Shown here: piece after piece, positions 1 through 64,000 of the stretch | How positions within the stretch are numbered: the first letter of the stretch is position 1 | How the letters are laid out: each line of letters opens with the position of its first letter | Origin: Candidatus Woesearchaeota archaeon | GTDB lineage: Archaea > Nanobdellota > Nanobdellia > Woesearchaeales > ARS49 | Assembly (NCBI GenBank): GCA_018302815.1 | Contig: JAGVZE010000011.1 | Coordinates: 1-64,000 of the forward strand | Length of the DNA: 64,000 bases | Reading direction: 5' to 3' | Notes under the pieces: model-generated | Database searches by the model: none | What the model was told of the DNA's origin: nothing | What the model saw: only the letters and a program-made list of their open reading frames with translations | Translations under genes and position numbers: made by a program

Positions 1-5
1 CTAAG

Positions 6-75
6 TAGTCCGAGCGAAACTTGCGGACCCAAGTAATAACATTTATAAAGGAAGCAGAGGCATTTCCAGATGTTA
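6..75 (+). repeat. 70-base promoter-like repeat, copy 1
   Basis: This stretch is repeated at 1723-1792 with a single difference. It contains a GTCCG-N11-CGGAC inverted repeat, then an archaeal TATA box (TTTATAAA, about 42-49), and ends just after an ATG at 70-72, about 25 bases beyond the TATA box. That fits a leaderless promoter with an operator upstream. A second reading is possible: one frame is open through the repeat and on to a stop at about 168, so it could be the 3' tail of a gene truncated at the window edge. Confidence 0.7.
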
Positions 76-300
76 GAATACACTTTCACGGGGATACAAG
101 CTCGAATTCTTCATTCCAAGTTCGCATCCACGATATCTAACCCAGTTGTACGGACAAACGCCGCACAACAAGGAAAATTCCAAATGCTATCTTTTGAGCT
201 TGGCTCGCGGCTAAGACGGGCACAACGCTTTAAAAGAACAACTTGCATAAATAACTTTGTCCCACAAACTAACATCTGGAATTTTATTCGACTTCTTTGA
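70..300 (+). CDS. possible small protein behind the repeat promoter
   Basis: This is a 76-codon frame starting at the ATG that closes the repeated promoter. I do not recognise the protein. It is basic and has no obvious domain or membrane segment. Its only support is the well-placed TATA box at 42-49. Its 3' end overlaps the convergent PIN gene by 17 bases. It may be a chance frame or the remnant of a gene that once followed this promoter. The rest of positions 1-283 holds nothing else I can support. Confidence 0.2.
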   Translation: MLEYTFTGIQARILHSKFASTISNPVVRTNAAQQGKFQMLSFELGSRLRRAQRFKRTTCINNFVPQTNIWNFIRLL

Positions 301-721
301 GAAGTGCTATGCACCCTGTGCTCTTGACTTTTTGGAAAAACTTTTGATCCGCAGTGATGAGTGGTATGTTCAAAAACTGTGCGATTGCGAGATAATGGGC
401 ATCGTAAACAGTGGTGTTGTGCTTTCTTGCGATTGAGATTGCGTTGTGAAGAATTTCTCGTGTGGGAACGATAATGGAAAGGTCTAGCTCGAGGATGCTA
501 TCAACCGCGTCTTGCACATCTTTTTCAGTGACTGCATTATTGTAGCGAAGAGCGTTTGTGATTTCGTAGAGCATCAAATCAGGCGCAATAATGTCCACAT
601 GGCCTTGAACGTGGCTGTCGCGAATAACTCTTGCTTTGTCCGAGTCCTCTTCCTCAGAAAACCATTTGATGATTACTGAAGAATCAAGAATGACTTTGGA
701 TCCTAATTGCTTTGGCGCCAT
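284..721 (-). CDS. PIN-domain toxin, VapC-like
   Basis: The 145-residue protein has the PIN fold pattern: Asp13 in ILDSS, a Glu in LMLYEITNAL, and the C-terminal acidic sites in VYDAHYLA and ITADQKF. PIN proteins of this size are usually Mg-dependent ribonucleases of VapBC toxin-antitoxin pairs. Its start overlaps the 3' end of the small gene upstream at 703-882 by 19 bases, which suggests translational coupling and identifies that gene as the likely antitoxin. The RNA target cannot be read from the sequence. Family assignment is confident; toxicity is inferred. Confidence 0.85.
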   Translation of the reverse strand: MAPKQLGSKVILDSSVIIKWFSEEEDSDKARVIRDSHVQGHVDIIAPDLMLYEITNALRYNNAVTEKDVQDAVDSILELDLSIIVPTREILHNAISIARKHNTTVYDAHYLAIAQFLNIPLITADQKFFQKVKSTGCIALLKEVE

Positions 722-882
722 TTTGCAATCTCTTTTGCGCCATGCCAGTGTCCAATCTTCTTACGCAATCTATCTTGAGCAGCCACTGCCTCTGCAATTT
801 GATCCGCCTCTTTGAGCCTGGCATCTACAAGGACGTGCATTCGCCTTTTGTACACATCGCTTTTCTTCTCAAGCAGTTCCAT
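703..882 (-). CDS. putative antitoxin partner of the PIN toxin
   Basis: This 59-residue, highly charged and mostly helical protein starts MELLEKKSDVYKRRMHVL and ends WRQSN. It lies directly upstream of the PIN gene and overlaps it by 19 bases, the usual antitoxin position. I see no clear AbrB or RHH signature, so the family is unknown. A TATA box (TTTATAAA, 905-912) sits about 26 bases before the ATG, consistent with a leaderless transcript covering both genes. The antitoxin role is inferred from position and size only. Confidence 0.6.
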   Translation of the reverse strand: MELLEKKSDVYKRRMHVLVDARLKEADQIAEAVAAQDRLRKKIGHWHGAKEIAKWRQSN

Positions 883-904
883 AGAGCAGTCTATGCTTTC
901 AGGT

Positions 905-912
905 TTTATAAA
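905..912 (-). promoter_or_regulatory. TATA box of the PIN toxin-antitoxin pair
   Basis: TTTATAAA centred 26 bases upstream of the antitoxin ATG at 882. The spacing is that of an archaeal promoter with a leaderless message. Confidence 0.55.
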
Positions 913-1091
913 GCTATCTTGAGCAAACTCATATTTCCGACATCGGGAAATTTAGCTATTGTCTCAATCATTCGAAGGAACCACCAACCCAACCGACCGA
1001 AAAAGGCAAGATTTCTTTATGAACTCAAAAATACAAAGTAATTGATTAACTGTTGTATAACTTAATATATTCATTCTTTCTTGGACTTAGT

Positions 1092-1544
1092 ATGCCCTTC
1101 ATACAAGGAAAAGTGAAAGAACTTGCGGGAAGACACAAGGAGTTATTTTTAAAACTCGCATTTGGAACTGTTCTTGCCAGAATTAATGAAGAAATTCCAC
1201 AAATTATGGCCAAGGGCTGGGCAAAAGAAATTTCAAATCAGGATTTATATCACGTCCATGTTTGTATTCCCTGGGTCGTTGATGTGCCGAATTTTAATGA
1301 AAATGAAGAATTAATTAAATGGCTCGTTCATAACGCCGTATTACTTTATCATTCACAAGAATTGACCGGAATATATAACGATAGAAATATTATTTCCAAA
1401 AGAAATCCAAACCATATTTATACGGATAATTCTAGAAAAACGGTTAACCCAGAACACCTTCAGGCATTCGCAGTAATTGATTTGTATTTTAAAAAGAGCG
1501 TATCTGGAAGAATAGAAATTACAGAGGCAATAGTTAATGGTTAG
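1092..1544 (+). CDS. hypothetical protein
   Basis: I do not recognise this 150-residue protein. I chose the ATG at 1092 over the in-frame start at 1053 because a TATA-like CTTAATATA lies about 30 bases upstream, over the earlier start. The protein looks globular and soluble, with a helical N-terminus, a central stretch containing HVHVCIPWVVDVP, and a C-terminus ending in an acidic/aliphatic helix. There is no signal peptide or membrane segment. It stands alone between the PIN pair and the second promoter repeat. Confidence 0.6.
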   Translation: MPFIQGKVKELAGRHKELFLKLAFGTVLARINEEIPQIMAKGWAKEISNQDLYHVHVCIPWVVDVPNFNENEELIKWLVHNAVLLYHSQELTGIYNDRNIISKRNPNHIYTDNSRKTVNPEHLQAFAVIDLYFKKSVSGRIEITEAIVNG

Positions 1545-1669
1545 CAAGTTGTTCATCGTCTCGGAGAGTCGCCCATCCATAAGACTCTGCCTTTTTCCTG
1601 AGTCTTTGAATCTGTCCCATAATACATTGCATTTCATCTGCGGACTTTACCGCATAGTCTTAGGCAATA

Positions 1670-1702
1670 TGTCCGGACAAATGCTGTACAAAACTTAAAT
1701 AC
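1670..1702 (+). promoter_or_regulatory. operator-promoter, TGTCCGGACAA type, third copy
   Basis: TGTCCGGACAA is followed by ATGCTGTACAAA and a TATA-like CTTAAATAC, nearly identical to the element at 10160-10193. Here it leads directly into the second copy of the 70-base repeat, so two operator-promoter units stand in tandem. No intact gene follows, so this looks like a stranded copy left by a rearrangement. Positions 1545-1908 hold only these elements. Confidence 0.6.
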
Positions 1703-1722
1703 TCAACTTTTCAGAGTTATGA

Positions 1723-1792
1723 TAGTCCGAGCGAAACTTGCGGACCCAAGTAATAACATTTATAAAGGAAACAGAGGCATTTCCAGATGTTA
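1723..1792 (+). repeat. 70-base promoter-like repeat, copy 2
   Basis: This is identical to 6-75 at 69 of 70 bases. It carries the same GTCCG...CGGAC inverted repeat and TTTATAAA box. The sequence after it differs from that after copy 1. The frame that is open across the repeat continues to a stop at about 1872 (ending DVTDLT), so a gene-tail origin cannot be excluded. Confidence 0.7.
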
Positions 1793-1908
1793 ACTATGAT
1801 GGCTCATATCGTGCTGCTGATATTCCTGTTTCGGCAGAAATTGTGCTGATTGATGTCACGGATTTGACGTAGAAATGTTAATATACTTATGTGTCGCTAT
1901 TCTGATAC

Positions 1909-2553
1909 ATGTCTGTAAAAAATGCGTTGATTCTCCATGAAAAATTTCTGAACGTGTGTTCTCACGACTTCTTAAATTGCATCACTCCTATGCTCTCTAC
2001 CACTGAGATGCTGAAGAAAAAAAAGTTCGGAAAACATCAAAAACGCATGATTAACCTCATTCAGGGCAGTGTTCAGACGCTTCACGAACTCATCAACATT
2101 TTTTTTGATGCTGAGCGCATGACCCATGGTTTGACGGTGTTAAAACTTTCTCGGGTGCAAGTAGATAATGTGGCGTCTGCCGCGATTCACGATGCAAAGG
2201 CGTTTTCAAATCAGAAAAAAGTACATTTAAAGAAATCAGTCCCAAAACGGCTTTTTTTAATTGCTGATGAAACGTATCTGGCTAAAGCGCTCAGTTATGC
2301 TGTGAACAGCGCTATCATGATGGCTCCGCAAAACGGAACAGTTCACGTACGAGCGTATAGATCAGGCGAGTATGTTGCGCTGAGCGTCAGCTCAGCGCGA
2401 ATGGGAACCATGAAGCCATCATTCAACCTGGAGCCTGGAACGCTCAAGCGGTGCAGGGATGCCTCATTGTACGTGGCGAAAAACATCATAAAACTCCACG
2501 GGGGAAAGGTGAAAACGGCAAAGGGACAGACGACGTTTTTCCTGCGCGCTTAG
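1909..2553 (+). CDS. degenerate histidine-kinase-like protein
   Basis: The 214-residue protein has an H-box-like segment (KFLNVCSHDFLNCITP, candidate His19), a dimerization-type helix pair, and an ATPase-like second half. That half has an N-box-like NSAIMMAP and a C-terminal IIKLHGGKVKTAKGQTTFFL that resembles the G2 region. The G1 motif (DxGxG) is not visible where expected, so ATP binding may be weak or lost. There is no sensor domain or membrane segment. It converges on cheD with a four-base overlap and may feed the receivers of the chemotaxis operon; that link is inference. Confidence 0.65.
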   Translation: MSVKNALILHEKFLNVCSHDFLNCITPMLSTTEMLKKKKFGKHQKRMINLIQGSVQTLHELINIFFDAERMTHGLTVLKLSRVQVDNVASAAIHDAKAFSNQKKVHLKKSVPKRLFLIADETYLAKALSYAVNSAIMMAPQNGTVHVRAYRSGEYVALSVSSARMGTMKPSFNLEPGTLKRCRDASLYVAKNIIKLHGGKVKTAKGQTTFFLRA

Positions 2554-3014
2554 TATTCTTTTGTTTCTCCATACACTTTGCCAACGACCACTCTGCCGGT
2601 TGAGATCTCAAACCATATGCTTCTTCCCTGGCTGCCGCCAACATCTTCCGCTCTAATTTGTATGTTTTCCGCATGGAGCTTTTTTCTGGCCGACTTGACA
2701 TTGTCATCACCGATGGAACTTTGAACGGTGGGAAACATAGAAGCCCCTCCAAAGATTTTCGCAACTATCCTCCTGCAGCCAAGGGACCGCATCTGTCCAA
2801 TCAACGCATCGAGAGCGGAATGAGCGAACCTGAGCGGGTTTTTTTCATGGCTGCTTTTTCGGCCAGGGAGGAGGATGTGGGCCAGACCCCCGATCTTTTT
2901 TTCAGCGTCATAGAGGCATACGACCACGCAGCTTCCCACACCGATGGATTCGAGGATTGAGTTGCCTTCGGCGACCCTGCATTCGGCGATGTTCACACTG
3001 ATTTTTTCAGACAT
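2550..3014 (-). CDS. cheD: chemoreceptor glutamine deamidase CheD
   Basis: CheD deamidates glutamines of chemoreceptors and binds CheC. The 154-residue protein shows the family core: SIGVGSCVVVCLYD with the likely catalytic Cys29, then GLAHILLPG with His46. I chose the ATG at 3014 because it overlaps the cheC stop (ATGTCTGA), an arrangement that couples their translation; an upstream in-frame start at 3059 would lie inside cheC. It is the last gene of the chemotaxis operon and sits next to its known partner CheC. Confidence 0.92.
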   Translation of the reverse strand: MSEKISVNIAECRVAEGNSILESIGVGSCVVVCLYDAEKKIGGLAHILLPGRKSSHEKNPLRFAHSALDALIGQMRSLGCRRIVAKIFGGASMFPTVQSSIGDDNVKSARKKLHAENIQIRAEDVGGSQGRSIWFEISTGRVVVGKVYGETKEY

Positions 3015-3624
3015 AGGGCGTTCTAACCTTTTCGCGCAAGGAAGAATAGAAAGAATCATCGAATAGAACGATCATGTGGAACCGCATTTTTTCATTCTCA
3101 ATGGAAAAGTCCGTCTTGAAAACGAAAACCCCCTCTGCTCTTGCCGCAAGTTGGGCCAACAGCGTATCGAGCGTGGAACTCAAGCGATCGATGCTGATGT
3201 CCGGAATGGATTCTATCAGGCGCAACCCGAAGGCTCGCGAAATGAAATCCAGACTCGAGCCGCTCAGGATATTGCCGGTCTCTTTCAACAGGTCTTTGCG
3301 CAAATCATCAAGGTCGTTTCTCTTCTCGTGAAGAACGATGTTGGTGAAGGTTAACGCGTCGGCGATAGTGGAGATCAATAGGAAGCTTCCTATGCGGACA
3401 GGTTTTTTCCTGATGAGTATGTTGATTCCCAGATAGACCGTCGCCATGACAATCTCCGGAGAATCGATATCCTCGGGCATATCTTCAATGCGGCACCATC
3501 TGAATGACGTTTTAGTTACGGCAATCTTTTTCTTGGCGAGTTCGGATAATGCTCTCGCTGCTTGTTTAGCGCTTCCGGATAAGGTGCGCTTCAACGCATC
3601 GCTCTCTCTTTTCGTCAGTTTCAT
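3007..3624 (-). CDS. cheC: CheY-P phosphatase CheC
   Basis: CheC removes phosphate from CheY-P and is stimulated by CheD. The family has two pseudo-symmetric active sites (E..N with a later Pro). In this 205-residue protein the C-terminal site is intact (LLKETGNILSGSSLDFISRAFG, followed by IPDI). The N-terminal site reads LKRTLSGSAKQAARALSELA and lacks the Glu and Asn. So only one site looks active. It overlaps cheA by four bases and cheD by eight. Confidence 0.9.
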   Translation of the reverse strand: MKLTKRESDALKRTLSGSAKQAARALSELAKKKIAVTKTSFRWCRIEDMPEDIDSPEIVMATVYLGINILIRKKPVRIGSFLLISTIADALTFTNIVLHEKRNDLDDLRKDLLKETGNILSGSSLDFISRAFGLRLIESIPDISIDRLSSTLDTLLAQLAARAEGVFVFKTDFSIENEKMRFHMIVLFDDSFYSSLREKVRTPYV

Positions 3625-5186
3625 TTTGATGAGCCGTTCTCGAGGAGCGTTTGCGTATCGATGATCAGTACAGTGCTGCCATCTCCTAGGATGGTCGCGC
3701 CCGAGAGCCCTTTTATATCGCGCAATGACGGATCAAGCGGCTTGATCAAGACGTCTTGCCGCCCAACTATCCGGTCAACAAGCAAACCGACGCATTCCCC
3801 TCTGACATCCACCACGATTGCAACACTCCTTTTCATGGTCTCTGAAGGCTGTTCAAAAAGTCTTGCGAGGTGGAACAGCGCAATTTCCTGATCCTCGAAA
3901 ATAATAACCTCCTGTTTCTCTATGGTTTTGATATCATTCTCTTCTGTCTCAACGATTTTCACAATATTCGTCATTGGGATGGCGTACGATGATGGTCCTA
4001 CAGCCACGAGAAAGCATTGGACGATAGCAAGCGTGAGCGGCAGCTCGATAGTGATCTTGGTCCCATCGCCCTTCTTGGTGTCAAGGACAACCTTGCCGCT
4101 CAGGGACTCAACGGCTCTTTTCACCGCATCCAAACCGACCCCTCTGCCTGAAATTTCCGTCACTTTTTTGCTCGTGGAATATCTTTGATTGAATGGAAGT
4201 TGGTACACTTTTTCATCAGGCAGTTTCACCAGTTGCTCTTTCGTGATAATGCCTTTCTCCACGGCGACACGCTTGATTTCCTCGATGTCCAAACCCGCAC
4301 CATCATCTTCAACACTGATGAGAACCTTATTCCTTTCTCTTGCCGCGCTAAGCGTGATGCTTCCTGCCTTCTTTTTTAGTTTTTCCCGTTCTTCATTCGC
4401 CTCGATCCCATGATCAACCGCGTTTCGCAAGAGATGCACGAGCGGTTCACCGAGCTTATCCAATATCGTCCTATCGAGCTCACTATCAAGGCCGCTCATG
4501 GAAAAATCGACGGCTTTGTTTTCGCGTGCCGCTAAGTCTCGAACCATTCGGGGAAATTGCATGCATATGTGCTCCAGCGGAACCATCCGCATCCCCATCA
4601 CCTGGAACTGCAGTTCCTGCATCAACCTATCAAGTTCAGTCAACGGCTGGTTCAACGCTTCACATTCCTGTTTTAGCCGGCTAAGTTTCAATTTGTTGAT
4701 GAGAAACTCTCCTACCAGCTCGAGCAGCGCATCGAGTCTTGAGCTTTCAATTCGTATCGAGGACGGAGTTCTGGCGAGTTCAGGTCTTTTGGCCAAACGA
4801 ATGCCGGTCTGCTCAGTTTCCCGGTCTTGCTTCTCTTGCGAATCTAGAAAGGGATTGTTTTGCGCATCTTTCTTCATCAACTCTTCCACCGCGTTCCCCA
4901 GAGCATCGATAGATGCGAACAACGTATCAATCACCTCTTTGGTCAGCTTCACTTCCTTATTTCTGAGCTTGCCAAGGAGATCCTCCATTTGGTGAGCCCT
5001 CTTCGAGAGTTCTGTGAACCCCATCATGGCCGAAGAACCCTTGAGTGTGTGGGCGCTTCGAAACAAGTCATTTATATTCTCTTGGTCCCCTGGATTTTTC
5101 TCCAAAGCAATCAGTGCGCGGTTGAGCTTTTCTATATGTTCTCTCGATTCCGCAAGAAATTCTTTGAGGAATTTAACCGTATTCAT
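3621..5186 (-). CDS. cheA: chemotaxis histidine kinase CheA, short form without P2
   Basis: CheA autophosphorylates and passes phosphate to CheY. Order of domains in 521 residues: P1/Hpt with His46 in SAHTLKGSSAMMGF; a short charged linker; P3 dimerization from about residue 138; P4 ATPase with HLLRNAVDHGIE (N box), DDGAGLD (G1) and GRGVGLDAVKRAVE (G2); and a P5 CheW-like end (LTLAIVQCFLVAVG onward). There is no room for a P2 CheY-binding domain, which makes it shorter than the usual 650 or so residues. It overlaps its neighbours by four bases on both sides. Confidence 0.95.
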   Translation of the reverse strand: MNTVKFLKEFLAESREHIEKLNRALIALEKNPGDQENINDLFRSAHTLKGSSAMMGFTELSKRAHQMEDLLGKLRNKEVKLTKEVIDTLFASIDALGNAVEELMKKDAQNNPFLDSQEKQDRETEQTGIRLAKRPELARTPSSIRIESSRLDALLELVGEFLINKLKLSRLKQECEALNQPLTELDRLMQELQFQVMGMRMVPLEHICMQFPRMVRDLAARENKAVDFSMSGLDSELDRTILDKLGEPLVHLLRNAVDHGIEANEEREKLKKKAGSITLSAARERNKVLISVEDDGAGLDIEEIKRVAVEKGIITKEQLVKLPDEKVYQLPFNQRYSTSKKVTEISGRGVGLDAVKRAVESLSGKVVLDTKKGDGTKITIELPLTLAIVQCFLVAVGPSSYAIPMTNIVKIVETEENDIKTIEKQEVIIFEDQEIALFHLARLFEQPSETMKRSVAIVVDVRGECVGLLVDRIVGRQDVLIKPLDPSLRDIKGLSGATILGDGSTVLIIDTQTLLENGSSK

Positions 5187-5536
5187 TTCACACGTTTTAG
5201 TTTGAGACTTTTACCATTCAATTCCGCGGCGACGGCCGTTTTCAAGACTTTTATCAATGCTTTAATTGCGATGAAAATGTCACGACTGGTATCGTGATCC
5301 TTCTTTTGCAATGCGCCAACCAGCTTTTTGATGTTATCAGAGATTTCGCGGGCGATGATCGCAACGGAATTATAATCCATCTGCATGGAACTCCCTCGCA
5401 ACATGTGATTCAACCGTCTCAATTCCAGAAGGACCTTTTCATCGTAGCTGTTCTTATCCAGCTTTTGCACCGATTTTTTAATGCCGGTGATGCATTTCTT
5501 CGCTTCATCTTTATAAAGTTTTTTCAAGTCGTCCAT
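5183..5536 (-). CDS. stand-alone histidine phosphotransfer (Hpt)-like protein
   Basis: The protein is 117 residues and entirely helical. Its second helix reads LNHMLRGSSMQMD, which matches the Hpt consensus HxLKGSS around the phosphorylated His, here His44. The P1 domain of CheA in the next gene has the same pattern. The gene overlaps cheA by four bases and follows cheB with one base between, so all three are made together. It may act as a phosphate relay or sink for the two CheY proteins. Family is well supported; the role is inferred. Confidence 0.75.
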   Translation of the reverse strand: MDDLKKLYKDEAKKCITGIKKSVQKLDKNSYDEKVLLELRRLNHMLRGSSMQMDYNSVAIIAREISDNIKKLVGALQKKDHDTSRDIFIAIKALIKVLKTAVAAELNGKSLKLKRVK

Positions 5537-5537
5537 G

Positions 5538-6536
5538 TCACATCAACTCCATTATTTTTTTGGGAATCCTGTCCAGAGACAACACGTGGTCAGCATGCCC
5601 GCGTTCGATAACGGCTTTCGGCATCCCAAAAACAACGCTGGTGCGCTCATCCTGCGCGATGACCACTCCTTGATATTTCTTGACTTCCTCTGCGCCATTC
5701 GAGCCGTCTTGGCCCATGCCGGTCAAGATGACCGCGATCACATCGTCTTTGAACACCTGAGCTATCGATTTCAATGCAGTATCAATACAGGGCATGAGCT
5801 CTTCCCTCTCCTTTTTCAACCTGACTTTCGCTCCATTGTCCTTCGATAATATCTCGAGCGCGAACCCTCCTGGCGCAACCAGCGCTTTTCCCTGAACCAT
5901 CCTCTCCCCCTGCTCCGCTTCTTTCACGCTAATTGCACATCGCTTATTCAGGCGTTCAGCAAATGTCTTGGTGAAACCGGGGGGCATGTGCTGGACGACC
6001 AGAAGAAAAGCAGGGAATCCCTTGGGAAGGGATTTCAGGATGAATTCTATGGCGGTCGGACCCCCGCTGCTTGCGCCCAGGACCACTATTTTATTCGAAT
6101 GCTGCGGGAACCTTCCGATTTTCCCGCGCTGTTCAAGAGAGAGCTTTTTGATCTCGACGGACGCTGCCGTCTTAACAAGCGCGATGAGCTCTTCCTTCAT
6201 GTCCATTATTTTCGAGTTCCGTTTTGGCTTGGCGATGAAATCAAATGCGCCATATTCGAACGCGGTGAGTACTTCATGGGAGGAAAGATCGTTTGTCGAA
6301 GAGGTGATGATCACTGGCACTGGCTGCGCGTCCATGATGTTGTGCAAGATATCCAGGCATGAAATCCTTTTCATGTCGATGCTCAGGATGATAACATCGG
6401 GGTGAAGCTTCAATTTCTGCATGGCTTCCTCGTAATCCTTGGCAGTAAATGCTTTCATCGAGGGATCAGAATTAAGAAAGTTAGCCAGCGTGAATCTGAG
6501 AAAGTACGCATCGTCGATAACGAGGACCTTGATCAT
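5538..6536 (-). CDS. cheB: chemoreceptor methylesterase CheB with degenerate receiver
   Basis: CheB removes methyl groups from, and deamidates, chemoreceptors. The C-terminal esterase is intact: LGASSGGPTAIEF (nucleophile Ser), VVQHMPPGFT (His) and GMGQDGSNGAEE (Asp). The N-terminal receiver keeps the acidic pair (Asp8, Asp9) and the Lys of AKPK, but the phosphoacceptor position reads IILSIDM: Ser52 replaces the Asp. The DNA (CTG AGC ATC GAC) confirms this. So activation by phosphorylation is unlikely. It overlaps the cheY upstream by four bases. Confidence 0.93.
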   Translation of the reverse strand: MIKVLVIDDAYFLRFTLANFLNSDPSMKAFTAKDYEEAMQKLKLHPDVIILSIDMKRISCLDILHNIMDAQPVPVIITSSTNDLSSHEVLTAFEYGAFDFIAKPKRNSKIMDMKEELIALVKTAASVEIKKLSLEQRGKIGRFPQHSNKIVVLGASSGGPTAIEFILKSLPKGFPAFLLVVQHMPPGFTKTFAERLNKRCAISVKEAEQGERMVQGKALVAPGGFALEILSKDNGAKVRLKKEREELMPCIDTALKSIAQVFKDDVIAVILTGMGQDGSNGAEEVKKYQGVVIAQDERTSVVFGMPKAVIERGHADHVLSLDRIPKKIMELM

Positions 6537-6889
6537 TTAAGTACCTTTTTGATCGTTTCAATGACTTTTTTCGGTTCGAACGGCTTCCCCACATATTGTT
6601 TCGCCCCGGCACGCAACGCCTCATCAATGGTTTCTTTCTGACCTGTCGCGCTGATCATAATGACCTTTGCCTGCGGATCCAGTTCCATGATTTTCTGAAG
6701 CGCGGTCAAACCGCTATCTTTCATGACGATATCCAAGAGCACGATGTCCGGCTTCTCCTTTTTGTAGAGTTTTATCGCGTCCCCGCCACTCTCCCCTTCG
6801 ATGATTTGCTTGTAGCCTCCCGTCTTGAGGATGTCTTTTAGAACAGCGCGGATGAAAGCACTGTCGTCAACAATAAGAATCTTTACCAT
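6533..6889 (-). CDS. cheY: response regulator CheY (first of two)
   Basis: This is a single-domain receiver of 118 residues with all key sites: the acidic pair in VDDSAF, the phosphoacceptor Asp in IVLLDIVM, the Thr/Ser site in ISATGQ and the Lys in GKPFEP. In archaeal chemotaxis CheY-P acts on the motility machinery through an adaptor. No archaellum or CheF gene is visible here, so the output is unknown. It starts one base inside the stop of the second cheY (TGATG) and overlaps cheB by four bases. Confidence 0.93.
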   Translation of the reverse strand: MVKILIVDDSAFIRAVLKDILKTGGYKQIIEGESGGDAIKLYKKEKPDIVLLDIVMKDSGLTALQKIMELDPQAKVIMISATGQKETIDEALRAGAKQYVGKPFEPKKVIETIKKVLK

Positions 6890-7254
6890 CAGCCGATCAC
6901 CTTTTTCACTTCCGTGACGAGTTTCTGTTCCGTGACCGGCTTTGTGATATACGCCTTCACTCCCAATTTCAGCGCTTCATCCATGGTTTCTTTGGCTCGC
7001 ACGATGCTCACCACGATGCATTTCACGGCAGGATTTATCTTCTTGAGCGCCCGAAACACATCAAGGCCGGCAGGTTCGCCAGGAAGCCGCAAGTCGAGAA
7101 GCACCAAATCGGGCTTCTCTTTCTTATATTTTTCCACGCCTTCGGCGCCGTTCTCCGCTTCAATGACATCTGTATAGCCGCCCTTTCGCAGCAGGTTTAT
7201 TATCGCTTTACGTTCAAACATCGAATCCTCAATGGTGAGTATTCTTTTTTTCAT
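6889..7254 (-). CDS. response regulator, CheY-like (second)
   Basis: This is a 121-residue single receiver domain. The acidic pair reads TIEDSMF, the phosphoacceptor Asp lies in LVLLDLRLPGEPAG, and the Lys in ITKPVTE. I chose the ATG at 7254 because AGGAGG lies seven bases before it; the open frame extends 18 codons further into cheW. It overlaps cheW by 26 bases. Having two CheY-like proteins beside an extra Hpt protein suggests one may be a phosphate sink rather than the output regulator. Confidence 0.88.
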   Translation of the reverse strand: MKKRILTIEDSMFERKAIINLLRKGGYTDVIEAENGAEGVEKYKKEKPDLVLLDLRLPGEPAGLDVFRALKKINPAVKCIVVSIVRAKETMDEALKLGVKAYITKPVTEQKLVTEVKKVIG

Positions 7255-7831
7255 GGGAAATCCTCCTTTTCGTTCTTTGGCGCGCTGCCTCTCTTTTCCT
7301 GTCATCAACGCTATTTTTGGGTCGTTTTTCCTCTTTCACTCCTTTCAGCTCCGCTTTCGTTACAAGTTCATGCACGTCTGAACTCTCTTGTTCTGAAAGA
7401 AGCTTTTGCAAATTCAGGAGGATGACCATACGTTCACCAAGTATAATGACTCCCTGAAGATACTCTGAATGGATTTTCGTTGATAAGACCGCGGGCGTCC
7501 TCTTGATAGAGTCTTTTTCCGTGCGGAGCACTTCCAAGACCTGTTCAACGATGATGCCAAAAAGATTGTCGCCAACATTCACGATAAGAATGTGCTGCGG
7601 TTTGGACTCAGTAGTGACGTGAAATCTCTTGAGAAGATCAATGACGACTATGATCTTTCCCCGTACATTGATGATTCCCTCGACAAAAACAGGCGCGTTT
7701 GGAACCTTCGTTATCTTCGTCGCCTTGAGTATTTCCTTGACATCAAGGATCGGCGCAGCATACTCCTCTCCCCCGATAGCAAAAACAACGAACTGCATCT
7801 CCTCTTTTGGTTTTTCAAGCTCCGCGTGCAT
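7229..7831 (-). CDS. cheW: chemotaxis scaffold CheW with basic tail
   Basis: CheW links chemoreceptors to CheA. Residues 12-150 form the CheW fold (FVVFAIGGEEYAAPI, then FVEGIINVRGKIIVVIDL and GVIILGERMVILLNL). The last 40 or so residues are an unusual, very basic extension (KEEKRPK...RTKRRISHEKK) that overlaps the start of cheY and is not part of the standard fold. It follows the receptor gene by one base. Confidence 0.93.
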   Translation of the reverse strand: MHAELEKPKEEMQFVVFAIGGEEYAAPILDVKEILKATKITKVPNAPVFVEGIINVRGKIIVVIDLLKRFHVTTESKPQHILIVNVGDNLFGIIVEQVLEVLRTEKDSIKRTPAVLSTKIHSEYLQGVIILGERMVILLNLQKLLSEQESSDVHELVTKAELKGVKEEKRPKNSVDDRKREAARQRTKRRISHEKKNTHH

Positions 7832-7832
7832 G

Positions 7833-9770
7833 TTACCTTTTCGTTTTTTTCTTTATTTTCGAGTCTTCATGCTGAACAGTTTCACGCATTTCCTCGCGGG
7901 GCTCAGGGCTCGTTTGTCGTTTTTGCGGCTCTTTACCCATAAGCTCTTGCAGTCTCGCGGCGATTTCCGCGAGTTGCCGCGCAGACGCGCTGATTTGTTG
8001 AACCGCAGCGCTCGTTTGCTGCATTGACGCGCTCACTTGCTGAGTGCCGGCGGCATTCTCTTCAGCGGTCGCGGCGAGTTCAGTCATAGCCGCGACTATC
8101 TGCTGTGTGCCTGCTGATTGCTGCTGCGTCGCCGCAGAAATCTCCTGCAATTGAGATGAAATATTTTGAGCAGCCAATGAGATATCTTTCACCGCACTGA
8201 GCGATGCGCCGATGACCTCGGATCCTTGCGCGACTTGTTCCGCCCCCTTTTCCATCGAGCTTACTGCGGCATTGGTGCTCTGCTGCATGTCCATGACAAG
8301 CGTGGAAATCTGTTCAGCGGCCTTTCCTGATTCTTCAGCAAGCTTCCTGACTTCATCAGCGACCACTGCAAATCCCCTGCCCTGCTCTCCTGCACGGGCA
8401 GCTTCAATAGCAGCGTTCAGCGCGAGCAGATTCGTCTGCTCTGCGATATCATTGATAGTTTTGATAATAGTGCTTATCTTCGCGCTTTTCTCGCCGAGCG
8501 CCTTTATGCCCGCGGTCGAGTCGAGAACACTGGTTTTGATAGCATCCAAATTCTTAACGCCCCGTTCAGCCGCGGTTCCCGCATCGATAGCTTTCTTGCT
8601 CGCATCAGCCGCACTCTTCGCTGATTTCTGAGCGTTGTCCGCAACCTGGGTGATGGCTGACGACATCTCAGTGATGATCTTACCCACCTCTTCAACCTTC
8701 TCGGTCGCCTTCGTACTGGATGCCGCCATCTGCTGAGTCGTAGAAGCTATCTCTTGAGTGGCGGACGCGGTCGAAGTGCTGGTTTCAGAGAGCTGTTCTG
8801 ACGCGGTAGCAGTGTTCAAAGCAGCATCTTCAATTGTTGCGAAAATCTTTCTTATAAGGAAAAAGCTAACGACACCGGTGATAAGCATCGCGACGAGCCC
8901 TATCAAAGAGAGCGTTGTTGCGAATTGTTCACTTCTTTTCATCTCCCGTATCGTGATAGGTTGAAGTTCCTCATCGAGAAGCGCATCCATCTCACGGCTT
9001 GTTTGCGTGAACAGTTCAATCTCGTACCGTTGCCTGTCTTTGTTATCAATAATCTCTTTTGTCAACGCGGTTATTTTCTGAGATGATATTTTCAACTCTG
9101 CAAAAAGATCACGTTCTGCCGGAGAAAGCTGTAAGCTCTGATACCCGTCCATCAGTTGTTCAACATCAGCAACGAGTCCATCGATGGCTGTTTTGACTTT
9201 TTGATCAGGCATTATGAGATACGATCTGAGCAGAGATGTAATCTCGTATGACTTACTTTTCAAGGTAAAAAGGAGTTCCTGTTTTTTTGAAAAGTGCGCA
9301 TCAGCAACATCCAGTTCTCGCAAACCGATATCGAGAAGGGCTTGCGCTTTTGTTTCGAACGAGATTTTTTCGTCTCTTTTAAGGAGCTGTTGATCCTCGA
9401 GCGCGAAGATTTCCCGCGCTTGAGAGTCAAATTGCTTCATGAGCTCACCGAATCGCAGGAGTGCGTAGCGTTCCTCATCGGTGCGCACAAGAGCGAGATA
9501 CGCAGCATACTCCCGATTCAAATCATCGCGGTTACCGGCAAACTGCACTTTTTCTTCAGGATTCTTTGTCGTGAGATAATCAAGAACGTCTTTTGCGAAT
9601 TCTCTTTGATTGATTTCCAACTCCATGGCTGCTTGAACCTTGGGAGTTTCAAGCTCAACAAGTTCAACGACGGTCGATCGTATGATGAGAAGACTGCCGC
9701 CTGCTACCATCAGCACAATGAGAAACAAAGTTATCAATTTGGATTGAGCACCAAACTTTAGTTGAACCAT
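7833..9770 (-). CDS. methyl-accepting chemotaxis protein
   Basis: This 645-residue chemoreceptor has a membrane helix at about 12-32, a helical extracellular sensor of about 270 residues, a second helix at about 302-324, and a long cytoplasmic coiled coil. The conserved hairpin tip is intact ([32 protein letters not shown], quoted in parts from about residues 445-475). A recognisable HAMP domain after the second helix is missing. Gln- and Ala-rich methylation helices flank the tip. It is the first gene of the operon and the only receptor seen; its ligand is unknown. Confidence 0.95.
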
Positions 9771-9802
9771 TCAATACCTCTTTTTAAACAAAAGGGCGAT
9801 TT

Positions 9803-9815
9803 AAACTATATAATG
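9803..9815 (-). promoter_or_regulatory. promoter of the chemotaxis operon
   Basis: Read on the minus strand, ATTATATAG lies about 38 bases before the receptor ATG at 9770, and GAGGT lies six bases before that ATG. So this operon, unlike most nearby genes, has a short leader with a ribosome binding site. Confidence 0.55.
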
Positions 9816-9865
9816 TTTTCGTTTGATTACTGGAGTGTGCTGAATCGTAATCATGTTACGGTGGT

Positions 9866-10156
9866 GTGTGCTTTGTGTCCTCGGAGGACATAACGAGGTA
9901 TAGCGAGGAATTCAAAGTGCGCGTGCGCATACACGCGAGAAGGGGCATTTCGCCCATCGAGACGGTCGCGCGGCTTAAAAGAGTGCCAAAACAGACCAGC
10001 GATCAGCGAATGAAACTCGAGTTCAGGTTCGGCAAAACTGGTCTGGAAAACCGCAAGCCAGAAGCCAAGCCGGAACAAATTAATGTAACCTTTGAAAATT
10101 TTGTCATTCAAGGGAAGTTAATACGCATTGCGGCACAACACGATAAGTTCCATTAA
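9866..10156 (+). pseudogene. possible transposase remnant with HTH-like start
   Basis: Residues 12-45 of this 96-codon frame (YSEEFKVRVRIHARRGISP... followed by ARLKRVP) resemble the N-terminal helix-turn-helix of IS3- or IS66-type transposases. The rest has no known domain, there is no catalytic part, and no inverted repeats flank it. It lies between the chemotaxis promoter and the left operator of the element, where an old insertion scar would be plausible. It could also be a chance frame. Confidence 0.3.
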
Positions 10157-10159
10157 ATC

Positions 10160-10193
10160 TTGTCCGGACAAATGCTGTACAAATCTTAAATAC
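10160..10193 (+). promoter_or_regulatory. left operator-promoter of the element
   Basis: The perfect palindrome TTGTCCGGACAA (10160-10171) is followed after two bases by GCTGTACAAA and then a TATA-like CTTAAATAC (10185-10193). The same layout, inverted, occurs at 35057-35090. The GGACAA half-site recurs in degenerate form in the second block, as expected of an operator bound by a multimeric repressor next to the TATA box. It drives the transfer operon starting at 10296. Confidence 0.65.
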
Positions 10194-10239
10194 CTGACTT
10201 TTTCAGAATAGCTTGGGCTGTTTTGCCTCAACAAGTTTG

Positions 10240-10276
10240 GGGCGGGCAGGTCAGGCTGGCCTGCTCGTCCTTTTTT
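10240..10276 (+). terminator. intrinsic terminator or attenuator in the leader of the transfer operon
   Basis: GGGCGGGCAGG (10240-10250) pairs with CCTGCTCGTCC (10260-10270) over 11 positions, two of them G-U, with a nine-base loop, and is followed at once by six T (10271-10276). It lies between the promoter at 10185 and the first gene at 10296. So it should end or attenuate transcription after a leader RNA of about 60 bases. Confidence 0.6.
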
Positions 10277-10295
10277 GTAACACGGGTGATCCAAA

Positions 10296-10433
10296 ATGAA
10301 TGAACTTAGCGAAAGCTCTCGAGAGGGAGATTGTGAGCGGTGCGCGAGGATAGTGCGCGCGAAGGACAAGAAAATCTGTATGCACTGTTATGTCAGCTTA
10401 CTGCATCTGCTGGCGCGTAAGGTGAAGCGATGA
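10296..10433 (+). CDS. zinc-ribbon microprotein, first gene of transfer operon
   Basis: This 45-residue protein has two CxxC knuckles, CERC and CMHC, 13 residues apart, which should bind one zinc ion. The C-terminus is helical and basic (LLHLLARKVKR). It overlaps the next gene by ATGA, so it is translated with the transfer genes. Small zinc-ribbon proteins also follow VirB4 in this operon. The function is unknown; nucleic acid or protein binding is a guess from the fold. Confidence 0.6.
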   Translation: MNELSESSREGDCERCARIVRAKDKKICMHCYVSLLHLLARKVKR

Positions 10434-10819
10434 GGTTCGTTGAGGTTTACTTTTGGTGCGTTATGTACCTTTCAACGTACTTGCTGGTGAGTTTAGTCGT
10501 AAACTTGCTTACTGGCTGGGGCGACCTTGTTGGAATTACCATCATTGGACTGCTTTTGACATTCACACTCGCGCTCATCCTCGTTTGGCAAGACAAACGG
10601 GAGGAACGTGAGTTCGAGTGTATGGAGCCTGCAGAAATTGTGAGTCCAATTCAGCTTTTCTTTGAAAACCAGGAACTATTGGAGGTGAACACCAATGCCG
10701 AAGAAGAAAAAACCAGAACCAAGTCCACCGACCCCGCCAACCGCGGGGGCGGTTCGGAGATTCGCACCGATGTTCGTCTTAGCGAGCTTTCTGCTCCTGA
10801 CGATGATCCTGCCTGTTAG
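10430..10819 (+). CDS. small membrane protein of the transfer operon
   Basis: The 129-residue protein has two membrane helices at about 6-30 and 34-54 (ITIIGLLLTFTLALILVW), followed by an acidic, disordered tail. Its last 125 bases overlap the start of the next gene in another frame, which is unusually long. A ribosome binding site (GGAGGTG) for the next gene lies inside this one. I do not recognise the family. The position suggests a small component of the secretion channel. Confidence 0.55.
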   Translation: MRFVEVYFWCVMYLSTYLLVSLVVNLLTGWGDLVGITIIGLLLTFTLALILVWQDKREEREFECMEPAEIVSPIQLFFENQELLEVNTNAEEEKTRTKSTDPANRGGGSEIRTDVRLSELSAPDDDPAC

Positions 10820-11087
10820 CGCGGCAAGTGCGATGCCTCCCGGAGGGTCGATAGATACTGCGACGTTTGACCAGATATTGCAGCCCGTTTGGAAGATTTA
10901 CAACTTTGTGAAGTATATCGCAACGGCAATCGCTGCGATTGTACTGGTCATCGCAGGAATAGGCGTTATGACGAGCGGCAACGATATGATGAAACGCGAG
11001 AACTCCAAAAACACCATCGGTTACGTCGTGGTGGGTTTGATTATCATTTGGGCAGCTCCGTTTATCATCCAGCTCTTCGCGAGCTGA
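10695..11087 (+). CDS. VirB2/TrbC-like pilin candidate
   Basis: Residues 1-25 are basic and Pro-rich, 26-46 are a signal/membrane helix ending SAASAM, and two further hydrophobic helices follow (AIAAIVLVIAGIGVMTSG and IGYVVVGLIIIWAAPFIIQLF). This matches the architecture of VirB2/TrbC pilins of type IV secretion systems: a long signal sequence and a two-helix mature part. Sequence identity is not diagnostic, so the call leans on the architecture and on the VirB6- and VirB4-like genes that follow. GGAGGTG lies eight bases before the ATG. Confidence 0.6.
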   Translation: MPKKKKPEPSPPTPPTAGAVRRFAPMFVLASFLLLTMILPVSAASAMPPGGSIDTATFDQILQPVWKIYNFVKYIATAIAAIVLVIAGIGVMTSGNDMMKRENSKNTIGYVVVGLIIIWAAPFIIQLFAS

Positions 11088-11108
11088 TTTTTTGGAGGGG
11101 CGGGGCAA

Positions 11109-12035
11109 ATGTGCGACATTTTTGACATCGTTGACATCCCACAGTGCGTACTTGATACGATTATCGAGTTCGTGCAGTCCGCGATAAACGCCCCGCTCAT
11201 TCCTTTTCTTCAAACAATCAAAATGCTGCTCACCCAACCCGCCAACATCGCTCCATTTGGAAGTCTTTGGGCAGTCATCATATACCTCATTAGTACGTTT
11301 TACGGACTATTCATCATGTTCGCAGGGTTGAACTTCATCATCTCTGCATACAGCCCAGAACGACGGTACAGAGCCAAAGAATGGCTCCAAAACGTCATCC
11401 TGATGATTATCTGCGTTCAAGCAAGCTTTCTCATCTACAGCCTTGTTTCACAGCTTGCTTCGGGGCTGGCTGGAGTCATTGTCAGAATGATTAATCCGAA
11501 CTTCTTCTACATCACACTTGACGGCGCATTAAACGCCGGATTCAGCATAGCTCTTGGCTTTGCGTACTTTCTGACGCTCCTCGTCACAATTGTTACGTTT
11601 TCCGTGAACTATTTCCTTGCCAGCGTTGGTGTGGTCTTCTTCCCATTCGGAGTTTTCCTTTACTTCATTCCGCCATTACGCGATATCGGCAAGTTCATCA
11701 TCAGCAAACTCATGTTCATCTTGTTCCTGCCGTTCTTCGCAAGTATCCTCTTGCTCGGAGTTTCCCAACTCATGAACATATCCGGTTTTTCCGGAATCAA
11801 AATCCTCTTCATGATAAGCGCTTTTGTCGCCGTTAACGCCTTGATGTTTCTTCTTGCACTTTTGGCAATCTTCCGTAGTGTTATGGGTGTCATGCGCTCA
11901 GATGTCGCTCGCGGGCTGCTATTCTTCAAAGGACACCTGGCGCCCGCATTGTCGAAACAAGAACTAAGCCCGCCAAACGAGCGCGACTACTACGGACGAT
12001 TCAGAAAGGACTATTATGAGCGGAGGGCAAGATGA
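11109..12035 (+). CDS. VirB6/TrbL-like polytopic channel protein
   Basis: The 308-residue protein has about six to seven membrane helices separated by short loops, with a basic, Tyr-rich cytoplasmic end (RDYYGRFRKDYYERRAR). This is the plan of VirB6/TrbL inner-membrane channel proteins. The family is weakly conserved and the call rests on topology and position: it follows the pilin-like gene and overlaps the VirB4 gene by four bases. GGAGGGG precedes the ATG. Confidence 0.6.
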   Translation: MCDIFDIVDIPQCVLDTIIEFVQSAINAPLIPFLQTIKMLLTQPANIAPFGSLWAVIIYLISTFYGLFIMFAGLNFIISAYSPERRYRAKEWLQNVILMIICVQASFLIYSLVSQLASGLAGVIVRMINPNFFYITLDGALNAGFSIALGFAYFLTLLVTIVTFSVNYFLASVGVVFFPFGVFLYFIPPLRDIGKFIISKLMFILFLPFFASILLLGVSQLMNISGFSGIKILFMISAFVAVNALMFLLALLAIFRSVMGVMRSDVARGLLFFKGHLAPALSKQELSPPNERDYYGRFRKDYYERRAR

Positions 12036-15000
12036 CTTACGAAATCCCTCAATCCATCCAGTACAAAGAAAAAATCGTGTTCGACCTGACGCTTGAGCAA
12101 CTCATCTATGCGGTCGGTTTCGGCGTTCCTGCATTCCTTATCTATGCGAAATTAAACGCGTCTCTTTATGCAAGGGTGGGACTTGCGCTCATACCCCTTA
12201 CGATTGGACTTTGTTTCATGTTCTTGGACCTCTACAAGAAATCATCTGAACTACTTGGTTTCTTGCGCTTTCGCAAAGCAACCCTGTTTCAACGCAAGAT
12301 GAAGCGATTCTTACAGCTCAACGCCGTTGAAAACTCGTGTTACGTTGTCAAGACCAAAGGCGGTGAGCGAAGAGTAGCCGTTCTGCGCGTGGAACCACTG
12401 AATTTCAAAATCAAAACGAAAGATGAGCGCGACAGCATCATCTTTGCCTTCCAAAAACTCTTGAACGGCCTCGACTTTCCAGTGCAGTTCCTGATGTACA
12501 CTGACGACTTGAACTTGAATCAATATCTAAAAGAGCTTGAACTAAAAAGCAACGCATCCACCAAGGGCATCCGCCAAGACTTGCTCAAAGCGCACAAAGA
12601 CTATCTTGATGCCCTAATGCAGGATAAACTCGCGGTTAATCGCAAATTCCTCATCGCGATTCCTGAAAATGAAACAGGGTTAGAAGCTCAAATCAAGATT
12701 GTTACCGAGCTCTTGCGCACGATGAACCTCAAAAGCGTTCGACTTGGCGGACGACAGCTCATCAACATTCTTATCAAACTCTTCAACAACCCTCGGGGCA
12801 GAGCAGAACTGCTTAAAGTTGAGAAGAACATATACACTATTGTCGCGCCTGAAGAAGTGGTCAACAGCCCAGATCATATTAAAATCAACGAACATTACAA
12901 CAAAATCATCTATGCATCTGGCTATCCGCGCAGTGTCGAAGAGGGATTTCTTGACAAAATCGTCACAGCCGCAGGCAACTTCGATTTGAGCATTCACATC
13001 GAGCCATTCCCAATTGAAACAACGCTCATCATGCTCAACAAAGAGGTTCAGAAACAACGCGCAGACCTCTACGCTGCTGAGATGAAGCACCAATTCCAGC
13101 CAAGCCTTGAAATCCAGTACAAAGACACGACGGCTGTCCTCAATAGCATCCAAAAGGGGCAGGAAAAACTCTTCAACGTCAGCCTTTACATCAACATAAA
13201 AGCAAAAGACCTGAACGAGCTCAACATTCTCACCAGAACCATCCAGTCTCGCCTCAACAGCATGCTAATTATCCCTCAAACGCCAAAATATCGGATGGCA
13301 GACGCTTTCAAGTCAGTTCTTCCATTTGGACTGAATCAACTTGGAGCGCGAAGAAACATCACCACACAGGCGCTCTCTGCGTTTTTCCCATTCACCAGCC
13401 CTTTCTTGATTCTTGAGAAAGGCGGGGTCTTCCTGGGCTTGAACAAGAATAAACTTCCAATCATCAAAGATATCTTTGCGCTCTCAAACGCGAATGGAGC
13501 GATTCTGGCGACGAGCGGTGGAGGGAAGAGCTACACTGCAAAATTGATTATTTCTCGATATTTGATGAATGGAACCAAAATCATCGTAATCGACCCGCAA
13601 AGCGAGTACACCAAGCTCACAGAGAAATACGGTGGAAGCGTTATTACCATCTCACGAGATAGTCCCACCATCATAAATCCACTTGACTTACTCGGGCACA
13701 CATACGTAGAAAAACGTCTTGTCCTGATGGACATCTTCCGTTCAATGTTTGGTGAGCTCTCAGAGATCCAAAAAGCAGTTCTTGACAGGGCGGTCAGCGA
13801 AACCTACGCAAAAAGAGGCATCACTGAAGACAATTACAAAGACAAAGCCGCCCCAATACTATCAGACCTATATTATGAGCTTGAAAAACTCTCGAAAGGA
13901 GCATCAGTCTATGAACGTACTACTTATATTGCCCTACTCAACCGGCTGCGAATGTATGTTGATGGAGTCTTTAGTTTTGTTAATCGCCAAACACAAATCA
14001 ACATCGACAACGATTTTATCACGTTCAACATAGGCGCGATGCCAAAACAAGTCAAACCTGTGATGATGTTCTTGATTTTGGACTACGTTTATTCTCAAAT
14101 GAAGGCAAGTAGAGGGCGCAAGCTCTTAGTTATCGATGAGGCATGGAGCATGCTCCAAAACGCAGCAGAGGAGGGATACGTCTTCGAGGTGGTCAAGACG
14201 TGCAGAAAGTTCAATCTTGGACTTTTGCTGATCACCCAAGACGTTGCAGACCTCCTCCAAAGCAAAGCAGGGCGGGCAGTCCTCGCCAACAGCTCATACA
14301 ACGTGCTTCTTCGCCAAAAACCCGCAGTCATCGACAACCTACAAGACGTCTTCCATTTGAGCTTCACAGAACGCGAACACTTGCTTACCGCAAACGTAGG
14401 GGAGGGAATACTCATCATGGAAAACGACCACCAAGAAGTACGAATCGTGGCCAGCCCAGAAGAACACAACCTCATCACGACTAACGCGGATGAGCTATTA
14501 GCCATGCAACAGGGCATTTCACCTGCACTTTCCACCGAGAAGAAGCGCATGCTTATCGACCTTGACTTGCGCAAAGGGTTCTACAAGAAGAGCACGCTCA
14601 CGGAAGAAGAGATAGACTATTTGCTCAAGCACGATTACAATGAAAGCAGGCACGTTCCCCTGCGCTCAAACACGCACTCGGTCTTTCTGGTGAAAAAAGT
14701 TGGAAAACATACTCCTGAGCACACCTTCCTGCTTCACGCCACCTATGAGGAGATATTGCGCTATACGGCAAAAGTAAAGAGTGATGAAACCGCCCGCACG
14801 GACGGCATTAACCCAGATGTTCTCTTTACCAACGAGAAGGGCGAGGAGATAGCTCTTGAGATAGAAACAGGGAGCAACCTCAAACACCACCCAGAATATC
14901 TTTCCAATAAGGTCAAACAGCTTGACCAGAAGTATCCGAACAGATGGCACTTTGTTCTAACTTCTGCCCACCACAAGAAGCGATACGCCAACGCCTTCCG

Positions 15001-15178
15001 ATGCTTTGTTCTCCTGCGCTACAATATCCCTCGCTTCGTTAAGCGTCATTTTCCCAGCAGGGAGGTACAAGATAATGTAACAACGCTCCGCCTGTCCCAA
15101 AATATCGACGAGAAAAAACCACAAACACCCGGAGCGCAAAAACAGACAAGCGGAGAAAAACAAGGTGTGCACGCATGA
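12032..15178 (+). CDS. PrgI-VirB4 ATPase fused to a nuclease-like domain
   Basis: VirB4 ATPases power type IV secretion and conjugation. In this 1048-residue protein, residues 1-95 resemble PrgI/VirB3-like membrane proteins (DLTLEQLIYAVGFGVPAFLIYAK and a second helix). Residues 110-840 are VirB4, with Walker A ATSGGGKSYTAK near 495 and Walker B LLVIDEAWSML near 700. From about 890 comes an extra domain: GINPDVLF near 923 and ALEIETGSNL near 943, followed by a basic helix KVKQLDQKYP. The PD...ExE pattern is that of restriction-endonuclease-like folds. Its catalytic Lys is not obvious, so activity is uncertain. Confidence 0.85.
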   Translation: MTYEIPQSIQYKEKIVFDLTLEQLIYAVGFGVPAFLIYAKLNASLYARVGLALIPLTIGLCFMFLDLYKKSSELLGFLRFRKATLFQRKMKRFLQLNAVENSCYVVKTKGGERRVAVLRVEPLNFKIKTKDERDSIIFAFQKLLNGLDFPVQFLMYTDDLNLNQYLKELELKSNASTKGIRQDLLKAHKDYLDALMQDKLAVNRKFLIAIPENETGLEAQIKIVTELLRTMNLKSVRLGGRQLINILIKLFNNPRGRAELLKVEKNIYTIVAPEEVVNSPDHIKINEHYNKIIYASGYPRSVEEGFLDKIVTAAGNFDLSIHIEPFPIETTLIMLNKEVQKQRADLYAAEMKHQFQPSLEIQYKDTTAVLNSIQKGQEKLFNVSLYINIKAKDLNELNILTRTIQSRLNSMLIIPQTPKYRMADAFKSVLPFGLNQLGARRNITTQALSAFFPFTSPFLILEKGGVFLGLNKNKLPIIKDIFALSNANGAILATSGGGKSYTAKLIISRYLMNGTKIIVIDPQSEYTKLTEKYGGSVITISRDSPTIINPLDLLGHTYVEKRLVLMDIFRSMFGELSEIQKAVLDRAVSETYAKRGITEDNYKDKAAPILSDLYYELEKLSKGASVYERTTYIALLNRLRMYVDGVFSFVNRQTQINIDNDFITFNIGAMPKQVKPVMMFLILDYVYSQMKASRGRKLLVIDEAWSMLQNAAEEGYVFEVVKTCRKFNLGLLLITQDVADLLQSKAGRAVLANSSYNVLLRQKPAVIDNLQDVFHLSFTEREHLLTANVGEGILIMENDHQEVRIVASPEEHNLITTNADELLAMQQGISPALSTEKKRMLIDLDLRKGFYKKSTLTEEEIDYLLKHDYNESRHVPLRSNTHSVFLVKKVGKHTPEHTFLLHATYEEILRYTAKVKSDETARTDGINPDVLFTNEKGEEIALEIETGSNLKHHPEYLSNKVKQLDQKYPNRWHFVLTSAHHKKRYANAFRCFVLLRYNIPRFVKRHFPSREVQDNVTTLRLSQNIDEKKPQTPGAQKQTSGEKQGVHA

Positions 15179-15318
15179 AATGCCCCCCACACAAACACGA
15201 AATCACACTTTGGCTGAACTGTGATACCTTTGCACGCGTGCAGGAAGCGGCTCAGTACGTTGGATGCGGAACTGATCTAGAAAAGTACATCACAGGACTC
15301 ATACTCGAACACTGCTAA
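15175..15318 (+). CDS. ribbon-helix-helix-like microprotein
   Basis: The 47-residue protein has a strand (HEITLWL) followed by two helices (DTFARVQEAAQYVG and LEKYITGLILEHC), the layout of RHH DNA-binding proteins such as CopG. It overlaps the VirB4 stop codon by ATGA, so it belongs to the transfer operon. RHH proteins of this kind often act as relaxosome accessory factors or as autorepressors. It is one candidate for the factor that binds the TTGTCCGGACAA operators; this is inference. Confidence 0.55.
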   Translation: MKCPPHKHEITLWLNCDTFARVQEAAQYVGCGTDLEKYITGLILEHC

Positions 15319-15330
15319 GGGGGTACGACC

Positions 15331-15456
15331 ATGAACAACAAGGAAATCGAACTAGTTTGCGGACCATTAACAAGAAGAAAATGCCGACACTGTGGAGATC
15401 GCCTGTACCAAAGCGATGATTTGCTCTGCGGGCCGTGCTCAGGAGGGTGGAAATGA
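15331..15456 (+). CDS. zinc-ribbon microprotein
   Basis: This 41-residue protein carries CRHC and CGPC, a compact two-knuckle zinc ribbon, and ends SGGWK. It starts 12 bases after the RHH-like gene and overlaps the next small gene. It was too short for routine ORF calling but keeps an open frame, zinc ligands and operon spacing. No specific function can be read. Confidence 0.5.
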   Translation: MNNKEIELVCGPLTRRKCRHCGDRLYQSDDLLCGPCSGGWK

Positions 15457-15551
15457 TGACACGATGCCGAATATGCATGCTACCGCTCGATTGCTATGAC
15501 TTAGAAGAAGGACAATGTGGGAACTGCGGAAGGCAGATGGGAGTGCTCTAA
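15453..15551 (+). CDS. zinc-ribbon microprotein
   Basis: This 32-residue protein is almost only a zinc ribbon: CRIC near the start and CGNC near the end, with an acidic linker between. Its start overlaps the stop of the previous zinc-ribbon gene (ATGATG), and its stop abuts the next ATG with no gap. The run of such tiny genes suggests co-translated transfer accessory proteins, though each could be a degraded remnant. Confidence 0.45.
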   Translation: MMTRCRICMLPLDCYDLEEGQCGNCGRQMGVL

Positions 15552-15674
15552 ATGGAATACACTGGCAGATGCGTGTGCGAAACAGAATTGGAACGAGCAT
15601 ACAATCCAGACTTAGGAATCTATTTTATGAACTGGTTTAGCTTTTTTCTATTGTTAGAGAGATTGGAGGATTGA
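15552..15674 (+). CDS. possible truncated small protein at the transfer/defence junction
   Basis: This frame of 40 codons begins MEYTGRCVCETELERAYN and ends in a hydrophobic stretch (WFSFFLLLERLED). It starts directly after the previous stop and runs 38 bases into the convergent YgjP gene. Its 5' part resembles its small Cys-containing neighbours. The 3' part may be foreign sequence joined when the restriction cluster was inserted, so it may be a truncated gene. Confidence 0.3.
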   Translation: MEYTGRCVCETELERAYNPDLGIYFMNWFSFFLLLERLED

Positions 15675-16434
15675 TTGTTGATATTTTGTTAATTGGATAT
15701 TCTCCCTTATACTCCCAGGTGTTATGGCCTAAAATAGTTCGGTTTAATTCTTCTTTATATTGTTTCCACTGCGGTAGAACTGAATTCATTAAGACGTGAA
15801 AATTATCAGTGTGTTTCTTTTCTAGAAAGTGCAGCATCTCGTGGACAAGCACATACTCCAGGCAATGTAACGGTTTTTTGGCAAGTTCAAGATTAAGCCA
15901 CATACGACCATATTCAGGTTTGCACGTGCCCCATTTTGTCTTCATTTTCTTTATTTTAATCTCTTTTACTTGCACACCTGTCTTTTTTTCCCATTTTTGG
16001 ATAAACAGAGGAATCTGCTTTCTCAACTCGCCTCGATAGAAGTTTTCAATTAATTCTTCTCTTTTTTTGGTGGTGGTTCCCGGCTTTATGTGAAGATTAA
16101 TACGATTTTTGTTTTTAATTTCTATCTTTGGCGATTCAAGTGTGTGAATTACATTCAGAAGGTAACGATTTCCTAAGAAATAATGGCTTTCTCCGGAGAC
16201 GTATTCTCTTTTTGTTTGGCGCGCCTGCTCACGAAAATTATTTTTTTGTTTTTTAATCCATGGAATTCTTGAAATGACGAATAATTGGATTTTTTCATCA
16301 TTTGTATTCAGTGGTGCAGCAACTCTAATACGTCCATTTGGCGGATAAACTCCTAAGTGAATATTCTTGATATTTTTTCGTATTACACTTATTTCAAGTC
16401 CGCCTACGCTCATCATTTTTTGGTCAGTATTCAT
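15637..16434 (-). CDS. YgjP-like (DUF45) zinc metallopeptidase
   Basis: The 265-residue protein has the DUF45/YgjP layout: an N-terminal beta region (IHLGVYPPNGRIRVAAPL), a central basic part, and the zinc site LVHEMLHFLEKKHTDNF (HExxH plus a later His). Members of this family are very often found beside type I restriction genes, as here. It overlaps hsdR by 11 bases, so it is the last gene of the hsd operon. Its substrate is unknown. Confidence 0.88.
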   Translation of the reverse strand: MNTDQKMMSVGGLEISVIRKNIKNIHLGVYPPNGRIRVAAPLNTNDEKIQLFVISRIPWIKKQKNNFREQARQTKREYVSGESHYFLGNRYLLNVIHTLESPKIEIKNKNRINLHIKPGTTTKKREELIENFYRGELRKQIPLFIQKWEKKTGVQVKEIKIKKMKTKWGTCKPEYGRMWLNLELAKKPLHCLEYVLVHEMLHFLEKKHTDNFHVLMNSVLPQWKQYKEELNRTILGHNTWEYKGEYPINKISTINPPISLTIEKS

Positions 16435-19400
16435 TTTGGTTTTTCACAAGCTCGAATACTTTCTCAATCTCTCTATCATCAATGATATTAAATGCTTTCA
16501 GCGTATTTTTAATGGCTATTCTAACCTGTTTCTCTTTTATCCTATTCCCGCGCCACCCGTCTTGTCGATGGTCGAGTACGCTTTCATTTACGCTTAATGC
16601 AAGATTCTCATTGTTTGCGAGGTTGTCATAAAGTGCCTTTTTTGCCTTCGTGTTAATTTGCTTAGGATAGGTAGTTACACCAGTGATATTCTTAACTTGT
16701 TTTGCCAATTCCACTATCTTTTTTAGATAGCTTGCATAATTCTTTGCACTTTCTTTTCTCCCCTGAATGAGTTCATCAAGGAGAACGGACATTTTTTCAT
16801 AATATCGGGGGTTTGTCGGTCTTTCTTCGATTATAAGTCTTCGAACGTTATTCTCTATGGCTTCTGCAACAGCGTCTTTATTCTTCCTTATGTTTTTTGG
16901 TAATGACTCGATTGCGTCAACACCCTGCTTGACTATGAGATCGATAAGCGTTAAGTTGTCAAATGCAGATACTGCTCTGCTTTCTTCCGCGTCGATGTAT
17001 GAATCAATTAAATGGCGCATGGCAGGTTCATACATCTTTAAATCGATATAGTCTCCGCTGGCGAGTTTGATTTCGCTACGTATGTTTTCATAGTATTCTA
17101 CAGATTCTTTTATTTGTTCGGCTTGCTTTGGTGAATAGCCTGCTTCTGACATTTCATTAGAGAGATTTGCATATGCTCTCACGAGTTTTGATGTCAATTT
17201 GTAGAGCGTTACTCTCTTCTGTTCGTTATTTTTTATGTCTTCAGGTTTTTCCGTGTCACCACAGAAATAAGTTATAAACGCTAACGTGTCTTTGGGGGGA
17301 TTAACTGGCTCGCATAATGTTTTTATGCTTTCTAGTGTTAAGTCGACATTTTCTTTTCCAGTTTTGAGTCTATCTTTGAGCAGTCCTTTTACGTCATCTT
17401 TGTCAAACTCTCCGAATGCTTCAGAAGTGTAATCCTTGACGGCCTTATTGAGGCTCTTGAACAAGTCCTTGTAGTCAACAACGTAACCGTAATCTTTGTC
17501 TTCACTATCCAAACGGTTAACGCGGCAAATTGCCTGAAACAAGCCGTGATCTTGCATGTGTTTATCTATGTAAATGTACGTTGCCGGAGGAGCATCAAAG
17601 CCTGTAAGTAGTTTGTCGACAACTATGAGTAATTTCATTTGCCCAGGCTCTTCAACAAATTTCTTTTTTGTTTCTGCTTCAAATTTTTCTGCATCTTTTC
17701 CGGCAAGCATTTTCTGATAGATTTCATATTTCATTAAATTGTCAGTTTCTTCCTCTGGACTTGTGGTCTCGCCTTTAATTGATGCAACATGCGGAGAATA
17801 CGACGTGACGATGGCACATTTTTTAAGTCCATTTTTCTGGAATAATTCGTAGTATTTACATGCCTCATAGATACTTCCCGCGACCAAGATTGCGTTACCT
17901 TTTCCGCTTTTGAGTCGTTCCTTGGTCTCCATATCGAGCATGATGTCTGCAACGATGCGGTTTAATCTTGATTGTGAACTGAGAACTTTCTGCATCGTTC
18001 CCCATTTCTTTTTGAGTTCTGCTTTGGCAAAGTCGGTTAATCCTCTGGTTTTTGCATCGAACCATTGGTCTATCTTAGCTTGAGAAGTTATTTTTTGGTC
18101 TATCTCTCGGGCTTCATATTGTAAGTCAAGCACGACGCTGTCAGCAACTGCCTCATCGTACTTATAAGTGTGGATATAATTGCCGAACACTTCTATGCTC
18201 TTTTTCTTGTCTTTCTTGAGTAATGGTGTTCCTGTGAATCCTATGAATGTCGAATGGGGAAGTATGCTTCTCATTGCTTGATTAAGTGCTCCTGATTGTG
18301 TTCTATGGCATTCATCGACAAAAACGTAGACGTTTCCTTTCGCTTTGAAATTATCAGGCAAATTTATTTTGATTTCATTAAGGAATTCTTCATACTGTTG
18401 TTCCGTATTGCTTCCGAACTTGTGTATGAGCGAGCACATAAGCCAGGGTAGCGTGTTATTCAGTTGTTTGATGAGGTCTTTGCCACTTGTTGTCCTATGA
18501 ATTTTTTCATTTACTCCCACAAAGAACTTCTCTATTTGTCCGTCAAGTTCATCACGGTCAGTAATGATTAAGACTCTTGAATCGTCAACATTCTCCCTGA
18601 TCCATTTGGCAAGCCAGATCATTGTCAGGCTCTTGCCGCTTCCCTGCGTGTGCCAGATGATTCCCCCCTTCCTTTTTTGAATGTGCTGTTGGGCTGCCTT
18701 GACGCCGAAGTATTGGTTATGCCTACAAATCTTTTTAATCCCGCTATCAAATACGATAAAATCGTGCACTATTTCTAAGAGTCTTTCTTTATTGCACAAT
18801 AAGAGAAGATATTTGTCAAGCTTATTTTTTACGTCTGATTCTTCTTTCCACGCAAGATAGTATTTTTCAGGCGTTTCTATCGTTCCATATCGTAATCCTT
18901 CCGTATCATTGCCTGCCATAATCAACTGAATCGTGGCAAAGAATTGTTTGATAAAAATCTCTTTTTGATTATCCAGATTTTGTCGTATGCCTTCTGAAAC
19001 TGCGATCGTGCTACGTTTTAATTCCAGAACTGCTACGGCAATGCCGTTCACATAAAGAACAACGTCAGGGCGCTTGCTGTGCTGCCCTTGGACTGTTACC
19101 TCTTCCGCGATGTAGAAATCATTCTTTTCTGGCTTTTTCCAATTAATGAACTCGACCGTTTGCTTATTTTCACCAACACTTTCTTTGACTTGCGCACCAT
19201 ACCTGAGCAACGAATAGACTTCCTTATTAACGTCATACAATCCTTTGCTTTGATTCGTGGCGGCCTGATTGAGTTCGTATAGTGCCTTTTTGATGAGTGT
19301 ATCGCTATACTTCTGTTTCTTGAGAAACTTGATTAAGAGCTCTTCCTCAATATTGCTATTATTCTGTCGTTCTTCCCAGTTACCAAGATACACGTAATCA

Positions 19401-19474
19401 AGCTTATCCGTGAAGAGCTTGACAACCCTATCCTGCGTCTTCTTCTCCCTCTGCCCAATCGTCAGTTCAGTCAT
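16424..19474 (-). CDS. hsdR: type I restriction enzyme, R subunit
   Basis: HsdR cuts DNA after ATP-driven translocation. In 1016 residues I see the nuclease motif (RPDVVLYV...AVLELKRS, about 136-156), a superfamily 2 helicase with Walker A HTQGSGKS near 280, motif II VDECHRTQSG near 390 and motif III FTGTPLL. A C-terminal helical part follows that would contact HsdM/HsdS. Length is normal and no frame break is seen. It overlaps hsdS by four bases and ygjP by 11. Confidence 0.96.
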   Translation of the reverse strand: MTELTIGQREKKTQDRVVKLFTDKLDYVYLGNWEERQNNSNIEEELLIKFLKKQKYSDTLIKKALYELNQAATNQSKGLYDVNKEVYSLLRYGAQVKESVGENKQTVEFINWKKPEKNDFYIAEEVTVQGQHSKRPDVVLYVNGIAVAVLELKRSTIAVSEGIRQNLDNQKEIFIKQFFATIQLIMAGNDTEGLRYGTIETPEKYYLAWKEESDVKNKLDKYLLLLCNKERLLEIVHDFIVFDSGIKKICRHNQYFGVKAAQQHIQKRKGGIIWHTQGSGKSLTMIWLAKWIRENVDDSRVLIITDRDELDGQIEKFFVGVNEKIHRTTSGKDLIKQLNNTLPWLMCSLIHKFGSNTEQQYEEFLNEIKINLPDNFKAKGNVYVFVDECHRTQSGALNQAMRSILPHSTFIGFTGTPLLKKDKKKSIEVFGNYIHTYKYDEAVADSVVLDLQYEAREIDQKITSQAKIDQWFDAKTRGLTDFAKAELKKKWGTMQKVLSSQSRLNRIVADIMLDMETKERLKSGKGNAILVAGSIYEACKYYELFQKNGLKKCAIVTSYSPHVASIKGETTSPEEETDNLMKYEIYQKMLAGKDAEKFEAETKKKFVEEPGQMKLLIVVDKLLTGFDAPPATYIYIDKHMQDHGLFQAICRVNRLDSEDKDYGYVVDYKDLFKSLNKAVKDYTSEAFGEFDKDDVKGLLKDRLKTGKENVDLTLESIKTLCEPVNPPKDTLAFITYFCGDTEKPEDIKNNEQKRVTLYKLTSKLVRAYANLSNEMSEAGYSPKQAEQIKESVEYYENIRSEIKLASGDYIDLKMYEPAMRHLIDSYIDAEESRAVSAFDNLTLIDLIVKQGVDAIESLPKNIRKNKDAVAEAIENNVRRLIIEERPTNPRYYEKMSVLLDELIQGRKESAKNYASYLKKIVELAKQVKNITGVTTYPKQINTKAKKALYDNLANNENLALSVNESVLDHRQDGWRGNRIKEKQVRIAIKNTLKAFNIIDDREIEKVFELVKNQNEY

Positions 19475-20724
19475 TTTAATCGGATCTTCCCAGTCAACAA
19501 CTGCTGCATCAGACCGGTCTTTAACTGCTCGTATTTATCTCTCTTTTGCTCCAACTCCTCAAGCTCCACATCCATATCTGAAAGAACGCGAGCGATGGCT
19601 ATTTGTTCTTCTTTTATAGGAAGGGGAACTAAAATGTTTCTTATTATGGTTAAATTTAATCCGCCTCGGCCACCCTCACCCGTTGATAAGTTACGAAGCT
19701 CATTGTATCGGGTATTAAGATTGTAATATAAATATTCAGGGACAAATGTTTCATTGGGAAAAATTGCCCCGATTGATTGGTTTGTGCATAAATCAACATA
19801 ATTTATTGCCACGGTGCCTCTCGTCTTTCCTTGCCCTGCAAGTCCGATCAACACGCACTTGGGAGGTATTAATTTTGCACTAGAATTCTTTAAACCTAAT
19901 TCAGTAATTCTCCCTCCCACATCGTATACTTTCTTAAGATTTAATTCTCCAGAACTCATCCATCTTATGCTACCATTCCAATAATCCGGTACAAATGTGC
20001 TTGGAGTGCCACCTGAATACATTTCTGCAATAGCGCCTATTTTTTTAACATCCCACTCATCTTTAAACCCTGGCAGCCTTTTCTTTCCGGTAAGGAGCTG
20101 TTGCATTGCTCCTTGTTTGATGTTCTTCTTTTTTGCAATAAGCTTGTCGAGGGATTCGATGAGTGTGTCGGTGTCGGAAAGAACGCGAGCAATGGCGGAT
20201 TGTTCAGTGAGTGTGGGCGGTACTGGAATTTGCAAAGATTGGTATTCATTACTATTTAATCCGGGCTGTCCGCTTCTCATTGAATTTGCTAACACCCAAG
20301 CCAAATATGATTTTGTTTGAGTTAAGAAAATTAAATATTTGCAATCAAGTAGTTTTGGATTTACTTTTACTCTAATCAAGAACCCTGCGAAAACCAATTT
20401 CCCATCATTTTTATTATACAAATATGTTTTCCCTACGCTCGCACCTGTTCTTGCAAAAACGATATCGCCTTCCTCTAAATAGTAAGAATCAGCAAGAGTA
20501 TTATTTACTGACACTTTGTTTGAACTTAAATATTTCCCATCCTCAGAAATATCCGTAATCCTTAAATAAGTTGGAAGTGTATCATTATACGCTACTGCTG
20601 CCGCATTAATTCCATAATCGGGATTTTTAAGCAAACATTCCCCCAGTCTCTTTACCTCCCACTCATCAGGGATTATGCCTATCTCGGTCTGTTTGTATCC
20701 TTTAGGGATGGTTTCGATTACCAT
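19471..20724 (-). CDS. hsdS: type I restriction enzyme, specificity subunit
   Basis: The 417-residue protein has two target-recognition domains, each followed by a conserved helix pair: about 20-170 with SLQIPVPPTLTEQSAIARVLSDTD, and about 225-375 with NILVPLPIKEEQIAIARVLSDMD. Two full domains imply recognition of a bipartite DNA sequence; the sequence itself cannot be read. It overlaps hsdM by seven bases and hsdR by four. The sites in such genes can be exchanged by recombination, but no extra hsdS cassette is visible here. Confidence 0.95.
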   Translation of the reverse strand: MVIETIPKGYKQTEIGIIPDEWEVKRLGECLLKNPDYGINAAAVAYNDTLPTYLRITDISEDGKYLSSNKVSVNNTLADSYYLEEGDIVFARTGASVGKTYLYNKNDGKLVFAGFLIRVKVNPKLLDCKYLIFLTQTKSYLAWVLANSMRSGQPGLNSNEYQSLQIPVPPTLTEQSAIARVLSDTDTLIESLDKLIAKKKNIKQGAMQQLLTGKKRLPGFKDEWDVKKIGAIAEMYSGGTPSTFVPDYWNGSIRWMSSGELNLKKVYDVGGRITELGLKNSSAKLIPPKCVLIGLAGQGKTRGTVAINYVDLCTNQSIGAIFPNETFVPEYLYYNLNTRYNELRNLSTGEGGRGGLNLTIIRNILVPLPIKEEQIAIARVLSDMDVELEELEQKRDKYEQLKTGLMQQLLTGKIRLK

Positions 20725-23123
20725 TTGAAGCCCATGTTTTTCAGGTGGCTATCGACTTTCCTTGCTGTGCTTTCGACTTCGTGCGTGAGTGCTGGAAGCG
20801 GCGTCTGATAACGTTCTGCGAGTTCCTTTATTCGTCCCGTGAGTTTTTGCGAGATGTTGTCCATTTCTGACTTGATAGCAGTATGTAGCGCAGTCATCCA
20901 TTTATCTTCAACAACAAGTGTCTTAATTTCTTCTTCAGTCAAGTTTTTGTATTTGACCAGTAATTTTTTGTCGAGCAGTTCTTCTGCTTCGTCAAGTTTG
21001 CCATTTAGTTCTGACTCTTTTTCGGTAAGCGCGATATATTCTTGCAAGACTTTCAATTCTTCGACGAAATCTTTATCGCCTCTGATTTCTTTGATTCGTT
21101 TTGATACATTTCCTTTGTTTATCTTTCCCGCCTCAGTTCTTGCTTCTGCGAAGAAATCATCTTCGCCAGAGTTTTCTTCATCGAGCGTCTGCATTTGCTG
21201 ATCTACGTTTTCGAGCTCAGACTGTAGTTTTTCAGTGACTTCCTGTTCTTTTGCAAAATACTTATGAATGGCAATGTCTTTCGGGATTAAGTCACAGTCC
21301 CAGCCAGCCTCTTTCCCTTTTTTATTTTTCAGTATGTTTATTTCGACTTTCCAGCCATTTACTGCGATAAGGTATACATCATCTTGCATTGTTTCTGACC
21401 AGTATGTCATCAATTGTTGATAAACGTCATATTTGTCGATAAGCTCAGTCTTAGAGAACGTGCTGAGCAAGTCCTCTGAAATAGCAAGAATGATATCTTT
21501 TGGCTTAGTCCCTATTTTGATGGCTTTCAAAAGTGGCGCGTTCTTATCTTTCCAATTCTTGAACGTTCTTTCTGTTTTTTGTGAAGCACTTACGAATTCG
21601 GGGTGTGAAAAGATGGTGGATTTTATTTGTGATGGCTCAATTTTCAATGAGGAGTATCCGTTTCTTTTGCTTGAGGCGAATAGCTCTTTTTTCAATGAAG
21701 GATATACTTGCCAATACGATTCTAAGTTGTCAATATCCTTGTTGGGAATGTCTCCTGATAAGTGGGCATCAATATCTTGCAGATCTTCTTCATCTTGACT
21801 GTCGATATAGCGAGGAATGTTGAGGTTAAACTCATTCTTTTCAATTTCCTCGTATGCGACCAGTCGGGAATATTTTGGAAGCGCTATTTGTTTGGTAAAC
21901 GCGTCGACTATTTTGTGGATGTCTCTGTCTCTGAGTCGGTTTTTGTTTCCGTCTTTGATGAAGCCTTTGCTTGCGTCTATTAGGAATATGCTTTTGCGGT
22001 TTTCGGCGTTTTCTTTGTCGAGTACGATAATGCATGCAGGGATTCCTGTTCCGTAGAACAGGTTTGCTGGAAGACTGATGATTCCTTTGATGTAGCCTCT
22101 TTTGATGATGTTTTTGCGAATTTCTGCTTCAACGTTGCCTCTGAAAAGCACGCCGTGCGGCAGGATGACTGCTGCTTTGCCTGTGCTTTTGAGTGATTTT
22201 ATCATGTGTAATAGGAATGCGTAGTCTCCGTTCTTTTCTGGCGGGATTCCGAATCCCTCAAATCTTCTGTATTCGTCGTGCAAGGGGTCGATCCCGTTGC
22301 GCCAAGACTTAGTTGAGAAGGGGGGATTTGCAACGACAAAATCGAATTGTTTCAAAGTTCCATCTTGATTTGTGAAGTGCGGTTTTGAAATGGTGTTGCC
22401 TTGCCAAACGTCGGCTTGAGGGTGGTTGTGTAGGATCATGTTCATTTTTGCTAAACCGCGCGTGGCTACATCGTTTTCTTGACCATAGATTGTGATGCCG
22501 TGTTCTGTTTCATCCGCAGCCTTCAGAAGTAAGGAGCCTGACCCGCAGGTTGGGTCGTAAACGGTCTGGTCTTGTCTTTTTGCCTGATTGATGCTTATCA
22601 CTTTCGCCATGATGCGCGATACTTCTGCAGGGGTGTAGAATTGACCTTTGCTCTTGCCTGATTCTGTTGCGAAATGACGCATTAAGTATTCATATGCGTC
22701 CCCTAGAATATCGTCTCCTTCTGCTCTGTTTTTACTGAAATCTAGCTCAGGATTTTCAAAAATTGCAATGAGATTCGAAAGGCGATCAACCATATCCTTT
22801 CCTTTACCTAGTTTATCAGGATCATCAAAATCAGCAACATCAATGACACCTCTTAGATCGTTTTCTTCGGCAAGTTTTTTTATAATACTGTTAATTCCTT
22901 CTCCAATATTGGGTTTGCCTTTGAGTGCCAGCATATCTTTGAAGCTACCGCCTGTAGGGATTTCAATAAGCGCATCTTTTTTGCCAGCATATTTGTCAGA
23001 GACGTATTTTACGAACAATAACACAAGCACATAATCTTTGTACTGAGAGGCATCCATGCCTCCTCTCAATTCATCACAACTTTTCCAAAGAGAACTATAT
23101 AGTTCACTTTTCTTGATGGCCAT
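20718..23123 (-). CDS. hsdM: type I restriction enzyme, N6-adenine methyltransferase subunit
   Basis: The methylase core is complete: an N-terminal helical domain (SELYSSLWKSCDELRGGMDAS), SAM-binding motif I VYDPTCGSGSLLLKA near 190, and catalytic motif IV VVANPPFST near 265. At 801 residues it is longer than the common 500-residue form because of a charged, coiled-coil-rich C-terminal extension of about 250 residues. It starts two bases after the stop of a small RHH gene and is co-transcribed with hsdS and hsdR. Confidence 0.96.
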   Translation of the reverse strand: MAIKKSELYSSLWKSCDELRGGMDASQYKDYVLVLLFVKYVSDKYAGKKDALIEIPTGGSFKDMLALKGKPNIGEGINSIIKKLAEENDLRGVIDVADFDDPDKLGKGKDMVDRLSNLIAIFENPELDFSKNRAEGDDILGDAYEYLMRHFATESGKSKGQFYTPAEVSRIMAKVISINQAKRQDQTVYDPTCGSGSLLLKAADETEHGITIYGQENDVATRGLAKMNMILHNHPQADVWQGNTISKPHFTNQDGTLKQFDFVVANPPFSTKSWRNGIDPLHDEYRRFEGFGIPPEKNGDYAFLLHMIKSLKSTGKAAVILPHGVLFRGNVEAEIRKNIIKRGYIKGIISLPANLFYGTGIPACIIVLDKENAENRKSIFLIDASKGFIKDGNKNRLRDRDIHKIVDAFTKQIALPKYSRLVAYEEIEKNEFNLNIPRYIDSQDEEDLQDIDAHLSGDIPNKDIDNLESYWQVYPSLKKELFASSKRNGYSSLKIEPSQIKSTIFSHPEFVSASQKTERTFKNWKDKNAPLLKAIKIGTKPKDIILAISEDLLSTFSKTELIDKYDVYQQLMTYWSETMQDDVYLIAVNGWKVEINILKNKKGKEAGWDCDLIPKDIAIHKYFAKEQEVTEKLQSELENVDQQMQTLDEENSGEDDFFAEARTEAGKINKGNVSKRIKEIRGDKDFVEELKVLQEYIALTEKESELNGKLDEAEELLDKKLLVKYKNLTEEEIKTLVVEDKWMTALHTAIKSEMDNISQKLTGRIKELAERYQTPLPALTHEVESTARKVDSHLKNMGFKW

Positions 23124-23125
23124 TT

Positions 23126-23263
23126 TTATTTCTCCTTCTTTAGTTCTTCTTCCATGAAGATTTCGAACTTTCGACTTATGACGTAACCGTTCTTCTTGCA
23201 GTGCTCTACGTATTTGTCGTAGAGCTCTTCAGCCACGCTTATTGTCACATTCTTCTTTGCCAT
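23126..23263 (-). CDS. RHH protein leading the hsd operon
   Basis: The 45-residue protein (MAKKNVTISVAEELYDKYVEHC...) has the strand-helix-helix pattern of ribbon-helix-helix DNA-binding proteins: VTISV, then two helices. It lies two bases upstream of hsdM. On the minus strand a TATA box (TTTATAAAT) about 25-30 bases before its ATG is followed by the repeated block CACATAAATTCACATAT, a likely binding site for it. It may act as a controller that delays restriction expression. The fold is well supported, the role inferred. Confidence 0.7.
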   Translation of the reverse strand: MAKKNVTISVAEELYDKYVEHCKKNGYVISRKFEIFMEEELKKEK

Positions 23264-23289
23264 TTGAGTATATGTGAATTTATGTGTAT

Positions 23290-24090
23290 CTATTTATAAA
23301 GCTTTGCTTTAGCCTCGAGAATTTCGTTTGATAATTTAGCGCGCGTATCTGTCAGTATGGTAATTTGCGTGAGAAGCTCGTCAAAACTCGTTATATCGAA
23401 GATCATTTCTGATTCTGAATATTTTTCACGATGCGTTATCGGACTTACAAAATGCATAACGAGATTACGAATTCCGCTGATGTCCTCTTCTGAAATTGAT
23501 AAGGAGTTCTTGCTAGTGAGCAGAGCAATCAATTCAGAAAGCCGGAAGGTGTGAAACGGAGGAAGCCGTGCTCGTTTTTCTTTCTGCCTCGCTTTGCTAT
23601 AAAACTCAAGGGATCGTTGATACACTTTACTTGAGCTGCCTTCGAGAAATTCGAGCATATCATCATTGGTGCAACCTATGGCGGTCAAGAGCTCTCTTAA
23701 ATCAGTCTCAAAATCAAGCAATAAAGAATAAAGATGCAAAAAAACTGGTTTTCTATTACAATCTACAAAGTGAACTACGCCAGTCAGCGAATCATTGCGG
23801 AAGACAAAAAGCACTCTGTGTTGTTGAAACTTTGCAGTGGATTCAGAGGTGAAAACTTCTTCCTCTTCAGATACTTTCTGCGAGGGGAGGAGTTCCATTC
23901 GTCTAAATCCAGAACTTATCAGTCTGTAAACTGCATCTCCTGATTTGCCAGGTAGGTATTCTATATCTCGTTCCTGGCAAAATTTGACACGGTCCGCTTT
24001 ATCAAGTCCATCGTGGAATTCTATATCTTTAGTCATTATATGCTTGAAGCGAACGGGTTCGGTGGCTTGAGTCCAATCCATATGAATCAT
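23290..24090 (-). CDS. hypothetical protein with CBS-like and HEPN-like parts
   Basis: The 266-residue protein starts with a segment resembling a CBS domain (FKHIMTKDIEFHDGL... GDAVYRLISSG, then LTGVVHFVDCN). Its C-terminal half is helical and contains GIRNLVMHFVS near residue 205, an RN(x3)H-type motif as in HEPN ribonucleases. Both assignments are from pattern reading and are moderate at best. It shares a single TATA box with the divergent DUF2779 gene, and both are leaderless. Its place in the defence cluster suggests a nucleotide-sensing toxin; this is inference. Confidence 0.55.
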   Translation of the reverse strand: MIHMDWTQATEPVRFKHIMTKDIEFHDGLDKADRVKFCQERDIEYLPGKSGDAVYRLISSGFRRMELLPSQKVSEEEEVFTSESTAKFQQHRVLFVFRNDSLTGVVHFVDCNRKPVFLHLYSLLLDFETDLRELLTAIGCTNDDMLEFLEGSSSKVYQRSLEFYSKARQKEKRARLPPFHTFRLSELIALLTSKNSLSISEEDISGIRNLVMHFVSPITHREKYSESEMIFDITSFDELLTQITILTDTRAKLSNEILEAKAKLYK

Positions 24091-24110
24091 TCGGTTTACG
24101 CGACCAAAGT

Positions 24111-24119
24111 ATTTATATG
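24111..24119. promoter_or_regulatory. TATA box shared by two divergent leaderless genes
   Basis: ATTTATATG is TATA-like on both strands. It lies 25 bases from the ATG at 24090 (minus) and 27 from the GTG at 24142 (plus). No other TATA box is visible between the two starts. Confidence 0.5.
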
Positions 24120-24141
24120 CCTTCCGACATGATAAACCACT

Positions 24142-25575
24142 GTGAAGTCGATTTCGAAATCCAAGTACATCGCTGGGCTATCTTGTCCTAAACTCCTCTG
24201 GCTTCATTTTAACGCACCTGAGAAAATCCCTCCGTTTGATGCTGAGGCGCAAGCGAGGTTTGATACGGGTCACGAAGTGGGTGCGTTGGCAAAGCAGCTT
24301 TATGCGGATGGTGTTGAGGTAGAGCGAAATGCCGATTCGCTCAAAGTCACGCATGATTTGGTCAAGAAACGCAAGCCGTTGTTTGAAGCAACATTCACCC
24401 ACAAAAACGCCTACTGCAAAGCAGATTTGCTTGTCCCGCACGGTAAGGATGAATGGGTTCTTATCGAGGTCAAAAGCTCAACTGAAGTCAAGGATGAACA
24501 CTTAGAAGATGTTGCCTTCCAATACTATTGCATCACTGGTGCAGGAATCAAGCTACATAAAGTCTGCATTATGGTGCTCAACAACGAGTACATTTTTGAC
24601 GGTAAGCTGGATCTCAAGAAGCTTCTTGTCGCTAACGACGTCACTGAAGATGCAGTCACAAAATCAGACGAAGTGGAAGGAAATATCGAAAATATGTTGG
24701 AAATCATCAAAGGCAAGTGTCCGAAACCAAAATACGGTTCTGAATGTAAAGAGCCCAAGGAGTGTCTTGTTTGCGCGCCTGACCTTGAGGGTGTGGAACT
24801 TGCTGAACTGCATTATTTTGGGAAGAAGGCTTGGCCACTCATAAATCAGGGCATTACTACCTTCAACAACCTGCCCGCGGATGTGAAGTTAGGACCAAAG
24901 CAAAAGATTCAGATTGATGCTACTGAGTCAGGCAAACCGCATATTGAACTTAAAGCAATCAAGAACTTCCTCAAAGCATTCAAAGAACCACTCATATGTC
25001 TTGATTTTGAGACAATCAATCCGGGCGTACCTCTATTTATTGGAACGTGGCCGTATCAGCAGATTCCTTTCCAGTTCTCAGCGCACATCATCGAAAAAGG
25101 AAAGGTCAAGCATATCGAAGTTCTTTCGAATGCCAATGGAGATCCGCGCAAGGAGTTCCTAGAAGGATTGAAACAATTGCCCAAGGTGGGTACAGTTTTA
25201 GCGTTCAATGCAAGTTTTGAGAAACGCGTCCTGCATGATCTGGCAGAAGCATTTCCAAAGGAAGCCAAATGGATTATACAGTTATCTGATAGGATGGACG
25301 ACCTTGCCATCCCTTTCAAAGAGTTCTGGTATTACCATCCTGGACAGCACGGCCAGTACTCGATTAAGGCAGTTCTTCCCGCGATGACGGGCAAGGGCTA
25401 TGAAGGTCTTGGAATTGCTGAGGGCGGAGCTGCCACCCGTGCTTTTATCGCGCTGCTAAAAGGCACGTTGAACGCCAAGGACGCGAAAAAGGCAAGAGAA
25501 GACCTTCTAAAATACTGCGGAAGAGACACTGAGGGGATGGTTGACATATTGAATAAACTCAATGCGTTAATATGA
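24142..25575 (+). CDS. DUF2779-type nuclease
   Basis: The 477-residue protein begins SKSKYIAGLSCPKLLWLH, the signature of the RecB-like nuclease half of DUF2779 proteins, with KADLLVPHGKDEWVLIEVKSST as the PD-(D/E)XK core. Cysteines at about 205-215 (CKEPKECLVC) fit an iron-sulfur or zinc site. The second half has exonuclease-like acidic motifs: CLDFETINPGVP, AFNASFEK and YCGRDTEGMV, as in DEDD nucleases. It starts with GTG and is leaderless. Such proteins recur near defence genes, but the biological role is not established. Confidence 0.8.
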   Translation: MKSISKSKYIAGLSCPKLLWLHFNAPEKIPPFDAEAQARFDTGHEVGALAKQLYADGVEVERNADSLKVTHDLVKKRKPLFEATFTHKNAYCKADLLVPHGKDEWVLIEVKSSTEVKDEHLEDVAFQYYCITGAGIKLHKVCIMVLNNEYIFDGKLDLKKLLVANDVTEDAVTKSDEVEGNIENMLEIIKGKCPKPKYGSECKEPKECLVCAPDLEGVELAELHYFGKKAWPLINQGITTFNNLPADVKLGPKQKIQIDATESGKPHIELKAIKNFLKAFKEPLICLDFETINPGVPLFIGTWPYQQIPFQFSAHIIEKGKVKHIEVLSNANGDPRKEFLEGLKQLPKVGTVLAFNASFEKRVLHDLAEAFPKEAKWIIQLSDRMDDLAIPFKEFWYYHPGQHGQYSIKAVLPAMTGKGYEGLGIAEGGAATRAFIALLKGTLNAKDAKKAREDLLKYCGRDTEGMVDILNKLNALI

Positions 25576-25653
25576 CTTCCATCACCTGATACAGTTTAAA
25601 TCACGTATCGCTAAATCGGTTCAAATTTATAGTTGTTGTATTCGCTGGTGTTC

Positions 25654-25824
25654 ATGACTGAATCAACAAATGAGAATCAGCATAAGTTAAAATTGCTTCA
25701 CAGAGTTATAAGCAAGTGGCATGAACTCAAGAAAATCATAATTCCCGAGTATGAGAAAGCAAAGTCTGATTTTTTCAAAGCTCACAAAGAAATGTGGAAC
25801 ACAAATGGCAGATTTAAACGATGA
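25654..25824 (+). CDS. small helical partner of the HEPN-like gene
   Basis: This 56-residue, highly charged helical protein (MTESTNENQHKLKLL... ending NGRFKR) overlaps the next gene by 20 bases. I chose the ATG at 25654; an earlier in-frame start at 25633 adds only seven hydrophobic residues. It could be an antitoxin-like partner or the N-terminal part of the same protein, separated by a frame change. The +1 register between them does not fit a usual slippage site. Confidence 0.45.
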   Translation: MTESTNENQHKLKLLHRVISKWHELKKIIIPEYEKAKSDFFKAHKEMWNTNGRFKR

Positions 25825-26443
25825 AGAGAAGCACAGGTTTATCGAGCCATATCTTGAGCGTCAACGGATGGTCAGGGAACGTTTGGCATTCTTTTATGGT
25901 GATTTTTTCGTACATGTATCTGTATTGCTGGATTCAGTGGCTGCATTGATCTCAAACGAGGAATATGATTCTTGGCCCAAGCTTACGGATTCAGTGTCAC
26001 AAAGCATGATGGTGGATCAAGCACGCAGCATATTGCGATTTGCTCCTTATGCAGAGAATCTACGAAGGTGGCGAAATAAAGTTTTTAGCCATGGCGAAAT
26101 CATACATCCATTCGGAGGTGCAATCCGCTTTAATCCGACTGATGGAAAGGTAGAATTTCAATTGCATGATTGGAATCAACCACCAACTCAAGAAGAAGTC
26201 GAGGTTGTACAAAAGATCAGAGACGCACATCAAAGTCAATTCCCTCAATTAATTTCAGAAGACAACATATGGGAGATACTTTTGCTCTTGAACGAACTGC
26301 CAGTAGAATTAAGCAGAGATGAAAAGGAACACGCTATTAGGATTATGAAACGATGCGGAACATTTTTACCAAAACTTGAAGTCTTCATTCCGCCATTGGA
26401 GCAGTTTTTAAGAGACACCAAAGTACTGAAACAAGAAGAATGA
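25805..26443 (+). CDS. HEPN-like (AbiU2-type) protein
   Basis: The 212-residue helical protein has LRRWRNKVFSHGE near residue 88, the Rx(4-6)H motif of HEPN ribonucleases in the arrangement seen in AbiU2-type abortive-infection proteins. The start MADLNDEEKHRF lies inside the previous small gene. It lies between a DUF2779 nuclease and a Nudix gene on the same strand. RNase activity and phage defence are inferred from the family. Confidence 0.6.
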   Translation: MADLNDEEKHRFIEPYLERQRMVRERLAFFYGDFFVHVSVLLDSVAALISNEEYDSWPKLTDSVSQSMMVDQARSILRFAPYAENLRRWRNKVFSHGEIIHPFGGAIRFNPTDGKVEFQLHDWNQPPTQEEVEVVQKIRDAHQSQFPQLISEDNIWEILLLLNELPVELSRDEKEHAIRIMKRCGTFLPKLEVFIPPLEQFLRDTKVLKQEE

Positions 26444-26510
26444 ATGTGGCAGGCATATGCCCAGAAATATAACTTATCGAACACATATTCTTAAAAATAA
26501 TTTGACTCAT

Positions 26511-27005
26511 ATGCCAGATATGCAACCCAACCTCGCTTCATATTCAAACCTTCCACGCTTCCCAGACGGTCGCATCAATTACTCGGGAAGCAGTAGCGCG
26601 CCAATCTTAAACTGTGTGGTGAAACATGCCGACCATGTTCTTCTTCTGAAGCGAAGTGATAAAGTAGCGAACTACCAAGGTTACTGGAACTTTGTTGCGG
26701 GGTTCATAGACGAGCCGAAGCCCGTTGAGGAGAAGGCGTTGGAAGAAGTCACGGAAGAGTTGGGCGTGTCAAAACAAAACATTTCATTTGTCAAAGCGGC
26801 TGAACCCTACGAGGTTTTCGACCAATCCTTGAATAAGACTTGGACCGTGTATCCTGTTCTGGTTGAGCTAAAACTCAGACCGGAAGTCAAACTTGATTGG
26901 GAGCATTCGGATTGCGCATGGATTCTGCCGCCTGAACTCGGCAGGTACCAAACGGTTATCAAGTTGGAAGAGACACTGAAACGGGCGTTGAGCACAAAAA
27001 TCTAG
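26511..27005 (+). CDS. Nudix hydrolase with altered Nudix box
   Basis: The 164-residue protein has the Nudix fold pattern (ILNCVVKHADHVLLLKRS, WNFVAGFIDEP) and a Nudix box AGFIDEPKPVEEKALEEVTEELG. The EEVTEELG end is present, but the GX5E Glu is Lys and the REU Arg is Glu, so the metal site is not canonical. I chose the ATG at 26511 since a TATA-like CTTAAAAATA lies about 20-25 bases upstream. It may clean up a modified nucleotide; the substrate is unknown. Confidence 0.75.
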   Translation: MPDMQPNLASYSNLPRFPDGRINYSGSSSAPILNCVVKHADHVLLLKRSDKVANYQGYWNFVAGFIDEPKPVEEKALEEVTEELGVSKQNISFVKAAEPYEVFDQSLNKTWTVYPVLVELKLRPEVKLDWEHSDCAWILPPELGRYQTVIKLEETLKRALSTKI

Positions 27006-27859
27006 AAGAATCGTGTCAGCTTGTGATTCTCCGTGGGGGAGTCAGTGACGATGGACGCCACTTTGGGAATTTTCAACTTGCGAAATTCAGGAAATTCAGA
27101 AAAAGAAAACTTCCTATATTCCTGTTGAGTTCGATAACCTAGAGAGGAGTTTTCAATTATCTGGGACATGATTTGTGAAACGTGTATTTTTCCTTGCTTG
27201 TCTGAATTCGCATGAAGCGCATTGTCAGCACTCCCCACCAATAAGTCTACGAGTTGCAGCATTTCGCATTCTTCCTTCAGCAAGCTGGTTTTATCAGGAG
27301 TAGAGACTCCTTCAACTACTTCAAGTGTTCGAAAATCCATGTTGAACTCCTGTACTTGTTTGCGCAAGTATTCAATCTTCGAATAAGGGTCAGTTTTAGC
27401 TTCGCCAGGTTCAAATTTTTCATCGACTATGATTTTTGCAAAAATGCTCTCGCCTTGATGCTTCCGGTGCAATGCTCCCTTCAACGCAACTTTCAAGAAG
27501 TAGTTGTAACTATGATGTTTTTCCTTAAATTTTTCTCCTCTGAAATCAGGGTGACGCGTATTGATTTTCAAGAAACTAAATTGGAAGTCCAAAGTCGGAT
27601 CCCTGAGCAAACACTTAATCCAGTCAATGGATGTTTGCATCTTTCCAGAGTCAATATGACCAGTGAGCTTCTTGTAGTGAATTTCAGACACACAATCATG
27701 CTTTTCACGTATTTCGGCAAGTTTCTTATAGAGCCGCGAAGCTGATTCTTCCGCAATAACAAGTATTCCAAAACAAAAGTGATTATGTCCTTGCTCAGTT
27801 TCATCTACAAAAATCAAAACTTTCCGTCCCGCAGTGTCATCAAATAGTTTCATCCGCAT
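27002..27859 (-). CDS. DUF3800 family protein
   Basis: The 285-residue protein starts with the DUF3800 signature VLIFVDETEQGHNHFCFGILVI, an RNase H-like first strand with an Asp-Glu pair, and has a second acidic motif (LQLVDLLVGSADNALH) where the family keeps its D..D/Q. I chose the ATG at 27859 because GTATAAATG lies about 25-30 bases before it, over the earlier in-frame start. It overlaps the convergent Nudix gene by four bases. DUF3800 is common in defence neighbourhoods; its activity is not established. Confidence 0.8.
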   Translation of the reverse strand: MRMKLFDDTAGRKVLIFVDETEQGHNHFCFGILVIAEESASRLYKKLAEIREKHDCVSEIHYKKLTGHIDSGKMQTSIDWIKCLLRDPTLDFQFSFLKINTRHPDFRGEKFKEKHHSYNYFLKVALKGALHRKHQGESIFAKIIVDEKFEPGEAKTDPYSKIEYLRKQVQEFNMDFRTLEVVEGVSTPDKTSLLKEECEMLQLVDLLVGSADNALHANSDKQGKIHVSQIMSQIIENSSLGYRTQQEYRKFSFSEFPEFRKLKIPKVASIVTDSPTENHKLTRFF

Positions 27860-27897
27860 CGAGCAAACGAGCCAACATTTATACTTTTTCAAACGAC

Positions 27898-29145
27898 CTA
27901 TCGTAGTCCCACTTCAAAATTTGCGGATATCGCTGAGACTTTTCTTTGAATGGCTCCGTTTTCAGCTATTGAAACAAGGTCGTGCTTCTTCAAAAGGTTG
28001 AGATAGCTGCTCATGTTGGAGCGGGCGATTTTGAGCTCTTTTGAGAGTTGCGTTGCGTTCTTTTTGCCATCTATGTGCTTGAGAACGTCGATGAGTCTTT
28101 TTCTTCCCAGAATCTTGGCATATTTTACCGTGTCTTGACCATTTGTTAAGCGCATGACTTCAGGGTTTTCATTTCTGTTTAAACTCGTTTTAACCTGTTG
28201 GAGATAAGAGTGTAAGCTGTAAGCGAGACTTACTTGCTGATTGTTTAAACTGAGATCGCTGTTTTGTCTCATGAACTCATCGAATTTGAGCACTTTAACC
28301 TTGCCTGAGTTATCGAGCAATTCGAAATCTTTCAGGAATCTTTTAAGAATAACGTTGTACGTCTGAGCGATTGCTTCCTGATTTGGATTATGCGCAAGAA
28401 TGTGTTGAATGAGAACGTCTCTATCCATGTTCATTTCTGGAAGAACGCCCGAATAGATTAAATACGGATGAGGCGGGAGCGCGAGCAGTGCCGGCTTTAA
28501 GATATTCATTTCTGACGGCATGACGTTTCGCACCGTGCTCATTATCGACTCCTGATACCCATAGCACACTATCGCTTCTATTTTGTCGTTAAGCTCTTCC
28601 GGGTAGAGTTCATGGAAGTATTGCGCAAAGAACATATTGAGCGGCATCTGTATTAGGTGTGACGCTTTGTGCTTATGAGCCAAGTGGTTAAGGCTAAGCA
28701 TCTCCATTGCGCTGTAAAACTTCAAGAAGAGATTCGGAGTCTGCTTTCTGATAAACCTATTCATAGTATCGCTTGCGCGGTACAAGTGTAACTTCGACAT
28801 AGGCGTGCCAAATGCTTGAAAGACGGAAATGATTTCATCCATCTTCTCGTCAATTATTTTTTCAGGAGTTCCACCCTTCTCCTTAAGAATTTGCACGAAA
28901 TAAGGATGACACTCGCAATTCACATCCCACATGACAAGGTACACTGTGCACCCTTGCTTGATCAAATCGCTCAACTCGCGCATCAGAAAAATGCCCGAGT
29001 AATTTGAAGTAAAATAAGAAAATGCACAGAAAACATTAACGGTTTTACCCTGCTTAAGCTTTGGAGAAAGCGCGCTCCTAACAAGACCGGCATCGCTAGA
29101 ATCAACCAAATACTCGCTGCCCGCAAAACCAACACTTTCCTTCAT
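27898..29145 (-). CDS. tRNA-synthetase-like protein with winged-helix C-terminus
   Basis: Residues 30-250 resemble a class I aminoacyl-tRNA synthetase core of the Tyr/Trp type: FSYFTSNYSGIFLMRELSDLIKQGCTVYLVMWD looks like the HIGH-motif region, and LIYSGVLPEMNMD lies where KMSKS would be (quoted pieces are split). Both catalytic motifs are lost. Residues 345-405 form a clear winged helix-turn-helix (LIDVLKHIDGKKNATQL... MSSYLNLLKKHDLVS). It may be a regulator that senses an adenylate or tRNA-like ligand. The winged helix is firm; the synthetase likeness is moderate. Confidence 0.55.
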   Translation of the reverse strand: MKESVGFAGSEYLVDSSDAGLVRSALSPKLKQGKTVNVFCAFSYFTSNYSGIFLMRELSDLIKQGCTVYLVMWDVNCECHPYFVQILKEKGGTPEKIIDEKMDEIISVFQAFGTPMSKLHLYRASDTMNRFIRKQTPNLFLKFYSAMEMLSLNHLAHKHKASHLIQMPLNMFFAQYFHELYPEELNDKIEAIVCYGYQESIMSTVRNVMPSEMNILKPALLALPPHPYLIYSGVLPEMNMDRDVLIQHILAHNPNQEAIAQTYNVILKRFLKDFELLDNSGKVKVLKFDEFMRQNSDLSLNNQQVSLAYSLHSYLQQVKTSLNRNENPEVMRLTNGQDTVKYAKILGRKRLIDVLKHIDGKKNATQLSKELKIARSNMSSYLNLLKKHDLVSIAENGAIQRKVSAISANFEVGLR

Positions 29146-29220
29146 GTTATATTACCTGACTGCTTCTTTGTCCCCTCTTGTTCAAGAAACTATAACTAGA
29201 TTTATATAACTTCCGATTCA

Positions 29221-29240
29221 TATCTACTCAAGAGTAGATA
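29221..29240. promoter_or_regulatory. 20-base inverted repeat, operator of the RHH gene
   Basis: TATCTACTC and GAGTAGATA form perfect nine-base arms around AA. The repeat lies between a TATA box (TTTATATAA, about 29198-29206) and the start of the RHH gene, so a protein bound here would block transcription. The divergent gene at 27898-29145 may be controlled from the same site. Confidence 0.65.
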
Positions 29241-29266
29241 CATAGTAGTGAGTGCGTGACAAAGTC

Positions 29267-29470
29267 ATGCAAACCAATACCTTCAGACAATCAAATGAAA
29301 AAGACGCATCAAAGTGCGTCAACATCAAGGTTTCAAGAGACGTAGCTCTATTACTCAAAACCTACTGCGTAATCAACAACAGACAAATGTCAGACTTCAC
29401 AACTGAAGTTCTCAAGGAAAAACTGTCAGAGTTCAATGAAAGACTCAAACGTCTGAGAGAAGCGCGCTGA
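29267..29470 (+). CDS. ribbon-helix-helix regulator
   Basis: The 67-residue protein has CVNIKVSRDVALLLKTYCVIN followed by MSDFTTEVLKEKLSEF, a strand-helix-helix RHH fold, then a charged helix (quoted in parts). I chose the ATG at 29267; a GTG at 29252 would add five residues. A perfect inverted repeat just upstream suggests it represses itself. It sits between the synthetase-like regulator and yidD. Confidence 0.65.
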   Translation: MQTNTFRQSNEKDASKCVNIKVSRDVALLLKTYCVINNRQMSDFTTEVLKEKLSEFNERLKRLREAR

Positions 29471-29512
29471 ACACAATAGCTCGCCTTTGCAGGTTATACG
29501 GCCACATTTCGC

Positions 29513-29755
29513 TTACGGAACATCGTAGCATGAATCCACATTATCCGGCCTACATCTTTTAAGTCTATTAAATGACAGTTTCCACCCCTTAGTAAATCCA
29601 TACTTCTTTAAAGCAAGTATTGTATATCGAGAGCAGCTCGGATAAAATCGACACAAAACATTTCGCTTTTTATTGTGCCACTTTCCCAATCTTTTTTGCC
29701 AAAGTTCTCTAATGATCCAAATAGAAAAATTGACCAGAAACTTATTTTTTAGCAT
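29513..29755 (-). CDS. yidD: YidD family membrane-protein insertion factor
   Basis: The 80-residue protein has the YidD core CRFYPSCSRYTILALKKYG followed by KGW and RLKRCRP (three conserved Cys). In bacteria YidD assists YidC-dependent insertion; in archaea its role is untested. An N-terminal amphipathic stretch (FLVNFSIWIIRELW) may contact the membrane. It overlaps the zinc-ribbon gene upstream by 14 bases, so they form a small operon. Confidence 0.85.
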   Translation of the reverse strand: MLKNKFLVNFSIWIIRELWQKRLGKWHNKKRNVLCRFYPSCSRYTILALKKYGFTKGWKLSFNRLKRCRPDNVDSCYDVP

Positions 29756-30038
29756 AAATCACTATTGTTCCTGAATAATCTGAAGAGTTGCATTCAGGAC
29801 ATCTTTTCAATTTATGAAGTTCAGTTTCATTCGCTTCAACGTTTCTTTTTGCTTGAAGAGATGCACTCGGGTTACAACATGTGAGTGTCTGTTGGGCTGC
29901 ATTAAAAATAACATCTCCGCGAAGCTTTTTTTCTCTGCTTTCAAGAACGTGCCATACTTTGCCGCACTGATTACATTTTCTCTTAAATTCCTTTATGTGC
30001 TTACTCGGATCATATTCTTTTATGGAAATGGTTTTCAT
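29742..30038 (-). CDS. zinc-ribbon protein
   Basis: The 98-residue protein has CNQCGKVW near residue 22 and CPECNSSDYSG near 80, with a further Cys pair (TCCNP) between, so one zinc ribbon is likely. The middle has basic and Ala-rich helical sequence. It overlaps yidD by 14 bases. No specific family recognised. Confidence 0.6.
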   Translation of the reverse strand: MKTISIKEYDPSKHIKEFKRKCNQCGKVWHVLESREKKLRGDVIFNAAQQTLTCCNPSASLQAKRNVEANETELHKLKRCPECNSSDYSGTIVIYAKK

Positions 30039-30052
30039 TACTATTCACCTCA

Positions 30053-31336
30053 TCAATTAATTTGATATCTATCGACTTTGAATGTAAATACGTTGTCCCT
30101 CTGGATTTCATCTCTTGGATTGCAGGAAGTCGTCATTTTTGTATGGCATTGAAGCAATCCTGAGCCATCATCGTAATAGAGAACAACATGAATGGAATCA
30201 TACTTCTCGGGCGGCTTTATTCTGATTATCTTAGTAAAATACGTCTCCTTGGTTAAAGAGGCATATGCTATGCTTTCCGGAACCTGTATTAGTCCATCTT
30301 TAAGGTCTTGATTGTACCCAAAGCCAAAGAATGCACTATCATAAACTCCTAGTTTTGAATCTACTGAGAATTTAACACAGATATCTGATTTGATGAATTG
30401 ACTCTGAGCCTTGACGTAATCTGCGGCGGCTTGCTCTCTTTTTCGAAAGTCCAGATATTCTTCATTCGTCATTCCAGAAGTCCATTTATTTGTATATCTG
30501 AATACTAGTGCATCCTGTATCTTTATCTTTTCTGCCATGGGAAGCGTATTTCCCCGTTCATTCAGCAATCTTTCAAGCCATTTCTCTTGATATGGATTGA
30601 ACTCAATGGGACACAAAGATATGGTTTCAAGCTTTACCGCGATATCGCCTTTTTGGAGTGCATCGCCAACTGTTTTAAAATCAGATTTGGAAGAGGGGGC
30701 TACGTTTGGACTACTTACGGTTGATGAAGCGGGTTGGCTGGTGGCAACAGGTTGAGACTCTTTGTGATAGTCACTGATTTTTGGAAGTTCAATGAAAATA
30801 ATTGGATCTGAATTGATTTTGTTCAATGCCGCAACCAGTATCTCAAATTTGTATGCTTGTCTATTTGATTCCTGCCAAAGGCGAGTTTTTAGCTGATCAT
30901 ACTCCGCATCTTTAGAGATTATGCTGTAGTGTATGATTGAACGAAGATTATTAGCTGAATCTATTTCCTGCAAGGAGTAATATAAATCAAGCCACTCGAG
31001 TCTTTTCTGTTTCCAGTTTGAATGATAATCAAGCGCATTTGAAACCATTGATGAATAATTCATTGATTGATGAGCCTTCTCGAAATCATCAAATGTTGTT
31101 TGAAATCTTGCATTCCATTCAACTATTGCTCGTTTCTGTTCCTCAAGCTGGATTTGTCCTCTGCTTGGTTGCACGCTTGCATCAGGCGTTTTCATTGCCT
31201 CCGGTGACGTTGTAATCGTCCGCACGTCTGTTGGTTCATCAAGCAGTCCACGCTGCGAACCACCCGAGTCAGATTGGGCACAAGATATCAATAGAATCGT
31301 CGCCAGCGCTAGCCACATAGATTGAGATGGTTTCAT
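30053..31336 (-). CDS. exported lipoprotein of unknown function
   Basis: The 427-residue protein begins with a signal ending in a lipobox (ILLISCAQS), so it should be anchored outside the cell by Cys19 or so. A Ser/Pro-rich linker follows (about 190-225). The C-terminal half looks beta-rich (SIHVVLYYDDGSGLLQCH). I do not recognise a domain. A TATA-like TTTATAGG region lies upstream at about 31380. The gap 31337-31508 holds the two divergent promoters only. Confidence 0.65.
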   Translation of the reverse strand: MKPSQSMWLALATILLISCAQSDSGGSQRGLLDEPTDVRTITTSPEAMKTPDASVQPSRGQIQLEEQKRAIVEWNARFQTTFDDFEKAHQSMNYSSMVSNALDYHSNWKQKRLEWLDLYYSLQEIDSANNLRSIIHYSIISKDAEYDQLKTRLWQESNRQAYKFEILVAALNKINSDPIIFIELPKISDYHKESQPVATSQPASSTVSSPNVAPSSKSDFKTVGDALQKGDIAVKLETISLCPIEFNPYQEKWLERLLNERGNTLPMAEKIKIQDALVFRYTNKWTSGMTNEEYLDFRKREQAAADYVKAQSQFIKSDICVKFSVDSKLGVYDSAFFGFGYNQDLKDGLIQVPESIAYASLTKETYFTKIIRIKPPEKYDSIHVVLYYDDGSGLLQCHTKMTTSCNPRDEIQRDNVFTFKVDRYQIN

Positions 31337-31508
31337 TTTATGTCTGAATGAATCCGTAGGTAATCGATATATTAAAGTTTATAGGTTTCTGTACAAATGT
31401 CAGCAGGTCAGAGAATCATTGACAATTGCACAGTATCAGCTAGCCTTTTGAATGACCACTGTCTAGTTAGTATGAATGTTTATAACTCTTTTTTCAAAAC
31501 AATAGCAC

Positions 31509-32066
31509 ATGGCTGATTCATTTGATTCGTTGAGCAAACTGCAGAAACATATCGAGGAGAAAGCTGCGCAGATTCGATCGAAGGAGATGCTTAAGAAAGA
31601 GGAGTTGAAGGCTCTTGACAACGATTTAGCAGCTCTTGAGGCTATCGGCGTTGACGTAGAAAAGGTCACATCTTCCGTTCTCAAAGAGGAGGCAGAAATA
31701 AAAGAAATCATCAAGACACTCAGTGAATCCTCACTTGACGCTTACCGCGCCACTGAAGCCTCAACAGTTTTACACAATCAGTTAAATCAAGTTTTAAGCG
31801 CTCCTGAAATGCAGTACTCGGAAAAGCAAAAGAACGAGATTTCAAGAAGGCTTATCGCCCTCTTCGAGCGCTTTGGTTTCGCCGAAGAGATATCAAAGGA
31901 CGTGGCAAAAGTGCTTGCAGAGTTTAGCAAACTCATCCGAGGTCTTAAGGAAGGCCAAGCACAAGTGACGCTTAAAATCGAAGAAGTGGAGCTGAAAGCG
32001 CTCGACATGCTAAGAAAACTTGGCATGCATAGAAAAACGCTCAATGACTTTTACAGGTTTGAATAA
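31509..32066 (+). CDS. all-helical coiled-coil protein
   Basis: The 185-residue protein is almost entirely charged helix with heptad-like spacing and no membrane segment. A TATA box (GTTTATAAC, about 31479) lies 25-30 bases before the ATG. It is followed two bases later by another helical gene and, convergently, by a membrane-anchored helical gene. Function unknown; a cytoplasmic scaffold or membrane-remodelling role would be a guess. Confidence 0.6.
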   Translation: MADSFDSLSKLQKHIEEKAAQIRSKEMLKKEELKALDNDLAALEAIGVDVEKVTSSVLKEEAEIKEIIKTLSESSLDAYRATEASTVLHNQLNQVLSAPEMQYSEKQKNEISRRLIALFERFGFAEEISKDVAKVLAEFSKLIRGLKEGQAQVTLKIEEVELKALDMLRKLGMHRKTLNDFYRFE

Positions 32067-32068
32067 AA

Positions 32069-32794
32069 ATGGCAACAGACATATCAGCGTTCGAAAGAGA
32101 ATTGAAATCTGCGGCAGAACAAAATAAACTACCAAAGAATGTCGATTTAAGTTTGAGAGTTCTTAAGGAACGCTGTTTGAGCCTTCAGGACCGTCTTGAA
32201 AACCAAGTCAAGAAAGCCCTTGCTGCGGGCGAGTTTGAGGAATTGAAGCAGGTTAGCGCCGTGCAGCAAGCACTGCGAAGGTGTGTTGGCATTGTAAAAA
32301 AGAGCCGAGAACTTCTAAATAAGTGCATACAGCACATCGAATTCACACTCCTCCAAAATTCAACACTTATCGATCTTTCCAAGAGTAAACAAAAATTTGG
32401 CGCGTTCCAATCAACCCGCCTGCTACTTCAAGCGCAAAAGACCTTTGAAGCAGAAGAAAATCCAGTCAAAGACGAAGAAACAAAACAGCTTTACTATTCA
32501 CTAGGCGAACTATCAGCCGCCGTTGATGAGTTAGAGAAAGGACTAAAAGCGCTTGAACGACTACGAAATGAAGCGCTCACCCTTGAACTGAGCCAACTTA
32601 AAGAACTCGTTTCATTGATTGATTCAATAGCAGAGAATTTCCTGCGCAGTACGGTTCCTTTAGTTGAAGCAGGACTCATCACTGATTCGAACATGAAAAC
32701 TGCGCTCAAAGACTTGGCGGCAGAACATCTGGAAGGCAGAAAACTTCTCGATAAATACGTCGAGCTACTTGGAAGACCAGATATTCAGAAATAA
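32069..32794 (+). CDS. all-helical coiled-coil protein
   Basis: This 241-residue helical protein has a central non-coiled part (LLQNSTLIDLSKSKQKFGAF) and a C-terminal four-helix-like region. It starts two bases after the previous helical gene, so the pair is surely co-translated. It ends directly against the convergent membrane-anchored gene. I see no known domain, signal peptide or catalytic motif. Confidence 0.6.
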   Translation: MATDISAFERELKSAAEQNKLPKNVDLSLRVLKERCLSLQDRLENQVKKALAAGEFEELKQVSAVQQALRRCVGIVKKSRELLNKCIQHIEFTLLQNSTLIDLSKSKQKFGAFQSTRLLLQAQKTFEAEENPVKDEETKQLYYSLGELSAAVDELEKGLKALERLRNEALTLELSQLKELVSLIDSIAENFLRSTVPLVEAGLITDSNMKTALKDLAAEHLEGRKLLDKYVELLGRPDIQK

Positions 32795-33358
32795 TCAATC
32801 TTTCAAACTCTGGAATCCGTCACTGGTAAAATATGCATACACGGATTCGTACCGCTTCTTGTTCTTCGCCAGATCTTTGAGAACCTCGCTCCGATACTCA
32901 TGCTGGCTCTTCTCCACTTCATCAAACTTCACCTTTATCTTAGCTAAATCATCGAGCGCGCCATCCTTTGTCTGATAATGCAGCCTCTCAAGCCTGGCAA
33001 GCTCGACCTTCAATCGCTTATTTCTCTCCAGTTCAGAAATGCTTTCACGCCCAATTGCACTCATTTGAACTAGAACATGCTCCGCAAGAGCCATGTCAGA
33101 TTCCATCCTGTGAAGAGTTACTTCAATACTTTTCATGTCAATCGTTCTCTTAGGCGTCTCTTTCTCCTCAGGAGGTATATATTTCTTTTCTGCGCTAGCG
33201 CGCGCATAAGCTTCTTTCTCCAATCTTGGCCGCAATGGAAGGCTGATGAGCCACACAATGCCCCCAATCACTGCTATTGCTACAACGAGTTCAAGCCAGT
33301 TATCTGAGATTGAGACTGGAGCGATAGCGAAAACAAATGCAGTCATCTCCCTCTTCAT
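32795..33358 (-). CDS. membrane-anchored coiled-coil protein
   Basis: The 187-residue protein has one membrane helix near the N-terminus (WLELVVAIAVIGGIVWLISL) and a long cytoplasmic coiled coil (about 65-175). I chose the ATG at 33358 because TTTTTAAATC lies about 25 bases upstream on the minus strand. The in-frame starts before it overlap that promoter. It is convergent to the two helical genes and likely part of the same unknown system. Confidence 0.6.
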   Translation of the reverse strand: MKREMTAFVFAIAPVSISDNWLELVVAIAVIGGIVWLISLPLRPRLEKEAYARASAEKKYIPPEEKETPKRTIDMKSIEVTLHRMESDMALAEHVLVQMSAIGRESISELERNKRLKVELARLERLHYQTKDGALDDLAKIKVKFDEVEKSQHEYRSEVLKDLAKNKKRYESVYAYFTSDGFQSLKD

Positions 33359-33463
33359 ACTGCCAGTAGGCATTTTCAGATTTAAAAACATTCACATTTG
33401 CTACTTCGCTACTTTGCTACGAGTGCCATAGTTCCAAAGTGGCAAAATAAAGTGAATATAAAC

Positions 33464-33474
33464 TGCACGGTGCA
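33464..33474. promoter_or_regulatory. operator palindrome of the RHH gene
   Basis: TGCACGGTGCA is a perfect palindrome around a central G, lying just downstream of the TATA box (GAATATAAA, 33454-33462) and 11 bases before the ATG at 33486. A bound protein would block initiation. Confidence 0.55.
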
Positions 33475-33485
33475 ATCAACGCACA

Positions 33486-33674
33486 ATGAGCAAGTGCATT
33501 CGGTTCATGTTCCGCGTTAGTCCGCAAGAATTTGAGCGTCTCAAGAATAATGCAAGAATGCGAGGTTATCCAACTGCCGCCGCATTCATCCGCTCATCAG
33601 TATTGGATCGTGACCTTTGGCTGGAAAAGAAAATAAGCGAAATTCTTGATATTTTAAAAGAAAAGAAAAATTAG
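33486..33674 (+). CDS. ribbon-helix-helix protein
   Basis: The 62-residue protein (CIRFMFRVSPQEFERLKNNA and then PTAAAFIRSSVL) matches RHH proteins such as MobC-type mobilization factors and antitoxins. The palindrome between its TATA box and start suggests autoregulation. It converges on the integrase gene with a four-base overlap, as expected for a gene helping integration or excision; that is inference. Confidence 0.65.
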   Translation: MSKCIRFMFRVSPQEFERLKNNARMRGYPTAAAFIRSSVLDRDLWLEKKISEILDILKEKKN

Positions 33675-34429
33675 CCGATGTACACGCTTGCAGAATCACC
33701 CTGTCTCAACTCCTGTTTCAAGCGCCTGAACGTATTCCCGTCGATTTCGCCAAGCGCGAGTCTGCGCATCAGGATTCCTAGCGGGTCGAGTTGTGTGCTG
33801 TTTGAGAGCGTTTTTGGCACGTTTCTGCCGAATGCCTCGTTCACTTTGTCTTGGATGACCTTGCTCGTCACGTGGGTGTAAATCATCGTGGTTTCAATCT
33901 TTGAATGCCCAAGTGCAGTTTTCACGGATAGAATATCTCCTGTTTTCTCCCACAATAACGTCGCATAGGTGTGTCTGAGCGTATGGAAGTTGTATTGGTG
34001 TCGTGGTCTGCCCCGTGCGTCAACTTTAGCGACTCTGCGCAAGTTTGCTTTTGTGAGCGCCTGCTTGTACGCTCTCCACAAGTGTCCTGTAGCAATCGGC
34101 ATCGAAGTGTTCTTGATACTGGGAAAAAGGTAAACTTGTTCGCCAATAATCTCCAAATGCTGTTTGAGCGTGCCTGCGAAGCACTCTGGGAACGGAACTA
34201 CTCTGTCTTTGCCGTAACCTTCATAGGTTCTTCGAGGGTTCTTACTATCATCAACACAGACTCGGCGGGCCGTAAAATCAATATCTTGGACGCGCAGATT
34301 GCAAACTTCTCCAAGACGCAACCCGCAGAACAATCCAAAGAGAATCGCAGTCATGAGCCACGGCTCATCAATGGCATCAACGAGCTTTCCTACATCTTCG
34401 CGATTGAACACTTTTGGAAGCTTTCTCAT
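33671..34429 (-). CDS. tyrosine recombinase, catalytic domain only
   Basis: The 252-residue protein has the tyrosine recombinase residues Arg38 (GLRLGE), His149-x-x-Arg152 (HTLRHTYA), His175 (LGHS) and Tyr184 (IYTHV). It begins almost directly with the catalytic domain and lacks the usual N-terminal SAM-like core-binding domain. The gene upstream overlaps it by four bases and may supply DNA binding. A tRNA-Pro gene lies 0.7 kb away, a common target for archaeal integrases. Confidence 0.9.
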   Translation of the reverse strand: MRKLPKVFNREDVGKLVDAIDEPWLMTAILFGLFCGLRLGEVCNLRVQDIDFTARRVCVDDSKNPRRTYEGYGKDRVVPFPECFAGTLKQHLEIIGEQVYLFPSIKNTSMPIATGHLWRAYKQALTKANLRRVAKVDARGRPRHQYNFHTLRHTYATLLWEKTGDILSVKTALGHSKIETTMIYTHVTSKVIQDKVNEAFGRNVPKTLSNSTQLDPLGILMRRLALGEIDGNTFRRLKQELRQGDSASVYIG

Positions 34430-35034
34430 AAGAACACCTCCTTGACAAGACTGCGCGCGCCTTCAAGAAGCGTGAGCCCGACAGCCGCTTTCCTCTGCCG
34501 CTCCCGATTTTGCATGGCTCTAATCGCCTGAATTCCCGACACCTCACCCTTTTCCATCCTGTCCTTCAATTCTTCGGGCACAAGCGTTTGTAAAAGCCAT
34601 TGGTACAGCGTAGGAGCCTTGATTCCATACTTTTGCAGTAAATCCTCAACCACCTGCTCTTCTTCTGTCAAATCCTTTATTTCGCCGTAATAGAAGCGTC
34701 CAATACGCCGAACAGTTTTACGAATCTCCAATGGAGACTTTTCAGGAAGCATAACTCCAAGGCGTTGCTTTAATTCAAGCATCAATCTCCACTTATCCTG
34801 CGCTCGAAGCTCAGCGTAACGTATGCCGTAAGAACTCTTCCTGTGCGAGGCAAGCCGATAGACTTGGTGCGCTTGAAGCCCCTTCTCGGCCAGGTATGAA
34901 TGAACTTCTTGTTCAGGACCGCGAAGGTCCTTGACTTCACCGTTCTCGAAATGGACGATTCTGCACAGTGCCGCTCTAAGCTGGCTTTCAGGCAGTTCAA
35001 AATTGTTCTGCAACGCTTTCCAGTTGTTTTGCAT
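34426..35034 (-). CDS. integrase partner with internal repeat
   Basis: The 202-residue protein contains two related segments of about 45 residues: CRIVHFENGEVKDLRGPEQEV and RRIGRFYYGEIKDLTEEEQVV, each followed by LxxKG/KYG and a helix (each quoted in part). It ends with a charged helix and overlaps the recombinase start by four bases. I infer a DNA-binding protein that stands in for the missing N-terminal domain of the recombinase. No database family is recognised. Its promoter carries the right-hand operator. Confidence 0.6.
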   Translation of the reverse strand: MQNNWKALQNNFELPESQLRAALCRIVHFENGEVKDLRGPEQEVHSYLAEKGLQAHQVYRLASHRKSSYGIRYAELRAQDKWRLMLELKQRLGVMLPEKSPLEIRKTVRRIGRFYYGEIKDLTEEEQVVEDLLQKYGIKAPTLYQWLLQTLVPEELKDRMEKGEVSGIQAIRAMQNRERQRKAAVGLTLLEGARSLVKEVFL

Positions 35035-35056
35035 GACGCTTTGCCTCCTGCGCCCG

Positions 35057-35090
35057 CCTTTTATTGTTTGTCCAGCTTTTGTCCGGACAA
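35057..35090 (-). promoter_or_regulatory. right operator-promoter of the element
   Basis: Read on the minus strand: TTGTCCGGACAA, two bases, GCTGGACAAA, then a TATA-like CAATAAAAGG. The order and spacing equal those of the left copy at 10160-10193. It drives the integrase partner and integrase. The tRNA-Pro promoter lies back-to-back at about 35099-35106. Confidence 0.7.
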
Positions 35091-35134
35091 CCGAAAGCCT
35101 TTAAAAGGAGAATCTGGAATTACATGTTAGACTC

Positions 35135-35208
35135 GGGGATATGGTCTAACTTGGTTATGATGCGTGGTTTGGGACCACGTTGTCCCGGTTCAAATCCGGG
35201 TATCCCCA
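35135..35208 (+). tRNA. tRNA-Pro (TGG)
   Basis: The acceptor stem GGGGATA pairs with TATCCCC. The D arm, a CGTGG/CCACG anticodon stem with loop TTTGGGA (anticodon TGG), and a T arm CCCGG-TTCAAAT-CCGGG are all present; the discriminator is A at 35208. No CCA is encoded and no intron is seen. A TATA-like CTTTAAAAG lies about 32 bases upstream. Confidence 0.95.
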
Positions 35209-35218
35209 TAGTTTTCAG

Positions 35219-35284
35219 CGCAGAGCGCCTGCGCAGAATTATTCACGCCGCGATTTGAACTCCCTCCCGCAGGGATTGAGTTCA
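35219..35284. other. intergenic hairpins downstream of tRNA-Pro
   Basis: Two inverted repeats lie here: GCGCAG...CTGCGC (about 35219-35236) and TGAACTC...GAGTTCA (about 35256-35284) with an inner CCT/AGG pairing. They may terminate the tRNA transcript or mark an old junction. No T-tract follows at once. Confidence 0.35.
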
Positions 35285-35329
35285 CACTGCAATCCGCATT
35301 TACGATCATCAACTTAAATTTATTTTCTT

Positions 35330-35560
35330 TTACGGGCGTTTGACTTCTTTCGTGCACGCATAAAAGTCCTTAAGATATTTTCCAGACGGCCCATAGGTTT
35401 CTTTGCGAAAGCACGGCCCTTGGTGGGGGCAAATCACCTCCGTGTGGGCTGCGGGGTCCAGGAGAGTGCAGTATCGTTTTTGTGTTTTCGGGTCGTAGTC
35501 TTGGTATCCGGGTTTGCTATCGGTTGCGCACCTGATTATCGTTTCCTCAAGTTTTCCCAT
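35330..35560 (-). CDS. small Cys-containing protein
   Basis: The 76-residue protein has several cysteines, including ICPHQGPCFRKETYG and YACTKE, which suggest a metal-binding site. There is no signal peptide. I chose the ATG at 35560, which overlaps the stop of the protease gene (TAATG). The family is unknown. Confidence 0.6.
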   Translation of the reverse strand: MGKLEETIIRCATDSKPGYQDYDPKTQKRYCTLLDPAAHTEVICPHQGPCFRKETYGPSGKYLKDFYACTKEVKRP

Positions 35561-36402
35561 TAGAACACCTCTCGCCATATGGCTCTATATCTTGGATTAC
35601 GATCAAAGAACTCTTTGATGTTTTTGGCGACGCCGTATGTGTCTCTGATGTCTTCAGGGCGGTATTGGATGCTGTTTACGCCTAATATGAATGCTCTGCT
35701 GTCTAAAATGACGACGGTGGGCCCTCCGCTCATGCCGGGATTGAGTGTGGCGGAGGTGTGGACCCACCGTGTTTGATTGAAATCGTTCTCGATGCACGTT
35801 ATTATGCCTTCGAATATGCTTTTGCCGAAGCTTCCGCGGTTCCCGTGGGGAAATCCTATGCCGTACGCTCTGTCGGCTAGGCGCACATCTGCCGGATCGA
35901 CGAAGAATCTGTATGTGTTGAATTGTCCTGCTCCGTGCAAAAGGCTGATATCGAGCTCTGTGTCCTTGACTACTTGTTCGAGCGTTCCAAGAACTCTTTC
36001 CTGCGTTCCTTCAGAGTCTATTAGCTCGATTCTTTGGGATACTTCTTGTCTTTCCTCTCGCACAAGTCCGTATGCGTGAAGGATGAGTTCTGTATCGTTT
36101 TCTTTCATGGCGTGAGCGGCTGTAAGGAAATAAGTTCCGCTGTTAGTGTGCGCGATTCCAAAACAGCTAGCGTAATTCATTTTTTGTCCGTTGTTTGTTG
36201 CAATAACATGGTCGTCTGTATTTGATATTAGCTGCATTTGAACGCCAATAGTGTTGCGTAATTTGTATGTGGCATCTATGACTTGATCGAGTCCTTTTGG
36301 CCGTTCTGCTCGAACTGGAGCAGGATTATCTGCAAGGCCTATTCCGCAAAATGACGCGAAACCTAAAGCGCCTGCCACCAAGAATGAATAGAGTTGTTTC
36401 AT
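35560..36402 (-). CDS. exported trypsin-like serine protease
   Basis: The 280-residue protein has an N-terminal signal (FLVAGALGFASFCGIGLA) and the trypsin-fold catalytic residues in order: TAAHAM (His), ELDISLLHG (Asp) and LNPGMSGGPTV (Ser in GMSGGP). This is a single protease domain without PDZ. It should work outside the cell. It overlaps the hypothetical upstream gene by four bases and the small Cys protein downstream. Confidence 0.88.
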   Translation of the reverse strand: MKQLYSFLVAGALGFASFCGIGLADNPAPVRAERPKGLDQVIDATYKLRNTIGVQMQLISNTDDHVIATNNGQKMNYASCFGIAHTNSGTYFLTAAHAMKENDTELILHAYGLVREERQEVSQRIELIDSEGTQERVLGTLEQVVKDTELDISLLHGAGQFNTYRFFVDPADVRLADRAYGIGFPHGNRGSFGKSIFEGIITCIENDFNQTRWVHTSATLNPGMSGGPTVVILDSRAFILGVNSIQYRPEDIRDTYGVAKNIKEFFDRNPRYRAIWREVF

Positions 36403-36794
36403 GCGAGTCCTTTCCTCCTGCGTTTTTCGTGAAGTTCTTTGTAATCGTAAACTACTTCTTCGAGGAGTCTTTCATCTGTGGGTTCTGGTATGTAGAATGT
36501 TCTTGATTTATTTGGGAAGTCTAGGCATTGTTTTGATTTGTTCCAAACACCGCCCCACTTTTCGTTAAGCGCGCTCTTGATGCACATTATGAGTGAATTC
36601 TCTATGTATCGGTCTTTCACGTTCTGACGAAGGAACGCTTGTTCGTGTTCCGCGTTCAAGTTCAAATATTGGCTGGCGATGGCTGTTTTGCGTTCAGCGT
36701 ATTGAAGAAGATCTGCCCTGTTTTTATCTGTCATGAATTCTTTGAGGCGATTCCAGAACTTGTATGCACGTTCGTCTTCTGTGGGAGGATTCAT
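36399..36794 (-). CDS. hypothetical helical protein upstream of the protease
   Basis: The 131-residue, charged and helical protein has no signal peptide and no motif I recognise. Its end overlaps the protease start (ATGA), so both are translated together. No promoter is obvious in the 130-base gap upstream. Confidence 0.55.
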   Translation of the reverse strand: MNPPTEDERAYKFWNRLKEFMTDKNRADLLQYAERKTAIASQYLNLNAEHEQAFLRQNVKDRYIENSLIMCIKSALNEKWGGVWNKSKQCLDFPNKSRTFYIPEPTDERLLEEVVYDYKELHEKRRRKGLA

Positions 36795-36928
36795 TCGTTT
36801 GACAAACTATCCTCCATTGCAGTGTTATCTCTTCCAACACAGTAAAGTTTTTGTAAGAATTGTACGGCTGAAATAGTCGTGGTTGTTATGGATTTTGTCA
36901 AGTGTGCCTGCTATTTAATCTTTTTTCG

Positions 36929-37768
36929 TCACTGGTTGATGCTCTCATCCTTCGCGTTTTCGCGTTCATGAGTATATCGGTCGTATCCTGACTGCACGCT
37001 TTCGGCCAGTCCTTTTTTCTCGATTATTATATCATTTACTCGTTGGTATACTTCATCTTCAGGGGTGTTCGCAAGATAGTGCCAGACGTCGTGGCTGTTT
37101 GTAAGCGTGCTCATGAGCACATAAACGAGCGTTCTGCCGCTAATATACCTTGATTCGTGTTCTAGGTGGTCATCAAGCGTTCTGCCTGCTGCGATGGCCG
37201 GTTTGACAAGCTCGAATTGATTTTCTAGTGCTTTGGCGCCTTCCTGGATGAGGCGTATGTTTGTATACAGTTCGAACGCTTCGGCCACAGCCTCTGCCCG
37301 TACTCGTGACCTTGAGCTGAATGCGTAGTCAAGATAGCCAAGTTGATTATCGGTCGCATGTCCGAATTCGTGCGCGATAGAGGGGAATGTGCTGCCTTCT
37401 GTTCGTACGTATATGGTTCCGAACCAGTACATGCCTGTTGGGGTGAATATGCCGGGGATTCCCGAATAAAAAAAGCCGAAAAATTCATTATCGGGGATTA
37501 TGCTGAAATCATCTGGATCAAAATTAGTTTGGGATATCTCGCATAACCACGCGAGATATCTGTGGAATAGTTCTTCTCGTCCAAGAAGGCTCTCATTTGT
37601 GCGCAAAGAACAGATGTGATTCGTATCTTCGATGTAATCGACAAAGCTTTTGTTATCGCATCGCTGTTCAAGAGTTGTATTTGTGACAAGCGCGCGGCTG
37701 TTCGCGCACCCATTCAATGAGAGAACCAAGAGCGCCCCTTGCGCAGTTCTCTTTAAAAAGTTCCGCAT
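36929..37768 (-). CDS. lipoprotein zinc metallopeptidase
   Basis: The protein has a lipobox signal (VLSLNGCANS), so it is anchored on the outer face. The zinc motif is SIAHEFGHATDNQLG (HExxH), with a downstream RAEAVAEAFELY that may supply the third ligand Glu. The total is 279 residues. A second metallopeptidase-like lipoprotein of similar plan lies at 61898-62878. The substrate is unknown. Confidence 0.8.
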   Translation of the reverse strand: MRNFLKRTAQGALLVLSLNGCANSRALVTNTTLEQRCDNKSFVDYIEDTNHICSLRTNESLLGREELFHRYLAWLCEISQTNFDPDDFSIIPDNEFFGFFYSGIPGIFTPTGMYWFGTIYVRTEGSTFPSIAHEFGHATDNQLGYLDYAFSSRSRVRAEAVAEAFELYTNIRLIQEGAKALENQFELVKPAIAAGRTLDDHLEHESRYISGRTLVYVLMSTLTNSHDVWHYLANTPEDEVYQRVNDIIIEKKGLAESVQSGYDRYTHERENAKDESINQ

Positions 37769-37819
37769 TGATATGTTAGAATCGCAATCGCTATATAAAA
37801 TTCACGACACAGTCGTTTT

Positions 37820-38284
37820 TCACTCAGGTTTTGAGTGTGGCTGGTGGTGTTTTGTCTTCGCGGCGATGAGTTGTTCTATTTTTGCCGCATCTGAGAAGCT
37901 TTTGAGTACGATTTCATAGCCGGCTCCGCCAGGTGTGTCCACGTAAACGTCTCCGAATCTGAATAGCCGTTGAATAAGTGTTTGATTGAGATTCACATTT
38001 GAGATACTGTGATAGTTGATTCGCATTACTTTTTTTGATAGAAGTCCTTCGCGATGTTCTATTTCGTGTTCTGTGAGCGTGATTCGTTCATATCGTATTA
38101 GAATCTCAAGCGAGCTTATTAGCGCAAGTCCTATTAGCGCGAGCACCCATGCGATGATGTACGCGTTTTCTTGCGTCGCGCTATCATATAGCCAGATGGC
38201 GAATATTATCAGCGCAAAGCTAAGCGAGTAGAGAAAGAAATATCTCATTCGTGAACGGCGAAAAAACGCAGGATAGTCAGGCAT
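37820..38284 (-). CDS. membrane protein with bacterial PH-like domain
   Basis: The 154-residue protein has two membrane helices (about 13-30 and 38-60) and then a beta-rich domain (ITLTEHEIEHREGLLSKKVMRI... RFGDVYVDT) typical of bPH2/YdbS-type proteins. Such proteins are common small membrane proteins of unknown function. It is alone, between the metallopeptidase and truD. Confidence 0.75.
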   Translation of the reverse strand: MPDYPAFFRRSRMRYFFLYSLSFALIIFAIWLYDSATQENAYIIAWVLALIGLALISSLEILIRYERITLTEHEIEHREGLLSKKVMRINYHSISNVNLNQTLIQRLFRFGDVYVDTPGGAGYEIVLKSFSDAAKIEQLIAAKTKHHQPHSKPE

Positions 38285-38316
38285 GTTTTGAGTTGAGCGT
38301 TATCTAATTTAAAAAC

Positions 38317-39468
38317 TTACTGCTCAAAGAGCGCTTTGGTCACAATGGTGGCGTAAGCTCCTTTTGGGAGTTTGAACGAGAGGACTATTTTTTGCTTTCC
38401 TTGTGCTCGTTCGTCGTCCGCAAGGGTCACATCTAGTTCTATGGGCACGAGTTTGACTTCGCGTTCGCGCGCGACATATATGTGCTCTTCTGTGAACAGG
38501 TCTGTTATGGTTATTTGTTCTTTTTTGAGTACTTCTGCGACGATGTGCTTGAATTCGAGAGGGACAGTCATGTCTGGCGCTAGAAGGGGGACTGTGCCTA
38601 GTTTGGCGTCGGGATTCCACTTGCGCGGGAAAACGAGTTTTCCTGCTTCGTATTCTACGCTGAAGACTTCTTTGCTGTTTTTGCGCACGAGTATTTTGAC
38701 GCATTCGTTCCAAAGATATGATTGGTATGCTGAGAAGAATATCTCGCGTATTCCTTTGAATGTTTTTCGAAAAGCTCCTTTGAAATCTGTGGGGTTGGAT
38801 GCTAAATGTCGTATCGCGTTGCCTTCCGCGGTGCGCTCAAGTTTGTGTTGTTCTATTTCTTTGAGGCATTCGTCCCATTTGCCCCAGTTGTTCTCAATGA
38901 AGTGCTTTACCGCACGGATTACAGATTTCTGGTGCCTGTTGCGTGCTGTTACGACTTTCTTGACCGCTTCCTCGAAATTTCCGGTGAGTATGTCTTTTGC
39001 GATAAAACCAGTTACTCCTTTGAGGCTTCCGAATCGTTGGCTGTCGAAATAGTTTGGTATTCCTTCGCTAACTGAAGGCGCGTTTCGCTCAACTGTTTCT
39101 ACATCTTTGTTTTTAAGATCGCGCACGGTTATGATGAAAGAATTGCCTTTGAGTTCGCCTGTTCGAAGCGGTTTGTCAAGGAATCCGACAAGTTCCGATT
39201 CGACATTTTTTTCTTTGAAGACTCCTTTTTCGGGCGTTGTTGTCTCGACAGAGAAATACTGCGCTGTTCTTGCGTGCGTGTCTTTGAGTCCGGCAAATCC
39301 GATTCTGTTGAATGGCACTTCGCAGTGTTTCGCAAGGACTTTTTCAGCTGCGAATGTTGTCATTCCGACTTTGCGTACTTTGTAGACTGCGTGGGCTCCG
39401 CTTTCTTTCCATTCGTGCAAGGGCATTTCTTCGACGATGAAATCATCAGGTATTTGGCGTAGCTTCAT
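38317..39468 (-). CDS. truD: tRNA pseudouridine synthase TruD
   Basis: TruD makes pseudouridine 13 in tRNA. The 383-residue protein has the catalytic motif GFAGLKDTHARTAQYFSV with the Asp, the NYFDSQRFG motif, and the archaeal-type insertion domain, so it is of normal length. It overlaps the multicopper oxidase gene by four bases, an unexpected pairing of a housekeeping and an exported protein. Confidence 0.93.
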   Translation of the reverse strand: MKLRQIPDDFIVEEMPLHEWKESGAHAVYKVRKVGMTTFAAEKVLAKHCEVPFNRIGFAGLKDTHARTAQYFSVETTTPEKGVFKEKNVESELVGFLDKPLRTGELKGNSFIITVRDLKNKDVETVERNAPSVSEGIPNYFDSQRFGSLKGVTGFIAKDILTGNFEEAVKKVVTARNRHQKSVIRAVKHFIENNWGKWDECLKEIEQHKLERTAEGNAIRHLASNPTDFKGAFRKTFKGIREIFFSAYQSYLWNECVKILVRKNSKEVFSVEYEAGKLVFPRKWNPDAKLGTVPLLAPDMTVPLEFKHIVAEVLKKEQITITDLFTEEHIYVAREREVKLVPIELDVTLADDERAQGKQKIVLSFKLPKGAYATIVTKALFEQ

Positions 39469-40886
39469 TCTTCTTCCTCTGCCACGTGTACGCCGATAGA
39501 CATTCCTGCTTCAAGATGTTCTGAGATGTGGCAGTGCAGCATCCAATCTCCTGGATTGCTAAAGTCGACCACTATGTCAACACTTTTTCCTGCCGGAACT
39601 AGCACCGTGTCTTTCCAGACTGGATTTTTTTCGCCGAGTACGATGAATCTTTGTCCGTGTATGTGTATTGGGTGTTGCATCGCGTGCATTCCGCTTGATG
39701 GATTTGTTAGTCGTATCTTTAGCATCTCTGCTTTTACGGTATTTAGCGTGAAATCCATGTTTTCTTTTCCGGTTTTCGCATCGCGCAGTATCCATTTTGT
39801 GTTTTGGTTTGTGCTCTGCGCATTCATTGGCGGCATAGTGTCTTCCCATTCGATTGGCTCAGATTGTCCCATATTGTGATTCATTCCGCTGATCGTTGCC
39901 TTTATTATGAGTTCATGATCCGGTTCTTGGCTCTCGTATTTTGATAAATTGGGCAGTAAAACTCCTTCGTTAAGTTGTGCGAATTCGGGCAAAGATTTCA
40001 TCTCTCCTTCAACCACAATTGCGCCTAGTTCGTATGTCTCGTGAGGATTCTTGTTCAGCATTTGATACGTTCCTGCGTTTTCAAATGCGACATCGATTAT
40101 CGCTCTCTCGCTTGGTGCAAGAATTATGCTGTCAGCGAAAAACTCTTGAGCGTATCGTCCTGAATCGCCGCCTATGACTTTCATTTTCGCGCCGCGTATA
40201 GAAAAATTGAACATCCTCGTATTAGCTGTGTTTACGATGAAAAATCGCGCGGTTGTTCCAGTCTCAAACGAATAATCTTGTGTTGGCTTGCCGTTGATGA
40301 ACATGTCTGTTCCGAACCTGCCCATTAGCGCGTAAGTGGTGTATTCTTCGAACGGTTCTATGTCGTCGTTGAAAAGACGTATGTCATCTAAAATAAGCAC
40401 TTCTTCGTGATCGACTTGAGGGTAAGGATTTGATGGTTCGACAAGTATGGTGCCGTAAAGTCCGCGTTCTTGTTGTTCAGGCTCGTTTACGTGTGGATGG
40501 TACCAGTAGATGCCGTCATCAGGGAATTTTAAATGATATTCGAATGTTTCGCTTGGTGCGATTGGGTGTTGGACAAGGTGCATTCCGTCGTATTTGTTAT
40601 CGACGCGAACGCCGTGCCAGTGTATGAGAGTTTCTTGAGCAAGATTGTTGGTGAAATTGATTATGACTTCGCTGCCTTGTTTTACTTTGAAGAGTGGGCC
40701 TGGCACTTGATTGTTGTATGCGAAATAAGAGAGTTCACGCCCGTCAAAAAGTCCGATTGAAGGTGACGCAGAAAGATTGAATACCTCTGAGTCAAGAAGC
40801 GGTATGATTTGGCTCTCCTGCGCCTGCGTTCCTGATTGTGCTGCGCAGGATATCAAAACGATGAGCAAAAGTGGTGCGTACTTCAT
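39465..40886 (-). CDS. multicopper oxidase, exported lipoprotein
   Basis: All copper motifs are present in 473 residues: HWHGVRVD, WYHPHVNEPE, HPIHIHGQRF and HCHISEHLEAGM (type 1 Cys with Met). The N-terminus ends in a lipobox (LLIVLISCAAQ). This is a two- or three-domain laccase-like enzyme likely acting outside the cell on copper, iron or phenolic substrates; which one cannot be told. It overlaps truD by four bases. Confidence 0.92.
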   Translation of the reverse strand: MKYAPLLLIVLISCAAQSGTQAQESQIIPLLDSEVFNLSASPSIGLFDGRELSYFAYNNQVPGPLFKVKQGSEVIINFTNNLAQETLIHWHGVRVDNKYDGMHLVQHPIAPSETFEYHLKFPDDGIYWYHPHVNEPEQQERGLYGTILVEPSNPYPQVDHEEVLILDDIRLFNDDIEPFEEYTTYALMGRFGTDMFINGKPTQDYSFETGTTARFFIVNTANTRMFNFSIRGAKMKVIGGDSGRYAQEFFADSIILAPSERAIIDVAFENAGTYQMLNKNPHETYELGAIVVEGEMKSLPEFAQLNEGVLLPNLSKYESQEPDHELIIKATISGMNHNMGQSEPIEWEDTMPPMNAQSTNQNTKWILRDAKTGKENMDFTLNTVKAEMLKIRLTNPSSGMHAMQHPIHIHGQRFIVLGEKNPVWKDTVLVPAGKSVDIVVDFSNPGDWMLHCHISEHLEAGMSIGVHVAEEEE

Positions 40887-40985
40887 ATGTTTTATTTCAC
40901 TCGGAGCCTTTTTAAGCCTTCTGCATTGTTATTGACTGAACCCATATAAAAAGCTTTATAAATGAAGTTGCAGGAATCGAAATTT

Positions 40986-41348
40986 ATGGAGCGAGATATT
41001 CGCAGTCGTCTTGAAACCGTGCTCAGGCGTGCATTTGATATCGCTAGAACTGAGCGGGAGTATTTGGGTAAAGAGATAGCGCAGGAGTCTGTTCGCATTG
41101 AAGATGTGCATGATAAATACACTTTGTTCGGTATTGTTCACGAAGCGTCTATTATGCTTCAAATAACTCTTGAAAACGTCCAGAGTGTTGATGAATTCGC
41201 GAGCGTCGCAGCAGAATATGGTTCTGATCGTATGATGCCTGTGCCTGTTCAGGCAGCTTATTCACGTTTTATCGAAGGAGTCCTTGCCGCATGCGAAGGT
41301 CCTGTACTAATATCAGAATATCTGTTGGCTCCAAGGCCTGCCGCTTAA
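40986..41348 (+). CDS. hypothetical helical protein
   Basis: This 120-residue helical protein starts MERDIRSRLETVLRR. I chose the ATG at 40986 because TTTATAAA (about 40953-40960) lies about 27 bases before it; an earlier start at 40962 lies in the TATA region. It has no membrane segment and ends four bases inside the convergent cyclase-like gene. Function unknown. Confidence 0.6.
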   Translation: MERDIRSRLETVLRRAFDIARTEREYLGKEIAQESVRIEDVHDKYTLFGIVHEASIMLQITLENVQSVDEFASVAAEYGSDRMMPVPVQAAYSRFIEGVLAACEGPVLISEYLLAPRPAA

Positions 41349-42820
41349 GCTGCGACGACTTTGTTTCTTCCCGAACCTTTCGCCTTCTTGACTGCGTCCC
41401 AAACAAGCCTTGTGAGCTCAATTTCTGTTTTTGCAGTGTCAGGATACATTCCAACTCCAATGCTGACCGTGACTTCCTCCACGGGCTGATATCGCGCTTC
41501 TTCAGGCATATATATTCCCTCATTTATTGCTTTCATGTACGCACGAGATTTCTCTTGGACGGTCGCTCTTATCAGTTCTGCTCGTTCCATGGTGATTTCT
41601 TTGGTTATTTCTTTTTTGCCGCTTGGAAGCAGAACTATTATTTCTTCTCCGCCCCATCTGTACACTTCATCTGTCGATCGAACAGAATCTTTCATTGTAG
41701 TTGCGACAAAATTAAGGACGTTATCCGCGATAGTAACTCCATAATATCCGTTTAGATTCTTGAAATTGTCGATATCGACCATTATGAAGCCGACTTTTTG
41801 ATTGCGCCTTTGAGCTTTTGTTGTGAGAACTTTGAATTCTTCACTGATGACTCTGTTGCTTCTAAGGCCGGTTTTAGTGTCCATCGCGATGCTTGAAGTG
41901 AATTTTACCTCTCGGTTTGTGATTTCCTGTTCTACGATGTGCGTTTTAGTGCGAAGGAATTCTATCGCTTCAAAAGTTAGCATTTCTTTGAAATCTAATA
42001 GAAGTGTTGTTGAATAAGTGCTGAACTGTTGTGGGCGTATCATGAGTTTTATGTCGCGTTCTATGTCTTGCACGGTTATGCGGTTTTTTCCCAAAAGCCA
42101 ATTGAGTATGCCTCTACGCGAGTTGTACCTTTCAGGCAGGCGCAGGATTGAATATTTCTGCGTGAATAGTCCTTGAAGATGCTCCACAGCAGTTAGTTCT
42201 TTTCTGATCGCTCCGGTTAACTCGTTATCAATTGTTTTCCACAACTGCACTATCTTGTCGATGAATGCATCCGGGGCTCTTGCGAGCGCGGCGTTTGTTG
42301 AGGTGATTAATTCAAGCATTTCTTTTGCGAGCTTTCCTAATTCATCCTGTACGCTCATAAATAGCCGCAGTGAATCTTTTATGTGTTTGACCGCGTCAAG
42401 TTCAAGCTCGTACGCTCTGATGTGCTCTTTCGTTTCTTTGACCACTTGCGCTAGTTTTTCCTGCGCAGCCGGACCAATAGCGGTAAGTTTGCTCAAATCG
42501 TGGGCTTCCAGCGTGATCGCTCGCTCTATCTGCGCGCTTTCCTGCTCTGCTTCTTTTTCAAGCTCGTGTACGTATGCGCGAAATGGTTCATTTATGTGCG
42601 CGCGTAGTTGTTCCAAAGTTTCAAGAGCTGGCGCGGCATTTGAATCGGTTTTGAATTGCTCGAGCTGGTCGCAAAGCAAATTTACAAGTTCAGAATGGTC
42701 CACGAGAAGTGATGCCCTGCTGCCGACAGAACCTAGTTGTTTTTGTAGCTGCTCGAACTGATTCTGCTCTTTTTTCACAAGGTCAGCTAGCGCTATTCTG
42801 AGTTCTTCGACCTCTTTCAT
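41345..42820 (-). CDS. GGDEF-type (diguanylate cyclase-like) protein with I-site
   Basis: The N-terminal 300 or so residues are a long helical region. The C-terminal domain has DIDNFKNLNGYYG, the signature RWGGEEIIVLL (GGEEI in place of GGDEF, near residue 389) and an RSTD I-site exactly five residues before it, as in feedback-inhibited cyclases. I chose the ATG at 42820 since a TATA-like CTTAAATATT lies about 22 bases upstream. GGDEF proteins are rare in archaea; cyclase activity is unproven. Confidence 0.8.
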   Translation of the reverse strand: MKEVEELRIALADLVKKEQNQFEQLQKQLGSVGSRASLLVDHSELVNLLCDQLEQFKTDSNAAPALETLEQLRAHINEPFRAYVHELEKEAEQESAQIERAITLEAHDLSKLTAIGPAAQEKLAQVVKETKEHIRAYELELDAVKHIKDSLRLFMSVQDELGKLAKEMLELITSTNAALARAPDAFIDKIVQLWKTIDNELTGAIRKELTAVEHLQGLFTQKYSILRLPERYNSRRGILNWLLGKNRITVQDIERDIKLMIRPQQFSTYSTTLLLDFKEMLTFEAIEFLRTKTHIVEQEITNREVKFTSSIAMDTKTGLRSNRVISEEFKVLTTKAQRRNQKVGFIMVDIDNFKNLNGYYGVTIADNVLNFVATTMKDSVRSTDEVYRWGGEEIIVLLPSGKKEITKEITMERAELIRATVQEKSRAYMKAINEGIYMPEEARYQPVEEVTVSIGVGMYPDTAKTEIELTRLVWDAVKKAKGSGRNKVVAA

Positions 42821-42909
42821 GAATGTGCGTCTGTTCTTGAAATATTTAAGCGTTGCCAAGCACAATGCTTATAAAGTATCTTCGCATCATAGTGTTTGGT
42901 GAAAAGAGG

Positions 42910-43806
42910 ATGGATGACGATCTGATTAAGAAGTTTATTGACGTTCAGCATGAGACTGAGCAGCTTCTTGATCAGGAGAAAATCTCAGAAGCAAAGCAAA
43001 AATATCTTCAGGTTCTTGATGCGTATCAGGCAATCGACAGAAGTTCTCTTGAGAAATATCATAAAGAGCTAGCGTACGATCAGGTAACTGCTCTTTTTAG
43101 GAAAGTAAATGATGCGAAGGAGAAGCTCAAGGTTCCTGTGAATCTTATAGTGGCTGCTGTGCTTATAATAGGGCTTAGCATAGCAGTGTTCCTCAACCCA
43201 AGTATAGTCGGCCTTATTGGTTTTGAGGACCTTGCACGTCAGCCTATCAATCTTACTTTGACTGAATCAGGAATCCATCAGTTCACTTTGAAAGATCGTC
43301 CGCTGACGCTTTGGGCGAGCGGTTCGTATACTGGAAAGGCGAAATTGTTCTTCAAGCAGGGAAATAAGCTTGAACTTTTGTTGGATACTGAATTATTGAA
43401 TAATGGTTCTTTCACTGATGTTTGTGAGGATACTTGTGAAGTGAATGCTGACGCGAACACGATAGAGCTGTTCGCTTCATTAGAGCCGGGCTCAAGGCTT
43501 GAGCTTTCTGAACTTACCTACAAAATAGAGCGAAAGACGAATTCTGCTCCTGCGTGGAAGGGTTCTTCGCGTTCTTTTAACGCGCAGGTCGCAAAACCTG
43601 TGACTATTGATTTGGCTGACTATTTTAGTGATGCTGAGAACGACCAATTGGTCTTTTTGAGCACAACTGCTGATGGTCTTGATGTTATGGTTCAGGAGAG
43701 CAAATTGACAATCACTGCAAAAGCCGCTGGCGATAAGCAAATAACTATTGTTGCATCAGACCTTGTAGAAGTCACAAGAGTTGGCGTTACGATATCCGTT
43801 CAATGA
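42910..43806 (+). CDS. membrane protein with helical cytoplasmic and cadherin-like outer part
   Basis: The 298-residue protein has a helical N-terminal part, one membrane helix (VAAVLIIGLSIAVFL at about 80-100) and an outer beta-rich region. The last 75 residues resemble a cadherin/Ig-like domain (KPVTIDLADYFSDAENDQLVFLS). I chose the ATG at 42910, which follows AGAGG. It is divergent from the GGDEF gene, with back-to-back TATA boxes at 42840-42875. Function unknown. Confidence 0.65.
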   Translation: MDDDLIKKFIDVQHETEQLLDQEKISEAKQKYLQVLDAYQAIDRSSLEKYHKELAYDQVTALFRKVNDAKEKLKVPVNLIVAAVLIIGLSIAVFLNPSIVGLIGFEDLARQPINLTLTESGIHQFTLKDRPLTLWASGSYTGKAKLFFKQGNKLELLLDTELLNNGSFTDVCEDTCEVNADANTIELFASLEPGSRLELSELTYKIERKTNSAPAWKGSSRSFNAQVAKPVTIDLADYFSDAENDQLVFLSTTADGLDVMVQESKLTITAKAAGDKQITIVASDLVEVTRVGVTISVQ

Positions 43807-43854
43807 TTTCTCTGAGCCGACATCTTTATATATACATATGTATATAGTAATTGT

Positions 43855-44067
43855 ATGGCAAGGATAATTAGTGTTTCGGACGATGTGTATGCGCATTTGA
43901 CCAAGCTCAAAGGTAAGGAAAGCTATTCAAAAGCTATCAGAGAACTTATCGCGACAAAGTCTAATAAAGAGCATATTCTGAATTTCTTTGGCAAAGGCGG
44001 AGTTGATGCGAAGAAAGTCAAGGAACTTGACGGGTCGTGGAGAAAATGGTCAGAAGAGTTTGCTTAG
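43855..44067 (+). CDS. VapB-type antitoxin
   Basis: The 70-residue protein begins MARIISVSDDVYAHLTKLKG and has GKESYSKAIRELI, typical of the archaeal VapB/DUF217 antitoxin family. It overlaps the PIN gene after it by 22 bases. A TATA-like TTTATATATAC lies about 25 bases before the ATG. Confidence 0.85.
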   Translation: MARIISVSDDVYAHLTKLKGKESYSKAIRELIATKSNKEHILNFFGKGGVDAKKVKELDGSWRKWSEEFA

Positions 44068-44438
44068 ACTCTAATGTTCTTATTGCGCTTCTCAATAAGG
44101 ACGAACCCACGCGAGAGTTGTTATCAACAATTGATGCTCAACTATTCACGACATCGATAGGAACATTTGAAGTTTGGTATGGACGCAAGAAATCGGAAGT
44201 CGTATTCGAATTATTGGAGTGGCTCGAAAAACTCGATTTTGACGACACATGCGCTCGAATAGCAGGAGATATCATGCGTGATTTGAAATCGAAAGGTAAG
44301 ATGATAGATATTAGGGATGCGTTTATTGCGGCAATATGCATTAAAAATGGCATAGAGCTTCTTACGTACAACACAAAACATTTTGAACGGCTTAATGAGT
44401 TCGGTCTTATTCTTGTTGATACTATTGGAAAGCGTTGA
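44046..44438 (+). CDS. PIN-domain toxin, VapC-like
   Basis: The 130-residue protein has the PIN residues Asp8 (CLDSNV), a Glu in SIGTFEVWYG, an Asp in IDIRDAFIAA and an Asn in LTYNTKHF at the end. It pairs with the antitoxin just upstream. I chose the ATG at 44046; a GTG nine bases earlier is possible. Ribonuclease activity is inferred from the family. Confidence 0.85.
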   Translation: MVRRVCLDSNVLIALLNKDEPTRELLSTIDAQLFTTSIGTFEVWYGRKKSEVVFELLEWLEKLDFDDTCARIAGDIMRDLKSKGKMIDIRDAFIAAICIKNGIELLTYNTKHFERLNEFGLILVDTIGKR

Positions 44439-44500
44439 TGGACAAGCGCTCTGCGAGCACCAAACATTTATAAATAATCTTCTTATGGTCTAAGTTGGGT

Positions 44501-46645
44501 ATGAAAAAGGGGCAATTGACGGTTTTCATTATTATAGGACTCGTTCTCATATTTATTATTGGGACTGTTCTTTACATGACTGGAAGGGAGGAGAGCACTG
44601 AACTTGCGCTTGGAAGGGCAAGGCTTCAAGAGCTTCCTGAAAAGATAGCTCCCGTAAGAGATAACGTCCACTCTTGCATACGACAGATAGCAACTGATGG
44701 CCTTAAGCGCCTTGGTGGCGGTGGCGGATACATTAACACTTCTGTTTTAAGCACAAATCCTGTTCTTCCAACTGAGGGCGAGGGTGTTTGGTTTACGCAG
44801 GCGGGGCCTGTGGCGCCGTATTGGTGGTATATGAAGGATAAGAACTCTTGCACGACTAATTGCAGGTTTGATTCAAAGCGTTTGCCGCTTACTAAAACTC
44901 AGGGTGCAAGGAGTATGGAATCTCAGCTTGAGGCGTTTATTGCAGGAGAGCTTGATTCGTGCGTCACAAGTTTCGCCCAATTCCCGGGTTGTTCTATTCA
45001 GATTGTGGGCGAACCTAAAGTTGAAGCTTCGCTTCAAGAGCAAGTAGTCATAACTGCGAATTATCCGCTTCGCATCACTTGCGAGGATCAATCTGTCGAT
45101 GTGGATGAATATTTTGTAAATATCGATCTTAATCTCAAAGATGTGTACGAGCTTGCTACTAACATTACGAATCTTCAAATAGAACATGGGATTCTTGAAC
45201 AGGCAACTGATACTATTATAGAGACTTACAGTGGTGTTGATTCAGACCGTTTGCCGCCTGTTCGCGCGCTTGATTTTGGCCCTCCTTCGCCTGGAACTTT
45301 CTGGCTCAAGTTTGAAGTGAAGAATAGGCTTTCAAGGTTGCTCGCGTCTCACATTCCGTTGATTCAGGTGCTTGGCGTTCGCAATTACGAGTTTGTGTCC
45401 GCTCCTGCGGGCGTGCGTGATTCTGAATTGTTCGAGCTTGTGTACAATCGTCAATTCTTGATTCCGCTCAATAAGTCGTACCCTCGGCTCGAGGCAAGAT
45501 TCGCGTATCTTCCGAATTGGGAGCCGTATTTCGATCTTAATTGCGCGGGCCAGCTTTGCCAGGCCGATTCAGGAACGAGTTTCTTCCTGATACCTTTCTC
45601 TCTTAACAGGTATGAGTTCGCGTATGATGTGAGTTATCCTGTTCTTGTGGAGATAAAAGATCCTGATGCGTTGAGTGGACAAGGGTACTCGTTCAGATTC
45701 TTTCTTGAGGAGAATTTACGCAACAGTGAGCGATTCACTTCAACTACGCAGCTTTCTTCAGTTCCATCTATGAACATAACTCCTTCGATTTTCTGCGATC
45801 CCGCTCAGCGTTCTTCGGGTGAAATGCAGGTTTTTGTGAAGGATGGCGAGACTTTGCGAGGGGTTGATGACGCCAGTGTGAGTTTCATTTGCGGCGATGA
45901 TAACTGTAATCTTGGAAAAAGTCGCAATGGCACGTTCCTTTCAAGGTTCCCTCGATGTGTTGGTGGCACTATTCGCGTGACAAAACCGGGTTATGTTTCG
46001 CATTCTTCTTTGCTTGATACTTTTATCGAGCGTGGTCGAAATATGACTTTAACTCTTGAGCCTATTCGAACTGTCAAGGTTTCAGTCAAAGACTTGGCCA
46101 TATCTAAAGAATCTAAGCACGCTCCATGGAAGTTTGAAGAGGCGTCAGGCGCGCTTCGCCCTCCTGCTGTTCAAGAGACGATCATAATGATGCAGCGCAT
46201 CATCCAACCATACGAAGAGCAGTATAGCACTGTTGCTAGCGTGAAAGGCGCTCAGGTTGTTGATATGGATATTATTCCGGGCAAATATTCGATTAGCATC
46301 ATAAGCCTGTTAAAACCTGACGAGGACCTTATTTTCCCGCCCGATAGGCGATGCATCAAGATTAAGAAGATATTGGGTTCAGATGAGAAATGTCAGATGG
46401 TGCCCGAAGACCCTATTATTTTCAACGCGACAAAGCCGTTCCCATACGGTCAGCTGGAGTTTGAAAAGACGTTCAATAGCGATGAATTGCGCGGAGCAAA
46501 AGAGATAGAATTCCGCTTGTTCACTCTTGCGATAGATAAAGTGAAAGAGGAAGACAGAATAGTTGAAGATTTAAGCGAGCTCTCAAAGCTGGAATTGTAT
46601 AAGGAAAGTTCAGAGGTGTTGTACTGGCCGGTGGTCAAGAGATGA
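44501..46645 (+). CDS. class III-signal surface protein, long form
   Basis: The 714-residue protein starts MKKGQLTVFIIIGLVLIFI, a class III-like signal typical of archaeal pilin-like proteins, then has an outer part rich in Cys and Pro. It is related to the shorter protein at 60895-61803 (the VHSCIRQIATDGL and GGYIN regions). I chose the ATG at 44501 because TTTATAAAT lies about 30 bases before it; the TTG at 44495 is less likely. It overlaps the next gene by four bases, so both are made together. Confidence 0.7.
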   Translation: MKKGQLTVFIIIGLVLIFIIGTVLYMTGREESTELALGRARLQELPEKIAPVRDNVHSCIRQIATDGLKRLGGGGGYINTSVLSTNPVLPTEGEGVWFTQAGPVAPYWWYMKDKNSCTTNCRFDSKRLPLTKTQGARSMESQLEAFIAGELDSCVTSFAQFPGCSIQIVGEPKVEASLQEQVVITANYPLRITCEDQSVDVDEYFVNIDLNLKDVYELATNITNLQIEHGILEQATDTIIETYSGVDSDRLPPVRALDFGPPSPGTFWLKFEVKNRLSRLLASHIPLIQVLGVRNYEFVSAPAGVRDSELFELVYNRQFLIPLNKSYPRLEARFAYLPNWEPYFDLNCAGQLCQADSGTSFFLIPFSLNRYEFAYDVSYPVLVEIKDPDALSGQGYSFRFFLEENLRNSERFTSTTQLSSVPSMNITPSIFCDPAQRSSGEMQVFVKDGETLRGVDDASVSFICGDDNCNLGKSRNGTFLSRFPRCVGGTIRVTKPGYVSHSSLLDTFIERGRNMTLTLEPIRTVKVSVKDLAISKESKHAPWKFEEASGALRPPAVQETIIMMQRIIQPYEEQYSTVASVKGAQVVDMDIIPGKYSISIISLLKPDEDLIFPPDRRCIKIKKILGSDEKCQMVPEDPIIFNATKPFPYGQLEFEKTFNSDELRGAKEIEFRLFTLAIDKVKEEDRIVEDLSELSKLELYKESSEVLYWPVVKR

Positions 46646-49600
46646 GAAAGCTCCAGTTGATTTCAATCATCATGTTGTCTTTGATAATTAGCCTTCCGAT
46701 AGTTTCAGCGCAAGAGCTTAGCCTTGTGCGTTACGGCGGTAAGGACGCGGCGAATGGCTATTCGCGGCTTCGTGATGAATTGATTGTTGAAGCTGTGGCG
46801 AGCATTCCGCAGGAGCAGATTATTGATCAAGAGCAGGTGAGGTTCTATATTGGTGAATCATATGCGTTCTTTGATAACTGCACTAAAGAAGCGAATTCTT
46901 CGAGGCACCGCTGTGTTTTCAGAGAGCCGGAATTTGAGTCGTACGAACCGATAGATTTCCAAGTGCGTCTTTTCAACGATGATGGACGAGAACTGCTGGT
47001 AAGGCCGGCAAGAATCGTTCCTGATAACATTCCACCGGTAGTTAATAACGCGACAGTCGAGCCTGCAGTAACTAATGGTGACGTGCAAGTCGTGTATCGT
47101 GTTGCGGAATTCGCGCTTGACCCTGCGAATCAAGAGTCTTGTTCGGGAATCAAGGACGTTGCAGTCACGCTTAATGGGCGTTCTGTGGCATCCGATACTG
47201 GACGTATTGGTCTTTGCGCGAAGGAGAATAGTCTTGCTATTGTATTGAACGAGTCCGGTTCTGTTTGCGTTAGCGCTTCTGATTTCGCAGGTCACAGAAG
47301 TTCTCCTGTTTGCAGAAGAGTTCGTGTGGATAAGCTTCCTCCAGTCATAGAAAGCGCGATAGTTATTGACACTGCGGGTTTGCCCTTGACGCATATTAAA
47401 ACTGGTGAAGAGCTTATAGGTTCTCTTTCAGTTGGAATTACGGATGATGGCGAGATTGATGCGCGAACTGTGAGCGCGCAGTTGAGCGGTTTGAGTAAAG
47501 GGCTTGGTGAAGCTGCGCCTAACACTGTTGATGGCTCGACTTTTGTTTGGACAGGAATTCCTGTTACAGAGACGACTGGCTGTAAAGTTTCTATCACAGC
47601 GTCAGATTCGCTTGGAAACAGTGCTTCAAGAGAATTCCCGTGCGCGATAGGTATCGATAATACTGCTCCTTCGATTAAAGGAATAGTTAGTTCGAAATCG
47701 CGCGATGGAGTGCCTTTGCTTAATTCGGGAGAAGTTCTTGTTGTCGAGTTTGAGGATTTAGATGATGCGAGAAAAGAGGGAATTGGTCTTGGCGCAAGAA
47801 GGGCGTTCCTTGATTTGAGCGCTCTTGGTATGCGTTCAGCTGAGCGTCCTATGGGCTGCGCGCAAAGAGGTTTTTTTTGGCAGTGCAGTTATGCTTTGAA
47901 TCCGTCAGCGAATGTAGCGGAAGGCAAGTATAAGGTAAAAGTTACTGCTGCTGACAACTCAGGCAATGCGGTTGAAGGAGAGATTGAGTTCTTTTACGAC
48001 AACACTCCTCCTGAGCCTGCCCGTATTATGAATTTGACTATTTTCAGAGGAAGTACGGGTCAAAGAGCGGCGCAGGGCGCAATTGAGGGAGATTTCATAC
48101 AAGCGTACGTTCGTTCGAAAGGTTTCATAAAAGCGGAAGTTGACGCGAGCCAGATTGGAGGGGACGAGGATTCTTCTTCCAAGTTCTGCACGGCTCCTGA
48201 TGGCGAGCCTGCTGATTGCACAACTGATGAATGTGATTGTTTCTTTGAACAGCAGGTTCTTTTGAGCGGTCCGTATGATGCGGAATTGACGTTCAAGGTA
48301 TTCGATGACGCGGGGAATGCTGCGCAGAATGCGACCGTTGTTGAAGTGTATGGCATTGAAAATCAGACTCGTCCTCGTTATTGGACGCCTGAGGTAACTT
48401 GCACACCTTCACTTATAGATAGGTCTGTTGCGAGCAAAATCAACCAGTACGTATCTTGCCGCGTGCACTTGGAGTCTGCTGTTGCCAATATAGCTCCTTT
48501 TTCGATAAAAGGTCCTGATGAGCCTTCACAGTGTTCAGGCGATGCTGCGATAAACGTGAACGATATTTCGGTGACCAATGACTTTGAAGGCAGCCGCGAC
48601 CCGTTCCTTTTCATCAAGCTTGAAGCCAAGGATTACTATGTGAATAAACTGAACTTCACCTGTCCGATTTCCATCATCACCAAGCGAACGGTTGGGCAGA
48701 AGAAGTTCTTGACTCCTCAGCCTCAGATAGTCCAAGCGAACATATCTGTTGAGTTTTACAATGAGCCGTTGCGCGATATGTATTCGAATATCGATAGGCA
48801 AATTGAGAAGGCGATGAGCGACGGATTGGCGTCTCAGAAATGGCTCGGTGATTTGAGAAAGTTCTTGCATTTTGCGGACGTTATTTGCCAGATTAAGGGC
48901 ATCATCACAACCCTGGTTAATACACTCTTTAGCGTGGCCGTACTATTTGGTATTGCATCAACTACTAATCCCGTTACAGGGGCTGTTCTAACAGGCCCAT
49001 ATGCTGCTGCGTGTACGAGCGAAGAAGTCACTGCTGAAACTTACGCAGGGGTTATCGAATTCCTTGACGTTCTTTGCTCTTTTGTGAATTGCAATGCATC
49101 CATGGGTGGCAAAGGTTCATGGAACGTTCCTGGAGTTGGCGGTGGAGGAACGCCGTATTGCGAGAAGTTCCAAGAGATTCTTGCTTTATTTCCTGGTGCG
49201 GGCTGGATGGTTGAGCAGGCCGGAGAGGCTGTGCCTGTCGATCCTAATAACCCGGGTGGCGCACAGAGGCTTACTGGTGCATTTAACATAAAAGATTCAC
49301 TGTTGTGGAGCACAATATGTCTTTGCCTGCCCGGAATAGTGTATAATCTTGAGAAGTTACGACAAGTCCATTGTTTCAAAGCGGTATGCCTGCACGACCA
49401 GGTAAAAGAAGAAGGTTACCCTGTGAGTTATTGCAATGAAATGTATGGATTCTTGCAGTGTCAGTTCATTGTTGGGCAGATTTTCGCGGCGATTCCATTC
49501 GCTGCGTTTTTCGATAAGATAATCAATTTTATAACTACCATAATCACGGATCCGGTCGCGGCGTTCACTCTTGGAATCGGAGCGGTGTGTGAATACGCAT

Positions 49601-50196
49601 GTCAGCTTACTGGAACCGCAGGCGTTGGCATTTACATCGGTTGTGCAGTATTGAAAGTCACTGCGACTGCATCAGAAGCAATTGCGTCAGTCACCCACAT
49701 GACCAAGACCAAGGGCTATTTCAGCAATCCTGGTGGCGATCAATACTGTAAACGAATGGAGAAGATAGAGAAGGAGTATAAGAAGCAAAAAGAAGGAGGT
49801 TCTGGTTCGTCTGATTCAAATTCAGCATATCCGGATTCATCTTCGAGCGGTTCATCCTCAAGTTCTGCTTCATCATCTTCAGAGACTTCAAGTTCTTCTG
49901 CATCGAGTTCAGCGTCTTCACAACCTGCAGCTCAAACGGTGGAGATTCCTATACAAAGTTTCGCGTTTAGCAGAAGTACTGTCAGGGTGAACGCAGGAGA
50001 TACTGTTCGTTGGGTCAATCAAGACAGCGCTCCGCACACAGCCACTAGCACTGGCGGTCCGGGTTCATTTGATACTGGAACAATCTCTGCTGGTTCAAGC
50101 AAGACCGCGAGGCTCACAACTCCGGGAACGTACACTTACCAGTGCAACATCCATCCGTCAATGCAAGGAACGATAATAGTGGAGGGCGCGTCGTGA
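46642..50196 (+). CDS. large exported protein ending in a cupredoxin domain
   Basis: The 1184-residue protein has an N-terminal signal ending VSAQ, then several Ig-like beta domains to about residue 690. A Cys-rich part with hydrophobic segments follows (about 690-1040). Then come a Ser-rich linker (about 1055-1095) and a C-terminal cupredoxin domain with ligands in SAPHTATS and QCNIHPSMQG (His, Cys, His, Met). So copper or electron transfer at the surface is plausible. The last 189 bases occur again at 51311-51499. Confidence 0.75.
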   Translation: MRKLQLISIIMLSLIISLPIVSAQELSLVRYGGKDAANGYSRLRDELIVEAVASIPQEQIIDQEQVRFYIGESYAFFDNCTKEANSSRHRCVFREPEFESYEPIDFQVRLFNDDGRELLVRPARIVPDNIPPVVNNATVEPAVTNGDVQVVYRVAEFALDPANQESCSGIKDVAVTLNGRSVASDTGRIGLCAKENSLAIVLNESGSVCVSASDFAGHRSSPVCRRVRVDKLPPVIESAIVIDTAGLPLTHIKTGEELIGSLSVGITDDGEIDARTVSAQLSGLSKGLGEAAPNTVDGSTFVWTGIPVTETTGCKVSITASDSLGNSASREFPCAIGIDNTAPSIKGIVSSKSRDGVPLLNSGEVLVVEFEDLDDARKEGIGLGARRAFLDLSALGMRSAERPMGCAQRGFFWQCSYALNPSANVAEGKYKVKVTAADNSGNAVEGEIEFFYDNTPPEPARIMNLTIFRGSTGQRAAQGAIEGDFIQAYVRSKGFIKAEVDASQIGGDEDSSSKFCTAPDGEPADCTTDECDCFFEQQVLLSGPYDAELTFKVFDDAGNAAQNATVVEVYGIENQTRPRYWTPEVTCTPSLIDRSVASKINQYVSCRVHLESAVANIAPFSIKGPDEPSQCSGDAAINVNDISVTNDFEGSRDPFLFIKLEAKDYYVNKLNFTCPISIITKRTVGQKKFLTPQPQIVQANISVEFYNEPLRDMYSNIDRQIEKAMSDGLASQKWLGDLRKFLHFADVICQIKGIITTLVNTLFSVAVLFGIASTTNPVTGAVLTGPYAAACTSEEVTAETYAGVIEFLDVLCSFVNCNASMGGKGSWNVPGVGGGGTPYCEKFQEILALFPGAGWMVEQAGEAVPVDPNNPGGAQRLTGAFNIKDSLLWSTICLCLPGIVYNLEKLRQVHCFKAVCLHDQVKEEGYPVSYCNEMYGFLQCQFIVGQIFAAIPFAAFFDKIINFITTIITDPVAAFTLGIGAVCEYACQLTGTAGVGIYIGCAVLKVTATASEAIASVTHMTKTKGYFSNPGGDQYCKRMEKIEKEYKKQKEGGSGSSDSNSAYPDSSSSGSSSSSASSSSETSSSSASSSASSQPAAQTVEIPIQSFAFSRSTVRVNAGDTVRWVNQDSAPHTATSTGGPGSFDTGTISAGSSKTARLTTPGTYTYQCNIHPSMQGTIIVEGAS
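50008..50196 (+). repeat. duplicated cupredoxin tail, copy 1
   Basis: This 189-base stretch, from CGTTGG to the TGA, is repeated at 51311-51499. About 18 positions differ, nearly all silent, so both copies have drifted under protein-level constraint since the duplication. Confidence 0.85.
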
Positions 50197-50289
50197 GCGG
50201 AGTTGAAACGCAAAGCGTGCCCGCATTCAGTTCCAGCAGGGCCGACAAGCGCAAGGAATATAAACTTAAGTTGACACGTAAAAACTAAA

Positions 50290-50832
50290 ATGGACACGTA
50301 TAAACAAAAGTTTACACGATTGCAGAACGAAATATTCGCTCTGTTATGTGTGAGAACTGGAACGGTCTTGAATCAGAGGGAAATAGCGAAGCTGTTGCAT
50401 GTTTCGCCGACCGCGGTCGCAAAGGCGCTTCCTGTTATTGAAAAAGACGGCTTGTTGAAGGTAAGGAAAGACAAAAAGATGAATCTTGCCAAGGTAGAGC
50501 TGAATAGGGAGAATCCACGGGCTATCGCTTTCAAGCGAGTGGAGAATCTGAGGAATCTGTATGAAACTGGGCTGGTAGAGTTCATAGAAGAGCGTTTCCC
50601 CGGGTGCGCAGTCATGCTTTTTGGAAGTTATTCCAAAGGCGAGGACACGCAAAAATCAGATATAGACATAGCAGTTATTGGTTCAAAAACAAAAGCGGTC
50701 GATCTTACAAAATACGAGACATTGCTTGAACGGAAAATATATCTTCATTTTTATGAAAACCTCAACATCAACAAAAATCTCAAAACGAATATCATTAATG
50801 GAATACCCTTGTCGGGGATGGTTGAACTATGA
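50290..50832 (+). CDS. HTH plus minimal nucleotidyltransferase (MNT-type)
   Basis: The 180-residue protein has an N-terminal winged helix (LNQREIAKLLHVSPTAVAK) and a C-terminal nucleotidyltransferase with GSYSKGEDTQKSDIDIAV (GSxxxG and DxD). MNT proteins are the antitoxin partner of HEPN toxins. The HEPN gene follows with a four-base overlap. The start region has CGTATAAAC-AAAA-GTTTACACG, an inverted repeat spanning codons 2-9, likely its own operator. The pair interrupts the surface operon. Confidence 0.8.
   Translation: MDTYKQKFTRLQNEIFALLCVRTGTVLNQREIAKLLHVSPTAVAKALPVIEKDGLLKVRKDKKMNLAKVELNRENPRAIAFKRVENLRNLYETGLVEFIEERFPGCAVMLFGSYSKGEDTQKSDIDIAVIGSKTKAVDLTKYETLLERKIYLHFYENLNINKNLKTNIINGIPLSGMVEL
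50295..50312. repeat. 18-base sequence at the MNT operator, inverted copy downstream
   Basis: CACGTATAAACAAAAGTT at 50295-50312 reappears as its reverse complement AACTTTTGTTTATACGTG at 54797-54814. Related CACGTA blocks are nearby in both places. Confidence 0.6.
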
Positions 50833-51290
50833 GGCTGCTCAAAACATTTGAGGAGTTTCTTAGTGAAGGCATTGCTGGTAAAAGGACTGCGGACAAAGCG
50901 AGAGCTGAGTCGCTCGTATCTGAAGCAAAGAAACGCAAGAAATTCTTGGACGAGCTTTCTGCTAAAATAAAGGTCTCAGATGAAAATGCGAACTACTTCA
51001 TAGAGAATTGCTACGATGCGTTGATTGAGCTTATTCGTGCAAAACTGCTCAAAGACGGGTATAAATCATCCGGCGAAGGAGCGCATGAAGCGGAAGTATC
51101 TTATTTAAGAAAATTAGGATTTGAGGAAAAAGATGTTTTGTTCATGAACGATTTGCGCTATTTTAGGAACGGAATACTGTATTACGGCAAAAGCTTTGAT
51201 AGTGATTACGCCGATAAAGCACTGGAATTCCTGAAGAAGAACTTCGACCGGCTGCTGAAGATAAACCAATCACAAGAGGGTTCAAAGTGA
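50829..51290 (+). CDS. HEPN-type partner of the nucleotidyltransferase
   Basis: The 153-residue helical protein has LRYFRNGILYYGK near residue 110: the RN start of the HEPN motif is present but the final His reads Tyr, as in many archaeal HEPN partners of MNT proteins. The gene overlaps the MNT gene by four bases. Catalysis by the usual RxxxxH is therefore doubtful. The next frame (51287) overlaps its stop. Confidence 0.75.
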   Translation: MRLLKTFEEFLSEGIAGKRTADKARAESLVSEAKKRKKFLDELSAKIKVSDENANYFIENCYDALIELIRAKLLKDGYKSSGEGAHEAEVSYLRKLGFEEKDVLFMNDLRYFRNGILYYGKSFDSDYADKALEFLKKNFDRLLKINQSQEGSK

Positions 51291-51499
51291 AGATAAAATC
51301 ACAATGCCTCCGTTGGATCAACCAAGACAGCGCTCCTCACACAGCCACTAGCACTGGCGGTCCGGGTTCATTTGATACTGGAACAATATCTGCCGGTTCG
51401 AGCAAGACTGCTCGCCTAACAACGCCCGGAACGTACACTTACCAGTGCAACATCCATCCGTCAATGCAAGGAACGATAGTCGTGGAGGGAGCGCAGTGA
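51287..51499 (+). pseudogene. partial cupredoxin gene, duplicate tail
   Basis: The frame starts at GTG 51287 and, after ten unrelated codons, continues into copy 2 of the cupredoxin tail (51311-51499). It keeps the His, Cys, His and Met ligands but has lost the signal, linker and first strands of the domain. It ends with TGA overlapping the GTG of the next secreted-protein gene (51496). It looks like the original 3' end of the surface gene, left behind when the MNT/HEPN pair was inserted. Confidence 0.7.
51311..51499 (+). repeat. duplicated cupredoxin tail, copy 2
   Basis: This is the second copy of the stretch at 50008-50196, same length and ending at the same TGA. The GTG start of the following gene overlaps it. 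So this copy keeps the ancestral operon junction and copy 1 does not. Confidence 0.85.
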
Positions 51500-53868
51500 G
51501 GAAGATAATTGCATTGCTTCTTTTGATCATTTTATTACCCCTGCAAGTTAATAGTCTTAGCAATCCACCAGATAGCACAAATACCGATTCCACTGATAAA
51601 TCTGATGTCAAAGTTGCTAGTGCGTCATCCGCCGATAAAAGTACCAATAAAGTTCCTCCTGTTAAACCCACTCCTGCTGATGCACCGCCTGCACCCGCAA
51701 CTTCAGGAAATGATGATTCGAGCGGTATTGCTCAAATTCAAGGTGATCTCGCTCAATTCGATCGCGCCTTTGTATATTTTGGCGTTGATGGAACACTGCA
51801 AACCGCGACGACTCCTCTTCCACCTTCCGCTCCGGGAACGGCTGCTGCACCACTTCCTGTTGGGGCTCCCGCGGCAGCGGAGGTTCATTCTAATGGAGCG
51901 GTATATCGAGGCACTACCTACCTCGGCATGCAAGTTCCTGCGAGCGTCCTGCCTGACCTTGTGAGGGCTGGCGGGCAGTATGACTGGGAAACATATGCCT
52001 CCGACCCAGAAGACGACCTTAAGTATTATCTTGCTGCCGTGACAGCCGCCCAGCTCGTTTTTGATACTGCAAATGTAAATGATGCTCTCTCCGCACAAGA
52101 AGCCCTTGCCCTTGCTAAGGCAAATCTCCGGGAAGCCGAGCTTGACGCGAGAAATCCGGTTATTTTACGTATTCCTCCTGAACATAAGCAAACAATACCG
52201 CCGGTTGTGACGATTGACGAAGGCACGCTAGTATCCAACAAAGTTGAAACTACAACTGAAACATTAGTTCATAGTGATGGTAGTGTTACGCGTATAACTG
52301 AGCAGGACGTTTCAAGTTGCGGTCTTACTTGTGATGAATCTAAGAGTGCAGAATTCACGTTAAGAAGCAGGACGAGGAATGTTGATAGGACGCAGACTGT
52401 GATTTTGCAGGATGAGGATGGCAATGATGTTTCTGTGCCGATCACGCTCAGTCGTGAACGTTCTGTTAATAATATCCCCTTGGTTGGTAGGGGGATTGAA
52501 GAGTTTGGTTCTAGCGAAACTCTTTACTGGGAGCCGACAAGGAGCATTCCTCCGCCCATTATTGGGAGCAATGGTGCGGTAACTAATCAAGACGCTATTG
52601 ATGCCGCTATCACGGCTAGAAATGATGAAATTCAAGCTGAACGTGATAAACCTGACTGTTTCTTCTATAAATGTGACCGTAATCAGCTCAATCGAGAGGT
52701 CGCGGTCGTGCACAAGGATGCCAACGGAGATACATATCTTGTTTATGATCCAGAAACTGATGCATACTACCTCCATGCTGATAATCCGGCAACCGATGAA
52801 GATGAGAAAGGGTCTCCTCTCACTCCTGCTCAGATAGATGAAGCCCGCGATGGAGCGGCTGTCAATGTCAATGGTCAATCAACTGAGGCAAAAAATGTTT
52901 TATTCGCCCGATCTCGTATGGAGCGTAATGAGGAGCGTGCTGCGGCTAGGAGCCGCAGTGCTTTTGGGCTGTTCGGGCAAGGTGATGTTTGGGGTGGTCT
53001 TGGCCGTCTTATGAAGATTTACAACCAATATGCTGGCCTTACTCAGCTTTCTAATCTTATTTGGGACAAGAATGCGAAGGAAGTTGAGGAGCGTCGTACG
53101 CGTATGATTCAGGAGTTTTGTTTGGCGGGAGGAATAGAAAATTGTCTTGTTTCGACTATTTGCGGGCAGATTCACGAGATAACTCCTAGTAATGTGATAG
53201 CTGGTCGTGGCCCTAGCGGCCAGTTCGTCTCAAGCGGTGTTATCAATGCAGAGCGTAGTTTCCCGATAGATATTAGAGGACTATCGAGACAGCAATTGAT
53301 TGACATTCTTGGAAGAAACATAACAACAATCAATGGTATTCGTGTTGATTTGAGTAATCCTGCTGTGAACTTGTCCAGATTCGGCAATATTACGCTAAGA
53401 TTATACCACGTTCAAGTGTCAGTGACTAATAATGTTGCAGGTGAGAAGGATTTGAGGTATAATGTTGAATTAAGAAGAACTGGAGCTGGAGAAACAGTTC
53501 AAGTGGTAGTTCCTGCGACAGGAACTACTCCTGCAACGATTGAAGAAGGTGAAGTTGAGTTCCCAACCGCGTACGCAGAGCCGATCTCGCAAGCTAAACT
53601 TTTCAAGAAAGAGATTGTGTTAAAGCCTACAGAGTCTACTCCTCCTGATAAGCGTCATGAATACTTTAATAGTTTTGCGCAGTGGGATACTGCGTGTTTA
53701 TTGGTTCAGCCTGGTCTTCCGAAGGGTTCAGCGTTTGATTCGAGTTTTGGCAGGGAGTTCTGTACGCCTATTGTGGAATATCAGGGCGGGCCGACGACCA
53801 TCGACCAACAAGATGCTCAGCCTCCTGCAGGAACATCCACAAGACAGGATGACGATACTGCCATCTAA
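51496..53868 (+). CDS. large exported protein of unknown function
   Basis: The 790-residue protein starts at a GTG overlapping the previous stop (GTGA). I chose it because the next residues form a signal peptide (RKIIALLLLIILLPLQVNS); the frame's earlier start would run into the cupredoxin copy. After a Ser/Thr/Pro/Ala-rich linker (about 25-145) come mostly charged and beta-rich regions with a Cys pair (SSCGLTCDE). No family recognised. It is the third gene of the surface operon. Confidence 0.65.
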   Translation: MRKIIALLLLIILLPLQVNSLSNPPDSTNTDSTDKSDVKVASASSADKSTNKVPPVKPTPADAPPAPATSGNDDSSGIAQIQGDLAQFDRAFVYFGVDGTLQTATTPLPPSAPGTAAAPLPVGAPAAAEVHSNGAVYRGTTYLGMQVPASVLPDLVRAGGQYDWETYASDPEDDLKYYLAAVTAAQLVFDTANVNDALSAQEALALAKANLREAELDARNPVILRIPPEHKQTIPPVVTIDEGTLVSNKVETTTETLVHSDGSVTRITEQDVSSCGLTCDESKSAEFTLRSRTRNVDRTQTVILQDEDGNDVSVPITLSRERSVNNIPLVGRGIEEFGSSETLYWEPTRSIPPPIIGSNGAVTNQDAIDAAITARNDEIQAERDKPDCFFYKCDRNQLNREVAVVHKDANGDTYLVYDPETDAYYLHADNPATDEDEKGSPLTPAQIDEARDGAAVNVNGQSTEAKNVLFARSRMERNEERAAARSRSAFGLFGQGDVWGGLGRLMKIYNQYAGLTQLSNLIWDKNAKEVEERRTRMIQEFCLAGGIENCLVSTICGQIHEITPSNVIAGRGPSGQFVSSGVINAERSFPIDIRGLSRQQLIDILGRNITTINGIRVDLSNPAVNLSRFGNITLRLYHVQVSVTNNVAGEKDLRYNVELRRTGAGETVQVVVPATGTTPATIEEGEVEFPTAYAEPISQAKLFKKEIVLKPTESTPPDKRHEYFNSFAQWDTACLLVQPGLPKGSAFDSSFGREFCTPIVEYQGGPTTIDQQDAQPPAGTSTRQDDDTAI

Positions 53869-53922
53869 ACCACTGGACTTTCTCGCGTGAGATTTATAAG
53901 TAAATAGTTCACAGGATAACAG

Positions 53923-54780
53923 ATGGATAAGCAAATCATCATTAAACTAAAGAAATTATTTGAAGATTGCGCACAAGAAACAGATGGTGTGGAGTTCTGG
54001 TTTGCAAGAGAATTGCAAAAGCTTCTAGGTTATGACAAGTGGGAGAACTTCATCAATTCCATTGAAAAGGCAAAACTTGCCTGCAAGAATTCAGGACATG
54101 CAGTGGCCGACCATTTTCCTGATGCCAGGAAAATGGTTGAGCTTGGGTCTGGAGCTAAAAGAGAAATCGAGGACATTATGCTAACAAGATACGCGTGTTA
54201 TCTGGTAGCGCAGAATGGCGATCCTAGGAAAGAGCAAATTGCTTTTGCGCAAAGCTACTTTGCGATACAAACCAGAAAACAAGAGCTGATAGAGCAGAGA
54301 ATTTCATTGCAAGAAAGATTTGAAGCAAGAGACAAATTGGTTGTATCTGAAAGTGAGCTCTCAAAAACAATTTATGAGCGAGGAGTTGATGATGAGGGTT
54401 TTGCGAGAATACGCAGCAAGGGGGATGAGGCGCTGTTTGGTGGTTTCACAACTATGCAAATGAAAAATAAGCTAAAGATTCCATCCAATCGGCCAATTGC
54501 CGATTTTCTGCCAGTGGTAACTATTGCTGCAAAGAATTTGGCTACGGAAATCACGAATTTCAACGTGAAAAAAGAGGATCTCGATGGCGAAAATAAAATC
54601 ACGCGGGAACACGTTAAAAATAATAAACGGGTTCGAGGAATACTCTTGGAAAGCAGGATTGTTCCAGAAGAACTGCCTCCTGAAGAGGACATAAAGAAGC
54701 TTGAGCGAAGAGTCAGAAAAGAAGATAAAATGCTTGCCGATTTATCAAAACATCAATCCAAACGTGAAAAGATTAATTAA
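53923..54780 (+). CDS. dinD: DinD-like DNA-damage-inducible protein
   Basis: The 285-residue protein has the BRO-N-like N-terminus (VEFWFARELQKLLGYDKWENF) and the DinD body, including IMLTRYACYLVAQNGDPRKEQIAFAQSYFA and LFGGFTTMQMKNKL (quoted in parts). In bacteria DinD can restrain RecA; here its role is unknown. A TATA box (TTTATAAG, about 53890) lies about 30 bases before the ATG. It often travels on mobile DNA. Confidence 0.9.
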   Translation: MDKQIIIKLKKLFEDCAQETDGVEFWFARELQKLLGYDKWENFINSIEKAKLACKNSGHAVADHFPDARKMVELGSGAKREIEDIMLTRYACYLVAQNGDPRKEQIAFAQSYFAIQTRKQELIEQRISLQERFEARDKLVVSESELSKTIYERGVDDEGFARIRSKGDEALFGGFTTMQMKNKLKIPSNRPIADFLPVVTIAAKNLATEITNFNVKKEDLDGENKITREHVKNNKRVRGILLESRIVPEELPPEEDIKKLERRVRKEDKMLADLSKHQSKREKIN

Positions 54781-54796
54781 ACAAAAACCGAGTATG

Positions 54797-54814
54797 AACT
54801 TTTGTTTATACGTG
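54797..54814. repeat. inverted copy of the MNT operator sequence
   Basis: AACTTTTGTTTATACGTG is the reverse complement of 50295-50312 and is followed by ACGTGATA twice. It looks like the promoter-proximal remnant of a second MNT-type gene, here truncated. Positions 54781-54936 hold no other gene. Confidence 0.55.
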
Positions 54815-54888
54815 ATAACTAAACGTGATACGCATATAATGAAATCAGCTACGAACGTGTTCAAGAGATTGAAAATCCGGAACTCGTT

Positions 54889-54919
54889 CAAGGGCAGGTA
54901 CAAATTGTACGTACCCTTG
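54889..54919. terminator. hairpin between convergent genes
   Basis: CAAGGG...CCCTTG encloses a perfect GTACAA-A-TTGTAC palindrome. It lies between dinD and the convergent PIN gene, so it may end both transcripts. No T-tract adjoins it. Confidence 0.35.
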
Positions 54920-54936
54920 AAGTTGCACGTATCTGT

Positions 54937-55311
54937 TCAGTGAACAATCACCGCTTCCTTTAATCCGGCAAAATCCGTATCTTTTGTTAGTATTTTTACG
55001 TGATTCATTCGTGCAAACGCCAATATGAACGCGTCGCTTAGAGTGAATTTATGATGCGTTTTTCTGCGTTCAAAATAAATACTTGCAGATTCAACTGAGA
55101 GCTGCTCGCTGACTGGTTCGATCAAGCTTAGGTTTTTAATCGCTCTGTGGATAAGATTTGGATTTCCTCCTATTTTAAGGGTTTTGGCAAGCACTTCAGC
55201 GAGTGTCACACTCAGCGTTGTGCAGTCCTCTTTAGCAAGATACTGCTCTACTGCAGACGCGCATGCGGCATCAGTGAGATATTCTATCCACGCAGAAGAA
55301 TCAATAATCAT
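54937..55311 (-). CDS. PIN-domain toxin, VapC-like
   Basis: The 124-residue protein has PIN sites Asp4 (IIDSSAW), a Glu in TLAEVLAKT, an Asp in LSDAFILAFA and an Asp in TKDTDF. I chose the ATG at 55311, overlapping the antitoxin gene by 11 bases. An earlier TTG is possible. Ribonuclease activity is expected from the family. Confidence 0.85.
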   Translation of the reverse strand: MIIDSSAWIEYLTDAACASAVEQYLAKEDCTTLSVTLAEVLAKTLKIGGNPNLIHRAIKNLSLIEPVSEQLSVESASIYFERRKTHHKFTLSDAFILAFARMNHVKILTKDTDFAGLKEAVIVH

Positions 55312-55504
55312 GGACGTCAAGTTTATCCTCTTTATGGAATCTTGTCATTTTGAGGATTCCGCGGTATGATTCGGGAGTCTTTGTTATGGTCACTTCTATG
55401 AACTGATCTTGCGCAAGTTGTTCCGATTGAACAACGTTTTTCGGGATCGTCACTACAAGAGATCCTCCGACTTTTCTTGTTTTTACAAGTGTTACACTTG
55501 ACAT
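55301..55504 (-). CDS. AbrB-type antitoxin
   Basis: The 67-residue protein has the AbrB/SpoVT N-terminus (TRKVGGSLVVTIPKNVV) and a charged tail. It precedes and overlaps the PIN gene, so it is the antitoxin. A perfect palindrome at 55486-55500 covers codons 2-6 and is likely its own operator. AT-rich TATA sequence lies upstream. Confidence 0.82.
   Translation of the reverse strand: MSSVTLVKTRKVGGSLVVTIPKNVVQSEQLAQDQFIEVTITKTPESYRGILKMTRFHKEDKLDVHDY
55486..55500. promoter_or_regulatory. palindromic operator inside the antitoxin start
   Basis: CAAGTGT-T-ACACTTG, a perfect seven-base inverted repeat, covers codons 2-6 of the antitoxin gene, a few bases after the expected transcription start. 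Confidence 0.5.
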
Positions 55505-55565
55505 ATCATAAAATAACATATAACTGTATATTAATGTTACTATTTTAGATGATTAAAAAGATGAG

Positions 55566-57239
55566 TTACCCGCCGGAATAAACGCTTAGCCCGATTATCC
55601 TGTTCTGCCGTACTGCTACTATGTATTGTGTTCCGTTCTCAAGGTTTACGTGTACTTGTATTCCTTCGCCGTGGTCTCCTCTCCAAACGTCTGTTTTGAG
55701 CCCTAGAGCGCCTGCTAGTGTTTTGTAGAATCTTTCAAGTATTCCTTGATTTATGGGCTCAGGATTGAGTCCTTGCGCGTCAGGAGCGGTCGGTTGATGT
55801 TCAACTCCCAGTTGTACGTTTTGAAGGAAGCTCTCAAAATCATGAGAGTTTGCCGCTCTGCGTGCATCTTCAAGTGTTTTAGAAGCAAGTTCGAGCGCGG
55901 TGTATTCTGGCAGATCCCATCTGCCGTAGAAATCGAAAGCAGAGTCGAGTGTCACGCCTACAACTCCTTCTTTTCGCACTACTAGCTTCAATTCTTGGAA
56001 TTCGTCGTTGATTTTTGTGAGCAGGCCTACTTCTTGGCCTAGGCCCGTGTCAAGCGCAGATACGCAAAGTTCTTCTATTGTGCTTTGGCGCAGTGTTTCA
56101 AAAAGTTGTCTGCGTTTCATTTCATCGAATGGTTTGTAAAAATCTGAATCTTCTATCACAAGTCTTGTTGGAAGGCTTGATGTGTTGTTGACTATTTTGG
56201 CCGCGAACTGATCATAATTTCCTGCGCGAGCAAATGCGTGTAGAGAGTTCACCGTAGCTATTCCATCATCTGCATTAAGAAGGCGCGGCCGTTCATGTAA
56301 GAAAATGGTTGTTTCAGCGTCGCGTCTTGATCGCAATTGGTTCATTCGAATCATTTTTTCCGCGCTGCCGTAAAGCTGTAGTTCGCGCACGGTTGCCTCT
56401 CGTCCAATTCGCTCATTTTCAGATTGTGATGATTGGAAATGAGAGCGTGTTGTGCCGTCAGGCATTCGTATTGGAGGAACTACAATTCTAACAGGAGTTA
56501 ATCCAATAAGAACTTCATCGAGCCGTGCTTCTTCTTCAGGGGTTAAAGGCGCGTTTTTTCCGCCTGTTGTGGGTTCTCGTATTGGCTCGTTATTTCTTCT
56601 TGTTATTTGTTCAGCTTCAGGAATGCCGCCCTTTGGTCCGATTGATTCGTCTATTGCGCCCATCACTCTGTCAAGATAGTGCTGTTTTGGCATTGCTCCG
56701 CAAATCCAAAGGTCTACAATAGAAGGTCCTTGTCCGATAGCGAGATAGCGCATTTTTTCTTCGCGCGTCATTTTATCGACAGTGGTTCTAAGTTCGACGA
56801 ATAGTCCCCAGGGCTCGCGTTCGCCGTATAGAGAATTTGCTCGTCGCCTGCGTTCCTCATCCATAACGCGGTCATCAAATTGGCTTATTGCATCAGTGTA
56901 TTTGTTTCCGGATATTCCGTCAAGTGTTGAATAGTCCCCAACGCATACTTGTTTCTCGTTTTTTGAAGCGCATTCTCTTTGCCTCAAATATTCAAGCAAG
57001 TCTTCAACGTCATAATTGCCGCCATGTACTAAACGCACAGCAGGTTTTTGAGTGTTTGCCAAAGGTGCGGGTTCTGCATTTTGTTTTGGTACGGGCGTGC
57101 TGTCAACTTCAGTTGTAGACGTTTCTTTCAAAACAGTCTCAAGTGGCAGCATTGGTTGTGAACTTACGCTCTGCGCTGGAACTCCAGGTGTAATTGCCGC
57201 AAGTGTCAATAGAAAAGGATATTTGAAACGTCTGTTCAC
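55566..57239 (-). CDS. exported protein of unknown function
   Basis: The 557-residue protein has a signal peptide (LLTLAAITPGVPAQS), then a low-complexity stretch and several helical regions. I see no catalytic motif. It does not end in a membrane segment, so it is probably released or attached to other surface proteins. Confidence 0.6.
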   Translation of the reverse strand: MNRRFKYPFLLTLAAITPGVPAQSVSSQPMLPLETVLKETSTTEVDSTPVPKQNAEPAPLANTQKPAVRLVHGGNYDVEDLLEYLRQRECASKNEKQVCVGDYSTLDGISGNKYTDAISQFDDRVMDEERRRRANSLYGEREPWGLFVELRTTVDKMTREEKMRYLAIGQGPSIVDLWICGAMPKQHYLDRVMGAIDESIGPKGGIPEAEQITRRNNEPIREPTTGGKNAPLTPEEEARLDEVLIGLTPVRIVVPPIRMPDGTTRSHFQSSQSENERIGREATVRELQLYGSAEKMIRMNQLRSRRDAETTIFLHERPRLLNADDGIATVNSLHAFARAGNYDQFAAKIVNNTSSLPTRLVIEDSDFYKPFDEMKRRQLFETLRQSTIEELCVSALDTGLGQEVGLLTKINDEFQELKLVVRKEGVVGVTLDSAFDFYGRWDLPEYTALELASKTLEDARRAANSHDFESFLQNVQLGVEHQPTAPDAQGLNPEPINQGILERFYKTLAGALGLKTDVWRGDHGEGIQVHVNLENGTQYIVAVRQNRIIGLSVYSGG

Positions 57240-57314
57240 TATGATATTTTACGATTTTTCGATTATAAAGGTTATGACACAAATTTTATATACTTCGAAC
57301 CTCGAAACAACTGC

Positions 57315-58205
57315 ATGGAAAGAGGGGGAATATCCAAGTTTATAGGCCTTGTTTTAGTTGCGTTAGCCATTCTATCCTATTTGAGCGGGTATCCTTGGAT
57401 TCTTGCTGCACTTTCAGGAGTCGTACTTCTTTTTGCTTCATCTATTGAAGGCAAGCGCCAGATGGACTTATTCATTAATACTTTCAATGAAAGTAAAAAG
57501 ATTGTTCTGATGATGCTTTTTGACGGTTTGTGTTGGGGCGCGATAGTGCTTCTTGGCGCTATTGTAGGTTATCTCACAAAGGCAAAGCTTGCCGGCATGT
57601 TCGCTGGTGGCACTGTTACGAAGGAAGCCATGTTAAACCCGGCTATTGCGGCGCAGAACGCTAGCGCGATTCAAAGCCTTGTGTGGTTGATGATTGGCGG
57701 CACCGTGATGTTTTTTATCTTATCGCTCATAATATATTCAGTCTTGCGCCTTACGAGTTGGTCTCAATTGACAGGTCAAAAAATAGCAAAACAGGATGTG
57801 TTCGCTTTCTTGAAGCTTAATGCGTTTTGGTGGCTTGTTCTTGCAGTTCCTGGAGGTCTTGCGGTTGCAATTTCGCAAAAGCAGCCCGCTGCTGCGTTCA
57901 TTCTCCTGAGCTTTGTATTCATCGCGGCGCATTTCACGCTGTTCATCCATTCATTCTTTGTTAAAACGCACAAAATTGGGCTTAGTTTGGGTCATGGTAT
58001 TGGTTTTGGCATATCAAAATTGCCGCAAGTAGCTATTCCCTACGCGCTCTGCATAATACCTATCCTTCTGCTCTGGTACTTGCAAGTCGCTCTTCATCCG
58101 CTAACCTTGCCAATTTCTCAGATAATCTCGGTCATATTCTGGCTTGGCTTCTTCGCGTTCGTGCGCGCATATATGTATTCGCAGATAGTTCAGTTCAAGG
58201 ATTAA
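57315..58205 (+). CDS. polytopic membrane protein
   Basis: The 296-residue protein has about seven membrane helices. A cytoplasmic loop between the second and third reads EGKRQMDLFINTFNESKKI. A TATA box (TTTTATATAC) lies about 25-30 bases before the ATG, so the message is leaderless. I do not recognise a family; a transport or lipid role cannot be told from the sequence. Confidence 0.65.
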   Translation: MERGGISKFIGLVLVALAILSYLSGYPWILAALSGVVLLFASSIEGKRQMDLFINTFNESKKIVLMMLFDGLCWGAIVLLGAIVGYLTKAKLAGMFAGGTVTKEAMLNPAIAAQNASAIQSLVWLMIGGTVMFFILSLIIYSVLRLTSWSQLTGQKIAKQDVFAFLKLNAFWWLVLAVPGGLAVAISQKQPAAAFILLSFVFIAAHFTLFIHSFFVKTHKIGLSLGHGIGFGISKLPQVAIPYALCIIPILLLWYLQVALHPLTLPISQIISVIFWLGFFAFVRAYMYSQIVQFKD

Positions 58206-58246
58206 TTTACACTTTGTCTACATTAGTAAACTGCTATTTTGCCTGC

Positions 58247-60898
58247 TCAGGTATCGAGCGGTACATCTTCTTCATCTGAAGGAGTAGTATCTTCTTCAGG
58301 AGGTGTTTCTCCGAAGTTTTCAAGTTCGCGAACAAGTGAATTCTCGTTGATGATGTAGAATGGATCGAATGGAGGTCCTGTCCTGCAGGAAGTGTTGTCT
58401 GTTCCTAGGCATCGTTTGTTGTATAAGTTGAGCACTGAGTTGAGCGTTCCTCGAACGTATTCTCTGCACCGTTCGTCGCAGATTCCTCCGCACCCGTCGT
58501 AAAATCCTAATATTTTGCCTTGGGTTCTGAATCGGCGGTATTCTGCTCTTGCATCTTGCAGATTTGGCCTGCAATTGTCTGCAATTTTCCCGATGAAGTC
58601 GAACTCGCCCACTCTATCTGGCGAATCAACGGAGTCTATTTCGAAAAGGAATTCATCTGAAAGTTTGGCTATGCGTTTTCCTGCGAGGCGCAGTAATTGG
58701 CGTCCTGGATTCGGTTCTTCATGAAGGCTCAAATAGCACGGCTGGCTTGATTCTAGCGCGCAATCGCTTTGGAATGATTCGTTTGATACTACGAAGACAA
58801 AGTCCTGTTGAGGACACGCCAGCATGTATTTCGATACGTCTGATAACTTGGGTATTTTGCCTGCGCCAGGTCTTGTTGGGTGATTTTCGAAAGTCATATT
58901 GGGCGCTGTTGCGACCCATATGTTAAATTGTGATTTCTTCAACTTGAATGGCTCGCGCGAGAATAGTCCTTCATCCATTTTTCCGGACTGGTTTCCTCGA
59001 AAATCGATAAGTCGTGATACTGTCGTGTTAAATTCTGATTGATTGGTGAATCCTGCACCTATGAACAAAAGGTCTATTTTGCTTTCTGGTTCGCCGTTTG
59101 TGATTGTTGGAGTGCAAACTTGGCTTGAGTTCAAAAGAATATTATCACAAGGGTAGGTGATTCGCGGGCTAACTTCATCGAGTTGCGCGCTATTGAAACT
59201 AAAAGAAATGTCAACATCGCTAAATAATGCTCCCAAAGCGGCAACTGCAATGCAAAGAGGAGGTATAAAACACAATGCGAGAGCTGGTCCTACTGCGATC
59301 GCTCCGAATTGTTTGAATGCCTTTTCAACGCCAGATGATGTTTTTTTAGGGGAGAATACTGTTTGAACTTCTGAACTAAATGCATTTGCTACTTCATCTT
59401 TTGATTGCAGAAGTGTTTGTTCACCAGGGCATTTGAAATTGTCTGATACGCAGCCATAATCTTCTGTTTCGATGCATATGTTGTTCGCCGCGATTTTTTT
59501 GCTTACTTGTTTTTTGACCTCTTTTTTGCCGCCGAACGCTCCTGCGTCGACGTGCACGTTTACAAAGCTGAGCATGTTTCGTCCAAGGTCGTCATTCGCG
59601 AAGAAATCATAGGAAGTATTGCTTATTGTGGCGCAATCTAGGCCCGGGCCCATTTTGTAATCGTTTTTCATGCATTTGACGCCAACTGATTCAATTATCT
59701 TGTAACACGACCCGTCATTCACGCATTCCTGTCCTTCCGGGCAGAGTTCGTCGTTTTGCGCGCAGGTGAACCCTTCAGGGCATCCGCAGCGTCCGCAATC
59801 AGCAACAAGGCTTTTGTTCTCGTTGCAATACAAAGGTCCGTTGGAGACGCAAGTATCGTTGGTTTCGCATGTTTGCGGCGTTGGCAGTTGTACGTCTGGA
59901 CCTGTGTCAAATCCGAATGTGCAGACAAAAAGCGGGTTTTGCGCAAGAAGCTGAGCGCAGGTGCATCCTGAGCTGTCAACTCTTGAGTCAAGGCTGTTAG
60001 GGCAGGAGTCTGCGCTGTTTGGAACGCCGTCTCTATCGTCATCTGGAAAGTTAGGTCCTGGTAATTGGTCTACATTCAAATCCACTCTTCGCACGTCAGT
60101 TGTGGTGGCCAGAGTTATATTTTTGATGATTTTGTCGTCAATAACAAAAAATGCGGGTGTTCCAAGGAATCCGGTGACGACAAGTGGTGATTGGTTTAGC
60201 CCGTATGCTGTCTTGCTTCCTATGCGCATGATTTGCGCTCGGTGTTCGCCTGCGCTTGACAAAACTACGAGCGTACTAGCGCTGACCGCGCTTCCATCGC
60301 CTCTTGTTATGAATCCTGCGAAATAATTGGTTACGCTTTGAAGTTCATCAATGGCTGGATTAAGAGTATTTGAAAGGAATATTGTTCCGGCAAAATTTCC
60401 GAGTACGAATACGTTATCTGTTGTTGCTTGACTGAAGGGTATATCGCTGTATACTACTCCGACTATCATTCTGCCTTTTACTTCGCCTTCTTGGACTAAA
60501 TCGAAACTGAATGTCTTGCCTACTCCTCCGCCGATTGGTGTCCATCCTGTAACAGAGCTGCTTGTATGGAAAGTGAGCCCTGAATAAGTCACGGTGTCAT
60601 TTACTGAATCAAGCGCGATGTTAACGCTTCCTTGCGCGTCTCCTTGGAAGCTAAAATCGCCGCCAACTGAATCTGAAAGTCGAAGTTGTATCTGGACTCG
60701 TCCAACGTTCGTTCCGCCACGTTCGATATCAAACGTCTCAGAACTGGTGATGGTGGTGTCTGAGAATACTGCTTGGACTGTTGCAGATATATTTGGGTCT
60801 AATGTGATGTCTCCTTTGAAAGGTACACTCATCCCTATTGCAGTTGCAGGTATTGCTAAGATTAGTATTGAAATAAGCAACAGCGCTATTTGTTTCAT
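58247..60898 (-). CDS. large exported Cys-rich protein with TSP3-like repeats
   Basis: The 883-residue protein starts at the ATG at 60898, which overlaps the stop of the upstream gene (ATGA) and is followed by a signal (LLLISILILAIPATAI). It has a beta-rich first half and a calcium-binding thrombospondin-3-like piece (DDDRDGVPNSADSCPNS). Cys-rich clusters follow, one containing CGRCGCPEGFTC. The open frame runs further upstream but that part has no coding support. It is made together with the KKGQ protein. Confidence 0.7.
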   Translation of the reverse strand: MKQIALLLISILILAIPATAIGMSVPFKGDITLDPNISATVQAVFSDTTITSSETFDIERGGTNVGRVQIQLRLSDSVGGDFSFQGDAQGSVNIALDSVNDTVTYSGLTFHTSSSVTGWTPIGGGVGKTFSFDLVQEGEVKGRMIVGVVYSDIPFSQATTDNVFVLGNFAGTIFLSNTLNPAIDELQSVTNYFAGFITRGDGSAVSASTLVVLSSAGEHRAQIMRIGSKTAYGLNQSPLVVTGFLGTPAFFVIDDKIIKNITLATTTDVRRVDLNVDQLPGPNFPDDDRDGVPNSADSCPNSLDSRVDSSGCTCAQLLAQNPLFVCTFGFDTGPDVQLPTPQTCETNDTCVSNGPLYCNENKSLVADCGRCGCPEGFTCAQNDELCPEGQECVNDGSCYKIIESVGVKCMKNDYKMGPGLDCATISNTSYDFFANDDLGRNMLSFVNVHVDAGAFGGKKEVKKQVSKKIAANNICIETEDYGCVSDNFKCPGEQTLLQSKDEVANAFSSEVQTVFSPKKTSSGVEKAFKQFGAIAVGPALALCFIPPLCIAVAALGALFSDVDISFSFNSAQLDEVSPRITYPCDNILLNSSQVCTPTITNGEPESKIDLLFIGAGFTNQSEFNTTVSRLIDFRGNQSGKMDEGLFSREPFKLKKSQFNIWVATAPNMTFENHPTRPGAGKIPKLSDVSKYMLACPQQDFVFVVSNESFQSDCALESSQPCYLSLHEEPNPGRQLLRLAGKRIAKLSDEFLFEIDSVDSPDRVGEFDFIGKIADNCRPNLQDARAEYRRFRTQGKILGFYDGCGGICDERCREYVRGTLNSVLNLYNKRCLGTDNTSCRTGPPFDPFYIINENSLVRELENFGETPPEEDTTPSDEEDVPLDT

Positions 60899-61803
60899 CC
60901 TGCGCACTCTCCCATAATAAATGCGTTTCGTACTGCGAATTGGTATTTGAGCGGGGCAAGTCCTTGTTCTATTGGTTTTGAATCGACTATTTGGACGAGG
61001 ACTTCTTTTGTGTATGGGCTTGGAAGCGTGTAGATATTTATCATTCTGTCTTGAGCTGATAAGTCCGAACATACTTCTAACATTATCAGTGGTTGTTTGA
61101 GTCGTGTCTGTTCAACTGTTTTAAGCGCGATCTGGTTTGCGATTTTATGAACTAGCGCAAAGCGCAATGGCAATGTTATGAAAAAGTCTTTGAGTTCAAA
61201 AGAGACATCGTCAGATACAAACTTCATAGGATACGTAACTCCTATTGCAATGTCGTTTGTTTCAAGGCGTGGGAGCGCGGTGAAACTTGGGCGTGAAGCG
61301 GTATAATCGAGCGTCAGATCTTTAAAACTAAAGTTTAGCGCCTCCCAATCTGCTGCGGGTTGTTCAACAATGTATCCTTTATCTTCAAAAGTCGAAAAGT
61401 CAAAGCAAGAAGGAAGCTCCTGCGCGATATATCTGCTTAATTTGGCAGTTATCGCGCTTAGCGGCGTGAAGTTTGCAGACGTTCCGTTGACGGCGTATGG
61501 AACTACTGACGGTCCAAAATAATAGTGCACTGGAAGAAAGTCGCCTTCATCGCCGTATCTGGTTGCTCCTTTTGGGTTCAAATATCCGCCTTGCGCCGCT
61601 AGTTTATACACTCCTTCTTGTGCCACTTTTTTAATGCAGCTGTTGACGTAGTCAGTGATTATTTGAGGGTCAACTGTTTCAGGAAGAGTTGTTATTTGTG
61701 TTGGAGTGCGTGTTTGCCTTTGATGAAGGTATGACGCTATCGCGATGGAAAAGAGGATGAGTATTCCTAATATGATGAATACTGTTATCTGCCCCTTTTT
61801 CAT
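60895..61803 (-). CDS. class III-signal surface protein, short form
   Basis: The 302-residue protein starts MKKGQITVFIILGILILFS, a class III-like signal. Its outer part shares VNSCIKKVAQEGVYKL and GGYLN with the longer protein at 44501. I chose the ATG at 61803 because TTTATAAATATA lies about 28 bases upstream on the minus strand. It overlaps the next gene by ATGA, as its paralogue does, so the two-gene layout is repeated. Confidence 0.75.
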   Translation of the reverse strand: MKKGQITVFIILGILILFSIAIASYLHQRQTRTPTQITTLPETVDPQIITDYVNSCIKKVAQEGVYKLAAQGGYLNPKGATRYGDEGDFLPVHYYFGPSVVPYAVNGTSANFTPLSAITAKLSRYIAQELPSCFDFSTFEDKGYIVEQPAADWEALNFSFKDLTLDYTASRPSFTALPRLETNDIAIGVTYPMKFVSDDVSFELKDFFITLPLRFALVHKIANQIALKTVEQTRLKQPLIMLEVCSDLSAQDRMINIYTLPSPYTKEVLVQIVDSKPIEQGLAPLKYQFAVRNAFIMGECAG

Positions 61804-61897
61804 GAATTGCTGAGTATTCTGAGAATTTATAAATATATCTGCGCGAAAACAGAAATAGGTCATAACGTATTTATAAGATTCAACGTTTGCCAATATT

Positions 61898-62878
61898 GTG
61901 CAAGATAAATCTACTTTAAACCGGCGTTCGTTTCTTGAATTACTTGCAGGAGCTGCGATTTCAGGGGTTCTTTCAAGTTGTGGTCCTGCGCATAAGATTG
62001 GCGAGGAACTTGGACTTTGCTGCGATCATGATAACAAAGGGCCGTATCCAAAGCCAGGCGCACTTGTCATTTCTGCTGCGAGCAGGGAATTTAGTGAGAC
62101 TCGCCTGATAGATAAGATAAATTCTCAAGAAAAGGTGTATGAGCCGGATGCTGATCTTCTGGGTTTTGTTAATACGTTGTTTCAGCAAGTGCACAGCGCG
62201 CCTATTCCTTCGCACTTGACGTATGAGTTTGGCGATACAATGGCAGGAGGGGCTCTTGGACGTTATATTGATGGTCATGTGATTATAGCTCCGGGCCTTC
62301 CGATGGACGTATGTATTCATACTATGCTTCATGAAATAGGCCATAATTGGGATACTGTTACGTGGGCCGAGACACCTGCTGAGTTTGAAGCAGTAAGGGA
62401 CACATTGGAGAGCTTAGTGCTTCATCCAAAGCTCAATAAAGAAACGGATTATGCGTTATTGAAATATTCGCATAAGTGGAGTAATATGTGGGGGCGCTAC
62501 GGTCCTGATGTCAATTACGGTAGTGTGGCATACTTATGCGCTCTTGCACTGATAAAAAATAACGGAAACCTTGCGCTTGCGCAAAATGATTTGAATTTTT
62601 TCTTCTTAAGTCCGGTAGACGCGAAACGCTTATACCAAGACAATCATGTTGGGAGGGATATTTCGTCACAATATTTCATGGACGAGCTAAAAGATATGGC
62701 AATGGCGTCTTGGTTTGGCGCGCATGAACAGGAGATCTTTGCAGAAAACAAAAATTCATTATTGAACGCTGCGAAATCTCGTGAGACTGAGCATGTACAA
62801 AATATTGTTTTACCTCCAGGAATAGTTGTTCCGGTGAATTATTCTGAGTATTTATCCAGATCTGTCACTCAACAATAA
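61898..62878 (+). CDS. Tat-exported lipoprotein with metallopeptidase motif
   Basis: The 326-residue protein has a twin-arginine signal followed by a lipobox (NRRSFLELLAGAAISGVLSSCG), so it is folded before export and anchored outside. The zinc motif is TMLHEIGHNWDTV (HExxH); a Glu-rich helix follows (TPAEFEAVRD). It starts with GTG at 61898, about 27 bases after a TATA box (ATTTATAAG). It is divergent from the KKGQ gene. Confidence 0.75.
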   Translation: MQDKSTLNRRSFLELLAGAAISGVLSSCGPAHKIGEELGLCCDHDNKGPYPKPGALVISAASREFSETRLIDKINSQEKVYEPDADLLGFVNTLFQQVHSAPIPSHLTYEFGDTMAGGALGRYIDGHVIIAPGLPMDVCIHTMLHEIGHNWDTVTWAETPAEFEAVRDTLESLVLHPKLNKETDYALLKYSHKWSNMWGRYGPDVNYGSVAYLCALALIKNNGNLALAQNDLNFFFLSPVDAKRLYQDNHVGRDISSQYFMDELKDMAMASWFGAHEQEIFAENKNSLLNAAKSRETEHVQNIVLPPGIVVPVNYSEYLSRSVTQQ

Positions 62879-62886
62879 AACCCGAG

Positions 62887-63921
62887 TCAATCAACCCATT
62901 CGTTATCTTGAATTTTGCCTTTGCCGGGTGTTTTCTCTAGAAAATCAAGTCCATCGCCTACAAGTTGTGTGGGCGATTTGGTTCCGAATATTTGAGAATC
63001 GTCAGGAGGTATCTCGAGCTCTTCAAGTTCTTCGTCGTCTTCAACGCCATCAGTGGATTCAGCCAATTCTTCAATATCGTCTGTCTCTTTAAGTGAGAGC
63101 CCGAATACTTCGTTGTGTTCTGATAAGTTGATTTGAGATGATATGTTAAGGCCGTAGCCTACGTTATGTATCCAAATGGGCCTGCAGAATGGAAGGTCTA
63201 TCTTGTTGAGCGTCATATACGCCATTTGTGGAGTAATGTGCGAGATGCTTTGACGGCCTTTCTTTCGTAAAAGGTCTCCTAGTGGTTTCGCATAGTCTCC
63301 GAAGAGGAATTTTGTGACTGGATATGAATCGAATTTATCCGTTAAAAAGCCTGGAAGCACTTTATTTTTTGGAACGAACAGTATTCCACTCTCAAGCGCC
63401 TCTTCGGGGTCTTCTGATGCGTTTTTACGCAATGATTTGGCATATTCGTTGATTGACTTGTCATATTTACTGCGAAGTTGTTCTAGCTTTTTTTGAGTGT
63501 TATCGTATATTGGTTTGCTAACTGGCCGTTTTTCTGCAACGGCTTTCTCAAAGCGAGCGAGTTTTGCGCGAAGCTGTGGCATTTGTTCAGGTTCTTTTAG
63601 AAGGTGGAATTCAAGGCCTGCGCGGTGTCTTGCGCTCGCATATGCTGGATCGCGCAGTATTGGGTTGAGTCTTCGCTCTTCATCATAGTTTGGCGAAAGA
63701 ACAAGAAGGTCACCGTTTGGAAAGTGAACATAGCCTTCTGCGACTATTGTTCCGCTCGCATGTACTGGACTGTCTGGGAGAGATTCGAGGATTGCCTGCG
63801 CGTATTGTCTTGCAGTTATGTATTCTAAATCATTGCTTTTGAAGAATAAATCTACTTTGCCAAAAGATGCGCCAGTTCCAATTATTAGTTTCTGGTCCCC
63901 GACAGTTGCATAGTTTGCTAT
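62887..63921 (-). CDS. hypothetical protein with no standard start codon
   Basis: From the first ATG (63582) this frame gives 231 residues ending in an acidic tail. Upstream the same frame stays open to about 63990 and reads as convincing protein (for example LFFKSNDLEYITARQYAQ and VHFPNGDLLVLSPNYDEER), yet has no ATG, GTG or TTG. A TATA box (TTTATAATA, about 63943-63951) lies about 27 bases before an ATA codon at 63919-63921, which I give as a tentative start. A frameshift or assembly error near the 5' end is another explanation. Function unknown. Confidence 0.45.
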   Translation of the reverse strand: MANYATVGDQKLIIGTGASFGKVDLFFKSNDLEYITARQYAQAILESLPDSPVHASGTIVAEGYVHFPNGDLLVLSPNYDEERRLNPILRDPAYASARHRAGLEFHLLKEPEQMPQLRAKLARFEKAVAEKRPVSKPIYDNTQKKLEQLRSKYDKSINEYAKSLRKNASEDPEEALESGILFVPKNKVLPGFLTDKFDSYPVTKFLFGDYAKPLGDLLRKKGRQSISHITPQMAYMTLNKIDLPFCRPIWIHNVGYGLNISSQINLSEHNEVFGLSLKETDDIEELAESTDGVEDDEELEELEIPPDDSQIFGTKSPTQLVGDGLDFLEKTPGKGKIQDNEWVD

Positions 63922-64000
63922 TAGCGCATGGACGCATAAAAGTATTATAAATGTTCTGACACAGCGGGTTTTGACACAGCAGTGTAATCAGTAAACAACT

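Follow-up and report, generated by a model that had tools for sequence, protein, structure and literature searches.

What would a nuclease-like domain be doing at the end of a type IV secretion motor? The question is raised by one gene in a 64,000-nucleotide stretch of a Candidatus Woesearchaeota genome (hereafter the window), whose product joins a PrgI/VirB3-like membrane part, a VirB4 ATPase and a C-terminal tail of nuclease-like character (Table 1). Some conjugative systems are known to fuse VirB3 to VirB4; no such fusion has been found in Patescibacteria (PMC12102498). For a VirB4 with a C-terminal nuclease, we found no description in the literature searched, which was confined to open-licence papers. 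We know of no other type IV secretion system (T4SS) motor with a nuclease of its own, and the tail fusion would be the first. The answer we favor, at about even odds (roughly 50%), is that the tail is the nuclease of the VirB4 motor in a minimal T4SS carried by archaeal integrative elements, where it does the job of a relaxase in cis.

Table 1. Positions, in the window, of the fusion gene, its parts and its neighbors. C13 and C24 are the two other copies in the source genome.
Feature	Position	Strand	Basis or remark
129-aa protein, two transmembrane helices, operon head	10430-10819	+	conserved in C13, C24, G013
VirB2-type pilin	10695-11087	+	PF18895 E=2.4e-12, PF04956 E=5.3e-10
Polytopic VirB6-like channel protein	11109-12035	+	308 aa, ~7 TM; position and topology
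PrgI/VirB3 - VirB4 - PD-(D/E)XK fusion protein	12032-15178	+	1048 aa
PrgI/VirB3-like N-terminal membrane part, residues 5-71	12044-12244	+	PF12666
VirB4 N-terminal domain and ATPase, residues 117-791	12380-14404	+	NF045971, Walker motifs
Walker A, ATSGGGKS, residue 493	13508-13531	+	
Walker B, VIDEAW, residue ~700	14123-14146	+	
C-terminal PD-(D/E)XK nuclease-like domain, residues ~840-1003	14549-15040	+	conservation, AlphaFold, Foldseek
H897	14720-14722	+	
D929	14816-14818	+	
E943	14858-14860	+	
E945	14864-14866	+	
K960	14909-14911	+	
Y985	14984-14986	+	
47-aa ORF over VirB4 stop codon	15175-15318	+	ribbon-helix-helix look, by eye only
Type I restriction-modification cargo	16424-23123	-	PADLOC models
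HsdR	16424-19474	-	PADLOC
HsdS	19471-20724	-	PADLOC
HsdM	20718-23123	-	PADLOC
Tyrosine recombinase	33671-34429	-	PF00589 E=5e-26
Partner of tyrosine recombinase	34426-35034	-	
Attachment-site-like sequence	35098-35141	+	overlaps first 7 bases of tRNA-Pro
tRNA-Pro (TGG)	35135-35208	+	ARAGORN

The reading frame is intact from its ATG start, and both established parts of the protein are recognized above cut-off: PrgI (PF12666) only marginally, with 27.4 bits against 27, and the CD1110 family of VirB4-like proteins (NF045971) over residues 118-798, with 338.9 bits against 325; a P-loop_TraG match spans residues 484-791. The Walker A and B motifs are retained in all 36 relatives compared. Thus, the original prediction of a 1048-residue, three-part fusion containing a complete VirB4 ATPase is borne out. 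A frame or assembly artefact can be rejected, as the source genome holds three intact copies (the window copy, C13 at 90% identity and C24 at 65%) and relatives are present in other genomes. The three-part chain is nevertheless a variable fusion, since some relatives (L077, L083, L087, L088 and L097) encode PrgI on its own.

Nor is the tail a one-off fusion. The search for other VirB4 proteins with the same tail, proposed with the prediction, found it widely across the clade: its profile matches proteins in 64 of the order's 353 genomes and in 15 genomes from other orders of the class. Named relatives belong to Woesearchaeota, Pacearchaeota and Nanoarchaeota, with a single record from Diapherotrites. 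A tblastn comparison of a stand-alone tail with plasmids gave no match. Every VirB4 at least 47% identical to the window protein has the tail, provided that its 3′ end lies inside the contig. A sister VirB4 group of about 35% identity (L116-L119) ends after the ATPase, so a T4SS does not require the tail; more distant VirB4s have it in an ExQ (L113, L120) or ExE (L125) form.

What kind of domain is it? Searches of Pfam, NCBIfam and the PDB with the single tail sequence returned nothing useful and no family match for residues ~840-1003, and no known non-nuclease VirB4 extension was matched either, an outcome that would have overturned the prediction. The nuclease-like tail does lie at the C-terminus as predicted, but it begins slightly earlier, at about residue 840, than the proposed range of 880-1010. 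We aligned 50 diverse tails and judged invariance only where a residue was covered. By this measure H897, D929, F932, E943, E945, G947 and K960 are invariant, and position 985 is tyrosine in 49 of the 50. The PD...ExE pattern (D929, E943, E945) seen at the outset is therefore real; a chance motif can be ruled out, since H897, D929, E943, E945 and K960 remain invariant even in members only 20-35% identical. The lack of a conserved metal-type site across homologues, which would also have refuted the prediction, is likewise not observed. AlphaFold models of the window tail (pLDDT 85.6) and of a stand-alone relative (91.9) both contain a confident alpha-beta-beta-beta-alpha-beta core, in which D929 immediately precedes core strand two, E943 and E945 belong to the third core strand and K960 to the helix after it. 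Foldseek comparison with the PDB returned mostly PD-(D/E)XK nucleases, among them EndoMS, the BspD6I nickase, TnsA, Hjc, Cdn1/Can2, PspGI and HindIII, although each match is weak (E 0.0035-0.7). Taken together, the two predicted cores and the nuclease matches identify the tail, at the level of computed fold and active site, as a PD-(D/E)XK domain whose active site is of the ExE type; that it cleaves DNA is inferred.

MOBC relaxases are restriction-endonuclease-type initiators of bacterial conjugation, and the tail resembles them. Of 49 tails, 4 are recognized by the NCBIfam model of MobC (NF041423), the best with E 2.1e-4, and in all 353 genomes the similarity stays below the curated cut-off of 200 bits. 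We gathered seven MobC relaxases into an alignment that includes the intact Klebsiella aerogenes protein (MobC in the CloDF13 record is broken by frame errors), and compared profiles with hhalign against 74 gene clusters and controls; further nuclease families, CoiA, Hjc and Cas4 for example, were not included. Among the alignments compared, the MobC profile ranked the tail first (P=8e-5) and the stand-alone tail cluster next, and the tail profile ranked MobC directly after its own family (P=5e-4), whereas Vsr and HsdR gave P values of at least 0.039. The two families align in register, histidine with histidine, PD with PD and ExE with ExE. However, the ERxxKxxxRY that follows ExE in all seven MobC rows is absent from the tails, whose columns 948-956 are variable. 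The N-terminal part of the tail aligns with no more than the last stretch of the winged helix in MobC. Because ERxxKxxxRY is absent, we call the tail, on these alignments, MOBC-like and not a member of MOBC. A scan of viral contigs with MobC found no relative.

These computational observations, namely the fusion, the fold, the invariant active site, the MOBC similarity and the element context described below, support the original idea of a third domain that might process DNA at the channel, and suggest how the protein might work. The tail would recognize a site on the excised element, a specificity that is inferred, and would nick or cut it with the help of a metal ion that D929, E943 and E945 would coordinate. 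Being within the motor at the channel mouth, it would then pass the strand directly to the pump; both transfer and its direction are inferences. As the nuclease is part of the motor, the proposed mechanism would need no separate relaxase or coupling protein. Indeed, no PF03432 relaxase and no PF02534 (VirD4-type) coupling protein were found in the whole source genome, which extends the prediction's remark that no relaxase was seen, and PF03432 is absent from 352 of the 353 genomes. The search relied on these two models only, and an unknown relaxase or an FtsK-like coupling protein could exist. Stand-alone tails, mostly membrane-anchored, may be mobilization proteins that take their own element to the channel of a helper, if they dock there as we infer. 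Several points count against the relaxase reading: the MobC match is below cut-off, ERxxKxxxRY is missing, the Foldseek matches are individually weak, no oriT has been identified for the elements, and HerA-like ATPases without recognized T4SS neighbors, discussed below, have similar tails. The complete scenario, in which a MOBC-like nuclease-VirB4 both starts and delivers DNA transfer, cassette exchange swaps its site specificity and hitchhikers use the helper's channel, is possible but held only tentatively.

In natural competence, nucleases process incoming DNA. The tail could similarly serve DNA import of the Ced/Ted kind, trimming what enters or degrading one strand before recombination. 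The operon lends this some support. The VirB4-tail gene is the last in it, after genes for a small membrane protein, a VirB2 pilin and a VirB6-like protein, the latter directly upstream of VirB4 in the window and represented in 31 of 41 VirB4-tail loci; such a minimal VirB2/VirB6/VirB4 set resembles Ced/Ted (PMC9905601), and the absence of a PF02534 coupling protein fits as well. In addition, 5 of the 49 tails give a weak match to the Pfam model of the competence nuclease CoiA (best E 0.0033). Yet these genes do not form a core chromosomal locus: they occur in a minority of genomes, within integrated elements that also carry recombinases and restriction-modification cargo. The C13 copy is flanked by 60-bp direct repeats (2521-2580 and 28943-29002, 98% identical) that enclose the recombinase and Type I restriction genes, and the recombinase with its partner recurs in both C13 and C24. 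For the window copy, only the attachment site on the tRNA side is clear; over 44 bp it matches the repeats bounding C13 at 89% identity, and the tRNA-Pro gene is the likely integration target. The left end is uncertain, with a weak match (GGGGATA, TGTTAGA upstream) at position 71-96, beside the contig end, and a comparison of 8.5-10.8 kb with 33-39 kb gave no direct repeat of sufficient length. The 47-aa ORF, which has no Pfam match, follows the C13 copy as well and is present in G002. Integrases are present in 16 of the 41 VirB4-tail loci compared with 1 of 20 background loci (p=0.006), and restriction-modification genes in 20 compared with none (p=7e-5); both p-values are only indicative, because the control loci were hand-picked from long contigs. 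Stand-alone copies that accompany recombinases without any T4SS gene also count against import, and the profile match to MobC is significant, with the caveat that CoiA was not in that comparison. Import therefore seems unlikely, though it is not negligible.

Another role to consider is exclusion or defence, in which the tail, at the channel, would cut incoming DNA that is foreign or belongs to a competitor, in the manner of HerA-nuclease defence pairs. Besides the restriction-modification genes adjoining nearly half of the loci, this would accommodate the HerA-like ATPases of the same class that have a similar winged-helix and ExE tail. No T4SS genes were recognized alongside them, and the domain is therefore not confined to conjugation. 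PADLOC also reports a HerA/mad8 match, but it is limited to the ATPase, and the tail-bearing VirB4 sits in a full T4SS operon. The stand-alone forms point away from defence too, since their partners are recombinases instead of known defence genes. In 21 loci the tail is found in the absence of VirB4, and it mostly follows transmembrane and coiled-coil segments; one sequence, reached twice, accounts for two of the 21, and some loci are contig-end fragments. No T4SS gene was found in these loci, and 18 have an integrase. In about a dozen, a gene for a small tyrosine recombinase (~170-230 aa) lies directly upstream on the same strand, often overlapping. Since MOBM, a bacterial relaxase family, is tyrosine-recombinase-like (PMC12857230), this small recombinase could by analogy matter, which is no more than a lead. 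The tree implies at least four switches between the fused and stand-alone states. Diversification of the catalytic half could suit defence as well. In L090 and L092, whose VirB4 bodies are 96% identical, DNA identity is 82-97% up to about codon 920, falls to 25-60% in the catalytic half and returns to 97-100% just past the gene; a comparable drop is present inside the tail in other close pairs. Judged from such comparisons, the catalytic half is exchanged as a cassette between near-identical VirB4s, and recombination thus changes the part that would contact DNA. This is as expected for a specificity-bearing enzyme, the specificity itself being inferred. On balance, we regard a defence role as improbable.

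Might the tail not cut at all, and only bind DNA or a partner as a docking or specificity module? In the ExE variant, E945 occupies the position of the lysine in the canonical motif, with K960 placed on the following helix, and the tail evolves faster than the motor, with a mean identity of 35% against 56%. BamHI-type ExE sites are nevertheless active, and, despite the divergence elsewhere, no covering member departs from any of the five catalytic-type residues. Moreover, dN is 0.10 and dS 0.87 between the tails of the two closest copies, so the tail is maintained by purifying selection. We consider a non-cutting tail quite improbable. A toxin injected into neighboring cells, which the C-terminal location and cassette swapping bring to mind by their resemblance to polymorphic toxins, can practically be set aside, given the fusion to the motor itself, the lack of a consistent immunity-like gene downstream and the mostly membrane-anchored stand-alone forms behind recombinase genes.

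Returning to the nuclease as a relaxase in cis, its significance lies in a gap: according to reviews and primary papers, archaeal systems for conjugation or DNA exchange have no known relaxase (PMC9905601, PMC6563490, PMC12857230). The tail is a concrete and widespread candidate with a defined active site, which makes the archaeal relaxase question directly testable. If the reading is true, substrate processing and pumping are joined in one protein, and the MOBC-like tail of VirB4 is the missing initiator of archaeal conjugation. The domain further suggests that DPANN archaea harbor a class of helper-dependent elements.

Several known systems share parts of this design. The CD1110-family VirB4 proteins of monoderm-type (FATA) conjugation systems with PrgI/VirB3 have the same NF045971 motor, PrgI N-terminus and Walker motifs; the window protein adds the nuclease tail. 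Ced/Ted, the archaeal DNA-exchange systems, likewise combine a minimal VirB2 pilin, VirB6 channel and VirB4 motor without a relaxase. However, the window protein does not meet the CedB model (45.5 bits against a cut-off of 700), the system resides on integrated elements, and no motor-fused nuclease is described in the Ced/Ted literature examined. Archaeal integrative conjugative elements, such as thaumarchaeal ICEs, and Sulfolobus plasmids also have an integrase, VirB4 and VirB6 but no canonical relaxase (PMC6563490); here, VirD4 (PF02534) is missing and the nuclease is fused to VirB4. HerA with NurA or other nuclease partners offers another FtsK-HerA type pump that works with a nuclease, although these pumps act in DNA repair or defence and lack T4SS genes, and the NurA fold differs. 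Finally, MOBC relaxases (MobC of CloDF13 and TraX of pAD1; NF041423, PF13814), which are PD-(D/E)XK enzymes (PMC12857230), share with the tail the catalytic domain, the conserved H, PD and ExE, the location on mobile elements and a reciprocal best profile match among those compared. They are free-standing bacterial proteins that begin with a winged helix and contain ERxxKxxxRY, whereas the archaeal tail is fused to VirB4 and has instead an invariant K960 and a near-invariant Y985.

The window copy of the type IV secretion system (T4SS) and the copy on C13, another contig of the same genome, are both adjoined by Type I restriction systems. Whereas the T4SS proteins of the two copies share 79-90% identity, these restriction systems share just 22-29%, indicating that cargo has been exchanged. 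The window and contig C13 also both contain a family of repeats, each about 100-280 bp long. Since several members contain TGTTAGA...GGGGATA, as in the attachment site, the family suggests that tRNA-Pro is the site of a tandem array of integrations. Between an att-like sequence near position 90 of the window and the T4SS operon lies a chemotaxis gene cluster (CheA, CheB, CheY-like, CheW-like and receptor), which may represent either element cargo or host DNA. Elsewhere, the window encodes an apparent multicopper oxidase, its HxH copper motifs identified only by eye.

Coordinates of the features discussed
Sequence	Feature	Positions
Window	Repeat family	1-290; 1666-1792
C13	Repeat family	1-280; 4277-4616; 5039-5289; 8800-9016
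Window	Type I restriction	16424-23123
C13	Type I restriction	16440-23943
Window	Chemotaxis cluster	2550-9770
Window	Possible oxidase	39465-40886
L087	Primase-resembling protein	12940-14094
L085	Exported protein	7181-8545

Most operons encode an exported protein of about 450 residues between VirB2 and VirB6 (L085 and 23 other loci), sometimes fused to VirB6 to give 670-690 residues; it is absent from the window copy and present in C24, the third copy in this genome. In four loci (L087, L081, L084 and L091), a protein of about 380 residues is encoded downstream of the tailed VirB4. By eye only, its motifs resemble those of archaeo-eukaryotic primases; Pfam gave no match.

A similar PD-(D/E)XK tail, together with a winged helix, forms the C-terminal end of HerA-like ATPases in five loci (L171, L172, L174, L173 and L130), the last also having TM segments and weak matches to coupling protein. 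The association of FtsK-HerA pumps with a PD-(D/E)XK tail nuclease has possibly arisen repeatedly.
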